Positions 1 through 50,010 of a stretch of 50,010 nt of DNA are shown in pieces. The position numbers and the translations under genes are program-made. The first letter of the stretch is position 1; the number at the start of each line of letters is the position of its first letter. The DNA lies in NCBI GenBank assembly GCA_018054125.1, contig JAGPKD010000004.1, positions 1 to 50,010 of the forward strand, read 5' to 3'. A model generated the notes under the pieces. The model was not told where the DNA came from and searched no databases. It saw only the letters and a program-made list of their open reading frames with translations. The DNA comes from Candidatus Oleihabitans oleiphilus. GTDB taxonomy: Bacteria > Atribacterota > Phoenicimicrobiia > Phoenicimicrobiales > Stramentimicrobiaceae.

Positions 1-1991
1 CCCTCTTCATAGCCAACATAACCAGGAGGAGCACCAATTAATCTAGCTACACTATGCTTTTCCATATATTCAGACATATCAATTCTAACCAGAGCATTCT
101 CATCATTAAATAAAAAGGCAGCTAGACTACGAGCAAGTTCAGTTTTCCCCACTCCAGTAGGACCCATAAAGATAAAGGAACCTACCGGTCGATTCGGGTC
201 TGATATTCCAACCCTGGAACGACGGATAGCATTAGAAACAAGGCTTACTGCTTCATCCTGTCCCACTACTCTTTTCTTCAATTCCTCTTCCATGCGAATT
301 AATTTTTCAGTTTCCCCTTCCATTAAACGTCCTACTGGAATATTAGTCCATTTAGAAACAATTTGAGCAATATCTTCTTCAGTAATCTCTTCTTTTAACA
401 TACGGGAACTTTTTTGCAGTGAATCAATTTTTCTATTATATTCTTCCAGTTGTTTTTCCAGCTCTGGCATCTTGCCATATTTTATTTCAGCAAGCCGATT
501 GAGGTCACCATTTCTTTCGGCCTGTTCTGCTTCTGTTCTTGCTTTTTCAATCTCACTTTTAATTTGATTAATCTTTTGAATAATCTCCTTTTCATGATTC
601 CATCTAGCTACTAAAGATTTTTTTTGTTCCTCTAAATCACTTAAAGTTTGATTAATCTTTTTTATTTTCTCCTGGGCAATAGCATCATTATCTTTCTTTA
701 AAGCCTGCTTTTCAATCTGGAGTTGCATTATCTTTCTTTGAATTTCATCAATCTCTACCGGCATGCTATCAATTTCCATACGCAATCCAGAAGCAGCTTC
801 ATCAATTAAATCAATAGCTTTATCTGGCAAAAAACGATCAGTTATATAGCGATAAGAAAGGGTAGCAGCAGCAATGAGAGCAGAGTCCTTAATTTTTACT
901 CCATGATGCACTTCATAGCGCTCTTTTAAACCCCTTAAAATAGCAATGGTATCCTCCACGCTCGGTTCTTTAACTAACACTGGCTGAAATCTTCTCTCTA
1001 AAGCTGCATCTTTTTCAATATACTTTTTATATTCTTTTAAAGTGGTAGCACCAATGCAACGCAACTCTCCTCGAGCCAGAGCCGGTTTTAACATATTAGA
1101 GGCATCTACAGCACCTTCAGCGGCACCTGCCCCAACTAAAGTATGTATTTCATCAATAAATAAAATTATAGAACCAGCTGCTTGCTCTATTTCCTTTAAA
1201 ACAGCTTTCAAGCGGTCTTCAAACTCTCCTCTGAATTTTGCTCCCGCTATGAGAGCACTGATATCTAAGGCAATAATTCTTTTATTTTTCAGTCCTTCCG
1301 GTACATCTCCACTGACTATGCGACGAGCAAGCCCTTCTACTATGGCTGTTTTACCAACCCCGGGTTCTCCTATTAATACCGGATTATTTTTTGTTCTTCG
1401 ACTTAAAATCTGCATAACCCTTCTGATTTCATCATCCCGACCAATAACTGGATCCAGTTTTCCCTCCCTCGCCAATTGAGTTAAATCACGAGAGTATTTT
1501 TCTAAAGCTTGATACTTTTCTTCTGGATTTTGATCGGTTATTCTTTGATTCCCCCTAATCTTCAACAAAGCCTGATAGACCTTATCCCGATTAATTCCTC
1601 TTTCTTTAAAATAGCGAGCAAAAGAGCTATCCTCTAATTCTAGCATAGCCAGTAATAGATGTTCTGTGCTGATATATTCATCTTTCAATTTGCTTGCTTC
1701 CTGAGTTGCTTTATTGAATACGGTATTTAACTCATTACCAATATATTGACCTGCTCCCCCTCCATACACACTGGGGTACTGGGCTAATTTTCTTTCTAAA
1801 AAGGCTTCTAAATCAGCTATATCAACTTCTAATTTAGCTAAAACCGAGGGAATGATACCATCTCGTTGTCTGATTAAAGCCAGCAATAAGTGTTCACTTT
1901 TAATTTCCTGATGATTATTCTGTAAAGCCAATTGTTGAGCCTGACTGATTGCTTCCTGAGCTTTAATGGTAAATTTATCAAACTGAATCAT
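1..1991 (-). CDS. clpB: ATP-dependent disaggregase ClpB (3' end beyond window)
   Basis: This is a cytosolic AAA+ disaggregase that threads aggregated proteins through a hexamer together with the DnaK system. Translating from the ATG at 1991 gives 663 open codons. They comprise a Clp N-terminal domain with two similar halves (residues 1-145), a first AAA+ module with Walker A GEPGVGKT near residue 208 and the [12 protein letters not shown] Walker B stretch, a long coiled-coil M domain (about 400-525), and a second module with GPTGVGKT near residue 607. The M domain separates ClpB from ClpA and ClpX. The frame is still open at position 1, so the C-terminal part lies outside the window. An AAGGAG-like ribosome site lies just upstream of the start. 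No CIRCE operator was seen. Confidence 0.97.
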
Positions 1992-2021
1992 ATTTTGTCT
2001 CCTTTTTACAATTTTCTTATT

Positions 2022-2068
2022 TTATATTATATATCTATTATATATTATAATTATACTGCTATTGTCAA
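2022..2068 (-). promoter_or_regulatory. Possible sigma-70 promoter of clpB
   Basis: On the minus strand a perfect TTGACA lies at 2068-2063. It is followed by a very AT-rich stretch with several overlapping TATAAT-like hexamers, so the exact -10 box cannot be fixed. It lies 70 to 80 bases upstream of the clpB start. Confidence 0.35.
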
Positions 2069-2261
2069 ATATCCGAATATCGTAATAATATATTTAGATT
2101 TTTAATTTTATTTAAAATACAATAATGCTATATTGTTCTTACCTCTTTTGTGTCTGAAAATATTAGCTGGAAATTATCTTACTTATCTTATCTTACTATT
2201 AATTCAAGATGATAAATGAGAGAGATTAATTTGTTCCCTTCGTTCGCTGTGGTAATGATTA

Positions 2262-2293
2262 AAGAAAAAAAATCCCTGTTACACCGAACAGGG
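2262..2293 (-). terminator. Intrinsic terminator after the bifunctional nuclease gene
   Basis: Read on the minus strand, CCCTGTT (2293-2287 side) pairs with AACAGGG across a 6-base loop. A run of eight T residues follows at once. It lies about 100 bases downstream of the nuclease stop codon and before clpB. The rest of the 1992-2395 gap is AT-rich and shows nothing else I can name. Confidence 0.75.
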
Positions 2294-2395
2294 GCTACCT
2301 AAAACAATATTATAACTACCGCTCAAATTTTTAATTACAGCTATTTGCTATTAATCTTATTCTAATTACTGATTACTTAAATATAAGCAAAAATA

Positions 2396-2953
2396 TTAAT
2401 TAGGCTTTAGTGGCGGAATATTTTTCATTTTTTCTAATTTTCTAATTTCATCTCTTAACTGAGCAGCTTTTTCATAATTTTCTTTCTCTACTTCCATTTG
2501 TAGTTCATTTTTTAGTTGAGCTAAACGAATAGCAACCTCCTCTTCATCTTTAGAAGAATGAACGATAGAGGCCTTTTTCATTACCTCATCAGCTACAAAA
2601 ATTGGTGCTTCTAACCTTAAGGCTACCGCAATAGCATCGCTCGGTCTGGCATCAATCAATAATTGTTTTTCTCCCTTTTTTAACCAGATAGTGGCATAAT
2701 AAGTATTATCTCTTATATCAGAAATAATAACTTTTTCCATGCTTAATTCAGCAGATTCGATAATATTTTTAATTAAATCGGGAGAAAAAGGTCTTTTAGG
2801 TTCAGTTTTTTCTAATGCTAAAGAAATCATTTTAGCCTCATAAGGTCCAATCCATATTGGTAACCATTTTTTTTCATCCTGGTCCTTTAAAATTACTACA
2901 AAGCCTTTAGTGACTGGGTCAACTGCTACTCCAAAGACTTTTACCGGGATCAT
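2396..2953 (-). CDS. Bifunctional nuclease family protein (DUF151) with UVR motif
   Basis: This 185-residue protein begins MIPVKVFGVAVDPVTKGFVV and contains the block LPIWIGPYEAKMISLALE and the RPSDAIAVALR signature of the DUF151/BFN domain (about residues 1-135). That family is widespread in bacteria and plants, and some members have been reported to cleave DNA and RNA. The last 45 residues (LKNELQMEVEKENYEKAAQLRDEIRKLE) form a UVR motif of the kind found in UvrB, UvrC and McsA, which bind partner proteins. The gene stands alone, with a strong AAGGAGGAGA site before the ATG and its own terminator downstream. The cellular role is not known from this context. Confidence 0.85.
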   Translation of the reverse strand: MIPVKVFGVAVDPVTKGFVVILKDQDEKKWLPIWIGPYEAKMISLALEKTEPKRPFSPDLIKNIIESAELSMEKVIISDIRDNTYYATIWLKKGEKQLLIDARPSDAIAVALRLEAPIFVADEVMKKASIVHSSKDEEEVAIRLAQLKNELQMEVEKENYEKAAQLRDEIRKLEKMKNIPPLKPN

Positions 2954-3104
2954 TGCCTTCTCCTCCTTCCCTTATTAATAACTATATCTTTTTCAAAGGT
3001 AAAAAGTATTTTCATAATAATTATAACATATTATTGCTAAGATAAAAAAGGATATCCTCAAATGCCAATTGCTTTCAGTAAAAAAATAAGATAATTAGGA
3101 GAAG

Positions 3105-3264
3105 TATCCACTGAAACCCCTCTCTTATTAGTATTGAGTATCTAGTATTCAGTATGTAGTGTAAACTTCAGTTAAAAAATAAAGAACAATACCTTTTAAA
3201 AAAATTCTATCTTGTTTTAGCAACAAGATAATCAAGGAGAATGCTTCCCCTTGATATCCCCTAA
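3105..3264 (-). repeat. Dispersed repeat, module M1 (copy 1)
   Basis: The stretch contains the core GAAACCCCTCTCTTATTAG, then low-complexity TAGTATTGAG/TATCTAGTATTC runs, a CTATCTTGTT...AACAAGATA hairpin and CCCCTTGATATCCCC. The same modules in the same order recur at 28433-28660, and in the opposite orientation at 40738-40850, 41206-41340 and 43573-43680. No coding potential is visible. Confidence 0.7.
3198..3230 (-). terminator. Intrinsic terminator inside repeat M1, end of catabolic cluster
   Basis: On the minus strand TATCTTGTT (3230-3222) pairs with AACAAGATA (3217-3209) and is followed by seven T residues (3204-3198). It lies downstream of the last gene of the catabolic cluster, about 490 bases past its stop codon, and is supplied by a dispersed repeat. 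Confidence 0.6.
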
Positions 3265-3282
3265 TTAACCTTAAGGTAATAT

Positions 3283-3413
3283 TTATCACCCTCACCTTAC
3301 CTCTCCCTTCTAAGGGAGAGGAATATGATGATGAGCATAACTAGATTCAGTTTCAATAGACCATAGATATAACATAAAACTCGGTATACGTTATACGTAA
3401 TACGATATACCAT
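3283..3413 (+). repeat. Dispersed repeat, module M3 (inverted relative to 41028-41160)
   Basis: This block of about 130 bases contains CCTCTCCCTTCTAAGGGAGAGG, GATGATGAGCAT, AATAGACCATAGATATAACAT and TATACGTTATACGTAATACGA. Its reverse complement matches 41028-41160 nearly base for base apart from a few small gaps. A partial second copy of the CTCTCCCTTCTAAGGGAGAG hairpin follows at 3415-3455. Confidence 0.75.
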
Positions 3414-3489
3414 ATTCACCTTCACCTTACCTCTCCCTTCTAAGGGAGAGGATTAGAGTGTTTAGGTATCGGCATTATTGAAATTCCTA

Positions 3490-3538
3490 TACAACAAAAT
3501 ATTCAAGGGGAATCCTTCCCCTTGAATATTTTGTTGTA
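3490..3538. repeat. 49-bp near-perfect palindrome
   Basis: The arms TACAACAAAATATTCAAGGG (3490 on) and CCCTTGAATATTTTGTTGTA (to 3538) pair over 22 bases around a 5-base centre. It resembles the CAACAAGATATTCAAGGGG edge of repeat M1. It lies about 180 bases downstream of the last catabolic gene and lacks a clear T-run on either side, so it may stabilise mRNA ends or be a repeat end. The rest of 2954-3720 is AT-rich spacer. Confidence 0.75.
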
Positions 3539-3720
3539 GTAATTAAGATATTTCTACTTTTTCATTTATTATTATCTATAGTTAGCCTGAGTTTGTCTGA
3601 CTGAATTTAAAATTCATTACACTGCTTATAATAATTATCGCCGAGCCAATGAGTGTCAATAAGTCTGGTATTACTCCTAAGCAGGTAATTTCCAGAATAG
3701 CAGCAAAAATAAATTATTGG

Positions 3721-4842
3721 TTATTTCTTTTTCTTGCCAATATTTAAAAATTGCTCCATAATCATTACCAATTCTTTACTTTCTTCCCCCTTAATATTTA
3801 TTACTGGCAAAGATATTCTGCTTCTCATTTTCTGACAAAGTTGCACCACATCTATCCAATCTGCTTCATAACTCTCTTTCCCATAGCGATGAAATTTTGG
3901 ATAAAAGGGATTAACGGTAACTGCTAACACTGGTAAGCTATGGAGTGTCTTAAGTTTGATTCCTTTTCTTATCATATCAGCAAGAAGATCTTTAAGATGG
4001 CAAATATCTTGGGAACCGACTAACAAAAAGGTGGGATTATCAATCAGAATTGTTTTCCCTCGGAATAATTCACTATATTTTTCCACCATCTCTTTTAATA
4101 GCTTATCCTGAATAATTCCTGGTATATATATTTCTGCCGATTCTTTTTCATCGATATTGTTAATTAAATTATGAAGTGTTTTTTGACTAATCAGGGAATG
4201 ATCATTTAATTGTCTTATAACACCATTTTTCTGAAAAATTACCATATTGTGTTGAGGTCTTCTTATTTCTTGGTTAGAAATCTTTTGTTTTTCTCTCAAA
4301 GGTAAATTGTACACTCTTAATATACTTTCGGTCTCCTCCACAAGTAAATCAACATCAATATGACGAGAGGCTCCAGTGGTTAAAATCAATGCATCGCAAT
4401 GCACTAATGGTATCATCCTATTCAAAGCTCCATCAACCAATATTATTTGAACTCTCTGTTGTTTTATTTTTTGAATAATATATTTTAAGTCTTTGCTCTT
4501 ATTGGGACCGGCTAAAACCACTAAACCTTCTTGCAAGGTATTCTCTATTAATACTGGTCCTAAAGGAGTAAGAATGGGCGTTTTTTCAATTGTTTCTAAT
4601 TTTGCTGCTGTGGAAGATAAGCATTGTTCTGCAGTAGCAATGATATTGCCTTTCTGAATAAAAATGCGTGGTTTGGGTAATCCAGTAATATTGTCTATAT
4701 CTTCTCCATCATAGCCAATGCTGGTTAGCCCTACCCCAATATTTTCCTTATTGGCCCATTCCAGTAAAAAATTAAAAGTGGTAGTTTTTCCAGTATTTTT
4801 AGCTGTTCCTAATATTCCAATTATCTTACTACTAATTGGCAT
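3721..4842 (-). CDS. P-loop NTPase, possible aminomutase reactivation partner (KamB-like)
   Basis: This 373-residue cytosolic protein has no signal peptide. A Walker A loop GTAKNTGKT lies at residues 12-20. The segment VQIILVDGALNRMIPLVHCDALILTTGASRH looks like a Walker B/switch region of the SIMIBI P-loop class. The C-terminal third (about residues 230-373) has no motif I recognise. It is the last gene of the cluster, 13 bases after the aminomutase gene. Adenosylcobalamin aminomutases inactivate during turnover and are rescued by ATP-using partners, and KamB/KamC is the pair for lysine 5,6-aminomutase. The P-loop assignment is seen in the sequence. The reactivase role rests on position and a general resemblance to KamB that I cannot test here. 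No MutS-like KamC partner is present in the window. Confidence 0.6.
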   Translation of the reverse strand: MPISSKIIGILGTAKNTGKTTTFNFLLEWANKENIGVGLTSIGYDGEDIDNITGLPKPRIFIQKGNIIATAEQCLSSTAAKLETIEKTPILTPLGPVLIENTLQEGLVVLAGPNKSKDLKYIIQKIKQQRVQIILVDGALNRMIPLVHCDALILTTGASRHIDVDLLVEETESILRVYNLPLREKQKISNQEIRRPQHNMVIFQKNGVIRQLNDHSLISQKTLHNLINNIDEKESAEIYIPGIIQDKLLKEMVEKYSELFRGKTILIDNPTFLLVGSQDICHLKDLLADMIRKGIKLKTLHSLPVLAVTVNPFYPKFHRYGKESYEADWIDVVQLCQKMRSRISLPVINIKGEESKELVMIMEQFLNIGKKKK

Positions 4843-4855
4843 AGGCTATTTCCGC

Positions 4856-6706
4856 TTATCTTTCCATGATGGTATTTCTTCCAGCAAGACCAGGGTAAGC
4901 CCCATCCTCAGGTCCACCTAATAACCCCTCGTATAGTGAATTAACAAAACTACCTCTTCTGGCAACTTTTTCTAAAGTTGTTTCAATTCCTTGTTTTATT
5001 TCTTGTTCATATTCTTTGGCTTTAGCTGTCGGTTTTATCTCTGCCTTTCCTAAGAAACGAAATACTTCTTGAATTGCTCTTAAAGTATCAATCCTGGAAG
5101 AAATAGAAATCGGACCTCTGGAATAGGCCTCATCAGCAGAGGCTATGGTAATTGCATCAACCTTAAGGGAAATAGCCAGAGCGGCATGTAAAGCAGTAGT
5201 TAATGAAGATTGGACTCTATCTTCAGAATGAGTCATAAAACCAATCGGTTCTCCAGGCCAGATGGGAGCATCAATAATGGAACGCAAACTATTGATTTTA
5301 GCCACATTATAATCAATATAGTTATCATCCATCTTACCAGTAATCATAACATCAGGTGAATAACAAAATAAAGGTTTTAATATTGGTTGTGCCTGTAATT
5401 TTAAAGCTAAATCAGCAATAATCAGCAAACCAGCGAATGATTTATAGGCTGGCACCCCTCCCAATTCCTCATTAGTTGGCTCATCAAAGGGCATCTTATA
5501 TTTGGCCGCATATTTTATGGTTTCTATACCATCAATAGTTAACCTCGCCGGATCAGTGCCTCCATTCAATGCTCCATAAACTATATGAATTTTTGTTAAA
5601 TCTGCACCTAATTCACCAGCCAGAACCGCTGTCTCAGGTGTATTTAATCCCCGATGTGCCCGGACGGTCCAGAGAGTTTCTTGATGAAGGGAAGATTTTA
5701 TCTTTGCTAAATTTTCCCAGGTAATAATGGAGCCATCTTCTTCATGAGATAATATTCCTTCCAGAAAGCCCTCAGTGCGAGCACCCCAGGAGGGATCAAA
5801 ATGAAATACTCCATCTGCTCCCCAGGCTTCACTTGTTTTAATATGAGCAATATCCATGATTGGGCAGCCAGTGCCATATTGAACAAAGACAAGTGGTAAA
5901 GACTGAGAATGCCTTAACTTTTTAAAATTGATATTTTCCTTTTCTTTTTGAATATAGACATCAAGCCTAGATATTTCTTCTGGAGACAGGGCTCTTACTT
6001 TATTAGGAAGCTTACCGTCTTGATAAAACTGTAAAATTTTCTCATCACAGTAGTTAAGGTAATTCCCCATTAAAAGCTTAATCTTATTAGATTTATCTTG
6101 CTGAGTTAGATTGCTATCCTTATTGATACCAATCATTCTTTCTCGTAGTTTTGCCCTTTCAATAGCTGGACTGGTCTTGTTACTACTCCACTGGATAATC
6201 TCTTCAGTAATTTCATTTAACAGTTTTTTTATTTTATCGTTTTTATATTGATAAGTATACTGGGCAGGGATAGAGACTTTTTTTCTAAATAATTTTCCCT
6301 TTTCTTGTAGGTATTCTCTATCTTCAAGATAAGCTATAATTTCTTCAAAATCCGTTCCTGCTCCAAATCCCTTATCAAATCCTAATTCAGCTGCTAATTG
6401 TGGGGTAATTGCTTTTCCTCCTAACACTATTTTGGCTTTATCTCTAATCTTAGCGGCATCTAACATATCAATAAATTTGCCCAACAATTCTGCCACACCA
6501 TACCCTAAGGTTCTACTAACCAAGAGGTAATTTACATCAATTTCAGAGGCACGACTGATAATTTCTTCTAAAGGTAAATCAGGAGGCAATAAGATAGTCT
6601 GATGCCCTCTATCTTTTAACTTTCGATTTAAAATCTTCAAGGCAACGTCATGAACTGGATCCAGTGGAATCAATAAAACTCTTTTCTTATCTCTAATCTC
6701 ATTCAT
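4856..6706 (-). CDS. Adenosylcobalamin-dependent amino acid aminomutase: B12 domain fused to TIM barrel
   Basis: This 616-residue protein is related to D-ornithine 4,5- and lysine 5,6-aminomutases, which move a terminal amino group to the next carbon using adenosylcobalamin and PLP. Residues 8-125 are a B12-binding Rossmann domain: PVHDVALKIL carries the cobalt-ligand histidine H19, then LLVSRTLG and IVLGGKAITPQLAAELGFDKGFGAG. A helical linker (about 150-260) leads to a TIM barrel (about 265-616) with GADGVFHFDPSWGARTEGF, TVRAHRGLNTPE, MTHSEDRVQSSLTTALHAAL and a C-terminal YEGLLGGPEDGAYPG, which align in order with KamD. The domain order is the reverse of OraE, where the barrel comes first. 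The PLP lysine found 11 residues after the histidine in KamE (K144) and OraE (K629) is a leucine here (L30), flanked by K29 and K31. The substrate is unknown. Confidence 0.85.
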   Translation of the reverse strand: MNEIRDKKRVLLIPLDPVHDVALKILNRKLKDRGHQTILLPPDLPLEEIISRASEIDVNYLLVSRTLGYGVAELLGKFIDMLDAAKIRDKAKIVLGGKAITPQLAAELGFDKGFGAGTDFEEIIAYLEDREYLQEKGKLFRKKVSIPAQYTYQYKNDKIKKLLNEITEEIIQWSSNKTSPAIERAKLRERMIGINKDSNLTQQDKSNKIKLLMGNYLNYCDEKILQFYQDGKLPNKVRALSPEEISRLDVYIQKEKENINFKKLRHSQSLPLVFVQYGTGCPIMDIAHIKTSEAWGADGVFHFDPSWGARTEGFLEGILSHEEDGSIITWENLAKIKSSLHQETLWTVRAHRGLNTPETAVLAGELGADLTKIHIVYGALNGGTDPARLTIDGIETIKYAAKYKMPFDEPTNEELGGVPAYKSFAGLLIIADLALKLQAQPILKPLFCYSPDVMITGKMDDNYIDYNVAKINSLRSIIDAPIWPGEPIGFMTHSEDRVQSSLTTALHAALAISLKVDAITIASADEAYSRGPISISSRIDTLRAIQEVFRFLGKAEIKPTAKAKEYEQEIKQGIETTLEKVARRGSFVNSLYEGLLGGPEDGAYPGLAGRNTIMER

Positions 6707-6729
6707 TTTCTAATAGGTACACTTCTTTT

Positions 6730-6984
6730 TTATTCCTTATTATTTTTATATAAATCCAACCATCCATAGGAATCACCAGGTTTGTAAATGTTGGCTCGCA
6801 GCCTGATCCGAGCACCAGAGCCTAAAAACTCAATAAAAACCACATCAACATCTTTGAACCCCAAATTTTTCATCATTGCCAACCCTAATTTCTTCCCCTC
6901 TTCCTCACTTTTACAAGCAATAAAGGTCTCAACATCCAGTGAATCTAAGATATAATCTAAAAAGTCGGCATGCTCAATCATCAT
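6730..6984 (-). CDS. Small aminomutase subunit, OraE/KamE-type dimerisation domain
   Basis: This 84-residue protein contains GKKLGLAMMKNLGFKDVDVVFIEFLGSGARIRLRANI, which resembles the small alpha/beta domain of OraE and KamE that precedes their B12 Rossmann domain (EFAKKMNLEEVEV...EGTRIELKGRV in OraE). In those enzymes it is part of the B12 chain; here it is a separate gene directly before the B12/TIM-barrel gene, 23 bases away. Its start codon overlaps the end of the upstream BFD-type gene by 11 bases, behind a GGAGG site, so the two are probably translationally coupled. The family call rests on pattern similarity over a short protein and needs a profile comparison. Confidence 0.65.
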   Translation of the reverse strand: MMIEHADFLDYILDSLDVETFIACKSEEEGKKLGLAMMKNLGFKDVDVVFIEFLGSGARIRLRANIYKPGDSYGWLDLYKNNKE

Positions 6985-7246
6985 TCCCTCCTGCTATTAC
7001 CCTTAAGGGAACAGGTTTGGTAGGAGGACGAAAGGTAGAAAGAGGTATCTCCTCTACTTTCTTATGGAGATAGGAAGCGATAGCCTGTAAGAGAATTCTC
7101 TGGCAGGTCTTCCCCTGGCAGGGACCCATACCAGCCCGGGTAAGACGTTTGATCTCATCTAAGGTAGTGTAACCCTTGTCTAATTGTTTTCTTATCTCTC
7201 CCCAGGTAATATCCTCACAACGACAGATAATGGTATCATCATCCAT
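6974..7246 (-). CDS. BFD-type [2Fe-2S] subunit of amino-acid dehydrogenase
   Basis: This 90-residue protein reads IICRCEDITWGEIRKQL then GMGPCQGKTCQ. Cysteines C8, C10, C43 and C48 form the C-x-C...C-x4-C pattern of a bacterioferredoxin-associated-ferredoxin domain with one [2Fe-2S] cluster. In HcnB, OoxA and the alpha subunits of dye-linked proline dehydrogenases this domain is the C-terminus of the FAD protein; here it is a separate gene. Its start overlaps the ferredoxin gene by 8 bases and its end overlaps the small aminomutase gene. It probably passes electrons between the FAD protein and the other Fe-S centres. Confidence 0.85.
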   Translation of the reverse strand: MDDDTIICRCEDITWGEIRKQLDKGYTTLDEIKRLTRAGMGPCQGKTCQRILLQAIASYLHKKVEEIPLSTFRPPTKPVPLRVIAGGNDD

Positions 7247-7736
7247 TTTTATACTCCTCCACCTTGATATTACGGATCAAAAGAGCCAACTCTTTGGGCA
7301 CCAGGATACTTATGATAGAAGTCTTATTTTTGGTGCTCTGCACCCTGCTCACCTTCACCTGAGCTACTCGGTTACCTTCTCGGTCTAAGCCTGAGACCAG
7401 CTCACCTTTCCTGGGTAGGGGTAACAGTTCATAGGGTAATTTAACTAAGGCCTCTTTCTGAGAGTAGTTGCTATCTACTACAAAGATAGCCAGTCCAGGA
7501 CAGGAGGCAATACAGAGACCACAACCGGTGCATTTAGCATAATCCACCTTGGGTAGCTCATTGATATCGGTAAAGGGTAAAATTGCTCCCGAAGGACAGG
7601 AAAGAGCACAGGGGTCACAGGGGATATGTTGAAAACATTCTATCACCACCACAGGTTTCTGTTGCAATAGCTCTTTGGGGGGTATTACTCTTTCTAATTC
7701 TGCTTTAGTAGGGACACCATCAGTGGATAGGGACAT
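7239..7736 (-). CDS. Ferredoxin-type 2x[4Fe-4S] subunit of amino-acid dehydrogenase
   Basis: This 165-residue protein carries two clusters: C34, C40, C43, C47 (CFQHIPCDPCALSCP) and C69, C72, C75, C79 (CTGCGLCIASCP). The C-terminal 70 residues are a small beta-rich extension without cysteines. Comparable ferredoxin subunits occur in the alpha-beta-gamma-delta dye-linked proline dehydrogenases of Thermococcales. The gene overlaps the FAD-subunit gene by 17 bases and the BFD gene by 8, so the subunits are likely made in step. It likely carries electrons from amino-acid oxidation to a soluble or membrane acceptor; the acceptor is not evident. Confidence 0.85.
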   Translation of the reverse strand: MSLSTDGVPTKAELERVIPPKELLQQKPVVVIECFQHIPCDPCALSCPSGAILPFTDINELPKVDYAKCTGCGLCIASCPGLAIFVVDSNYSQKEALVKLPYELLPLPRKGELVSGLDREGNRVAQVKVSRVQSTKNKTSIISILVPKELALLIRNIKVEEYKNG

Positions 7737-8841
7737 CTCTTCCTCCTCTAGTCAGAGTAGCCTTTTTTAGGCCAGTGCGGATCTTTTCACTGGCCGGATT
7801 ATTACGTAATTGAAACAGTTGTTGTTGGTAGTTGGCCTTGAGCTCTTGGTAGTGGGGGTGAGAAAGGCCTAAACTGGCTGCGGCATTTAAACCAGCTAGC
7901 TGCCCTTCGAGCAGGGCACTGCTGGCCTCCTCAATACCAGCCACATCACCAGCAAGGTAGATCTGGTCTAAGGAGGTCTTCAGGTTCTCATCTCGAAGAG
8001 CGACATAACCACCCAATTCTGGAATATAGGCCATCTGACAGCCGGCCTGCCAGAGTAGTTCTGATAAGGGTGACAAACCCACCGCCAGACAGACGGTATC
8101 TACTTTTAGTTCTTTTTCACTATCAGGGATAAAGTTAAAGTTCTGATCGAGCTTGGCAATGGTTACACTTTCCACCTGCTCTTTTCCTCTTACCTCCTTT
8201 AGGGTAGAGGAGGTATAGATGGGTACCCCCATTCTCCTTATCTTACTGGCATGCACCCAGTAACCACCAATATGAGGTAAGGCCTCTACGATAGCCTCTA
8301 CCTGGATAGCGGCCTGTAACAGCTGATAGGAGACAATCAGACCGATATTACCAGCACCAACCATCAGAACCTCCTGACCAGGGATAACTCCATAGACATT
8401 GAGTAAGGTCTGCACTGCCCCTGCTCCATAAACACCAGGCAGGTCATTATTAAGGAAGGGGAGCATATTCTCAGCAGCACCGGTAGCCACAATAATTCGT
8501 CTGGGTTTTACCTTCAGCCATCTCTTGCCATGATAACCTTCCAAGATAGTGATAATTCCATCCTCATAATAGCCAGTAACAGTAGATTGGATTAATACCT
8601 CAATATGGGGGAATTGGCTAAGCTCGGTAATTAAATTACGGGCAATATCAATACCCCTTACCCCGGCAAATTGACTGGCAGAACCAAAGAATTTATGGGT
8701 CTGCTTGATGAGTTGTCCGCCTAACTGGAGGCCATCATCAACCAGTAGGATACTAAGCTCGGGAGAACAGGAGGCAGCAGAAAGGGCAGCAGCCAGACCG
8801 GCTGGTCCACCACCTATTATGGCCAGATCATACTCTTTCAC
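7720..8841 (-). CDS. FAD/NAD(P)-binding alpha subunit of amino-acid dehydrogenase (HcnB/proline-dehydrogenase-alpha type)
   Basis: This 373-residue flavoprotein has an N-terminal dinucleotide fold (YDLAIIGGGPAGLAAALSAA), a second GxGxxG in EVLMVGAGNIGLIVSYQLL, and an ATG-like ATGAAENMLPF before a late FAD contact (IYLAGDVAGIEEASSALLEGQLAG). This is the pyridine-nucleotide-disulphide-type architecture of HcnB, OoxA and the alpha subunit of multi-subunit proline dehydrogenases. Those proteins run to about 460-490 residues because they end in a BFD domain; here that domain is split off into the 90-residue gene, with the ferredoxin gene inserted between them. The codons are clearly more GC-rich than those of the flanking genes. 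Confidence 0.85.
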   Translation of the reverse strand: MKEYDLAIIGGGPAGLAAALSAASCSPELSILLVDDGLQLGGQLIKQTHKFFGSASQFAGVRGIDIARNLITELSQFPHIEVLIQSTVTGYYEDGIITILEGYHGKRWLKVKPRRIIVATGAAENMLPFLNNDLPGVYGAGAVQTLLNVYGVIPGQEVLMVGAGNIGLIVSYQLLQAAIQVEAIVEALPHIGGYWVHASKIRRMGVPIYTSSTLKEVRGKEQVESVTIAKLDQNFNFIPDSEKELKVDTVCLAVGLSPLSELLWQAGCQMAYIPELGGYVALRDENLKTSLDQIYLAGDVAGIEEASSALLEGQLAGLNAAASLGLSHPHYQELKANYQQQLFQLRNNPASEKIRTGLKKATLTRGGRDVPIH

Positions 8842-8842
8842 T

Positions 8843-9163
8843 CTAACACCCCTTCTCCTGTTGTCTTTCTACTACCATACCCTCTTCTAATCTGGTGATA
8901 CAGGTTCTGACATTGGCTATCCCATTAACCCTCATCAGACAGGAAGAACAGTTACCAATGGCACAAAAGAAGCCACGAGGGCGCTTCAATCTTCTACTGT
9001 AGCTTAATACCTTGATGCCGGAGGCCACTAAGGCAGCAGCAATGGGTTCATTATCATAACCCGCCATCTGTTGCCCTTCAAAGGTGAAGGTAACCTTCTT
9101 GCCATGTTGAAATTGTAAGATGGGATGTTTTTGTACTCTCATTAAAAAATCCTTACTTATCAT
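8843..9163 (-). CDS. [2Fe-2S] ferredoxin-like small subunit (HcnA/SoxA N-terminal type)
   Basis: This 106-residue protein contains CAIGNCSSCLMRVNGIANVRTC, with C67, C72, C75 and C88 as the plant-type [2Fe-2S] ligands, and AGYDNEPIAAALVASGIKVL, the usual lead-in of HcnA, OoxA gamma and the N-terminus of sarcosine oxidase alpha. It ends one base before the FAD subunit starts. The longest frame starts at 9163 with no good ribosome site. The ATG at 9142 has TAAGGA seven bases upstream and gives a protein starting MRVQKHPILQF, which may be the real start. Confidence 0.85.
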   Translation of the reverse strand: MISKDFLMRVQKHPILQFQHGKKVTFTFEGQQMAGYDNEPIAAALVASGIKVLSYSRRLKRPRGFFCAIGNCSSCLMRVNGIANVRTCITRLEEGMVVERQQEKGC

Positions 9164-9166
9164 ATT

Positions 9167-10318
9167 TTACTTAAATCTTGATAATCTAAAAGGATACAAA
9201 GGTATACTAGTTTTGCCATTTATTACTAATTCAGCGATTAATCTACCAGTTATAGGCGAAAGGGCAATTCCATCGCCTTCATGTCCGGCTGCCATAATAA
9301 ATCCTTCCAAACCTTCTACTTTACCTAAAATTGGTAGACCATCTTCCGTATAAGGTCTAAGCCCAGCAAAAAACCTAATAATAGATACATTTCTGAAAGC
9401 TGGTAATAAAGACACCAGATTTCTGGCAATACTTTCTATACCATCGTAACTCACTTTTTTATTGAAACCTACAAACTCTCTAGTAGCTCCAATCAAATAA
9501 TTATCATTTGCAGTTGGCTCTATGGTTAGACCACCACCATTGTTATTAGCAATTTCAGGGTCATATTTGCAAGCAATATAGTTTGAAGTGCAAAGCACAC
9601 CTTTTATAATATTAGGGATTGTCTCTGTTACCATAAGTTGACCCCTTCGAGGTTTAATAGGAATATTTAAATTGACCATGGCGCCAATCTCTGGCGCATA
9701 AATTCCTGCTGCATTAATAACTATATTTGTTTTAATATTCCCTCTATTGGTAATAACTTCCTCAACAGTTCTATTTTTTCTCTTGATTCCTAAAACTTTG
9801 GTATAGGTAAATACTTTTGCATTATTATATCTAGTTGCTGCTTCTATAAATCCATAGGTAAGTAAAATAGGGTTAACCCGGGCATCAGCAGAGCAAAAAG
9901 TAGAGCCTGCTACAGTTTCCGATAAAGCAGGTTGTTGCTCTCGCGCTTCATCTGAATTTAAAAGTTTTACCTCTAATCCAGTTTTATTTTGCTCTTGAAC
10001 AAACTTTTCCATAGCATTATATTGGTTTTGTTCTGGTATTACCACCATAGCACCATCAGCAACATATTCTATTTTATAATCAAGTTCATCTTCCAAGGTT
10101 TTAAACAGGTCAGCACTTTGCATTGCCATCTTAAGATGGATTCCTGGTTTTTTAGTTTGCAGAAATATGAGGCCTTCACAAGCGCTGGAAGTGCCGCTAG
10201 CAATGGAACTCTTTTCTAATAAAACTACCTCAACTTTTTCCTTAGCAATTTGATAAAATATTGAAGCACCTATTACTCCCCCACCTATAATCACTACGTC
10301 TGCTTTTTGAACCACCAT
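9167..10318 (-). CDS. FAD-dependent amino acid dehydrogenase, DAO family (catalytic beta subunit)
   Basis: This 383-residue flavoprotein of the D-amino acid oxidase/glycine oxidase/sarcosine oxidase family starts with ADVVIIGGGVIGASIFYQIA and ends with LRPYTEDGLPILGKVEGLEGFIMAAGHEGDGIALSPITGRLIAELV, the typical C-terminal FAD and substrate-pocket region. Together with the four Fe-S and FAD genes downstream it matches the beta subunit of dye-linked proline dehydrogenases and octopine or nopaline oxidases, which oxidise a secondary or primary alpha-amine to an imine. It does not transfer electrons to oxygen in such complexes. Substrate chirality cannot be read from sequence. A D-amino acid would agree with the neighbouring racemase and the DauR-like regulator. 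Confidence 0.85.
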   Translation of the reverse strand: MVVQKADVVIIGGGVIGASIFYQIAKEKVEVVLLEKSSIASGTSSACEGLIFLQTKKPGIHLKMAMQSADLFKTLEDELDYKIEYVADGAMVVIPEQNQYNAMEKFVQEQNKTGLEVKLLNSDEAREQQPALSETVAGSTFCSADARVNPILLTYGFIEAATRYNNAKVFTYTKVLGIKRKNRTVEEVITNRGNIKTNIVINAAGIYAPEIGAMVNLNIPIKPRRGQLMVTETIPNIIKGVLCTSNYIACKYDPEIANNNGGGLTIEPTANDNYLIGATREFVGFNKKVSYDGIESIARNLVSLLPAFRNVSIIRFFAGLRPYTEDGLPILGKVEGLEGFIMAAGHEGDGIALSPITGRLIAELVINGKTSIPLYPFRLSRFK

Positions 10319-10358
10319 AGAAGCTGACCCTCCACACCTTCATTAAAACATCGCGCCT

Positions 10359-11078
10359 TTAATTAAAGGAACTTTTAACTAATCCAGAATAAAACCATTG
10401 CATTAAAGTATATATATCAAATACCGGTAAGTTCGAAATTTTTTGAATATCATAGGCATAAGGAGACATATTGGTACATTCCAGCACAATAGCTCCAATA
10501 TCTTCATTGAAATTTATCATATTTTTTACTGTTTCTATGATCTCATTTCTTATTCTTTCTTTATTTATAAAACCTGATTGGTTCTGTATAAATATTTTCT
10601 GAAAATATTCTCTATTTTCCATTCCCATTATAATCAAGGGACTGTTTTGGATACCGGCACCATAAAGATGTTCTTCTGTTAAAGATTTAGAGTTAGCAGT
10701 TATAACACCTATTCTCTTCTTTTTATTTAATATTTGATATATCATGGGTATCTGTAATAAGCTGGAAGTAAAAACAGGAACATTAACACTATTACTAATA
10801 TCTTTTTGATACTTTGCCATAAATCCACAAGTCGTAGTAATAGCATCAACTCCTTTTTCTTCTAAATATCTCGCTGCTTTTATAGCAGATATTAATACTC
10901 CATAATCGTCATGGTTTACTATGTTTTCAGGATAGATTCCCTCTATCACCTGGTAAACAACGGGAAAATTCCAGGTCTTGGGATTGCCTATGTCCCCTAA
11001 TAAACGTTGAAACTTGGTATCTAACTTAATAATGCCAATATATGGTTGGTTATCTTTTTTTTGGTAACAGTCAAACAT
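10359..11078 (-). CDS. Aspartate/glutamate/hydantoin racemase family protein
   Basis: This 239-residue protein carries the two catalytic cysteines of the Asp/Glu racemase fold, C84 in AITTTCGFMAKYQ and C201 in AIVLECTNMSPYAYDI. The family uses a two-base thiol mechanism without PLP to invert an alpha-carbon. Its first codon overlaps the stop of the TRAP permease gene (TAATG), so it is probably translationally coupled to uptake. A role in inverting the imported substrate before the aminomutase or dehydrogenase is inferred. It is not the PLP-type ornithine racemase Orr. Confidence 0.8.
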   Translation of the reverse strand: MFDCYQKKDNQPYIGIIKLDTKFQRLLGDIGNPKTWNFPVVYQVIEGIYPENIVNHDDYGVLISAIKAARYLEEKGVDAITTTCGFMAKYQKDISNSVNVPVFTSSLLQIPMIYQILNKKKRIGVITANSKSLTEEHLYGAGIQNSPLIIMGMENREYFQKIFIQNQSGFINKERIRNEIIETVKNMINFNEDIGAIVLECTNMSPYAYDIQKISNLPVFDIYTLMQWFYSGLVKSSFN

Positions 11079-13027
11079 TATTGTTTAGGTCCTATTTGAT
11101 TACTTTGACTATCTTTAATATTTTTTTCTAATATCATGTTTTTTTGCTTTTTCCCCAAGGGGAACTTTTTCAAAGCCCAGGACATTAAAACAGCAATAAG
11201 TAGAACTCCAGCTAAAATCGTATCATAAAAAGAAGGTACAATATTAATCAATATTAAAAAAGTACCTATCAATATTACCACAATCCGCTGCCAGTATTTA
11301 AGATGATGGTTTAGAAAATAATTAGTTAAACCAGCAGCTAAAAAATAAGTGGCAAATAATAACAATATAAACACGGTAGATATCTCTATAAAAGTTCCTC
11401 GCATTAGTAATGCATCATTATAAATAAAAATGTAAGGAATAATAAACCCAACTAAAGCTAATTTAAAAGCCTCATAGCCTGTTTTTAGTGGATCTGAACC
11501 AGCAATAGCTGCTCCGCAATAGGCGGCAATACATACTGGTGGTGTTATCTCAGCAAGAATCGCAAAATAAAAAACAAATAAATGGGAAGCTAATAAATCA
11601 CAACCCATAGCTGCCAATGCCGGTCCGCCAATAGTAATAGCAATAATATAGGCAGGAGTGCAAGGCAGACCCATCCCTAAAACTAATGAAGTAATCATAA
11701 TCAGTAATAAAGCCAGAAATAGATATCCCCTAGACCAATTAGTAATTACCGCCGCTATACCTAAACCCAAACCAGTATGAGTTACAATAGAGACCACCAT
11801 CCCTGCTCCAGCACATGCCAGAGCAATCATAATCATATTACTTCCCCCTAATCTTAAAGTATCCCACAATCTTCTGGGAGTCATCATCGTGTCTTTTTTA
11901 AAAAAACTAATAGTAAAAGATATCAATATAGCAATAGATGCTGCCATAAATGGAGAATAACCGGTCAACAACATATAAATTAATCCAACCAAAGGAATCA
12001 ATAGATATAAATCCCGCATTAAATTTTTTAAAGGTAAAATCTCATCTTTACTTAAACCACTTAAATTGTCTCTTAACGCAATAAAATGAACTCTCATAGC
12101 AATACTTACATAATATAAGATTGCTCCTAAAACAGCCGCAATAATTATCTTTACATAAGGAATTCCAGTAATTTCTGCCATTACAAATGCCCCAGCGCCC
12201 ATAATAGGTGGCATTAATATTCCACCAGTAGATGCAGCTGCCTCAACCGCGCCAGCAAATTGACTTTGATAACCCATCTTTTTCATTAGAGGAATAGTAA
12301 AAGTACCAGTAGCATATACATTAGCAGCTGCTACTCCACTAACAGAACCGAATAGAGCGCTGCCAATTACTGCTATTTGGGCTGGTCCCCCTGGTCTTGT
12401 TCCAGCAATTGCAGACGCAGCATTGGTAAAAAATTCACCAGTGCGAGTAGTTTCCATAAAAGCGCCAAAAATAACAAAAAGAGCTACAAAGGTAGCCGAT
12501 ACTCCTGTTATTGAACCATAGATTCCTTCCTCTGTAAATAAATATTGCATTTCGACAATTTTAGATAAAGGTATTTGCTTATTGAAAAAAACTCCGCTAA
12601 GATATGGGGCAATAAACAAATAAATAAAAAACACTCCAATAAGGATAGACATAGCAGGAACTACTGCTCTACGAATTGCCTCTAACAATAAAATAATATT
12701 TAATAGTCCCAGAACTAATTCAATAGTTAATACTGGATCTATAAATTGTAATCGGTAAGTCAGTCTCTCATCAGAAATCATAAGAAATAAAGGGGGTAAA
12801 ATAGCCAAAAAAGCAAATAGACCATCAAAAAATGTTATACGATCTTTAGGGGATTTTGAAGTCGCTGGAAAAAGAATAAAGGCTATTGGTAACAAAAACA
12901 ATAAATGAACTCCTCTTTGAAAACGAGGCTGCATAATTCCAAAAAAGGCAGTGTATAAGTGAAAAATAGAAATTGCAACTAACCATGCTTCAATGAAATA
13001 ATTTTGCCATCCCTTAAATTTTCTCAT
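11078..13027 (-). CDS. TRAP transporter fused permease, TAXI type (DctQM)
   Basis: This 649-residue integral membrane protein has about 16 or more hydrophobic helices. The N-terminal group (about residues 10-150) corresponds to the small DctQ subunit and the rest to DctM, with GSVSGVAAANVYATGTFTIPLM, MPPIMGAGAFVMAEITGIPY and LVLGMGLPCTPAYIIAI typical of TAXI-type fused permeases. The transporter uses a cation gradient rather than ATP. It lies behind the matching binding-protein gene with a hairpin between them. The C-terminal 100 residues are extra helices and a charged tail. The substrate is likely an amino acid or carboxylate but is not determined. Confidence 0.93.
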   Translation of the reverse strand: MRKFKGWQNYFIEAWLVAISIFHLYTAFFGIMQPRFQRGVHLLFLLPIAFILFPATSKSPKDRITFFDGLFAFLAILPPLFLMISDERLTYRLQFIDPVLTIELVLGLLNIILLLEAIRRAVVPAMSILIGVFFIYLFIAPYLSGVFFNKQIPLSKIVEMQYLFTEEGIYGSITGVSATFVALFVIFGAFMETTRTGEFFTNAASAIAGTRPGGPAQIAVIGSALFGSVSGVAAANVYATGTFTIPLMKKMGYQSQFAGAVEAAASTGGILMPPIMGAGAFVMAEITGIPYVKIIIAAVLGAILYYVSIAMRVHFIALRDNLSGLSKDEILPLKNLMRDLYLLIPLVGLIYMLLTGYSPFMAASIAILISFTISFFKKDTMMTPRRLWDTLRLGGSNMIMIALACAGAGMVVSIVTHTGLGLGIAAVITNWSRGYLFLALLLIMITSLVLGMGLPCTPAYIIAITIGGPALAAMGCDLLASHLFVFYFAILAEITPPVCIAAYCGAAIAGSDPLKTGYEAFKLALVGFIIPYIFIYNDALLMRGTFIEISTVFILLLFATYFLAAGLTNYFLNHHLKYWQRIVVILIGTFLILINIVPSFYDTILAGVLLIAVLMSWALKKFPLGKKQKNMILEKNIKDSQSNQIGPKQ

Positions 13028-13075
13028 TTTTGTCCTTACCTTCTTCCTTCTTATAATTTACTACAAATGATTTAT

Positions 13076-13118
13076 AATACATGGCTTTCAATTCAAAAAT
13101 TAATGAAAGCCATGTATT
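13076..13118 (-). promoter_or_regulatory. Intercistronic hairpin between TAXI binding protein and permease genes
   Basis: The arms AATACATGGCTTTCA (13076-13090) and TGAAAGCCATGTATT (13104-13118) pair perfectly over 15 bases with a 13-base loop. No T-run follows, so it is unlikely to be a full terminator. Such hairpins often protect the 3' end of binding-protein mRNA and so give more binding protein than permease. Confidence 0.7.
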
Positions 13119-13162
13119 GTAATTGTCTATCATATAATCAGTAATCAACAGTTAATTACTTC

Positions 13163-14203
13163 TTACTCCATATACCCTGCTTCTTTGTAATACTTCTCAG
13201 CACCTGGGTGCAATGGAACTCCCACATTTTTCCAGCCATCTTCAGGTATAAAATACCTATTTGTTCTATCAATTTGATATACCTGTTCAATATTTTCATC
13301 AAAAATCTTTAAAATAGTATAAACCACTTCATCCGATACATCTTTGTTAACCAATAATTCTCCAGCAGTTACCACAACAGGAACATCTTTTTCTTGACCT
13401 TTATAAGTATTAGCAGGAATTACACACAAGCCCGATTCTCTGGCAATCGTTCCTAACTCTTCATGACAATAATCTATTAATTCTTCTGAAGCAGCCAGTA
13501 TAATTGAATCTCTTCCTACTGTCATCTCTGTAACAGCAGCTGCCGGAATAGATAGATGGGTAGCGACAAAATCTACATGATGATCCTGGTATAAACTAAC
13601 CATATCTGCATAAACAGCATGAAATACTTTGCCTCCTGCTTTTTCAACATCATCCAAGGAAACACCATAAAAATTGAAAATCTCTTCAACAATCGGTAAA
13701 TCTGATGTCCCTTTCATGGGAGCAGCTATTTTAATAGCCTTTCCATCTTTAACCATTTGCATTAATTCTTTAATTGTTTCAATTCCCTGATTTTTTGCTG
13801 CCACAAAATGAATATTATAGATCCCAAATATTGCTCCAATAGCACGAACATCAGGATAAGGCTCTTCATACAAGGGAGCTTGGCCATCAAAAGCTGCCTT
13901 ATCTACAAAAGTAATTCCCCATCCCAAGTCATCTTCACCAGTAGAAACTCTAACCGGATTAACTAAACCGCCACCAGGAACAACCTTTATGGTAATTTTG
14001 GGTTCATTCTCGTTGATCAGTTGCGCTAAACCGCCTGCTTGGGTATACCAACCACCACCTACACCACCAGCAACCCAGGTCAGCGTGATTGGACTTAGCT
14101 CCAGTTCTGATTGATCTGCTGAAACAGTTAAACTAACACCAAAAATAATCACTAACATGATTAGAAAAAATGTAGATATTTTTTTTGAAAAATTACCTCT
14201 CAT
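13163..14203 (-). CDS. TAXI-family TRAP transporter solute-binding protein
   Basis: This 346-residue secreted protein has a signal peptide: a basic start MRGNFSKK, the hydrophobic core ISTFFLIMLVIIFGVSLTV, and a likely cut near SADQ. The mature part opens with LTWVAGGVGGGWYTQAGGLAQLI, the glycine-rich hallmark of TAXI proteins, followed by VRVSTGEDDLGWGITF and FVATHLSIPAAAVTEM. It binds the substrate outside the membrane and hands it to the fused permease encoded next. TAXI proteins have been linked to glutamate, oxoglutarate and related acids. AAGGAGG lies eight bases before the ATG, and a second orphan AAAGGAGGTG lies further upstream. Confidence 0.92.
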   Translation of the reverse strand: MRGNFSKKISTFFLIMLVIIFGVSLTVSADQSELELSPITLTWVAGGVGGGWYTQAGGLAQLINENEPKITIKVVPGGGLVNPVRVSTGEDDLGWGITFVDKAAFDGQAPLYEEPYPDVRAIGAIFGIYNIHFVAAKNQGIETIKELMQMVKDGKAIKIAAPMKGTSDLPIVEEIFNFYGVSLDDVEKAGGKVFHAVYADMVSLYQDHHVDFVATHLSIPAAAVTEMTVGRDSIILAASEELIDYCHEELGTIARESGLCVIPANTYKGQEKDVPVVVTAGELLVNKDVSDEVVYTILKIFDENIEQVYQIDRTNRYFIPEDGWKNVGVPLHPGAEKYYKEAGYME

Positions 14204-14270
14204 TATTACTTTCCTCCTTATTTTTTATTAAAAGTAAGATATTTATTATATTGAGATATTAAATTAAATT

Positions 14271-14282
14271 CACCTCCTTTTT
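14271..14282 (-). promoter_or_regulatory. Orphan perfect Shine-Dalgarno (STAB-SD-like) in leader of binding-protein gene
   Basis: On the minus strand AAAAGGAGGTGA is a full anti-SD match with no ATG, GTG or TTG at a usable distance; the nearest in-frame triplets run into TAA. It lies about 68 bases upstream of the binding-protein start, which has its own AAGGAGG. Comparable orphan SD sites stabilise 5' mRNA ends in Bacillus cry genes. Confidence 0.5.
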
Positions 14283-14335
14283 TTATTTTTCTTTAAGATT
14301 GGTGTACATCTTTGAAATCTTCTTATATCTATAAA

Positions 14336-15799
14336 TTATATAACACCTGCATACTTACAGGTTATCTCAATCAGCCTTACCATTGCCTGAATTGCCCAGC
14401 GGGCTCTTTCTTCAATGAGATTACCATCATTATCGGTTGTTCCCAATCCAGGAGAAACAAAGATATTGCCATCATAGGCAATAGTAGCAATAATTCCCAT
14501 TTGCGCAGTTCCTGATTGGAAGATATTGGTTCCGGAATACATATCTTCAATAGAAAAAATAGGAATTCCCAAACCACTCTTTTGCCAGCTTTTTTCATAA
14601 TTGATCTCTATGGCACCAGAATTATATGATTTGGTAATCATAAAGTCATCTCTGATCTTTTCATTAATTTTAGCAAATTCTTCTTTGGTAATCTGGTAAA
14701 GTTGATCCACTGGTTCTTTTAATCTTTCCGGGTGATCTCTTAATACTTTCAGGGAGGCAATCACACCTACTAAAGCCTCTTTGCCCGGGTCAACCGTGAC
14801 ATAGGCCGCCTTACCATGGGAAGTTCCAGTTCCCCAGCGGTCTCCGTGGACCCCCAGGGCTCTTCTGATATCTACTAAGAGTGCTTCTTTGCCAATAATC
14901 AAACCAGCGGTGACACAGTAGGAAGCCTTATCCATACTGTAACACATAATATCAGCATTATTTTTTCTGATATCAATACCCACAAAAGGGACCCCCCAGG
15001 CATTATCTACAATATAGGGTACATCATAATCCTGAGCCAGTTTGCCAATTAATTTTTGTAAAGCAGGTGTTCCCTCTTCATCTTTTACTCCATAACCATA
15101 ACCAGGTGTATCATATCCTAAAGAAGTAAAGGCAGCCAAGGTATCAGCATGGCGTTCAGCTATTTTCTCAAATACTTTAATCGATGCCTCAGGATCTACC
15201 TTACTTAACTGAACACAGGGGTGGTATTTTATACCATGACAATCATAATTAGCTCCTTCCAGAGGTACAATAATACAATCCAGATTATTCTGTCTTTTCC
15301 CATAAAATCCTAATTCTCCTGGAGTTGTCCCCCGATCAGCAAATAAATCTTTGTATTTTCCCGGGAAAGGCCGTCCATAGCCTCCATGGTGGTGTAAATG
15401 CTTTTCATAAGGAACAATATACCGGGAACGATAATTATCACCTCTTCCCTGCATGGGTGGGGTGGCCAGGACATCAAAAGCAACCCATAAGGCACCTTCA
15501 CAGGTATTTATAGCTACTCCATCGTAATCATCACCATAGACATCCTTTACAATCTCTCTAATTTCTTCATCCAGGACACTATTGGGAATAATCTTCTCAC
15601 CATACTCGGTTTCTGCTTCCCTAACCTCTTTAAAAGGTATGCCATGACAACCAGAGATAGCCCCCGTTAAACCAAATTTTCCTCGCAAATCTTGTGGTAT
15701 TCCTATGTCGTCAGCTACTTTTCTTGCTTCAGCATAAATGTTGGGGATACTCTTTTGTAAATGCCGATACATTTGAAATTTATATTTAAAATCTGTCAT
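14336..15799 (-). CDS. Uncharacterised fold-type-I PLP-dependent enzyme
   Basis: This 487-residue cytosolic protein has the layout of a fold-type-I PLP enzyme: D265 in VPYIVDNAWGVPF (pyridine-nitrogen aspartate) and K291 in MCYSMDKASYCVTAG (Schiff-base lysine) lie 26 residues apart, as usual. The N-terminal third is distinctive: LTGAISGCHGIPFKEVREAE, AINTCEGALWVAFDVL, and a histidine-rich EKHLHHHGGYGRPFPG. I do not recognise a characterised family; decarboxylases, SelA-like lyases and aminotransferases share this fold. It lies between the lyase and the binding-protein gene, so it should act on the pathway's amino acid or an intermediate. It is not OrtB, which belongs to a different PLP fold. 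Confidence 0.8.
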   Translation of the reverse strand: MTDFKYKFQMYRHLQKSIPNIYAEARKVADDIGIPQDLRGKFGLTGAISGCHGIPFKEVREAETEYGEKIIPNSVLDEEIREIVKDVYGDDYDGVAINTCEGALWVAFDVLATPPMQGRGDNYRSRYIVPYEKHLHHHGGYGRPFPGKYKDLFADRGTTPGELGFYGKRQNNLDCIIVPLEGANYDCHGIKYHPCVQLSKVDPEASIKVFEKIAERHADTLAAFTSLGYDTPGYGYGVKDEEGTPALQKLIGKLAQDYDVPYIVDNAWGVPFVGIDIRKNNADIMCYSMDKASYCVTAGLIIGKEALLVDIRRALGVHGDRWGTGTSHGKAAYVTVDPGKEALVGVIASLKVLRDHPERLKEPVDQLYQITKEEFAKINEKIRDDFMITKSYNSGAIEINYEKSWQKSGLGIPIFSIEDMYSGTNIFQSGTAQMGIIATIAYDGNIFVSPGLGTTDNDGNLIEERARWAIQAMVRLIEITCKYAGVI

Positions 15800-15847
15800 T
15801 ACCTCTTTCTCCTTTCCTTAATTAAAATTTATTTTTATTCTTAAAAA

Positions 15848-16753
15848 TTAAATTCTATATTTTTTGATTACACCAAGCTCTTCCATTATCTCTTCTAATT
15901 GTTTCATTTTTTCAGCACTGAGAGGTCGTAGCGGAAGTCTTGGATTGCCTCCCGGAAGTCCCAGTATATTCATTCCCGCCTTAATTACTACTGGATTAGT
16001 AACTGAATAACAAATTTCCATTAAAGGGAAAAATTTGAATACTAATTCTCGAGAATTTATCATATCTTCATATTTTTGCCAGGGACGTGATAATTGAGCA
16101 AATTCCTCTGGAATTAAATTACCAGTAATATTAGTTGTTCCTGAACCACCAATCGCTAAATTAGGTAAAATAATAGAATAAGGTGGTGCATCACAAGTTA
16201 AAATATCAATTTTTCTATCCATACCTATCTGTACTTTAATAAGTTGACTCACATCAGGCATAGCCTCTTTTAAAGCAACAATATTTTTTATACTAGATAT
16301 TTTGATAGCTGTTTCTGGCTTTATATTTACACCTACTCTAGTAGGGTTATTATAAACAGCGATGGGAATATCAACCTGATTGGCTACTGTTTTTATAAAA
16401 TTATAAAGGTCATCCTGGGGTGGCTTAATATAAGCAGGCATTACCATTAAAGCACCATCTGCTCCAACCAACTGTGCATATTTAGTCATTTCAATAGTAT
16501 CCTGAGTATTGGAACCAGTTGTTCCTACCAAAACAGGTATCTTACCACGAGTGTATTCCACTACATATTTTATAACCTGTTTCTTCTCTTCTTTAGATAG
16601 CATGGAAGATTCGCCAGCTGAACCTAATACTAATAAACCGTCAGTCTCATAGTGATGTTGAAAATCAATAATTGGTTTAAACTTTTCCAGATCAATTTCC
16701 CCATCTTCTCGAAAAGGAGTAGGAATTGCTACCCATGAACCAATAATTCTCAT
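15848..16753 (-). CDS. DapA/N-acetylneuraminate lyase superfamily aldolase or deaminase (catabolic paralogue)
   Basis: This 301-residue TIM-barrel protein has the class I aldolase lysine K162 (NIVALKEAMPD) and tyrosine Y134 (IAVYNNPTRVGVN). The loop that reads GTTGES in true dihydrodipicolinate synthases is GSAGES here (residues 44-49), so a hydroxyl of the proton relay is missing. A genuine DapA is encoded separately at 19495-20379, which makes lysine synthesis an unlikely job. Family members cleave 2-keto-3-deoxy acids or deaminate hydroxypyrroline carboxylates. Here it probably acts on a 2-keto product of the dehydrogenase, but the reaction is not identifiable. Confidence 0.85.
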   Translation of the reverse strand: MRIIGSWVAIPTPFREDGEIDLEKFKPIIDFQHHYETDGLLVLGSAGESSMLSKEEKKQVIKYVVEYTRGKIPVLVGTTGSNTQDTIEMTKYAQLVGADGALMVMPAYIKPPQDDLYNFIKTVANQVDIPIAVYNNPTRVGVNIKPETAIKISSIKNIVALKEAMPDVSQLIKVQIGMDRKIDILTCDAPPYSIILPNLAIGGSGTTNITGNLIPEEFAQLSRPWQKYEDMINSRELVFKFFPLMEICYSVTNPVVIKAGMNILGLPGGNPRLPLRPLSAEKMKQLEEIMEELGVIKKYRI

Positions 16754-16754
16754 A

Positions 16755-17195
16755 TTAATTATTTCCTTTCTGGGCTTGAATAATAATAGGATCCTCTATA
16801 TTAATATGAAGATCTTTCCCAGTCACTCTTTTTGTTGAATAAAGAACAATATTTTGATGATTGGGCATATGGGTATCATCAAAACCAGCTACAATACCCA
16901 ATAAATTATTATTCCAGTAAACTTCATCACCAACTACTATTACCCCTCCTTGAGATATTTCGATAAAAGCAATATAAGAAACCTGATTAACTACTGACCC
17001 CGGTTTGGCTTCCTTTTCATCAGTTACTATAAGTTCATGAATCTCATTTTTCTTTACAGCTCTTGAGATAGGTTTAATCAAGTTAAGTTCCCTTCCTTCC
17101 ATCACTAACTGCAAAACTGCTACCACTGAGGATTGTATTTTTCTTTTAGAGCTATAAGTATTTTTGGTGACTAACCCGCTGGCATGAGGATCCAT
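16755..17195 (-). CDS. Unrecognised 146-residue protein of the catabolic cluster
   Basis: I do not recognise this protein. It is soluble, has no cysteines or signal peptide, and appears beta-rich: VSYIAFIEISQGGVIVVGDEVYW followed by LGIVAGFDDTHMPNHQNIVLYS. The first 20 residues are polar. The central segment could be a small SH3-like or ligand-binding barrel, but no catalytic pattern stands out. It ends one base before the DapA-like gene starts, and the RidA gene lies 71 bases upstream of it. The tight spacing marks it as part of the pathway, perhaps an accessory or binding subunit. Confidence 0.75.
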   Translation of the reverse strand: MDPHASGLVTKNTYSSKRKIQSSVVAVLQLVMEGRELNLIKPISRAVKKNEIHELIVTDEKEAKPGSVVNQVSYIAFIEISQGGVIVVGDEVYWNNNLLGIVAGFDDTHMPNHQNIVLYSTKRVTGKDLHINIEDPIIIQAQKGNN

Positions 17196-17266
17196 TATTT
17201 CACTCCCTTTTCCATTTCATTTATTTTAAAGATATTGATAAGATAAAAAAATAATTGCTTTATTCC

Positions 17267-17659
17267 TTAATCACCATAGGCAATGGCTTCCATTTCCACT
17301 TTAGCACCCTTCGGTAAATTGGTAACCTCGACACAGGCACGGGCCGGTAGAGTCGTATTGAAATATTCTGAATATACTTCATTTACCCTATCAAAATCTT
17401 TCATATTGGTAATAAAAATGGTTACCTTTAAAACCTTTTGTAATGAACTTTCGGCACTTTCTAAAATAGCCTTGAGATTTTCAATTACCTGTTTAGTTTG
17501 AATAGTAATATCACCATTTATCAAGGTATTACTATCTGGATTAATGGCAATTTGTCCCGAGACAAAAATCAGGTTATTAAATTTAATTGCCTGGGAATAA
17601 GGACCAATGGCGACTGGAGCAGCTTTGGTATTGATAATCTTTTTGATAATTGGAAACAC
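17267..17659 (-). CDS. ridA: RidA family enamine/imine deaminase
   Basis: This 130-residue protein has the full Rid signature: AAPVAIGPYSQAIKFNNLIFVSGQIAINP near the start and the arginine-bearing LPARACVEVTNLPKGAKVEMEAIAY near the end. RidA trimers hydrolyse reactive enamine and imine products released by PLP enzymes and amino-acid dehydrogenases, giving keto acids and ammonia. The place in a cluster with a DAO-type dehydrogenase and a PLP enzyme fits that role exactly. It lies about 20 bases after the regulator gene. Confidence 0.92.
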   Translation of the reverse strand: MFPIIKKIINTKAAPVAIGPYSQAIKFNNLIFVSGQIAINPDSNTLINGDITIQTKQVIENLKAILESAESSLQKVLKVTIFITNMKDFDRVNEVYSEYFNTTLPARACVEVTNLPKGAKVEMEAIAYGD

Positions 17660-17678
17660 TTCCTTCCATTTTTAGATA

Positions 17679-18374
17679 TTAAAGTATTTTCCCGCTACTA
17701 TCATTTTCAGATTTTATTTCAGCCAGATAATTATAAATGGTAAAACGGGAAACATTTAACTTATCTGCCAATCGATCAATGGCATCCTTAACCAGGAAAA
17801 TCCCATGTTTCTGCAAATAGCGAACCATCTCTATTTTGTCTTCTTTTGGCATTTTATTAATTTCTTTCCCTATTTTTTGTTGAGCTTTGAAAAACAATCG
17901 CTCCATTAATTCATCCAGGGAATCTGAAAAGGATTCTTCTCTTTCTTCCTTAAGGATATTTTCTATATTATTCAAGTTATTGGTAACATTACAAAATTCA
18001 TCTATTTCTCGGGAAATATTCATAAGTGGCTCTAGATTAAAGTTAAGGCATAAAAAGCCTACTATTTTCTTATTTTCATCACGAATAAAAATTGTAGTTG
18101 ATTTTAATTTCTTTCCATCCTTACTCTCTGTGCGATAATTAGCAACATAGTCAGTATCATGAAACAAATCGGAGGTTAAAAAATATAAGCCCAGGTCGGT
18201 CATGGGAGCTCCAACTTTTCGGCCAGTTATATGACCGTTTTCAATTAAGATTATAGAATGTTCCAGGTCACTTACATCATGCAATACTACTTCGCAATTT
18301 CTGCCAAAACCTCGAGCAATACCTTTAGCTAGGGGAATATAATTTTTTAATAGTGGATTCATTTTATTTACCAT
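17679..18374 (-). CDS. YheO/DauR-type transcriptional regulator (PAS-like domain plus HTH)
   Basis: This 231-residue protein has an N-terminal YheO-like PAS domain (residues 5-115: NYIPLAKGIARGFGRNCEVVLHDVSDLEHSIILIENGHITGRKVGAP) and a C-terminal helix-turn-helix (DAIDRLADKLNVSRFTIYNYLAEIK, about 197-221). A charged helix with NLNNIENILKEEREES links them. DauR of Pseudomonas, from this family, represses D-arginine catabolic genes. As first gene of the cluster it probably controls its own operon in response to the substrate or an intermediate. Two palindromes in its leader are candidate operators. Confidence 0.88.
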   Translation of the reverse strand: MVNKMNPLLKNYIPLAKGIARGFGRNCEVVLHDVSDLEHSIILIENGHITGRKVGAPMTDLGLYFLTSDLFHDTDYVANYRTESKDGKKLKSTTIFIRDENKKIVGFLCLNFNLEPLMNISREIDEFCNVTNNLNNIENILKEEREESFSDSLDELMERLFFKAQQKIGKEINKMPKEDKIEMVRYLQKHGIFLVKDAIDRLADKLNVSRFTIYNYLAEIKSENDSSGKIL

Positions 18375-18445
18375 TTTTTTGCAAAATTTCTGATAATTGA
18401 GCTTCTATATTTAAAAATAATTTTAATAATATCGAAATCTCTTGG

Positions 18446-18459
18446 AAATATCGATATTT
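18446..18459. promoter_or_regulatory. 14-bp perfect palindrome in leader of regulator gene
   Basis: AAATATCGATATTT reads the same on both strands and lies 72-85 bases upstream of the regulator start. It is a plausible operator half-site arrangement for the YheO/DauR-type protein, but there is no direct evidence. Confidence 0.35.
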
Positions 18460-18547
18460 AAGGCAATTTTCCTCTTTGCAAGCCACTGAATCAAATTCAA
18501 ACTTAATGAATAGAGATCTGATATGGTTTTAAAAGTTGAGTCATTTT

Positions 18548-18557
18548 GCTATATAGC
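18548..18557. promoter_or_regulatory. Palindrome just downstream of cluster promoter
   Basis: GCTATATAGC is a perfect 10-base palindrome within TTTTGCTATATAGCGCAA. It starts about 13 bases downstream of the -10 box, where a repressor would block early elongation. Confidence 0.35.
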
Positions 18558-18570
18558 GCAATCTAATTAA

Positions 18571-18599
18571 AATATAATATTAAATAAAATAAATGTCAA
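18571..18599 (-). promoter_or_regulatory. Sigma-70 promoter of the catabolic cluster
   Basis: On the minus strand TTGACA (18599-18594) is followed after exactly 17 bases by TATATT (18576-18571). It lies 197 bases upstream of the regulator start and would drive the whole 3721-18374 run. No terminator separates it from dapB upstream, so some read-through from the lysine operon is possible. Confidence 0.7.
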
Positions 18600-18690
18600 T
18601 ATTTTTATTAAAAAATTATTGTAATTTTCTAAAATAATTTTAAAATTATCTATAAAAATTTATACCTGATTAGAAGATTGGAGTAGAAAT

Positions 18691-19491
18691 TCATAAATTC
18701 AATACTTCTTTCATGGAGAATAATCCCTTTTGCTGATTTAAAATAAAATGAATTGCCTTTAAGGCCCCTTGAGCAAATGCTTCCCTCCCATAGGCTTTAT
18801 GGGTAAGCTCTAATCTTTCCCCGGTAGAGTTAAAGAGGATAGTATGTTCTCCATTTATATTGCCAGCTCTAACGGCGTGAATACCAATTTCTCCTGATTT
18901 TCTTTCACCAACCTTTCCAAAACGTCCATAGACTGCCTTTTCAGCCAAATTAATATTTCTTTCCTGAGCAATAATCTCAGCAATTTTTTGGGCGGTCCCA
19001 CTGGGTGCATCTTTTTTGTAGCGGTGGTGTGTCTCAATGATTTCAATATCATACTGATCGTCTAAGATAGAGGAAACTTTTTTTACTAATTCAAATAATA
19101 AATTCACACCCAGAGCCATATTGGGGGAAAGAACAATAGGTAGGTCATCTGAAGCCTTTTCAATCTCTTTTATCTGGTTATTATCAAAACCAGTGGTACC
19201 AATGACTATTGCTCTTTTATGAGCGACACAAATAGCCAGATGTGCTAAGCTTGCTTCAGGATTGGTGAAATCAACCACTACCTCGCACTGGTCAATAACT
19301 CTTTCCAGATTGTCCTCCACAATGATATTACTTTTTTTCTTACCAAGAGCCTCTCCCCAATCTTTTCCACAAGCTGGATGCGTCGGGGCTTCCACTATCC
19401 CCACTAACTGCAACTTCGGGTCATCATAAATATAGGCAGCAGCTAAAGAAGCCATTTTGCCACAACCACCACATACCACAACTCGATTCAT
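18691..19491 (-). CDS. dapB: 4-hydroxy-tetrahydrodipicolinate reductase
   Basis: This 266-residue cytosolic enzyme reduces the DapA product with NAD(P)H. The nucleotide fold VVVCGGCGKMASLAAAYI opens the protein, VVDFTNPEASLAHLAICV and VIGTTGF follow, and the DapB signature ETHHRYKKDAPSGTAQKIAE provides the catalytic histidine pair and lysine. Length and motifs are normal. It is the last gene of the lysine operon and starts three bases after dapA ends. Confidence 0.96.
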   Translation of the reverse strand: MNRVVVCGGCGKMASLAAAYIYDDPKLQLVGIVEAPTHPACGKDWGEALGKKKSNIIVEDNLERVIDQCEVVVDFTNPEASLAHLAICVAHKRAIVIGTTGFDNNQIKEIEKASDDLPIVLSPNMALGVNLLFELVKKVSSILDDQYDIEIIETHHRYKKDAPSGTAQKIAEIIAQERNINLAEKAVYGRFGKVGERKSGEIGIHAVRAGNINGEHTILFNSTGERLELTHKAYGREAFAQGALKAIHFILNQQKGLFSMKEVLNL

Positions 19492-19494
19492 GTT

Positions 19495-20379
19495 CTAACC
19501 CTCCCATAATCCGAATTTCTTCAGGTCTTCTTTCAATTTTCTAAAATTGTGGTCCTCCATATCTACTAAGGGCAAACGAAGGCTCCCTGCTGGTAATCCC
19601 ATCAGGCGAGCAGCGGTTTTCACCGGAATGGGATTGGTTTCATAAAACATAGCACGACTCAAGGGATAAACTATCTTCATAAACATTTCCAGCGCTGCTG
19701 GGTAATTTCCTTCCAGATATTCTTTTACCATGGAAGAAACCTTATCTGGAATAATATTGGCTACCACTGAAATAACACCTTTCCCCCCGATGGACATTAC
19801 TGGCAGAATAATCTTATCGTCACCAGAAAGCAGAGTAATCCTATCTCCACATAGGTATCTAATCTCAGCCATTTGTTCCAGATTACCACTGGCTTCTTTC
19901 ACTGCCACTATATTTTTCAGCTCCGCCAGTTCCGCCAAGGTAGAAGGTAATAAATTGACTCCGGCTCGGGAAGGTATATTATAAATTACCGCTGGAATAT
20001 CCACTGTCTCCACAATAGTCTTAAAATGCATATAGAGACCTTTTTGAGTAGGTTTATTGTAATAGGGCATAACCAGCAGAACCCCATCGGCCCCCATCTC
20101 TTTGGCACTGGCTGTCAAATCTAATGCTTCTGCCGTAGAATTAGAACCAGTGCCAGCAATTACTGGCACTCTACCAGCTACCGCTTTAATAGTTAACTCT
20201 ATAACTTTCTTATGTTCTTCATGGGTAAGAGTAGGTGATTCTCCGGTAGTTCCACAGGGCACAATACCATCCGTTCCATTTTTAATATGAAATCCCACCA
20301 ATTTTTTAATACCCTCTTCGTCAATCTGATTATGTTCATCAAAAGGAGTAATCAAAGCGACAATAGAACCACTAAACAT
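19495..20379 (-). CDS. dapA: 4-hydroxy-tetrahydrodipicolinate synthase
   Basis: This 294-residue TIM-barrel enzyme condenses pyruvate with aspartate semialdehyde. All key residues are present: GTTGES with T44 and T45, Y133 in AVIYNIPSRAGVN and the Schiff-base K161 in IVAVKEASGN. It lies between lysC and dapB in the riboswitch-controlled operon. It is distinct from the catabolic paralogue at 15848-16753. Confidence 0.97.
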   Translation of the reverse strand: MFSGSIVALITPFDEHNQIDEEGIKKLVGFHIKNGTDGIVPCGTTGESPTLTHEEHKKVIELTIKAVAGRVPVIAGTGSNSTAEALDLTASAKEMGADGVLLVMPYYNKPTQKGLYMHFKTIVETVDIPAVIYNIPSRAGVNLLPSTLAELAELKNIVAVKEASGNLEQMAEIRYLCGDRITLLSGDDKIILPVMSIGGKGVISVVANIIPDKVSSMVKEYLEGNYPAALEMFMKIVYPLSRAMFYETNPIPVKTAARLMGLPAGSLRLPLVDMEDHNFRKLKEDLKKFGLWEG

Positions 20380-20410
20380 ACTTAAAACCTCCTTAATATA
20401 AAATATAAAA

Positions 20411-21706
20411 TTAGGGGATATTTATAGGAATATTTTCTCCAGTTATTTCCTCATTAATATTACTATTAATATTATTCTCCATTTTAGCCAGAGAATTACC
20501 AACCAATTTATAGACAATATCTTTATAAGGCCAATCTACAAATAGTAAGATATCAGCTTTCATAGTGGAAATCTCCAGAATATTAATATGATTTTCCGCT
20601 AAGGGCCTGGTCACTCTTTCAATAACACCAGGAGTTTCAATGAAATTCCTGTTACTTAATATCACTAAGGCAATATTTGTTTTTAAAGAAACTGATTTCA
20701 GATAATTATTTTTTAGAATAATAGGATGGACCAAATCATAAGCCTTCTTAGCATATTGCTCTAATAAATAGATACCAATATATCTTTCTCCAGTTCCAAT
20801 TCCCTGGATACTAATCTTGTGTCTGGCCAAAGGGGAAATAATTTCTTTTAGAAGACCCGGCGTTTCTAAGATTTTTTCTCCTACCACAGTAAGTAAACAG
20901 AGTTTTTCCGGAAAGATTTCAATGCCACTGTTAAAACTCCCCTCTATCTCTGTACCGGTTGAATCTAAATCCCCGTTTTCAAAATTAATAATTTTTGCTT
21001 TCATATTACCTTCCTTAAAGTATAATGCTCTGGGGTGTAAGACCCGTGCTCCTCCTTCTGCTAATATTCCCATCTCTTCCACACTAATCCTGGGTAATGT
21101 TTGCACCTTTTTTATTAAGCGAGGATCAGCAGAAGCCACTCCAGAGGTATCAGTAACAATAATCACCTCATCGGCATGGACAAAATTACCCAGAGCAAAG
21201 GCAGAAATATCACTCCCTCCTCTACCCAGACAAGTAATATCTCCTCCTTCTGCACTACGACCTAAAAATCCACATATCACTGGCACAATTCCTTCTTTTA
21301 ATAATGGCTCTATATATTTTTGACATTGCTCTTTGCTTCTCTCCGGTAAAATATTAGCCTCTAACAAATTTACTGAATCAGTAATAATCGGAAAATCAGC
21401 ACTGGTCGGTTCAAAAACACGGGCTTTTGTACCCTTTACTTTCAGAGTAGTAAATATTAACTGGGCACTCATTCTCTCTCCAAAGGAAACAAATTCAGTA
21501 TAATCTTGTCCTTCATAACTTGATTTAGTTACACCATCTAGTAAATTTATTAACTCATCTGTAGTATCACCCATGGCTGAAACTACCACCAATATTTCAT
21601 TGCCTTCCCTCATTTTTTTGATAATTGATTGAGTTGCCTTTTCAATTCTCTCTATATTTTGAATACTTGTTCCACCAAATTTTACAACAATTCTTATAAT
21701 AATCAC
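20411..21706 (-). CDS. lysC: Aspartate kinase
   Basis: This 431-residue enzyme phosphorylates aspartate, the first step towards lysine. It has the N-terminal VVKFGGTSIQNIERI, FGERMSAQLIF, the FLGR...ITCLGRGGSDISAFALG nucleotide-binding block, and two C-terminal ACT domains (about residues 275-420: LLTVVGEKILETPGLLKEIISPLARHKISIQGIG and ALVILSNRNFIETPGVIERV) that usually bind lysine or threonine. The usual start is the GTG at 21706. However, GAGGTG overlaps that codon and is ideally placed for an ATA at 21697, which would give the usual MRIVVKFGG start. Confidence 0.95.
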   Translation of the reverse strand: MIIIRIVVKFGGTSIQNIERIEKATQSIIKKMREGNEILVVVSAMGDTTDELINLLDGVTKSSYEGQDYTEFVSFGERMSAQLIFTTLKVKGTKARVFEPTSADFPIITDSVNLLEANILPERSKEQCQKYIEPLLKEGIVPVICGFLGRSAEGGDITCLGRGGSDISAFALGNFVHADEVIIVTDTSGVASADPRLIKKVQTLPRISVEEMGILAEGGARVLHPRALYFKEGNMKAKIINFENGDLDSTGTEIEGSFNSGIEIFPEKLCLLTVVGEKILETPGLLKEIISPLARHKISIQGIGTGERYIGIYLLEQYAKKAYDLVHPIILKNNYLKSVSLKTNIALVILSNRNFIETPGVIERVTRPLAENHINILEISTMKADILLFVDWPYKDIVYKLVGNSLAKMENNINSNINEEITGENIPINIP

Positions 21707-21763
21707 CTCTTTCTACTTTCACCTGAGTTTAAATTACTTATTAATTACTACTAACTTTAATAA

Positions 21764-22936
21764 TTACATATAATATGATATATTTGCCTCTTCTAACCGT
21801 TTTATAGCCTCTTTCAATCTGGGCACCTCAACAGTAAGGGCAATTCTGATATAATTTTCACCATATTGACCATATCCAATACCGGGAGTAACAATGATAC
21901 CAGTCTGTTCTAAAACATAATTGGCAAAATCAATTGATTTCATACTGCCAGGAGTAGGAACCCAGACATAAAAGGTTGCTTTAGGGGCTGTTATTTGCCA
22001 GCCTAATTTATTCAATCCTGCTACCAAAACATCTCGTCTTTCAGTATACCTATCAATGAGCTGAGGAATATGGTCCTGGGGTCCAGTTAAAGCAGTTACC
22101 CCAGCTTCCTGAATAGCCTTAAAAATACCTGAGTCAATATTGGTCTTAATAATAGCAAGAGCAGCTATCGCCTTTTCACTACCAACCGCAAAACCAATTC
22201 GCCAACCAGTCATGTTATAAGTTTTAGACAGGGAATGAAATTCTAAACATACCTCACGAGCACCTTCTACCTCTAAAATACTGGGAGCCTGATAACCATC
22301 ATAAGCCAACTCAGAATAAGCAAAGTCATGACAAATTAAAAGGTCATATTTTTTGGCAAAATCAATTACCTCTTTAAAAAAATCCTTATTAGCTATGGCA
22401 CCAGTGGGATTGTTAGGATAATTCAAAAAAATTAATTTGGCTTTCTGGGCAATCTCTTTATCAATTTTGCCGAGATCAGGAAGGAATCCATTTTCGGCCA
22501 GTAAGGGCATTAGATAAGGCTCACCATTAGCAAACAAGGTCCCTACCTTATAAACTGGGTAAGCAGGGTCTGGAATCAAACTGAGGTCTCCCGGGTCAAT
22601 AAAAGCCAGAAAAATATGAGCAATTCCCTCTTTTGAACCTATTAATGAAATAACCTCTGTCTGGGGATCCAATTTCACTCCAAATCTCCTTCTATACCAA
22701 TCACTAACAGCCATTCTGAATTCTTTAGTACCCTCATAAGGTGGGTAATTATGGGTTTTAGGATCATGGGCACTTTTTGCTAAACAGTCAATAATATGGG
22801 CAGGAGTAGGCTGATCTGGATCTCCTATTCCTAAATTAATAATATCAACCCCTTTTTTTAGGGCAGTTTCCTTTTTTTTATCAATTTCGGCAAATAAATA
22901 GGGTGGGATATTTTTAATTCTTTGCGCAATTCTCAT
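21764..22936 (-). CDS. dapL: LL-diaminopimelate aminotransferase
   Basis: This 390-residue fold-type-I aminotransferase carries INLGIGDPDQPTPAHII, IFLNYPNNPTGAIAN and the PLP lysine in CLEFHSLSKTYNMTGWRIGFAVG. DapL converts tetrahydrodipicolinate straight to LL-diaminopimelate, bypassing the acyl-intermediate route of DapD, DapC and DapE. The operon position between lysC and dapF, and the absence of those other genes here, support the assignment over a generic aspartate aminotransferase. Confidence 0.92.
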   Translation of the reverse strand: MRIAQRIKNIPPYLFAEIDKKKETALKKGVDIINLGIGDPDQPTPAHIIDCLAKSAHDPKTHNYPPYEGTKEFRMAVSDWYRRRFGVKLDPQTEVISLIGSKEGIAHIFLAFIDPGDLSLIPDPAYPVYKVGTLFANGEPYLMPLLAENGFLPDLGKIDKEIAQKAKLIFLNYPNNPTGAIANKDFFKEVIDFAKKYDLLICHDFAYSELAYDGYQAPSILEVEGAREVCLEFHSLSKTYNMTGWRIGFAVGSEKAIAALAIIKTNIDSGIFKAIQEAGVTALTGPQDHIPQLIDRYTERRDVLVAGLNKLGWQITAPKATFYVWVPTPGSMKSIDFANYVLEQTGIIVTPGIGYGQYGENYIRIALTVEVPRLKEAIKRLEEANISYYM

Positions 22937-22956
22937 AATATTTTTATCCTTTCTAT

Positions 22957-23820
22957 TTAATTAATTTGGATTGAACCTTTAAAAACGCTTTCGGCAGGAC
23001 CGGTCATATAAACAGGTCCCTCATTCGACCACTCAATCTTTAAATCTCCACCTTTTAAATGAACAACTACCTCATTTTTTACTCTTTTATTGAGTATTCC
23101 AGCAACAACTGCAGCACTAGCGCCAGTACCACAGGCCATGGTCTCCCCAACACCTCTTTCCCATACCCTTAATTTAAGCTCATGGTCATTGATAGGCTGC
23201 ACAAATTCCACATTAGTTCTTTCCGGAAAGAGATGATGTTTTTCCATAATAGGTCCAATCTCAGTTACTGGAAATCTTTCCACATCTTCGGTAAAAATGA
23301 CACAATGAGGATTTCCCATAGAAACACAGGTTACCCGAAAGTATTGGCCATTTTCCAGGGAAATAGTTTCATTAATAACCTGACGGTCAGGGTTTCCAAT
23401 CATGGGTATCTCTTTTTTAGTTAAACGAGGTCTTCCCATATCTACCCTAACCCCCTCAATGATACTGCTATGTTCCTGGTTAAAGATAAGTTCAGGAACA
23501 ATCTCACCAGCTAAGGTCTCCACTGAAAATTTGTTTTTCCTGATTAAACCATTTTCATAGGCATATTTGGCAAAACAGCGAATTCCGTTTCCACACATTT
23601 GCGCTTCACTGCCATCAGAGTTAAATATTCTCATTCTTAAATCATATTTTTCTGAGGGGAGTATTAAAATTAATCCATCTGCTCCAATACCGAAATGACG
23701 GTGGCATAATTTCTTGGCCACTTCACCAAAATTAATTTGCTCTGGAAGTTGTTTAGCATAAAAATCCATTATAATAAAATCATTCCCAATTCCATGCATT
23801 TTAATAAAATTAACTTCCAT
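22957..23820 (-). CDS. dapF: Diaminopimelate epimerase
   Basis: This 287-residue enzyme interconverts LL- and meso-diaminopimelate. Both catalytic cysteines are seen, in SEAQMCGNGIRCFAKYAYE and GVGETMACGTGASAAVVAG, and the start FIKMHGIGNDFIIMD is typical. It sits between lysA and dapL in the lysine operon. Confidence 0.97.
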   Translation of the reverse strand: MEVNFIKMHGIGNDFIIMDFYAKQLPEQINFGEVAKKLCHRHFGIGADGLILILPSEKYDLRMRIFNSDGSEAQMCGNGIRCFAKYAYENGLIRKNKFSVETLAGEIVPELIFNQEHSSIIEGVRVDMGRPRLTKKEIPMIGNPDRQVINETISLENGQYFRVTCVSMGNPHCVIFTEDVERFPVTEIGPIMEKHHLFPERTNVEFVQPINDHELKLRVWERGVGETMACGTGASAAVVAGILNKRVKNEVVVHLKGGDLKIEWSNEGPVYMTGPAESVFKGSIQIN

Positions 23821-23861
23821 ACTTACCTCCTATTTTTTCTAACGGTACTTTTCTCCTTAGT

Positions 23862-25217
23862 TTATCTGCTATTATAAACTTTTTGATGGTTTAACCATTC
23901 TGGAAAAACGTGATTTTGATTCAGATATTGATATGTTTCACCTTTCACTATAAGACCATCTTTCCCATGATTAACAAGCACCACTGGTGGTCGAGGAATA
24001 CCATTATAATTACTGGACATGGCATAATGATAGGCTCCAGTGGTAAAGAAAACTATTAAATCTCCATATTCTGCCCTGGGTAATTTAATATTCTGAATTA
24101 AAATATCACCGGATTCACAATATTTACCAGCAATAGTTACCGTTTCCACTGGTTTTTGATTATATTTATTTACAATTAGTGCCTCATACTGAGCATCATA
24201 AAGACTGGGCCTGGGATTATCAGCCATACCACCATCCACAATGAGATATTTTTTCAAACCGGTAATTTCTTTGATTGCTCCCACACGGTAAAGAGTAATA
24301 CCAGCTTCGGCCACAATTGATCTTCCCGGTTCCACCAGAATCTGCGGTAAAGCAAGATTGTTTTCCTGACATAACTCTTTTACTTTGGTTACCAACTGGT
24401 GGATATAACTATTAATGGAAGGGGGTGAATCAAGATGTGTATATCTAGCTCCAAATCCTCCCCCCAGATTAAGCATATTTGTTTTGATCTTATATTCGCT
24501 TTTAATTTCTCTAATTATATCTATCATTTCTTTAATAGCCAGATAAAAATATTTTATATCAAAGAGCTGTGAACCTATATGACAATGAATTCCTTGATAA
24601 ATTAGATGATCCTTGGCCATTATACCTGGGAAAATTTCAAGAAAGTCGCCAATAGGTATTCCAAACTTGGAATCAACCTGACCGGTTTTGATTTTTTCAT
24701 GAGTATGAGTATCTACTCCAGGTATAATTCGAATCATAATATTTACTTTTTTATTTAATTTATTGGCTATCTGATTCACCAGTTCCAGTTCATAAAGGTT
24801 ATCAATAATAATTGTTCCAATATTGCTCTCGATAGCAAAATTCAGTTCTTCTGCCGATTTGTTATTTCCATGAAAATAGATTTTTTCAGCAGGGAAACCC
24901 GCTCTTAATGCGGTATATATTTCACCGCCTGAAGAGGCATCCAGACTCATTCCTTCCTCATGTAGTATGTTACAAAGAGCTTGCACCAAAAATGCCTTGC
25001 CAGCATAAAGTACCTCATAATCAACATTACTTTCTCTAAAGGCTTTTATATATTCCCGACATTGTTCTCTGATAATACTCTCTGAAAAGACATAACAGGG
25101 GGTTCCATATTTTAAGGCTAAATCTTCTAATCGGCATTCATCAAAGATTAATTTTCCTTCCTCATCAAAATCAATCCCCTTACGCTCTATTATTTTTTTA
25201 TCCAGTATTTCTGCCAT
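23862..25217 (-). CDS. lysA: Diaminopimelate decarboxylase
   Basis: This 451-residue PLP enzyme (alanine-racemase-like barrel) makes lysine from meso-diaminopimelate. The Schiff-base lysine is in VLYAGKAFLVQAL, with the glycine-rich NLGGGFGARY, the substrate motif CESGDI, and NPRPSLYDAQYEALI. It is the first gene of the operon, directly behind the lysine riboswitch, with a GGAGGAGA ribosome site. Confidence 0.97.
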   Translation of the reverse strand: MAEILDKKIIERKGIDFDEEGKLIFDECRLEDLALKYGTPCYVFSESIIREQCREYIKAFRESNVDYEVLYAGKAFLVQALCNILHEEGMSLDASSGGEIYTALRAGFPAEKIYFHGNNKSAEELNFAIESNIGTIIIDNLYELELVNQIANKLNKKVNIMIRIIPGVDTHTHEKIKTGQVDSKFGIPIGDFLEIFPGIMAKDHLIYQGIHCHIGSQLFDIKYFYLAIKEMIDIIREIKSEYKIKTNMLNLGGGFGARYTHLDSPPSINSYIHQLVTKVKELCQENNLALPQILVEPGRSIVAEAGITLYRVGAIKEITGLKKYLIVDGGMADNPRPSLYDAQYEALIVNKYNQKPVETVTIAGKYCESGDILIQNIKLPRAEYGDLIVFFTTGAYHYAMSSNYNGIPRPPVVLVNHGKDGLIVKGETYQYLNQNHVFPEWLNHQKVYNSR

Positions 25218-25250
25218 TATCTCCTCCTTAGAATTCTTTTTTTTATTGTA

Positions 25251-25295
25251 AAATTAAAAAGGGCAATCAATAAGCGCCAGGCTCATCGATTGCCC
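25251..25295 (-). terminator. Riboswitch-controlled terminator before lysA
   Basis: On the minus strand GGGCAATCGATGAGC pairs with GCTTATTGATTGCCC, with one mismatch, around a short loop, and TTTTTAATTT follows. It lies between the lysine aptamer and the lysA start, so lysine binding would end transcription here. Confidence 0.85.
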
Positions 25296-25344
25296 TCAAT
25301 AAATAGCAAGATAGCTTTTTACCTCCCTTTTCTCTCTCCTCGAT

Positions 25345-25524
25345 GAGATAGCGCTCCACCTAAGAGCGGGAGCTCTCTTAGGTGACAGTGCTATGATTGT
25401 TCACCATAGCCCCAGCCTGAAGTTTAGAGCAATAGCCTTCAGACTTCGGCGAAGAACCCTTTCCTGATAGATCATCGCTGCTCGAGCTCTCTCTCAGTAC
25501 TCCTGATCGTTCGCGCCTCTACCT
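25345..25524 (-). promoter_or_regulatory. Lysine riboswitch (L box)
   Basis: Read on the minus strand, the leader has GGTAGAGGCGCGAACG, AGTACTGAGAG, GGAAAGGGTTCTTCGCCGAA, CAGGCTGGGG, CACTGTCACC and the closing GGTGGAGCGCTATCTC. These are, in order, the conserved L-box segments known from Bacillus lysC. The downstream terminator makes it an OFF switch at high lysine. A short extra hairpin (CCTCACTTT...AAAGTGAGG) lies just 5' of the aptamer at 25521-25545. Confidence 0.93.
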
Positions 25525-25571
25525 CACTTTAGATAAAAAGTGAGGCAAACCATTATTTAATTGTTACTAAC

Positions 25572-25599
25572 ATTTTAACAATAAATTTTAAAAAGTCAA
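25572..25599 (-). promoter_or_regulatory. Promoter of the lysine operon
   Basis: On the minus strand TTGACT (25599-25594) and TAAAAT (25577-25572) are 16 bases apart and lie about 45 bases upstream of the riboswitch. The remaining bases between here and tkt (25600-25715) are AT-rich and show no other element. Confidence 0.65.
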
Positions 25600-25715
25600 A
25601 TTTAAATTGTGCATTTTTTTACTACTCTACTAAATTCTACACTAACTTGTGCATTTTTCAGGATCTGCTATCCAATTTTTAAATCATAATTATGTTTATA
25701 ATATTAAATAAATAG

Positions 25716-27713
25716 CTATGCCTTATTTCTATTTTTCTCAGTATAGTGTCTTTCCTTAATTTTACTGGCAATTTTTTCTGCCTCTAAACCCAGTAAGGCT
25801 GCCACTTTATCTCCCGGACCGCTTTCCCCAAACCTGCGAATAAAAATGCCAATAGCAAGATTGGGAATGACTTCATACCATCCCTGCCCAGTGGCAGCTT
25901 CAATAGCCACCTGAACTGTATTTTCTCCACCCAGAACCTTTTCCCGATAAGAAAACTCCTGACTGGCAAATGCCTCCCGGTCTGGAATGGAAATAACTCT
26001 ACAGGAAATATGCTCTTTTTCTAAAACATCTCTAACCTGTAAGGCAGTTTGTACCTCACTTCCACTGGCAGAAATTACTACCTCTGGCTTTTCTTTACCT
26101 TCATATACTAAATAGCCACCCCGCTTAAACTCATTCATATCATTTATCTTTTTTAGTAAAGGTAGTTTTTGTCTACTTAAGATTAAGACAGAGGGCCCTT
26201 CTTTTCTTTCCAAAATAACCTGCCAGGCAGCCTTTACTTCTTCGCTATCCGCTGGTCTAATAACTTTTAGATTAGGAATAAGCCGTAATGATTCCAGTTG
26301 TTCAATGGGTTGATGGGTAGGCCCATCTTCACCTACATATATTGAATCATGGGTAAAGATAAATATTACCGGTAAGTTCATCATAGCTGCTAATCTAATG
26401 GCTGGTCGCATATAATCAGAAAAGACTAAAAAGGTAGAACAATAAGGTCGTACCCCTTTATGGAGAGCTAGCCCATTACCAATAGCTCCCATGGCATGTT
26501 CTCGAACTCCAAAACGAATGTTGCGAGCAGCAAAGCAATTTTTTTGTACTTCCGGGAATTTATTTAGATAGGTCATGGTTGATGGCGATAAATCTGCTGC
26601 TCCCCCTATAAGATAAGAAACTTCCTCGGCAATGTTATTTAATATTTCTCCAGAGGCACTTCTGGTAGCAATCAGCTCAGCCATCTCTATTTCCCAGAAA
26701 GATAACTTTTTTGGTATTTCTAAATTAATTGCCTTCTCTAATTCCCCTTTTTTACTGGGAAATTTATCTGACCAGGAGGCAAATTTTTCTTCCCATTTCT
26801 TTCTCAGAGAGGTAAGTTCTGACTTTCTGTTTTGAAAATAATTACGAACTTCATCACTAATATAAAAAGTTTTCTCGATTGGTAAGCCGAGCTTCTTTTT
26901 TAAACCGATGACTTCCTCTTTACCCAAAGGTGCACCATGTGCGGTATAACTATCCTGTTTGGTTGGTGCTCCATAGCCAATATGAGTTCTGGCTATAATT
27001 AGAACTGGTTTATCACTTCTTTCTCTGGCTTTTCTTAAGGCTCCCCTTACTTCATCAATATCATGACCATTAACGTTCTCAATTACCTGCCAATTATAAG
27101 CCCGGTAGCGATTAGCTACTGATTCAGTAAAGGTTAACTCTGTGCCACCAGCTAAAGATACCTGATTCTGGTCATAGATCACTATCAGTTTTCCTAATCC
27201 CCAGTGACCGGCTAAAGAGGCCGCTTCTGAGGTAATTCCCTCCATCATACAACCATCACTGGCTAATACATAGGTGTAATGATTTATAATATCATACTCT
27301 TTACTATTATATTTACTGGCCAGCATCTTTTCAGCCAGAGCCATTCCTACCGCATTAGCAAATCCCTGTCCCAGCGGTCCTGAGGTGACTTCTACACCGG
27401 GAGTTCGTCCATATTCTGGATGACCAGGTGTTAGCGAGCCAATTTGCCTGAAATTCATAAGGTCCTCTAAGCTGAGATCATAACCTGATAAATGTAACAG
27501 TACATATAACAGGATAGAACCATGTCCGGCTGAGAGAACAAATCTATCTCGATCAAACCAATCTGGTTTTTCAGGGTCATGCTTGAGTACTTCACCAAAC
27601 AATACTGCTCCAATCTCAGCACAGCCTAAGGGCAAACCAGGATGACCTGAATTGGCTTTTTCAATCGCATCTACCGATAAACCGCGTATTATGTTGGCAA
27701 CCTGAGTTAACAT
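25716..27713 (-). CDS. tkt: Transketolase
   Basis: This 665-residue thiamine-diphosphate enzyme of the pentose phosphate pathway is full length in one chain. The N-terminal cofactor domain has RFVLSAGHGSILLYVLLHL, GPLGQGFANAVGMALAE and ASDGCMMEGITSEAASLAG. The pyrimidine domain has GVREHAMGAIGNG and THDSIYVGEDGPTHQP, and a C-terminal domain follows. It lies downstream of pyrR and a 39-codon ORF on the same strand. Confidence 0.95.
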   Translation of the reverse strand: MLTQVANIIRGLSVDAIEKANSGHPGLPLGCAEIGAVLFGEVLKHDPEKPDWFDRDRFVLSAGHGSILLYVLLHLSGYDLSLEDLMNFRQIGSLTPGHPEYGRTPGVEVTSGPLGQGFANAVGMALAEKMLASKYNSKEYDIINHYTYVLASDGCMMEGITSEAASLAGHWGLGKLIVIYDQNQVSLAGGTELTFTESVANRYRAYNWQVIENVNGHDIDEVRGALRKARERSDKPVLIIARTHIGYGAPTKQDSYTAHGAPLGKEEVIGLKKKLGLPIEKTFYISDEVRNYFQNRKSELTSLRKKWEEKFASWSDKFPSKKGELEKAINLEIPKKLSFWEIEMAELIATRSASGEILNNIAEEVSYLIGGAADLSPSTMTYLNKFPEVQKNCFAARNIRFGVREHAMGAIGNGLALHKGVRPYCSTFLVFSDYMRPAIRLAAMMNLPVIFIFTHDSIYVGEDGPTHQPIEQLESLRLIPNLKVIRPADSEEVKAAWQVILERKEGPSVLILSRQKLPLLKKINDMNEFKRGGYLVYEGKEKPEVVISASGSEVQTALQVRDVLEKEHISCRVISIPDREAFASQEFSYREKVLGGENTVQVAIEAATGQGWYEVIPNLAIGIFIRRFGESGPGDKVAALLGLEAEKIASKIKERHYTEKNRNKA

Positions 27714-27752
27714 CTCCTCCTCCTATCTCTATTTTTCCCAATTAACTTTTTT

Positions 27753-27871
27753 CTATCTCATCCTGAATATTATTATTATTCCACCAACTAAGTTATTTTT
27801 GATTTTATTAGGGAATTTTTCTGTTTCTTTCAGCCAGGTCATAATCTCTGCAACTTCAGGTAAAAGTTTCA

Positions 27872-27872
<1 letters not shown>
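27753..27872 (-). CDS. Possible small ORF between pyrR and tkt (39 residues)
   Basis: An ATG at 27872 overlaps the pyrR stop (TAATG) and opens 39 codons reading MKLLPEVAEIMTWLKETEKF, then PNKIKNNLVGG, before a hydrophobic-to-basic tail and TAG. The overlap suggests translational coupling. The ATA-repeat stretch near the end, read in the next frame, gives a more polar tail (NNNIQDEIEKS), so a frameshift in a short repeat is possible. No family is recognised and it could be non-coding. Confidence 0.4.
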
Positions 27873-28660
<788 letters not shown>

Positions 28661-28710
28661 AGGACCTTAGTTTGTATAAATCCAAAATTCATTAAATTAT
28701 CTTTATCACC

Positions 28711-30018
28711 TTAGCTAATCTGAGCAATGCCCTCTTCTAAAACATCCATAGCCTCTTCTAATTGTTCATCAGTTATAACTAAAGAAACCAGCATTCTTAA
28801 TACATTTTTATTAATTCCGGCAGTGGGAATCAAAACACCATTTTTGGCACAATACTGAACAATCTTTTCAGTCTCTTCAGTGGCTGGCTCTTTACTCTTT
28901 CTATCCTTTACCAGTTCCACGGCCACCATAGCACCTAATCCCCTTACCTCCCCGATAAGAGAGTATTTCTTTTCCATAGCCCTGAATCTTTGTTGGAACA
29001 ATTTTCCAATTTCTACTGCTCTGGCCAGCAGATTATCCTCCTGAATAATTCGAATTACCTCCAGTGCTACCTGACAACTAATGGGATTACCAACATAGGT
29101 TCCCCCAATACTACCAGCCGGTAAAGCATCACCTATCTCTTTTCTGGCAATGACCGCAGAAAGAGGTAATCCTGAGGCAAGAGATTTTGCCAGACAGATA
29201 ATATCAGGCTCTATGCCCCAGTGTTCAATAGCAAAAAATTTGCCTGTTCTACCCATTCCACATTGAATTTCATCAGTAATCATCAACATCCCATACTTAT
29301 TGCCTAATTCTCTGATAAGTTCTAAAAATCCATTAACCGGTATATTAAAACCACCTTCACCCTGAATCGGTTCTACCACCATGGCGGCAACTGTCTCTGG
29401 ATTAACCATATTCTTCATAGTTCTTTCTAAATCTTCTATTCTTAGGGAAGGATGATAAGGTGTCGGAAATGGTAAGCGATAAATCTCAGGAGCAAAGGGA
29501 CCAAACTTATATTTGTAGGGTATTGCCTTATGAGTCATGGTTAATGCCAAAAGGGTTCTCCCATGAAAGGAATTTTCAAAGACAATAATGGCTGGCCTTC
29601 CAGTGAAACCACGGGCTATCTTTACTGCATTTTCTACCGCCTCTGCTCCACTGTTAAATAAAGCCACACCTTTGGCACTAGCACCAGGGGCAAGTTGACT
29701 TAACTTTTTACTTAAAGAGACAAATGACTCATAGGGAACAGCAGTAAAATCAGTATGGGTAAATTTCTCTGCCTGCCTTTTAATTGCAGAAACAATAGCC
29801 GGGTGAGCATGACCTACTGCCAGGCAACCCCATCCTCCAGTTAAATCAATATATCGATTTCCATCAACATCTGTTACTAAAGCTCCTTCTCCATATTGAA
29901 TATAGCCGGGGGAAAGGGAGTTACCCATTGGTGTTAATACGTATTTTTCTCTTTTTTTTGCAATTTCTTGAGATTTGGGGCCAGGAATTTCAGTTTTTAA
30001 AGAAATAAACTTCCTCAT
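28711..30018 (-). CDS. Class III aminotransferase (4-aminobutyrate / acetylornithine type)
   Basis: This 435-residue PLP enzyme has DVDGNRYIDLTGGWGCLAVGHAHP, FHGRTLLALTMTH, the cofactor aspartate in MITDEIQCGMGRTGKFFA and the Schiff-base lysine in IICLAKSLASGLPLSAVIA. The extended N-terminus and overall length suit GabT-like enzymes better than ArgD (about 400 residues). The next gene upstream is argF, so an ornithine-related substrate is also possible. The exact amino donor cannot be decided. Confidence 0.88.
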   Translation of the reverse strand: MRKFISLKTEIPGPKSQEIAKKREKYVLTPMGNSLSPGYIQYGEGALVTDVDGNRYIDLTGGWGCLAVGHAHPAIVSAIKRQAEKFTHTDFTAVPYESFVSLSKKLSQLAPGASAKGVALFNSGAEAVENAVKIARGFTGRPAIIVFENSFHGRTLLALTMTHKAIPYKYKFGPFAPEIYRLPFPTPYHPSLRIEDLERTMKNMVNPETVAAMVVEPIQGEGGFNIPVNGFLELIRELGNKYGMLMITDEIQCGMGRTGKFFAIEHWGIEPDIICLAKSLASGLPLSAVIARKEIGDALPAGSIGGTYVGNPISCQVALEVIRIIQEDNLLARAVEIGKLFQQRFRAMEKKYSLIGEVRGLGAMVAVELVKDRKSKEPATEETEKIVQYCAKNGVLIPTAGINKNVLRMLVSLVITDEQLEEAMDVLEEGIAQIS

Positions 30019-30082
30019 AACTGTTATCTCCTTTGCCTTAAATTTTATTTTTAATTTTACCTATAAATTTTAAAACCTAAAA

Positions 30083-31081
30083 TTAACCTCCTAAGGTAGC
30101 TATCATCACCGCCTTGATGGTATGCAGCCGATTTTCAGCTTCATCAAAAACAACGGAATGTTTACTGCGAAAGACTTCATCAGTTACTTCCATAGATTTT
30201 AATCCATATTGGTCAAAAACTTCCTGCCCTATCTTGGTATTGGTATCATGATAGGAAGGTAAGCAGTGCATAAATATTACCTCTGGATTTCCAGTATCCT
30301 CAATCATCTTCCTATTCACCTGGTAATCTTTTAATAATGCTATTCTCTCAGCCATTTTATCTTCTTCACCCATGGAAACCCAGACATCGGTATAAAGAAC
30401 ATCCGCTCCTTTGACACCCTTAGCAATATTATCGGTTACGTGAATAGTTGCCCCTGATTTTTCCGCCATTTTTTTTGCCTCACTCCATAAATCATCTTTA
30501 GGAAATAAGGGCCTGGGGGAAACAATTCGAAACTCCATTCCCATAATTGCCGAAGCAATAAGTAAAGAATTAGCCATATTATTTCTTCCATCTCCAACAT
30601 AAACCAGGACTACTTTCTCCAATGGCTTTCTAACTTTTTCCCTGATAGTCATTAAATCAGCTAAAACCTGGGTGGGATGATAGAGGTTTGTTAAACCATT
30701 CCAGACTACTGCTCCAGAATATTTGGCCAATATCTCCACTGATTCCTGTTTAAACCCTCGAAATTCTATTCCATCATAATAACGTCCTAAAACCCGGGCA
30801 GTATCTTCCATTGACTCCTTGCTACCCATTTGGGAACCTGTCGGCCCTAAGTAAGTAACATTGGCTCCTTGATCAAAGGCGGCTACTTCAAAGGCACACC
30901 TCGTTCTGGTGGAAGTCTTCTCAAATATCAAAACAATATTCTTTCCCTTTAACCTTTGCCGTTCCCTGCCACTATATTTTTCCTGTTTAAGGGAAATAGC
31001 CAATTCCAGTAAAAACGAGATTTCCTCTTTACTAAAATCTTTTAAAGTCAACAAATGACGGTTTCTTAAATTAATAGGCAT
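30083..31081 (-). CDS. argF: Ornithine carbamoyltransferase
   Basis: This 332-residue enzyme makes citrulline from ornithine and carbamoyl phosphate, or the reverse in arginine fermentation. It has the carbamoyl-phosphate loop [40 protein letters not shown] and the ornithine-side HCLPSYHD, where the usual sequence is HCLPAFHD. No carbamate kinase or arginine deiminase is nearby, so the direction is open. Confidence 0.95.
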
Positions 31082-31267
31082 AATCTTCTTTTCTTCTCTC
31101 CCTATTTTTCTCTATTTTTAAATCAGGTAAATAGCTAATAAAAACTCTACTTTTATCTAAAGAATAGGATAAATAATTTAGAAAGTCAATCATGTAGATA
31201 AATAGATAACATGAGTTAATAAACTAATGTTGGATAAATCTTCAAAATTACGGTAGCAATAAATTTA

Positions 31268-32530
31268 TTATTTAAACAGATGAACGAAGATACCGCTTCG
31301 CACTTTTGGTTCAAACCAGGTAGATTTAGGAGGCATAATTTGCCCTCTGTCTGAAACCTCCATTACTTCCTCTATAGAGGCGGGAAAGAGGGTAAAGGCA
31401 ATTCTGGCTCCCTGTTGGATTCCTTTTTCTATTTTGACTAAGGCATCGTTCCCGCCTATAAATTCAATTTTACTACTTTTTTGCACTTCCTTAATTCCTA
31501 ATAAGGGATTTAATACTTTATTTTGTAAAAGGGATACATCCAACTTATCAATAATATCTAAATTTTCGGTATCAAAATTATTCTCTTTAAAAAATAATCG
31601 ATACCACTGCCCAGCCAGATTCAGACCAAATTCATGTTTTTGAGCAGGTAAAAAAGGGTTATTGGGGGTAATTTTTTCCACTTTAAATATACGCTCTATG
31701 CTTTTTAAAAAATCATGTTCAGAAAATCCATTTAAATCTTTCAGCAGCCGATGATAACCAGTTATTCTAATCTGATTATGTGGTATCAGCACCGCTGGAA
31801 AATATCTGTATTCTTCATCCCCATCTTTATTTTCTCTCTCTACTGATTTTTGATCTCTAATTCGAGCTACTTCTACCGCCGCTGCTGCCCGGTGATGTCC
31901 ATCGGCAATATATAAAGCTCTAATTCCTTGAAAAGCCTTAATAAAATCAAGAATAACTTCTTCTTCTTTAATCTGCCAGCAGCAGTTTCTTATTCCATCA
32001 TCAGATATAAAATCATAAATAGCCTCTCTATTAGCAATTTCTCGCTTTATTAACGCTTCTAAAAAGTTATTACTCTGGTAAACAAGCAAGGGACATCCCG
32101 TATGGGCCTTAGTTTCTTGAATATGACTGACTCTTTCCTGCCAGGTTTTTATTTCAATCTGTTCATGTTTTTTAATAATACCTTGCTGATAATCATCAAC
32201 TGCCAAACAAGCCACTATGCCAGTCCGGTCAACAATATCATTGCTTTGCCTATAAAGGTAAAGGCATCTCTTTTCTTCCTCTATCATAATTTTATCCTTT
32301 ATCATCTCTTTTAAACCCTGGGCAGCTATCTTGGCTAACTGATTATGAGATACTTCCCTCTCACACTTTAGGTTAGCTTCTGGCTTAGTTACCTTTAAAA
32401 AAGAATAAGGATTACTATTAATGATGATACTGGCTTCCTGTTTACTTATCACATCATAAGGGGGAGCACTGACTTTTGATACCAGTTCTCTCCTTGGCCG
32501 TAATGCCTTAAATGGCCTAATATCTACCAT
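31268..32530 (-). CDS. DUF1015 family protein
   Basis: This 420-residue cytosolic protein of unknown function has the DUF1015 hallmarks: an opening VDIRPFKALRPRRELVSKVSAPPYDVIS, a central ALYIADGHHRAAAAVEVARIRD, and the closing MPPKSTWFEPKVRSGIFVHLF. Proteins of this family are often encoded beside serA, as here, and a link to serine or phosphoserine metabolism (an ADP-dependent serine kinase in archaea) has been proposed for relatives. It lies 61 bases downstream of serA in the T-box-controlled run. Confidence 0.88.
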   Translation of the reverse strand: MVDIRPFKALRPRRELVSKVSAPPYDVISKQEASIIINSNPYSFLKVTKPEANLKCEREVSHNQLAKIAAQGLKEMIKDKIMIEEEKRCLYLYRQSNDIVDRTGIVACLAVDDYQQGIIKKHEQIEIKTWQERVSHIQETKAHTGCPLLVYQSNNFLEALIKREIANREAIYDFISDDGIRNCCWQIKEEEVILDFIKAFQGIRALYIADGHHRAAAAVEVARIRDQKSVERENKDGDEEYRYFPAVLIPHNQIRITGYHRLLKDLNGFSEHDFLKSIERIFKVEKITPNNPFLPAQKHEFGLNLAGQWYRLFFKENNFDTENLDIIDKLDVSLLQNKVLNPLLGIKEVQKSSKIEFIGGNDALVKIEKGIQQGARIAFTLFPASIEEVMEVSDRGQIMPPKSTWFEPKVRSGIFVHLFK

Positions 32531-32591
32531 CTTTTCTCCTCATGCTGCTATATTTTATTATTCCTATCGCTTATCCTTATACTTATACTTA

Positions 32592-33533
32592 CTAATTATA
32601 ATTATTCTTATTATGCTGATATTCTTCAATCAGTCGAATAATCTCCTGACCAATTCGAAATTGTGCTTCTTGGGTGGATGCCCCAATATGAGGGGTAAGC
32701 GAAAGGTGTTCATTCTGGAGCAAAGCAGTATTAGTACAGGGCTCCTCGCAATAAACATCAATACCTGCTCCTGCTATTTCCCCCTTTTCTAAAGCCTCTA
32801 ACAATGCTTTTTCATTTACCAGTTTACCCCTGGCGGTATTAATTAAAAAAGCACTTTTTTTCATTTTCTTAAGTTGTGGTTCATCGATTAAATAGCTACC
32901 ATTTCCATCAAAAGAGGTGTGTAAAGAGATAAAATCAGATTGACTGAGTAGTTCATCGAGGGGAAGATATTGGAAACTACTATCCAGCCTCTGGGGTATA
33001 ATGATATCGTAATAGACAATTTTCATACCTAATAAACTGGCTTTTTGGGCTAAAATCTTACCAATACGACCCATCCCTATTATTCCTAAAGTTTTCCCGG
33101 CTAACTCTATACCGGTATATTGATTTTTATTCCATTCTCCCCTCTTCATAGTTAAATTGGCGGGAACCATTTTTCTGGCCAGTACCAACATATGAGCTAG
33201 AGCAAGTTCAGCAACCGACAGACTACTTGCTTCTGGAGTATTGGTAACCTTAATTCCTTTTTCCTGAGCATAATCAACTGCAATATTATCCACTCCTACT
33301 CCAGCTCTGATTATCAATTTAAGCATTCCAGTCTGAAGCGCAGAATCAATTACCTCTTTGGTAACTTTAGTGGCAGAACGAACAATAAGGATTTCATTCT
33401 CCTTAACTTCCTGAAAAATAGCCTCCGGTTCACTCGTACCTAGCTGGATAATAAATCCCCTTTTTCGTAATTCTTCAATTAGTAAAGGGTCTACCTTATC
33501 TTTAATAAGAATGTTAACCATAAAATTTTTCAT
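32592..33533 (-). CDS. serA: D-3-phosphoglycerate dehydrogenase, short form
   Basis: This 313-residue NAD-dependent dehydrogenase begins serine synthesis. The nucleotide fold LAGKTLGIIGMGRIGKILAQKA, the substrate-side VRSATKVTKEVID, the catalytic arginine in LINTARGKLVNEKAL, and the C-terminal LTPHIGASTQEAQFRIG histidine are present. The regulatory ACT domain of long SerA forms is absent, so feedback may rest on the T-box. Its start overlaps the aminotransferase stop by four bases (ATGA). Confidence 0.92.
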   Translation of the reverse strand: MKNFMVNILIKDKVDPLLIEELRKRGFIIQLGTSEPEAIFQEVKENEILIVRSATKVTKEVIDSALQTGMLKLIIRAGVGVDNIAVDYAQEKGIKVTNTPEASSLSVAELALAHMLVLARKMVPANLTMKRGEWNKNQYTGIELAGKTLGIIGMGRIGKILAQKASLLGMKIVYYDIIIPQRLDSSFQYLPLDELLSQSDFISLHTSFDGNGSYLIDEPQLKKMKKSAFLINTARGKLVNEKALLEALEKGEIAGAGIDVYCEEPCTNTALLQNEHLSLTPHIGASTQEAQFRIGQEIIRLIEEYQHNKNNYN

Positions 33534-34606
33534 CTCCTCAAATTTAATATCTGATCAATAGTAGATAATAATTCTTCTATTTCCTCTAAGGTTATATCTC
33601 CCATATGAGCTATGCGAAAGGTTTTGTCTTTTAATTTGCCATAACCATTGGAAATCAGAAAACCAGCCTCACCAAGTTTTTTATTTAACTCACCTACATT
33701 AATATTACGAGTATTGTTAATACAGGTAACCGTATCAGAGGCAAATTGTTCTGGAGGGAACAAATCAAAATTATCTTTCGCCCATTTACGTACTCGTTCA
33801 GCCATTTCCCGATGCCTGATAAATCGATTTTCCAAACCTTCTTTCATTATGGAATCCAGCTGACTATCTAAGGCAAACATATGGGATAAAGAAGGAGTGA
33901 AGGGATACTGATAATCTTTTCTTACCAGATATTCATACAAACCTAATAAATCAAAATATACCCCTCTATACTTTACCCCTCTGGCAGCCTCCAGGGCCTT
34001 TGGGGAAATAGAACAAAAAGAAAGACCAGGAGGCAAACCTAAGCACTTTTGACTGGAAGTAAGACAAATATCAATGCCTAATTCATCAACCGGGATTTTG
34101 ACTCCACCCAAAGAACTTACCGCATCAACACAGAATATCACCTCTGGATATTGCCTTACTACTTCGGCAATCTCTGCCAGGGGATTCATAACACCGGTGG
34201 AAGTCTCATTATGAGTAATAGTAATTAAATCATATCTTCCGCTCTCTAAAACTTTTTTAACCAGTTCTCCTCTTATTGGACTTCCGTATTCCACCTCAAA
34301 ACGCTCTGCCTTTACCTGATTGGCTACTGCCATCTCATACCAACGTTCGCCAAAGGCTCCACAGATAAAGATAGCTGCACACCCACGGGTACAGGAACGA
34401 ACCGCCCCTTCCATCAATCCACTGCCAGAAGAGGTGGAAAGCAATATTTCATTTTGAGTATACATTAGCTTCTGTAATTTTTTACTGATCGCCCTCTGTA
34501 AATCAGACGCTTCTTTGGTCCGGTGACCAATCAAAGGTGTTGCCATCTTTTCCAGTACCTCCTTTTTTACCTCAGTAGGTCCCGGAATAAACAGTTTTTT
34601 CCTCAT
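33530..34606 (-). CDS. Serine-pyruvate / alanine-glyoxylate type aminotransferase, probable serine pathway enzyme
   Basis: This fold-type-I class V aminotransferase has RKKLFIPGPTEVKKEVLEKM, HNETSTGVMNPLAEIAEVV, FCVDAVSSLGGVKI and the PLP lysine in CLTSSQKCLGLPPGLSF. Placed before serA behind a serine T-box, it probably serves as the phosphoserine aminotransferase, as in organisms lacking classical SerC. The longer frame starts at a GTG at 34618. I prefer the ATG at 34606, because AAAGGTGG lies eight bases upstream of it. Confidence 0.88.
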   Translation of the reverse strand: MRKKLFIPGPTEVKKEVLEKMATPLIGHRTKEASDLQRAISKKLQKLMYTQNEILLSTSSGSGLMEGAVRSCTRGCAAIFICGAFGERWYEMAVANQVKAERFEVEYGSPIRGELVKKVLESGRYDLITITHNETSTGVMNPLAEIAEVVRQYPEVIFCVDAVSSLGGVKIPVDELGIDICLTSSQKCLGLPPGLSFCSISPKALEAARGVKYRGVYFDLLGLYEYLVRKDYQYPFTPSLSHMFALDSQLDSIMKEGLENRFIRHREMAERVRKWAKDNFDLFPPEQFASDTVTCINNTRNINVGELNKKLGEAGFLISNGYGKLKDKTFRIAHMGDITLEEIEELLSTIDQILNLRR

Positions 34607-34629
34607 TACCTTTACCACCTTTCTACTAA

Positions 34630-34669
34630 TTAATAAAAATCCCCAGCAGTTAATTTATAACTGCTGGGG
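34630..34669 (-). terminator. T-box terminator
   Basis: On the minus strand CCCCAGCAGTTATAAATTAACTGCTGGGG (29 bases, 34669-34641) forms an 11-base stem, followed by ATTTTTATTA. The 5' arm overlaps the region that would form the antiterminator with the T-box element. Confidence 0.9.
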
Positions 34670-34682
34670 ACGAAAAGATACT

Positions 34683-34920
34683 CCGTGGTGCCACCCCAAT
34701 TCAGCCTATCAGGAAAAATATTTTTAACTAAATATTTTAACTTTAAAGCAATAAATTTGAGCTCTTTCTTTTTGTTAACGCCTAAAGCGGTCCGGGATAA
34801 TCTTTTCTTTCACCCAAACATTTTTCAGTTTCAGATGGATTTCAGTCAATTCTTTGCTGATGTTTCACCCCTCTCAGCTCTCTGAAAAAGAATATTGACT
34901 TACTCTTCTGAATAAGCTTA
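34683..34920 (-). promoter_or_regulatory. T-box leader, apparent serine (UCC) specifier
   Basis: The minus strand holds the T-box core GGGGTGGCACCACGG (34697-34683) just before the terminator. Upstream, Stem I can be drawn: TTCAG (34912-34908) with CTGAA, then AGTCAATATTC (34900-34890) with GAATTGACT (34852-34844). The internal loop has AAGAGTA on one side and GAAATCCAT on the other. The triplet UCC (34839-34837) followed by A is placed as a specifier codon for serine. The variable T-box base is C, which pairs with the discriminator G of tRNA-Ser. Uncharged tRNA-Ser would therefore switch on the serA run. Confidence 0.88.
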
Positions 34921-34936
34921 ATTTTTATTTTTAAAT

Positions 34937-34965
34937 AAGCTACCACTCTATAAATATATTGTCAA
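34937..34965 (-). promoter_or_regulatory. Promoter before the T-box
   Basis: On the minus strand TTGACA (34965-34960) is followed after 17 bases by TAGCTT (34942-34937), a weak -10. Transcription would start near 34930, at the foot of the T-box Stem I. Confidence 0.5.
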
Positions 34966-34994
34966 TACTTTTTATAATTTTTTTGATAATTTAT

Positions 34995-36560
34995 TTAATG
35001 CCTAAAACAGCGATAACCGGTAAAGACCATAATCATTCCCAGGCGATTAGCAGCAGCAATTACCTCTTCATCTCTCTTAGAGCCACCCGGTTGAATAATA
35101 GCCTTAACCCCTGCCTTACCTGCCTCTTCTACACCATCAGCGAAGGGGAAGAAAGCATCAGAAGCCAGGTAACTCCCTTTAGCACGCTTCCCCGCTTTAT
35201 TAACAGCAATTTGAACAGAATCTACCCGACTCATCTGGCCAGCTCCAACTCCCACTAATTGCTTATTCTGGGTTAAAACAATGGCATTTGATTTAACATG
35301 CTTAACCATCTTCCAGGCCAGTAATAGTTCCTCTAGGTCCTCTTTATTCGGTTGTTTCTCTGTTACTACTACCAGATCATCTACTGCTATATTTTGAAAA
35401 TCACGTTCCTGCAGGAGAAACCCTCCTGATATCTTCTTTAAATCCTTAATATGGCGGTCCTGAGCGCGTAAGTCACCTACCTGTAATATTCGTCGATTCT
35501 TTTTCTCTTTTAAAATGGTTAAGGCACCCTGACTATAAGATGGAGCCAAAATTGCTTCTACGAAAGGAGTTTCATCAATCAATTGAGCCAATTTTTCCTC
35601 CACTCTTCTATTAATCCCAACAATACTACCATAAGCTGATAAAGGGTCACTTTGGTAAGCTTTCTCATAGGCAGATTCAATACTCTCAGCAGTAGCCAGC
35701 CCACAGGGATTAGTGTGTTTAATGAAAGTCACAGCAGGCTCATCAAACTCTTTCACAATTGTCAAGGCCGCTTCCAGGTCCACCAGATTATTGTAAGAAA
35801 GTTCCTTCCCCCCTAATAGCTGGGCATTTCCCAGGTTAGCTTCCTTTACCAGGTTTTCCCGATAAAAAGCTGCTTTTTGATGGGGATTTTCTCCATACCT
35901 CAACATATCAGCCCTTCGGGCTCCTAAAACCAGATAATCGGGGAAAGAGTCTGCTTCATTGGGAATCATTTCTTTAGTTAAATAGCGATAAATCAGGCTA
36001 TCATAATAGGAGGTATATTGAAAAACTTTTACGGCCAGTTTTTTTCTGGTCGCCAGAGAAATAGTACCTTCTGGATTATTAGCTAATTCTTGCAAAATTA
36101 CCTGATAGTCAGCAGGGTCTACCACCACAGCTACATCCTGATAATTTTTGGCAGCCGCCCTTAGTAGCGAGGGGCCGCCGATATCTATATTTTCAATAGC
36201 TTCTTCCAGCAAAACATCATCCTGTGATACTGTCTTTTCAAAAGGATAGAGATTTACTATCACCATCGCTATAGGCAAAATCTGCTGCTCTGCTAATTGT
36301 CTTTGATGATTGAGATTATCTCTTTTAGCCAATATTCCTCCAAAAATGGTTGGATGTAAAGTTTTTACTCTTCCCTCTAATATTTCCGGAAATTTAGTTA
36401 TTTCCGATATTGAAGTAACCTCAATTCCGGCCTCCTGTAAAACTCTTGCCGTTCCACCAGTAGAAATAAGCTGATAGCCGGCTTTCTTTAATCCATCGGC
36501 TAACTCAATAACTCCCGATTTATCTGAAACACTGATGATTGCTCTTTTTATTTTTCCCAC
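34995..36560 (-). CDS. purH: Bifunctional AICAR transformylase / IMP cyclohydrolase
   Basis: This 521-residue enzyme performs the last two steps of IMP synthesis. The cyclohydrolase half starts RAIISVSDKSGVIELADGLKKAG and has STGGTARVLQEAGI. The transformylase half has VTFIKHTNPCGLATAESIESAYEKA and ends in AGVKAIIQPGGSKRDEEVIAAAN. It lies 48 bases after purD. Confidence 0.97.
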   Translation of the reverse strand: MGKIKRAIISVSDKSGVIELADGLKKAGYQLISTGGTARVLQEAGIEVTSISEITKFPEILEGRVKTLHPTIFGGILAKRDNLNHQRQLAEQQILPIAMVIVNLYPFEKTVSQDDVLLEEAIENIDIGGPSLLRAAAKNYQDVAVVVDPADYQVILQELANNPEGTISLATRKKLAVKVFQYTSYYDSLIYRYLTKEMIPNEADSFPDYLVLGARRADMLRYGENPHQKAAFYRENLVKEANLGNAQLLGGKELSYNNLVDLEAALTIVKEFDEPAVTFIKHTNPCGLATAESIESAYEKAYQSDPLSAYGSIVGINRRVEEKLAQLIDETPFVEAILAPSYSQGALTILKEKKNRRILQVGDLRAQDRHIKDLKKISGGFLLQERDFQNIAVDDLVVVTEKQPNKEDLEELLLAWKMVKHVKSNAIVLTQNKQLVGVGAGQMSRVDSVQIAVNKAGKRAKGSYLASDAFFPFADGVEEAGKAGVKAIIQPGGSKRDEEVIAAANRLGMIMVFTGYRCFRH

Positions 36561-36608
36561 TTTTTTCTTCCCCTTTTCTATCTAATAATCTAAAGCTAAG
36601 CTAAAATA

Positions 36609-37898
36609 TCATATCTTTCTTCCGGTCAGATTTAATAATCCCTTTTTTCCTATATCCCTACGGTAATACTGATTTTCAAAGTTTATCATTTTCACTCCCT
36701 GGTAAGCTTTGTTAATAGCCCCTTCTAAATTAGCAGCCCAGGCAGTTACTCCTAATACCCTACCACCGGCAGTAACAATCTGACTATTCTTCTTTTTAGT
36801 CCCGGCATGAAAAACCATCATATCCTCTCTCTCTTTTAATCTTTCCAATCCAGTAATTATTTTTCCTTGTTCATAAGCTCCCGGATATCCTTGAGAAGCC
36901 ATAATGACACAGACTGCCGCCTGTTGTTTCCACCTAAGTTCTATCCGGTCTAAATAGCCACCTACAGTTGCCTGCATAATCTCTATCAAATCTGTTTCTA
37001 AACTGGGCAGAATTACCTGGGTCTCCGGGTCACCAAAGCGAGCATTAAATTCTAATACCTTAGGACCCTCCCTGGTCAGAATTAGACCGGCATAAAGGAC
37101 TCCTTTAAAAATCCGACCCTCCTGTTTTAGACCTTCAATAGTGGGCAGAAATACTTTTTCTAACACCAATCTCTGGTTCTCTTCACTAAAAAAAGGAACC
37201 GGTGAGTAGGCTCCCATCCCACCAGTATTTAATCCCTCATCATTATCACCAATCTTTTTATGATCTTGAGATGATATCATGGGCAAAATATGTTTGCCAT
37301 CGCTAAAGACCAGCAAAGATACCTCCTCACCGGTGAGAAATTCTTCTACCACTACCCGATTACCAGCTTCACCAAATTTCTTTTCTTTCATAATCTGGGT
37401 TATAACCTCTTCTGCTTCGGCTTTATCCTGGACAATGAGAACACCTTTACCACCAGCCAATCCATCCGCTTTTAGTACCAGTGGGTAAGATTGGTTCTTT
37501 AAATAAGAAAGTGCCTGCAGATAATCAGTAAAAACCTGGTATAAAGCAGTAGGAACATGATATTTACTCATTAAATGTTTAGCAAAGACCTTGCTTGCTT
37601 CAATTTCGGTTGCTTCTTTAGTAGGTCCAAAGATGGGATAGTTATGGGATGCAAAGAGATTAACAATTCCCAAAGAGAGAGGTATTTCTGGTCCTACTAT
37701 AGTAAAATCTATCTTCTTTTCACGAGCCACTCTTAACAATCCATCAATATCATCAACTTTCACATCCAGGCACTCTGCTAACTCAGCAATACCAGCATTA
37801 CCAGGGGCACTATAAATCTTCTTTACCTTTGGACTCTGAGCTAATTTCCAGATAATAGCATGTTCTCTACCACCACTGCCAATAACTAGTATATTCAA
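36609..37898 (-). CDS. purD: Phosphoribosylamine-glycine ligase
   Basis: This 429-residue ATP-grasp enzyme makes GAR from phosphoribosylamine and glycine. It opens NILVIGSGGREHAIIWKLAQSPKV, has the ATP-grasp segments LVLKADGLAGGKGVLIV and VVVEEFLTGEEVSLLVF, and has the metal-site stretch LEFNARFGDPETQVILP. Other early purine genes are not in the window. Confidence 0.97.
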   Translation of the reverse strand: MNILVIGSGGREHAIIWKLAQSPKVKKIYSAPGNAGIAELAECLDVKVDDIDGLLRVAREKKIDFTIVGPEIPLSLGIVNLFASHNYPIFGPTKEATEIEASKVFAKHLMSKYHVPTALYQVFTDYLQALSYLKNQSYPLVLKADGLAGGKGVLIVQDKAEAEEVITQIMKEKKFGEAGNRVVVEEFLTGEEVSLLVFSDGKHILPMISSQDHKKIGDNDEGLNTGGMGAYSPVPFFSEENQRLVLEKVFLPTIEGLKQEGRIFKGVLYAGLILTREGPKVLEFNARFGDPETQVILPSLETDLIEIMQATVGGYLDRIELRWKQQAAVCVIMASQGYPGAYEQGKIITGLERLKEREDMMVFHAGTKKKNSQIVTAGGRVLGVTAWAANLEGAINKAYQGVKMINFENQYYRRDIGKKGLLNLTGRKI

Positions 37899-38025
37899 TT
37901 GACTAACCTTTCTAATAATTTATTTTATTCCCTTGATTTTTTTCGATTTATTTTATCTCTACCATTCTTGCTTCATTGCCTTGATAATCCCGGTATTACT
38001 CATTACTTATTACTCATTCATTACT

Positions 38026-38661
38026 CTAAAAGGCTTCATAGCTTAAAAAACGTAATAAACTATTTAAGGAACCGGTTGGATAAAGAAATAGGTTCTCAGG
38101 AATTTTAATTCTCTCCTCAAAGGTGGCACCAGCCTTTTTCAGTTCCTGAACCGTCTTTTCATTTTTAAACATTTGCACTAATACTGATTCTCTGGCTAAA
38201 AAGAGGGCACTAAACTTTAAAGAACGAGGTTTATTAGTGGTATCCCCCGCATAACTAAAAATTAGCAGGTTGGGAGTAGTAGTATATTTTGCTTTTTGAA
38301 TAATAGTAATCATTTGAGGACGAATTTCTCCTTTTACCAGATTGACTGGTATTTTCTTTAGGCGATAATGATAATCAAGATAAGTATGAGGACTATCTTT
38401 AATATCAACTTCTACACCAATATCTAAAAGACAACGATTTTTTAAAAACGGAACTATCTCTGTATCCTCTTCAATCCTGCCCCCTATAGCAGAGAGAGAA
38501 GCCTTCTTCTTACCTTTTTCTTCTATCCATTCCTTGCTATCTTTTAAGCCAAAAACATATTGCTGCTCATATCTTAAAAAAAGGGAAACAAATATTTCAA
38601 AATGCCCTTCTACATTAGATAATCTTTCTATAAAATCATTCAGCCAGGTTTTGCTATTCAC
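38026..38661 (-). CDS. Uncharacterised 211-residue protein, possible degenerate Nudix fold
   Basis: I do not recognise a family with confidence. The segment KKKASLSAIGGRIEEDTEIVPFLKNRCLLDIGVEVDI looks like a worn Nudix box: the leading GG and the trailing xxGV fit, but the catalytic REUXEE residues are not intact. The flanking strands (YVFGLKDSKEWIE; HTYLDYHYRLKKIPVNLV) suit an alpha/beta Nudix fold. A binding rather than hydrolytic role would follow if that is right. It lies between the glucan phosphorylase and purD genes on the same strand. No signal peptide or membrane helix is present. Confidence 0.7.
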   Translation of the reverse strand: MNSKTWLNDFIERLSNVEGHFEIFVSLFLRYEQQYVFGLKDSKEWIEEKGKKKASLSAIGGRIEEDTEIVPFLKNRCLLDIGVEVDIKDSPHTYLDYHYRLKKIPVNLVKGEIRPQMITIIQKAKYTTTPNLLIFSYAGDTTNKPRSLKFSALFLARESVLVQMFKNEKTVQELKKAGATFEERIKIPENLFLYPTGSLNSLLRFLSYEAF

Positions 38662-38685
38662 TTTAATATTTACTCCCTTTTTCCT

Positions 38686-40410
38686 TTAGCTATATAAATA
38701 GGCATTAGAAACATATTGTAATACCATACGATGGGTATTAAAAAAAGAGGCATTAATAGCAATACAATGTCTCATGATATTAATCCATTGGCTCTTCTTA
38801 TGATAATAGATAGGAATAATATTCAATTCCAATTTTTTATACAATGAATCAGCCTCCTCCTCATCAATACTTTCTACATTTGCTGCCGAGCCAATTGACC
38901 AGCCGGTAATACCTTCAATACAACCCTCCACCCACCAGCCATCTAGCACACTAAGACTGGGAACCCCGTTATGAGCAGCCTTCATACCCGAGGTACCTGA
39001 TGCTTCTTGGGGTTTTCTAGGAGTATTTAGCCATAAATCCACTCCCGAAGTTAACTTTCTCCCTAAATCCATATCATAATTTTCCAGATAGACAATTTTT
39101 ATCTTCTCTGTTGCTGGTAATTGTCGAGAGATATTAATTATCTTTTGGATTAATACTTTACCTTGCTGATCCTTAGGATGAGCTTTACCAGCAAATACCA
39201 GTTGCATTTTACCAACTCTGCTGGCAATGTCAATCAATCGATTTAAATCATAAAAAATTAAATCAGCGCGCTTATAGGCAGTAGCTCTGCGGGCAAAACC
39301 AATGGTCAATATTGCTGGGTCAAATTCTAAATTGGTAACTTCATTAATATAATTAATCAACTCTTCTTTAGCTTTTTGGTGAGCATCCCAGACCTCCCTA
39401 TCTGGTATATTAAGAGCATACCGCAAGCTGAAGGGATCTAATTTCCAGCCAGGAATATACTGATCGTAAAGTTGGGCAAAATACTTGCCAGTCCAGGTAG
39501 CAGAATGAACTCCATTAGTAATAGAGTCGATATGATATCCGGGAAACATTTCCCGGGATACCAAACCATGCTTTTTAGCCACCCCATTAATATAATGGCT
39601 GAGGTTAAGTGCCAGTTGGGTCATATTAAGTTTTTCTTCCCCGGCTAATTTTTTTAATAATTCATAGGGAATTATATTCCCCAGCACTTGCTCAACTAAT
39701 TGATAGGGAAATTGGTCTGTTCCAGCCGGTACAGGGGTATGGGTGGTAAAAACACAACTCTTTTTCACCTGTTCGATATCCCATTTATTTTCCTGCTGAT
39801 TATTATAATTGTTCAATAATTCCAGAGCCAGTAAACTGGCATGCCCTTCATTCATATGGTATCTAAAAATATCTTTAAATCCTAATTCCCGCAGCATTCG
39901 CACTCCACCAATTCCCAGTACTATTTCCTGGGCCAGGCGATATCTATCATCACCACCATATAAATAGTAGGAAAGGCTACGGTCATAAGCACTGTTTTCT
40001 GACAGGTCGGTATCTAAAAAATAGACAGGAACATTGTTGCCATCTAAACCTCTGACCATATACATCCACACCTGAACAGTAACTTTTCTCCTTTCAATTT
40101 CCACCTGAACCTGAGCTGGCAACTGAACTAACACCTCCTCGGGGTTCCACTCTTCAGGTAATTCTTGTTGACATCCTTCCTCGTCAATTTTTTGTCTGAG
40201 ATAACCCTTCTTACAAAGCAGAGTTATACCAACCATGGGCACACCCAGATCAGCAGCTGAGCGAAGAGTATCACCAGCTAAAATACCTAATCCCCCACTA
40301 TAGGTAGGAATTTTTGAATCAACACAAATTTCCATCGAAAAATAGGCAATCTTATTCTCTTTCTTAGTGCATTCCTCATGTTCATAAAGTAAACTTTTCT
40401 TGGCCTCCAT
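38686..40410 (-). CDS. glgP: Alpha-glucan phosphorylase (GT35), short form
   Basis: This 574-residue PLP enzyme releases glucose 1-phosphate from glycogen or maltodextrin. It has IAYFSMEICVDSKIPTYSGGLGILAGD at the start, FRYHMNEGHASLLALELL, THTPVPAGTDQF, IGFARRATAYKRADLIF, and the PLP-lysine motif EASGTSGMKAAHNGVPSLSVLDGWW. It lacks the extra N-terminal domain (DUF3417) of the 800-residue members of this family and so is a compact version. Two bases outside its ribosome region the sequence turns into a long repeat-rich gap. Confidence 0.93.
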   Translation of the reverse strand: MEAKKSLLYEHEECTKKENKIAYFSMEICVDSKIPTYSGGLGILAGDTLRSAADLGVPMVGITLLCKKGYLRQKIDEEGCQQELPEEWNPEEVLVQLPAQVQVEIERRKVTVQVWMYMVRGLDGNNVPVYFLDTDLSENSAYDRSLSYYLYGGDDRYRLAQEIVLGIGGVRMLRELGFKDIFRYHMNEGHASLLALELLNNYNNQQENKWDIEQVKKSCVFTTHTPVPAGTDQFPYQLVEQVLGNIIPYELLKKLAGEEKLNMTQLALNLSHYINGVAKKHGLVSREMFPGYHIDSITNGVHSATWTGKYFAQLYDQYIPGWKLDPFSLRYALNIPDREVWDAHQKAKEELINYINEVTNLEFDPAILTIGFARRATAYKRADLIFYDLNRLIDIASRVGKMQLVFAGKAHPKDQQGKVLIQKIINISRQLPATEKIKIVYLENYDMDLGRKLTSGVDLWLNTPRKPQEASGTSGMKAAHNGVPSLSVLDGWWVEGCIEGITGWSIGSAANVESIDEEEADSLYKKLELNIIPIYYHKKSQWINIMRHCIAINASFFNTHRMVLQYVSNAYLYS

Positions 40411-40737
40411 CTTGCCTCCCCTTTGTTATCTCTTATTATTGATGATATTAATAAATTAATTTCTAAAAGTGTTTGAGTCAATACTTAATTTTTAATAATT
40501 TCTTATATCTTCATATCTTTAATTTTTTAACCTGCAGAAAGAAAGCATTATTGTTGTTCTTTAATATTTTAAACCTATTTGATTTTATCATATTCAGTCA
40601 ATTTCTTTTAATATCCTATTAACTTTTCCAGTATAATATTTAATAAAGTTTTAATAAATATTTTATGAGTATTTTAAAATAATATAATATAATAAAGTAA
40701 TAATACAAAGATGAAAATAGATTATGAATATCTTATT

Positions 40738-41021
40738 TTACAAACAAGATAGAATTTCTTTATTAAAGTATTTTTCTTTAAGGGGTTTTCAGGGATACCT
40801 CCCCTGAATATACTAATTGCCTAGCAATTTTAATACTATTAAGATAAACTACCTAAGTAAAAGGTCATTGCGAGCCTGCCTCTAAAAATTAGTTTAGGGG
40901 CAGGCGTAGCAATCTCATACTATTATACCTGCATCTTTTGGTCTAAAAACTGACAACTTTTCATTAATAATGCGGGTAGGAGTGAATGAGATTGCTTCGT
41001 CGCTTTGCTCCTCGCAATGAC
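40738..41021 (+). repeat. Composite repeat copy A: M1 plus TIR-bounded element M2
   Basis: M1 spans 40738-40850 (ACAAGATAGAATTTC...GGGGTTTTCAGGGATACC...CCCCTGAATATA). The linker GATAAACTACCTAAG leads to a 158-base element (40864-41021) bounded by GTCATTGCGAG and CTCGCAATGAC, with inner AGCAATCTCA / TGAGATTGCT arms. The same string of modules recurs at 43573-43919 in the same orientation. The preceding 40411-40737 is AT-rich and shows nothing recognisable. Confidence 0.85.
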
Positions 41022-41027
41022 AAAATG

Positions 41028-41160
41028 GTATACCGTATTACGTATAAGGTATACTGAATATTATGTTATATCTATGGTCTATTAAATAAAAATGAATACA
41101 GCTATGCTCATCATCATATCCCTCTCCCTTAGAAGGGAGAGGGAAGGGTGAGGGTGATAA
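41028..41160 (+). repeat. Dispersed repeat, module M3 (copy inverted relative to 3283-3413)
   Basis: The block holds GGTATACCGTATTACGTATA, TTATGTTATATCTATGGTCT, CATCATCATATCCCTCTCCC and GAAGGGAGAGGGAAGGGTGA. It directly follows element M2. Its reverse complement is at 3283-3413. Confidence 0.8.
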
Positions 41161-41205
41161 AGTCTTACCTTTAAATTGATTTGTTATAAAAAATTTAGAA
41201 AGACA

Positions 41206-41340
41206 AGATATGTATACATTTCTTGAAAAGGAATTTTTCTTTATTTTTTAACTAACATTTAAACTAGACACTAAATACTAGATACTCAATACTAATAAGA
41301 GAGGGGTTTCAGGGAATACCTATCTTGAATATCTTGAAAT
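41206..41340 (+). repeat. Dispersed repeat, module M1 (copy just upstream of the histidine kinase)
   Basis: The block holds GACAAGATATG, TTTTTTAACTAACATTTA, CTAGATACTCAATACTAATA, AGAGAGGGGTTTCAGGGA and TCTTGAATATCTTG. It ends about 30 bases before the kinase start codon, so the kinase promoter or leader must lie in or near repeat DNA. Confidence 0.75.
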
Positions 41341-41372
41341 TATTGGGCAAAGGACATCAATAGTTAATAAAA

Positions 41373-42896
41373 ATGATGACCATTCAAAAACGTCTCTGGA
41401 TTTCAAATTTAATATTAATAATCATAACTATTTTATTACTGTTCGGGGTAAGCCTGGTTATTACTGAGAATTTTAGTAAGTTTATTGGTTTCCCAGCCAG
41501 AGGTGACCATCGGGAACCTCCTATTTTCAATAGAGCTCTTCTCAGGGCAGATCGAACAGTAATGAAAACCATAGAATCAGAACCAGACCTACTTCTTGAT
41601 CCTGATTATATTCACCAAATAGATGATTTCTTGAATTCTTCCAGTACCGCTCTTCTGGTAAAAAAAGAAGATAGTATAATCTATTTTTCCCCATTTCTTG
41701 CTAAAATTGGTATTACTCAGGAATATATAGCAGAACAGGCCAAAAATCCAGCTCAAAATCCAGATAATATTATCAAACTTTCGGATACTTTATTTATGAA
41801 AATTATTCCCTTCCGATTCACTAACCAAACTGAGGGTACTTTATTTTTAGTTAATGATGCTACTCCTATCTTTCAGGAATTAGATGTCTTTAAAAATTCT
41901 GTTATCTATACCTTGATTCTCTTTCTGATTATTATTATAGGTATTAATACCCTGATTACCTATTTATTGTCAAAACAGATTGTTAATCCCTTAACTCGTT
42001 TGCAAAAAGCAGCTCAAGAAATTCAAAAGGGTAATTACGATTTTCAACTGGAAGCACCTTCCAAAGATGAAATTGGAGCATTGTTTCAGAGCTTTGAAGA
42101 AGCGAGAAAGCAATTAAAAAAATCAGAGGAAACTAAAAAGAAGTATGAACAAAATCGTAATGAACTGATTAGCAACATCTCCCATGACCTAAAAACACCA
42201 ATTACCACCATCAAGGGCTATATTGAAGGTATCTTAGATGGTGTCCCCCAATCCAAAGAAAAACAGGATAAATATTTACAAACTATTCATCAAAATGCTA
42301 CACATATGGAATCACTAATTGAAGATTTATTTTTATTATCCAAATTTGATTTAGATCAATCCCTTTATCAATTTGAGCATATAAATATCAAAAATTTCCT
42401 GGCCGATTCCTTCGAAGAATTGCACTTTGACTTACAAGAAAAGGGTATTAAACTTGAATATAGAGCAGATTACGATGAACAAAAATTAGTAAGGGCAGAT
42501 CGCCAACAACTAAAAAGAGTCATTCTTAACATCATCAATAATGCAGTAAATTACAAAAGTGAAAGTAATCCAGTAATTCAAATGATATTAACTGAACAGA
42601 AAGAGGAAGCCCAGGTTGAAATTAGAGATAATGGTAAAGGTGTCTCTGAAGAAATGCTGGATAAAATATTTGAGCGTTTCTACAAAGAAGATAAAGCCAG
42701 ATCTAACCAATCACCCGGTAGCGGTTTAGGTCTTTATATCGCTCGCAAAATTATTTTAGATCATGGTGGAAAAATATGGGCAAAAAGTAAAGTCGGTTTT
42801 GGCACCAGTATCTTCTTTACCTTAAAAAAGGTAAATCAAAATGATATCAATATTGAAAAGCAGGAAATGAATAATGAGAAAAATTCTAATCATTGA
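41373..42896 (+). CDS. Sensor histidine kinase
   Basis: This 507-residue membrane kinase has helix 1 at about residues 9-30 (LWISNLILIIITILLLFGVSLVI) and helix 2 at about 177-199, with an extracytoplasmic sensor region of about 145 residues between them. A HAMP domain follows (SKQIVNPLTRLQKAAQEIQKG), then the phospho-acceptor H271 in NELISNISHDLKTPITTIKGY, then an ATPase domain with ILNIINNAVNY, DNGKGVSEEML and SGLGLYIARKI. The sensor domain is not recognised and its ligand is unknown. The stop codon lies 23 bases inside the response-regulator gene. Repeats flank the pair on both sides. Confidence 0.95.
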   Translation: MMTIQKRLWISNLILIIITILLLFGVSLVITENFSKFIGFPARGDHREPPIFNRALLRADRTVMKTIESEPDLLLDPDYIHQIDDFLNSSSTALLVKKEDSIIYFSPFLAKIGITQEYIAEQAKNPAQNPDNIIKLSDTLFMKIIPFRFTNQTEGTLFLVNDATPIFQELDVFKNSVIYTLILFLIIIIGINTLITYLLSKQIVNPLTRLQKAAQEIQKGNYDFQLEAPSKDEIGALFQSFEEARKQLKKSEETKKKYEQNRNELISNISHDLKTPITTIKGYIEGILDGVPQSKEKQDKYLQTIHQNATHMESLIEDLFLLSKFDLDQSLYQFEHINIKNFLADSFEELHFDLQEKGIKLEYRADYDEQKLVRADRQQLKRVILNIINNAVNYKSESNPVIQMILTEQKEEAQVEIRDNGKGVSEEMLDKIFERFYKEDKARSNQSPGSGLGLYIARKIILDHGGKIWAKSKVGFGTSIFFTLKKVNQNDINIEKQEMNNEKNSNH

Positions 42897-43563
42897 AGAC
42901 CAACAGAGTATTGCTGAATTAGAGAAGGATTATTTAGAAATCAATAACTTTCAGGTAGATATAAAAAATAATGGTCGAGAGGGTTTAGAACTGGCTCTAA
43001 ATAAAGACTATGACCTAATATTGCTGGATTTGATGTTACCCGATATTGATGGGTTTGAAATATGTAAAAAAATAAGAAAAGAAAAGAATATTCCCATCCT
43101 TATTATCTCGGCTCGGGGAGAAGATATTGATAAAATTCGAGGATTGGGATTAGGAGCAGATGATTATATCAGTAAACCTTTCAGTCCCAATGAATTGGTA
43201 GCCAGGGTTAAAGCACACCTGAATCGTTTTGACCGTCTTACTGGAAAATCGGAAAAGGCAAAACAGGAAATTCAGGTAAAAAATTTAATCATTAATCAGG
43301 TTTCTCGACGTGTTTTTTTAGACAATAAAGAAATCATCTTTACTACTAAAGAATTCGAGATATTAAACTTTCTGGCCTCTCATCCCAATATAGTCTTCAG
43401 TAAAGAGCAACTCTATGACCATATCTGGGGGGATGATTCTTATGGAGATATTGCCACTATTGCTGTTCATATTAAAAAAATAAGAGATAAGATTGAAAAA
43501 GACCCCCAACATCCCCGTTTTATAGATACCCTGTGGGGTTCAGGCTATCGATTTAATGCCTGA
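42874..43563 (+). CDS. OmpR-family response regulator
   Basis: This 229-residue DNA-binding regulator has a receiver domain (residues 1-120) with phospho-acceptor D52 in LILLDLMLPDIDG and the conserved K101 in DDYISKPFSPNELVARV. A C-terminal winged helix follows (residues 130-228: FTTKEFEILNFLASHPNIVFSKEQLYDHIWG ... IAVHIKKIRDKIE ... TLWGSGYRF). It overlaps the kinase gene by 23 bases, so the two form one unit. A repeat-borne terminator follows. Confidence 0.96.
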   Translation: MRKILIIEDQQSIAELEKDYLEINNFQVDIKNNGREGLELALNKDYDLILLDLMLPDIDGFEICKKIRKEKNIPILIISARGEDIDKIRGLGLGADDYISKPFSPNELVARVKAHLNRFDRLTGKSEKAKQEIQVKNLIINQVSRRVFLDNKEIIFTTKEFEILNFLASHPNIVFSKEQLYDHIWGDDSYGDIATIAVHIKKIRDKIEKDPQHPRFIDTLWGSGYRFNA

Positions 43564-43572
43564 TAAAGACAA

Positions 43573-43919
43573 TTATAGGAATTCTTCCCCTTGATTATCT
43601 TGTTTGCAAAACAAGATAGAATTTTTTTGAATTGTATTTTCTTTGAGGGGTTTCAGGGGATACCTCCCCCTGAATATAGTAATTGCCCAGCAATTTCGAT
43701 ACTATATAAGATAAACTACCTAAGAAAAATGTCATTGCGAGCCTGCCTCTTGCCTCTTAACACCAGTTAAGGGGCAAGGGGCAGGCGTGGCAATCTCATC
43801 CAATTAAGCCCAAATCTTTTCTCTGAAAACCGTAAACTAACAACTAAAGACCATCTTTCAATTAATTATGTGGGTAGAAGTGAATGAGATTGCTTCGTCG
43901 CTTTGCTCCTCGCAATGAC
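43573..43919 (+). repeat. Composite repeat copy B: M1 plus TIR-bounded element M2
   Basis: M1 spans 43573-43680, followed by the same GATAAACTACCTAAG linker and a 189-base element (43731-43919) bounded by GTCATTGCGAG and CTCGCAATGAC. The extra length over copy A comes mainly from an insert making a larger TTGCC...GGCAAGG inner hairpin. Together with copy A it brackets the kinase/regulator pair as a direct repeat. Confidence 0.85.
43596..43628 (+). terminator. Intrinsic terminator after the two-component pair, inside M1
   Basis: TATCTTGTTT (43596-43605) pairs with AAACAAGATA (43609-43618) around GCA, followed by GAA and seven T residues. It lies 33 bases after the response-regulator stop codon. 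Confidence 0.75.
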
Positions 43920-44081
43920 AAAATGGTATATTGTATTACGTATAACGTATATCGTTAAATATAGTCATTAGTTGTTGGTATCTGGTATTTAGTTTGCCCA
44001 TTGCTTATTACTTATTACTGTTTACTTATTACTGAATTGGCTCCTCGCAATGACAAAATGGTATACCGTATTACGTATAAG
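43920..44081 (+). repeat. Partial M3 and a third fragment of M2/M3
   Basis: 43920-43965 carries the start of M3 (AAAATGGTATATTGTATTAC). After a low-complexity TTACTTATTACTG stretch, 44041-44081 repeats the M2 end and M3 start (CTCCTCGCAATGACAAAATG). This fragment abuts the stop codon of the thioredoxin-CcdA gene. Confidence 0.75.
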
Positions 44082-44082
44082 G

Positions 44083-45360
44083 TCAGAAAAGAAAGCCAGT
44101 CACGATTAATAAGAGAGCCAGACCAAAGAATAAAATAGTCATAGCCACCTTTACTTTCCCATAATTCTTTTTAGTCAGCTCAGCCCATTGCTGGGAACTG
44201 GTACCCCAGTAGGTAAATAAAAAGACCAGGATTAAAGGTAGCACAAACATAAAATTATAAAATAACAGGTAGAGGAGACCATTAGCCCTCAGTTCGGGAA
44301 CTTGGCTGATAAAAATTAGGGTGGGTAAATAAATCTGTCCGGTACAGGCCAATTCCAATATAGAGACTAGAAAACCAGTTACCGCTGCCATAATAATAAA
44401 ACTACTAGCCTTGACATTCTTGCGGATGGTAGAATGAATCAACTCTTTAATACGCGGTGGTAACTGCAGGGTAGCATCACCGGTCTGTCCGGTCCTTTTG
44501 TATTTTAGATAATCGAGCAAACTGAGTGTTCCCAGGATAATACCGATTGCTGCCGTAACAAAGATAAATATCTTGCGGGCTAAAGGTAGAAAGGAGAGAG
44601 AGGTAACTACCCTTAATGCCCCCGCACCAACCAGAAAATAAGTTAGAAAAACGGCTAGAGTAAACACCCCTCCTACCAGTAACAGTTCTCTACCAGTGCG
44701 TTTGATAAGGGCTAAATAGGAGATAAAAAAGATAATGGTGGCAAAGGCACAGGGATTAATTCCATCAAGTAGACCGCTAATAGCAACAGCACCTATTCCA
44801 AATGATTGAAACCGTTCTATAAGTCGCTGTTGAACTGCATCCTGGTCTTCTTTTACCCTTTCCCAGGGGGGAGGGAATTCTTCGCCTTTTATCTCTTCTA
44901 TGATATTGATAAGATTTTCATAGCTAATTTGTTCTCTCAGGAAATACTTGTCACCAATATAAATTATGGGTACCAGTAATCGCTCATATTCTGATACTCC
45001 ATATAATTCTCCCAGCTGTTCGGCAAGAGCAACTCCTTCTGGAGTAGAAATATCAAATTTCCTGATTTCTACCTGTGGGTATTCAAAGACAATTTGTTCC
45101 AATAACCTTGCTACTCTCTCGCATTCGTGACAACCAGGTTCATAAAAATCAGCAATGTAGATAGGTTGTTGAGTTGATGAATGAGATATCACTTCATCAT
45201 CTGTTTTTACTTCCTGGCTAAAAGCAGATAAAATCAACCAATTTGGGCTGATAAATAATAATGATATAAATAACAATATCAATAATAAATTAACAACAAT
45301 TTTTCGATTATTCTTGGAGTAGAAGAGTGAATCACTACCATCTTTAAAAATTTTGAGCAT
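44083..45360 (-). CDS. Thioredoxin domain-CcdA fusion (DsbD-like thiol transporter)
   Basis: This 425-residue membrane protein has an N-terminal helix (about residues 21-46), an extracytoplasmic thioredoxin-like domain with C77 and C80 (ADFYEPGCHECERVA) and the cis-proline LLVPIIYIG, then a CcdA/DsbD-type six-helix domain (about 185-425). The two transmembrane cysteines are in LLDGINPCAFATIIFF and ILELACTGQIYLPT. Such proteins carry reducing power from cytosolic thioredoxin across the membrane. The thioredoxin domain is N-terminal here, whereas DsbD has it at the C-terminus. The gene faces away from the TlpA-like and DUF1573 genes. Confidence 0.9.
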   Translation of the reverse strand: MLKIFKDGSDSLFYSKNNRKIVVNLLLILLFISLLFISPNWLILSAFSQEVKTDDEVISHSSTQQPIYIADFYEPGCHECERVARLLEQIVFEYPQVEIRKFDISTPEGVALAEQLGELYGVSEYERLLVPIIYIGDKYFLREQISYENLINIIEEIKGEEFPPPWERVKEDQDAVQQRLIERFQSFGIGAVAISGLLDGINPCAFATIIFFISYLALIKRTGRELLLVGGVFTLAVFLTYFLVGAGALRVVTSLSFLPLARKIFIFVTAAIGIILGTLSLLDYLKYKRTGQTGDATLQLPPRIKELIHSTIRKNVKASSFIIMAAVTGFLVSILELACTGQIYLPTLIFISQVPELRANGLLYLLFYNFMFVLPLILVFLFTYWGTSSQQWAELTKKNYGKVKVAMTILFFGLALLLIVTGFLF

Positions 45361-45524
45361 TTTTTATTCTCCAACTTCATTTTTAAAATAATTTTTACTT
45401 AAAACTTAAAATATTATATAATAAAATACTATGGATAGTAAGGCGATAATAAAAAGATTTTACTATTTACTGTTCATCAGTCAAATTTTTACAATTCTAA
45501 CTTAATAGAAAGGTTGAAATAATA

Positions 45525-46151
45525 ATGAATAATAGAAAAAGAAAAGCTAATATTATTAATAATAGTTCAGCTATTTTCATGATCATTATTGCTGTCACTG
45601 TATTCTTTTTTGCTGTCACCCCGGCTCTAGCTCAATATAAAACAGGTTCACCAGCACCGGATTTCGCTCTGGAAGCACTTGAGGGAGAAGTTTATCAATT
45701 AAATCAGTTTTCTAACCAGTATAGGCATATTCTACTCTGCTTTGTAAAGAGTGATGATTCTTCTTCTTTCCAAAAATTAAGGGAGCTGATTAATTTTTTT
45801 GTAGATTACCAGCCGCGAGAAAGTTATCAGATAATTACCGTGGTAGAGCTGAACCAGGATCAAGAAGAGGTAAAAGAAAAATTTCTTACCCTCCAAAAAA
45901 GAGCAGAAGTACCACTATTAATCTTAATGGATGAAGAAGGTAAAACAGTAGAAAGCTATCAAATTAAAAGATATCCCACTATTCTACTCTTAACATCAGA
46001 TTTAAATATTCGCAGAATATATGATCGTTTTACCACCAGAGAGGAAGCTAATTTCTATCAATATTTAAAATTTCTTTTTACTTCCCAAAAAAGTAAAAAT
46101 AAAAGTAGTTGTGAAGAGGGAGTCTGCCCTCCCCCACCAGAATTCGAATAA
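45525..46151 (+). CDS. Exported TlpA/redoxin-like protein without catalytic CxxC
   Basis: This 208-residue protein has a signal peptide (basic MNNRKRKANI, hydrophobic SSAIFMIIIAVTVFFFAVTPALA, cut near AQY). The mature part starts YKTGSPAPDFALEALEGEVYQLNQF as in TlpA/redoxin proteins. Where the CxxC should be it reads LLCFVKSDDSSSFQKL, so the resolving pair is lost. The cis-proline KRYPTILLL is kept. The tail ends in CEEGVCPPPP (C196 and C201), which might act as an alternative dithiol. It is followed 43 bases on by the DUF1573 lipoprotein gene and likely works with it and the divergent CcdA fusion. Confidence 0.85.
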   Translation: MNNRKRKANIINNSSAIFMIIIAVTVFFFAVTPALAQYKTGSPAPDFALEALEGEVYQLNQFSNQYRHILLCFVKSDDSSSFQKLRELINFFVDYQPRESYQIITVVELNQDQEEVKEKFLTLQKRAEVPLLILMDEEGKTVESYQIKRYPTILLLTSDLNIRRIYDRFTTREEANFYQYLKFLFTSQKSKNKSSCEEGVCPPPPEFE

Positions 46152-46194
46152 TATATTATAACCTATAATTATTTATAGAAAGGTAATCAGTTAA

Positions 46195-46920
46195 ATGTCT
46201 GGCCAAAGGAAGCAAAGAATTATTACCGTCCTGGCGGTCTTTTTGCTAATACTCTTTTTGGCAGGTTGTAGTAAACCAAAAGAGCCAAGATTATTATTAT
46301 CTGAAGAGAGCTGGCACTATGGAGAAGTAACCCCAGACCAAATAGTAGTTCATCTCTTTACCTTAAAAAATGAGGGCGAAGAGAAATTAATCATTGAATC
46401 TGTTTATTCCTCCTGTTCTTGTGTCACTGTAGAGTTGGCTGATAAAGAGATAGCAGCTGGAAAAGAAACCAAATTAAAGGCTATCTTTGACCCCTCTGGT
46501 TATGAAGGTGAGGTAACCAAACAGATTATTATTAAGTCTAATGACCCAGAAAATCTGGAAAAGAGAATCGATTTAACAATCATCGTGCAGCGAGTTCCCA
46601 ATCCTGATATAGAGTTATCCCAGCAAAACTTTGACCTGGGAAGACTTACCAGAGACACCCATCCTGTACTTCAATTTGATATTTCTAATACAGGTGATGC
46701 CAATCTGGTAATTGAAGAGGTAATTTCCGAAGAATTTTTCAGTCACAATCTACCTTTACCACTAACCATACCTCCTGGTGACCAATTTCAGGCTAAAGTA
46801 TACTTAGATACCAGCCAGTTAAAAGAAGGTGAGTTTCGGAAGGCAATACATATCATCACTAATGATCCCCAAAATTCCAGAATATTTTTACGTATTTCAG
46901 GTAATGTGGACGGATCTTGA
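46195..46920 (+). CDS. DUF1573 lipoprotein
   Basis: This 241-residue protein has a lipoprotein signal (VFLLILFLAGC, lipidated C25). Two tandem Ig-like domains follow: residues 30-135 begin LLLSEESWHYGEVTPDQIVVHLFTLKN and contain the family's cysteine motif VYSSCSCVTVEL; residues 140-240 repeat the pattern as IELSQQNFDLGRLTRDTHPVLQFDISN. DUF1573 domains are bacterial relatives of ASH/MSP-like folds found on the cell surface. Pairing with thiol-redox genes is common for this family and suggests its cysteines are kept reduced. Confidence 0.88.
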   Translation: MSGQRKQRIITVLAVFLLILFLAGCSKPKEPRLLLSEESWHYGEVTPDQIVVHLFTLKNEGEEKLIIESVYSSCSCVTVELADKEIAAGKETKLKAIFDPSGYEGEVTKQIIIKSNDPENLEKRIDLTIIVQRVPNPDIELSQQNFDLGRLTRDTHPVLQFDISNTGDANLVIEEVISEEFFSHNLPLPLTIPPGDQFQAKVYLDTSQLKEGEFRKAIHIITNDPQNSRIFLRISGNVDGS

Positions 46921-47164
46921 AATATAAGTAATGAAGTAAAAACTGATAATTCAAGACCTGAACATTATTCATTATTTATTTTACAAAAATTTTTTCTCTT
47001 CCACCAACCTGGCAGAAATATATTCCGTTAACCTCAGCTAAGACACTCTTACGGATGGACTCATGAGAACGGGAGTAACTGAGGAAAAGCTCTGCTGGTC
47101 TTACCACCTCTGAGGAAAACTAACTCTTAGGGCTCAAGACAACTTCTATGCACTTTCTACTGAA
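46921..47164. other. Intergenic stretch with possible structured RNA or bidirectional termination signal
   Basis: This region lies between two convergent genes. On the plus strand CCTCAG ... CTGAGG (about 47032-47083) encloses a smaller ACTC...GAGT pairing, and CTGAGGAAAA occurs twice. No T-run follows and no known RNA family was recognised; SRP, 6S, tmRNA, RNase P and the common riboswitch cores were looked for by eye. It may simply be spacer. Confidence 0.25.
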
Positions 47165-47890
47165 TTATTCAATCAGAGGTCTATAATTATATCTTATTTC
47201 TGCTCGGTAAGGTAAAAATAAACTGTCTGTCTTGATATTTCTCTCCCCTAAAATAATAAACCAATCTAAGCCTTTCTCTCTTTCTTGCAGTAATAATTCA
47301 AATCTAATCCCCTGTTGGGTGCCTAAATTTATCGCTAAGAGAATATCATTGAGAGAAAAACCTCTTTCTATATAAACCCTTAACCTATCTACTTCAATTT
47401 GGTAATAAGTGCTTACCAAATTAACAAAAATGTTTTCTTCTTGATTCAATTTCTTTTTTAGTCCTACCTTCTTGCCCTTCCCATGGGTCAAAGCCATTTG
47501 CATACCATGAGCGTTTGGTGAAACACCTAATTTAATGGCGACCTTCTCCCAATCTTTTTCTCTTTCCTTTAATTCAAAGATAGTATTAACCGGTCTTTTA
47601 GTATCCGCAGAAAAATACAGGGCAGCAATAATATCTTCAGAACTATATCCCTTGGAACGATAATCCAAAATTAATCTACTATCTATTCCGAAAAATTCAC
47701 CGGCAATTTCCAGCTTTAGTCTATCAAGACGTAATGTTTCTTCTTCTGGAGAAAGATAGGGAGTAATCCCCACTAAGGCTATAGCACAAGCAGCACTGTT
47801 TGTAATTGAAACTAATAACAAGCTGACCAAGATAACCGCCAGCCATAGTTTAAAAATAGGGGCTGATTCTTTTTTCTTCATTACTTCCAT
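47165..47890 (-). CDS. Exported protein with internal duplication, function unknown
   Basis: This 241-residue protein starts with an uncleaved or cleaved signal helix (FKLWLAVILVSLLLVSITNSAACA). The rest has two similar units. One (about 80-125) reads GYSSEDIIAALYFSADTKRP...FELKEREKDWEKVAIKLGV. The other (about 180-230) reads GFSLNDILLAINLGTQQGIRFELLLQEREKGLDWFIILGE. The shared pattern is G-[YF]-S-x2-DI-x2-A ... EREK-x-DW-x2-I-x2-LG. A basic KGKKVGLKKK linker separates them. It is the last gene of the ECF sigma operon, 24 bases after the proline-rich gene, and is probably a target or accessory of that stress response. Confidence 0.75.
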   Translation of the reverse strand: MEVMKKKESAPIFKLWLAVILVSLLLVSITNSAACAIALVGITPYLSPEEETLRLDRLKLEIAGEFFGIDSRLILDYRSKGYSSEDIIAALYFSADTKRPVNTIFELKEREKDWEKVAIKLGVSPNAHGMQMALTHGKGKKVGLKKKLNQEENIFVNLVSTYYQIEVDRLRVYIERGFSLNDILLAINLGTQQGIRFELLLQEREKGLDWFIILGERNIKTDSLFLPYRAEIRYNYRPLIE

Positions 47891-47914
47891 GCCTCCTTCT
47901 TAGATTTCTTCTGT

Positions 47915-48724
47915 TTATTGTTTATCTTCTTTTTTCTTATTCTCCATATCCTTATTAGAAAGACCAGGTGGTTCTTCAGGGGGGCCGACTTCCTTATCCT
48001 TACCCTTGACAGAAAGACCGGGTGGAGTTTCAGGAGGTCCTGCCTCCTTATCTTTCTCATCCTTCTTAAGCAGACCCGGCGGCTCTTCTTGAGGACCTGT
48101 TTCTTTATTCTCTATATCCTTTTTTAACAGCCCGGGTGGCTCTTCAGGTGGACCAGGTTGTACTTTTTCAGGTTTAACAATAGATAATTTACCACCGGCA
48201 ATTTGTTTTAATTCAAAAGCGGAAATGTTACTTCCCATCCGAGAATAGTTGATAGCTAGTTCAATTTCTGGTTTATTATTTTCAGGAACCTGATCTATTA
48301 GTGCTATTAGTTCATCGGTATATATTTTAGTGGATTTTCTTACTATCGCTAATGTTTCATCTACTTCCTCTCTCCCAGAAGCCTGTCCTTCTGCCAGATA
48401 TTGAAGTGTTTTCGTTAAATTCTCATTGTATTTCTTGACCAGCTCCTCAACAAACTGAGGTTTACCTTTCTCTTCTATAAAGATAGCCTCTACCAATCTA
48501 AGATCTGCCAGCTCTAAATGATATTTTGCTTTTTCAATAGGATCAGTTAATCTTTCTATATTCTCATTTTCCTGGATTAGCTTTAATTCATAATCAGGTG
48601 AATCGGGTAAAATCCCCGGATTGAGAACTTTTATTTGAAAATTATTGGCCATTACTGAACTTGATGTATTACATAAACCTATTATGATAATAAAAATCAT
48701 CATTGCTAACTTTATTCTTTTCAA
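47915..48724 (-). CDS. Exported DUF5667-like protein with PPGL repeats
   Basis: This 269-residue protein has a signal peptide (KRIKLAMMIFIIIIGLCNTSSSVMA). The mature part has an alpha-helical domain with NPGILPDSPDYELKLIQENE and EKAKYHLELADLRLVEAIFI, matching the LPDSP...LHLELAEERL pattern of DUF5667. The last 80 residues hold four units of 17 to 19 residues, each G-P-x-E-x-P-P-G-L followed by a lysine/aspartate-rich spacer. The repeats are likely extended and may bind cell-wall polymer. It lies between the anti-sigma gene and the duplicated-domain gene on the same strand. Confidence 0.8.
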   Translation of the reverse strand: MKRIKLAMMIFIIIIGLCNTSSSVMANNFQIKVLNPGILPDSPDYELKLIQENENIERLTDPIEKAKYHLELADLRLVEAIFIEEKGKPQFVEELVKKYNENLTKTLQYLAEGQASGREEVDETLAIVRKSTKIYTDELIALIDQVPENNKPEIELAINYSRMGSNISAFELKQIAGGKLSIVKPEKVQPGPPEEPPGLLKKDIENKETGPQEEPPGLLKKDEKDKEAGPPETPPGLSVKGKDKEVGPPEEPPGLSNKDMENKKKEDKQ

Positions 48725-48808
48725 GATTTTATCATCTCCCTAATTAGCCACTTTATTCTGCTTTTACTACTTACTACGAAAAAATATCCCCAAATGTTAC
48801 CTTATACC

Positions 48809-49615
48809 TCATACCTCTATCTGGAATGTGGTTTGCAATCTGTTGTTTAAGAAGATTTCCAAACGCCATACACCTGGAAAATCAGTTAAAAATCCCTCTA
48901 TCTTACTGCAAGTGATTTCTCCCCTAAAAGAGGATTCATTAACCTCCTCTTTTTTATTAATAGAATTAAGATCATCAATAGTCAGATTGGACATAAATAT
49001 ACATAGACCAGCTGAAATATTGCCTCTAAAGGTGGTTTTCTGAAAGAGCATTCCATCAGGTTTTATCCATTTAACCATAATGTTTACCTTTTGCGGCTGA
49101 TCTAAAATCCCGCCAAATATAATTCCCACATTTTTATCTTCAGGTGAAAAAATTTCATCTGTTGCTTTCTTTCGCCAAGCCCACCATCCCGTCTCTTCTA
49201 AGTTATAAGGTGCCGCTTGAACAGTAGCAGCCCAAGATTGAAATTGAAGCGGGGAACGATGGACAAAAAAGGTTATCGTCCCATATAGTACTGCCGCAAG
49301 TACCATCACTGTTATAGCTGCTAGCATGACTTTTTTGGGTAAAATTTTAAATCTAATGAAAAAATTCCTGCTATCAAGTCTCTCTTCCTCTTCTTCAAGT
49401 TTACTCATAACATTTTGCACTATCCCCGGAGGTGGGGTAATACTGGGCATTGTTCTCATTACCTTGGCCATTTTTGTCATTCTAGCATACTTTTTTGCAC
49501 ATACCTCACATTGGCGCAAATGCTCTTCGACCTTCTGGGAAACAGAGTCAGACAAATCACCTTCCATATAGTCTAGTAGTAATTTACTTATTTGATGGCA
49601 ATCCATTTGATTCAC
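48809..49615 (-). CDS. Transmembrane anti-sigma factor (zinc-finger type)
   Basis: This 268-residue protein has an N-terminal ZAS domain with H32-x3-C36-x2-C39 (VEEHLRQCEVCAKKY), a membrane helix at about residues 96-118 (VMLAAITVMVLAAVLYGTITFFV), and an outside domain of about 150 residues with beta-rich segments. The ZAS domain would hold the adjacent ECF sigma factor inactive until a signal outside the membrane is sensed. The gene starts 14 bases after the sigma gene ends. The sensor domain is not a recognised family. Confidence 0.9.
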   Translation of the reverse strand: MNQMDCHQISKLLLDYMEGDLSDSVSQKVEEHLRQCEVCAKKYARMTKMAKVMRTMPSITPPPGIVQNVMSKLEEEEERLDSRNFFIRFKILPKKVMLAAITVMVLAAVLYGTITFFVHRSPLQFQSWAATVQAAPYNLEETGWWAWRKKATDEIFSPEDKNVGIIFGGILDQPQKVNIMVKWIKPDGMLFQKTTFRGNISAGLCIFMSNLTIDDLNSINKKEEVNESSFRGEITCSKIEGFLTDFPGVWRLEIFLNNRLQTTFQIEV

Positions 49616-49628
49616 CTCTTTTCTTTTC

Positions 49629-50010
49629 TCATTTCAACATATCAGATAATTGGTCATATAGAATCTGGTGTGCCCGGTGAAGTTGAACCTTAACTCGCCC
49701 TAAGGGCATCTCTAAGATATCCGCTATTTCTTGATAGGTTAAGTCCTGAATATATCTTAAAACAACAACTCTCCGATATATAAATGGCAAATTGCTAATT
49801 GCTCTTTGCACTTGTTCTTGTTCATCAGTTGGTATTAGATTTTCCTGGTAATCTAATAGAATATCGGCATTTTTTCGGCTTGATTCCTGGTCTAAAAGGT
49901 AATCGAATTCATTTAAAGAAACGGCTGTAATTTTTCTCTTCTTTAGCCGATCTTTACAGAGATTGGTAGCAATTTTGAACAGCCAATTAGAGAATTTAAA
50001 CTCTGGCTTA
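49629..50010 (-). CDS. ECF-type RNA polymerase sigma factor (5' end beyond window)
   Basis: The reading frame is open to the right edge and gives 126 residues of the C-terminal part. It begins in region 2 with KPEFKFSNWLFKIATNLCKD, continues through a linker (KKRKITAVSLNEFDYLLDQESS), and ends with region 4: QRAISNLPFIYRRVVVLRYIQDLTYQEIADILEMPLGRVKVQLHRAHQIL, a typical sigma-70 region 4 helix-turn-helix. An internal GTG at 49811 is not the start. It is the first of at least four genes on the minus strand and probably activates its own operon. Confidence 0.93.
   Translation of the reverse strand, partial: KPEFKFSNWLFKIATNLCKDRLKKRKITAVSLNEFDYLLDQESSRKNADILLDYQENLIPTDEQEQVQRAISNLPFIYRRVVVLRYIQDLTYQEIADILEMPLGRVKVQLHRAHQILYDQLSDMLK

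Follow-up and report, generated by a model that had tools for sequence, protein, structure and literature searches.

A putative PLP enzyme of the SelA/DgaE branch forms a module with DUF6917 and a B12-binding TIM-barrel protein

What does a PLP enzyme do that reaches no curated family model, and with which proteins does it work? The question is raised by a gene in a 50,010-nucleotide stretch of DNA from Candidatus Oleihabitans oleiphilus (the window; contig JAGPKD010000004.1), which the initial annotation had described as a PLP enzyme of no recognised family and a probable key step. The reported reading frame is real: the 487-residue frame is open throughout 14336–15799 on the minus strand, and the plus-strand reading of the same interval contains 16 stops. 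The quoted motifs are present (GCHGIPFKE at residues 50–58, AINTCEGALW at 96–105 and HLHHHGGYGRPF at 134–145), as are D265 and K291. A scan of one-per-species genomes using peptide patterns from the window protein identified relatives encoded at 146 loci, of which the best 80, with 58–88% identity, were retained as L002–L081; the scan is pattern-based, and the other 66 loci and distant kin without the patterns lie outside this sample. The residues C100, E101, H134, H136, H137, R143, D265, D290, K291 and R321 are identical in all 81 aligned sequences, and because of this invariance and the relatives at 146 loci the frame is not a chance one. GCHG is a local variant found in 7 of the 81 sequences, with GCP at the same place in 68. 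The host assembly (G000; 1.67 Mb in 181 contigs) holds a single copy. The two nearest relatives are from Candidatus Atribacteria, and in a tree of the 81 sequences the window protein pairs with L002 (88%), adjoined by L003 and L004 and then by L005.

Table 1. Features of the PLP enzyme gene and of the surrounding operon in the window.
Feature	Coordinates	Strand	Evidence
Predicted SelA/DgaE-like fold-type-I PLP enzyme, 487 aa	14336..15799	-	ORF call, profiles, model, alignment
K291, expected Schiff-base lysine in SMDK	14927..14929	-	81-sequence alignment
D265, expected pyridine-nitrogen partner	15005..15007	-	81-sequence and family alignment
Residues 131-170, conserved segment	15290..15409	-	Conservation, model confidence, DgaE gaps
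Histidine loop, residues 134-145	15365..15400	-	81 sequences; low-confidence DgaE and threonine aldolase alignments
KamB-like reactivase	3721..4842	-	NF052386, 261.7 bits (cut-off 210)
B12_TIM: N-terminal B12-binding domain and lysine 5,6-aminomutase-type TIM barrel	4856..6706	-	
84-aa protein	6730..6984	-	Relative in 55/80 loci
Small Cys-rich protein	6974..7246	-	
4Fe-4S subunit	7239..7736	-	
FAD/NAD subunit like sarcosine oxidase alpha	7720..8841	-	
2Fe-2S subunit like sarcosine oxidase alpha N-terminus	8843..9163	-	
DAO-family FAD dehydrogenase subunit, ThiO-like, under ThiO model cut-off	9167..10318	-	Pfam, NCBIfam
Asp/Glu racemase-family protein (PRK07475 group)	10359..11078	-	Pfam, NCBIfam
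Fused TRAP permease	11078..13027	-	Pfam, NCBIfam
TAXI-type TRAP solute-binding protein	13163..14203	-	Pfam, NCBIfam
DHDPS/NAL-family aldolase, between DUF6917 and PLP gene	15848..16753	-	Pfam, NCBIfam
DUF6917 protein (PF21891)	16755..17195	-	Pfam, 159.1 bits
RidA-family enamine/imine deaminase	17267..17659	-	Pfam, NCBIfam
YheO-type PAS/HTH regulator	17679..18374	-	Pfam

The claim of "no recognised family" holds in that no curated cut-off is reached, but it is too strong, given profile kinship to DgaE and SelA. The window protein has no Pfam match at E ≤ 0.01 and matches Aminotran_5 only at E ≤ 0.05 (E = 0.018, under the cut-off); NCBIfam models gave it 16–24 bits, and none of their cut-offs (301–813) was reached. 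A strong match to a characterised PLP family, which the initial annotation had named as the result that would tell against it, was not found at the curated cut-offs of Pfam and NCBIfam. When 56 members of the family were searched against Pfam at E ≤ 0.05, Aminotran_5 matched 44, SelA 29 and Cys_Met_Meta_PP 24, and six more families matched at most seven members each. The NCBIfam model TIGR01437 (selA_rel/DgaE) matched 56/56 members at E ≤ 0.001 (best 1.9e-14), followed by the DgaE equivalog with 36/56; NF041088, an archaeal alanine/glutamate racemase model, matched 14/56. The TIGR01437 score of the window protein was 21.4 bits against a cut-off of 385.3. Seven of eight other members scored 25.6–43.1 bits with this model and one had no match at E ≤ 1e-5, and the G014 copy scored 50.0 bits, under the same cut-off.

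Comparison of profiles with hhalign gave a score of 85.5 for the family against DgaE (maximum of 100 column shuffles 24.6, reversed 16.7), 74.5 against SelA-like sequences (maximum of 100 column shuffles 27.4, reversed 18.7) and 35.4 against threonine aldolase. The inputs were taken from carrier genomes and comprised three DgaE sequences above the TIGR01437 cut-off, nine threonine aldolases of PF01212 and 14 SelA-like sequences, the latter named from length, SGDK/SADK and score without a SelA model. Membership in the SelA/DgaE branch is seen at this looser profile level, with threonine aldolase as the single other fold-type-I family compared; the confident stretch of the match covers residues 251–386, and the N-terminal pairing is of low confidence. 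DgaE (D-glucosaminate-6-phosphate ammonia-lyase; PDB 7lc0) resembles the PLP enzyme in fold type I, in the surroundings of the Schiff base and in a common GKE...G.I.AL motif, and a search with the family profile picks up its structure (E 0.00038). However, the PLP enzyme has longer ends and extra residues 147–150 and 153–177, which face gaps in DgaE in the hhalign alignment. SelA, the bacterial selenocysteine synthase, has S.DK at the Schiff base in common with the PLP enzyme (SMDK here, SGDK or SADK in 14/14 SelA-like sequences), but no SelA model cut-off is reached, and separate SelA-like genes of 461–518 aa coexist with the PLP enzyme in several carrier genomes. Among 199 Bacillota genomes, the weakest full-length PLP enzyme scored 741.8 bits and the next protein 29.5, and because of this gap the enzyme is a discrete family. 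Its profiles fit best with a new family within the SelA/DgaE branch of the fold-type-I enzymes.

An AlphaFold model built from 56 sequences (pLDDT 88.5, pTM 0.90) agreed with the earlier assignment to fold type I, and the best 50 PDB matches in each program are fold-type-I proteins by title. The fold search that had been proposed as a check did not pick out a single family. The first ranks in Foldseek include SepCysS, SufS and SelA, and in VIA-align threonine aldolase, AEP transaminase, SHMT and NifS tie at Z about 22, with Z 21.1–22.3 over the best 50 matches. DgaE and SelA are absent among the 50 VIA-align matches listed, which is uninformative on either family. Threonine aldolase is like the PLP enzyme in fold, with paired His loops in a low-confidence alignment, but differs in the low profile score given above. 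By sequence, the best PDB match was 3if2 (E 0.0012 over 58 residues), and around the lysine the enzyme weakly resembles valine-pyruvate and class-V aminotransferases. With the Asp partner and the Schiff-base Lys in place, the model supports a fold-type-I PLP enzyme that is predicted to bind PLP.

The N-terminal third had been called unusual, and its histidine-rich loop had been suggested to bind a metal or a carboxylate. The order of the core strands is usual. The histidine loop, which comes after the strand at residues 125–130 of the model, is however succeeded by a conserved segment peculiar to this family. Within the loop, H138 is replaced by Q in 54/81 sequences and the other histidines and R143 do not vary. 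In the alignment with DgaE, which is of low confidence here, YGRP lies opposite FGAP and H137 opposite a His of DgaE; in that with threonine aldolase, likewise of low confidence, H134 lies opposite a His that stacks on PLP in that family. These alignments tentatively assign the loop to the PLP site and disagree on the stacking His. A metal site is less likely, given this placement of the loop in both alignments, and the proposed metal or carboxylate binding found no support. Over residues 131–170, 18/40 columns are invariant vs 101/487 over the whole enzyme. Block means of model confidence are 87 and 84 for residues 131–150 and 52 and 54 for 151–170, the minimum of the chain, and despite these low values 9/23 columns are invariant at residues 148–170. 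Judged from the model, segment 151–170 might resemble a stretch that is ordered by a partner protein.

We examined 199 Bacillota genomes centred on carrier G008, including other genomes that supplied loci, for full-length PLP enzyme, B12_TIM at E ≤ 1e-50 and DUF6917 above its cut-off. PLP-enzyme matches at E ≤ 0.001 occurred in 70 genomes and full-length ones in 18. B12_TIM was present in 17/199 and DUF6917 in the same 17, all within the 18 genomes with full-length PLP enzyme; the chance of such overlaps by random draws is <1e-22 if kinship among the genomes is disregarded. The one genome that deviates, G086, carries a divergent PLP enzyme without B12_TIM and DUF6917. G033 and G116 each carry two copies of all three genes, and G070 carries two PLP enzymes, one B12_TIM and one DUF6917. 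The PLP enzyme, DUF6917 and B12_TIM form a module whose co-occurrence is near-perfect, and "key step" holds in this sense only, the PLP enzyme being a near-constant companion of the B12 protein and DUF6917. Using a B12_TIM profile partly built from their own sequences, we detected full-length B12_TIM in 25 of 27 PLP-bearing genomes; in G025 it is broken, and G003 lacks it except for a B12-domain match. In Sporomusa ovata G025 (L054), B12_TIM lies in two pieces with stop codons and the PLP frame is open. Carriers of the PLP enzyme and B12_TIM include Bacillota, Atribacterota, Ignavibacteriota, Thermotogota and others.

Neighbouring genes were counted by protein cluster at 80 loci, many of them ended by contig edges, with cluster names taken from one to four scanned members each. 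DUF6917 was found in 72 loci, B12_TIM in 61, the 84-aa protein in 55, a GidA-like FAD protein in 47, a KamB-like protein in 45, a Rid-family protein in 43 (four members verified by Pfam), an FCD regulator in 38 and a permease, from a cluster without match, in 26. DUF6917 lies directly upstream of the PLP gene (within 1.2 kb) in 68/73 same-strand placements. A DAO protein occurs in 3/80 loci and a DAP-dehydrogenase-like protein in 7/80 (member in L065: TIGR01921, 297.9 bits, cut-off 180.6), the latter never together with the GidA-like FAD protein and never with Rid. Its gene stands immediately before DUF6917 in L058, L065, L070, L071, L074, L079 and L081, which are Ignavibacteriota and related MAGs. 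The YheO-type regulator of the window recurs at six loci (L002, L003, L005, L048, L051 and L067), and the combination of TAXI-TRAP transporter, racemase-family protein and DAO-type dehydrogenase complex is shared by the window, L003, L048 and L051. Small genes of one cluster follow the PLP gene in L004 and the transporter genes in L005, where the copy is a DUF1805 protein.

The genes of the window operon are listed in Table 1; its small Cys-rich protein is presumably BFD-like, as judged by eye. The 84-aa protein matches nothing in Pfam at E ≤ 0.05 or in NCBIfam at E ≤ 0.01 and has no similarity to OraS, for which it had been considered, and DUF6917 has no PDB sequence match at E ≤ 1. The NCBIfam equivalog "lysine 5,6-aminomutase reactivase KamB" exceeds its cut-off at 3721–4842. 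This name seems to over-reach, as the host assembly (87.7% complete) yielded neither a lysine nor an ornithine aminomutase at the thresholds used. The aldolase gene is absent at the corresponding place in L003. A DNA comparison with L003 over 14336–16753 showed flanks mostly 92–100% identical, most of the PLP gene at 72–81% and its two ends at 88–90%; this dip and the missing aldolase suggest a local recombination event accompanied by the insertion of a gene. A second dip (77–93%) at 11250–13250 falls mainly within the TRAP permease. Upstream on the same strand, at 18691–25217, are lysine-biosynthesis-like genes (by eye dapB, dapA, lysC, an aminotransferase, dapF and lysA) that are 94–100% identical in L003.

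The B12 partner was modelled from 54 sequences (616 aa; pLDDT 90.8, pTM 0.85) and has the TIM-barrel fold of lysine 5,6-aminomutase, with the alpha subunit of that enzyme at Z 33.4 (383 aligned, rmsd 3.7) and, lower, glutamate mutase at Z 27.4 and ornithine aminomutase at Z 26.5. The profile PF09043 does not match the window B12_TIM and matches 3/54 family members at E ≤ 0.01 (best 1.2e-4). Hhalign scores were 61.4 for KamD and 95.6 for OraE, the latter over the B12 domain (maxima of 50 shuffles 25.8 and 26.3), and a 37-residue stretch weakly resembles OraS (score 31.8, P 0.001, from a single pair without shuffle control). Lysine 5,6- and ornithine 4,5-aminomutase share with B12_TIM the TIM barrel, a related B12 domain and a KamB-like reactivase, but in B12_TIM the KamE/OraE-like B12 domain (E 3.6e-18 and 1.7e-13) is N-terminal within a single chain, and the PLP site differs. 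PMC3958899 lists Lys144, Arg184, Ser189, Tyr236, Ser238, Tyr263, Arg268 and Asn299 as PLP contacts of lysine 5,6-aminomutase, along with main-chain amides. An hhalign mapping of these contacts, which came out the same at each of three settings, gave D304, a gap, A350, R352, Y377, G382 and E413 for B12_TIM, so that one of eight contacts is kept. As controls, 7/7 KamD sequences retain R(T/S)T.QS, NY.SG and YG...R, and 5/5 OraE sequences retain RT(T/A)GQS, SY.SG, YN..YR and the PLP lysine 11 residues past the cobalt His. B12_TIM lacks the RT.GQS-type phosphate motif, and at none of the positions H19+10 to +12 is a Lys conserved in its 58 sequences, K24 standing at +5 only. Because one of eight contacts is kept and the KamD and OraE controls keep their motifs, the known PLP site appears to be lost or rebuilt in B12_TIM. 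K24, K372 and K470 are invariant in 58/58 sequences, and K372 and K470 could form a new PLP site. From the fold and the reactivase, we infer that B12_TIM uses adenosylcobalamin.

On the best reading of these data, the B12 step in these anaerobic bacteria would be that of a new mutase or eliminase, and the chances seem about evenly balanced that the PLP enzyme is a lyase acting in series with it in an uncharacterised route of amino-acid degradation. The core would consist of the SelA/DgaE-like PLP enzyme, DUF6917 and B12_TIM with its KamB-like reactivase. Adenosylcobalamin radical chemistry on B12_TIM would rearrange or activate an amino-acid substrate, and the PLP enzyme would deprotonate C-alpha and then eliminate a group or cleave a bond, like SelA and DgaE. 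The enamine or imine product would be hydrolysed by Rid-family proteins; PMC9127364 and PMC4433059 describe RidA acting against PLP-derived enamines, and the adjoining Rid proteins fit such a product. DUF6917 probably serves the PLP enzyme as a subunit or partner, perhaps docking at residues 131–170, and the window operon adds TRAP uptake, the racemase-family protein and the amine dehydrogenase complex. One consistent idea is that a mutase would yield a 2,3-diamino acid (e.g. from 2,4-diaminobutyrate), from which the PLP enzyme would eliminate ammonia before Rid finishes the imine. However, the branch includes racemases, the N-terminal pairing is of low confidence, and "lyase" is a name that we infer. 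Moreover, a Rid gene is unseen in 37/80 loci, some of them ended by contig edges, Rid could instead serve flavin dehydrogenases, G086 has the PLP enzyme alone and G003 has no full-length B12_TIM.

The dehydrogenases, which vary in kind over many loci (FAD 47/80, DAO 3/80, DAP-dehydrogenase-like 7/80), would also suit a rather unlikely scheme in which the PLP enzyme cleaves a C–C bond as a thiolase, hydrolase or retro-aldolase and replaces OrtAB in an ornithine-like route, the order of B12 mutase, amine dehydrogenase and cleavage paralleling anaerobic ornithine degradation. However, DUF6917, considered by eye as an OrtA homologue, scored 19.9 in hhalign, no better than shuffled (maximum of 60 shuffles 20.4) or reversed (24.1) columns. 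Neither an OrtA-type small subunit nor an OrtB-type large subunit of the AKP thiolase is seen here, the PLP enzyme being fold type I by its model and OrtB fold type II. True OrtB is also above cut-off in 9/37 carrier genomes, and the nearest kin are DgaE and SelA. Fold type I, the weak valine-pyruvate and class-V matches and the Aminotran_5 matches are what an aminotransferase of amino-acid fermentation would show; this is improbable, as TIGR01437 matches more members more strongly and no invariant Arg occurs from column 385 on, R467 reaching 90% or more only. It is more improbable still that a racemase or epimerase prepares a D-form for the B12 step: the NF041088 matches point that way, but a racemase-family protein is already encoded elsewhere in the window operon, and the DgaE models match more members. 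PMC3958899 gives D-ornithine as the substrate of ornithine aminomutase, which would suit such a role. The single PLP contact kept in B12_TIM, against the phosphate, Ser, Tyr/Arg and Lys motifs kept in 5/5 OraE, speaks against a classical aminomutase step and would agree with a split aminomutase, having its B12 radical centre on B12_TIM and PLP on the separate PLP enzyme. The presence of the PLP enzyme in all 17 genomes with B12_TIM and the conserved segment of low model confidence would also suit this arrangement. Fold-type-I PLP sites are buried at the dimer interface, however, and sharing a substrate between such a site and a TIM barrel would be hard; G070 has two PLP genes to one B12_TIM, and the PLP lysine of B12_TIM could have moved to one of its invariant lysines. 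We consider this arrangement quite improbable.

As for the substrate, PF09043, denoting lysine or ornithine aminomutase, was found in 10/26 carrier genomes, and G024, G032 and G035 contain lysine aminomutase, ornithine aminomutase and B12_TIM together. Lysine and ornithine are poor candidates and unlikely substrates, because carriers also hold OrtB or PF09043 enzymes and these three hold both along with B12_TIM; a further substrate or reaction is therefore likely. Glutamate mutase proper occurs in 4/26 carrier genomes, so that glutamate may still be the substrate in the others.

To our knowledge, the known B12-dependent fermentations of amino acids are those that depend on glutamate mutase, lysine 5,6-aminomutase and ornithine 4,5-aminomutase. 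In titles and abstract openings of the open-licence literature we found no description of the PLP enzyme/B12_TIM/DUF6917 module, nor in that literature any mention of DUF6917, and passages on B12 fermentations in PMC8473912 make no mention of the module. The PLP enzyme family is widespread and apparently unstudied. B12_TIM represents another B12 protein family of the lysine 5,6-aminomutase fold, with a PLP enzyme of its own, and the "lysine 5,6-aminomutase reactivase KamB" annotation in the window is corrected for an assembly with no detected lysine or ornithine aminomutase. The tight co-occurrence of PLP enzyme, DUF6917 and B12_TIM makes the identity of the amino acid directly testable. There is a slim chance that the PLP enzyme, DUF6917, the 84-aa protein and B12_TIM constitute one holoenzyme of a new class, in which an adenosylcobalamin radical centre lacking a PLP of its own works on an amino acid that the separate SelA-like PLP subunit either holds or directly exchanges with it. 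If true, such a holoenzyme would carry out yet another B12-dependent fermentation of an amino acid, next to those of lysine and ornithine.
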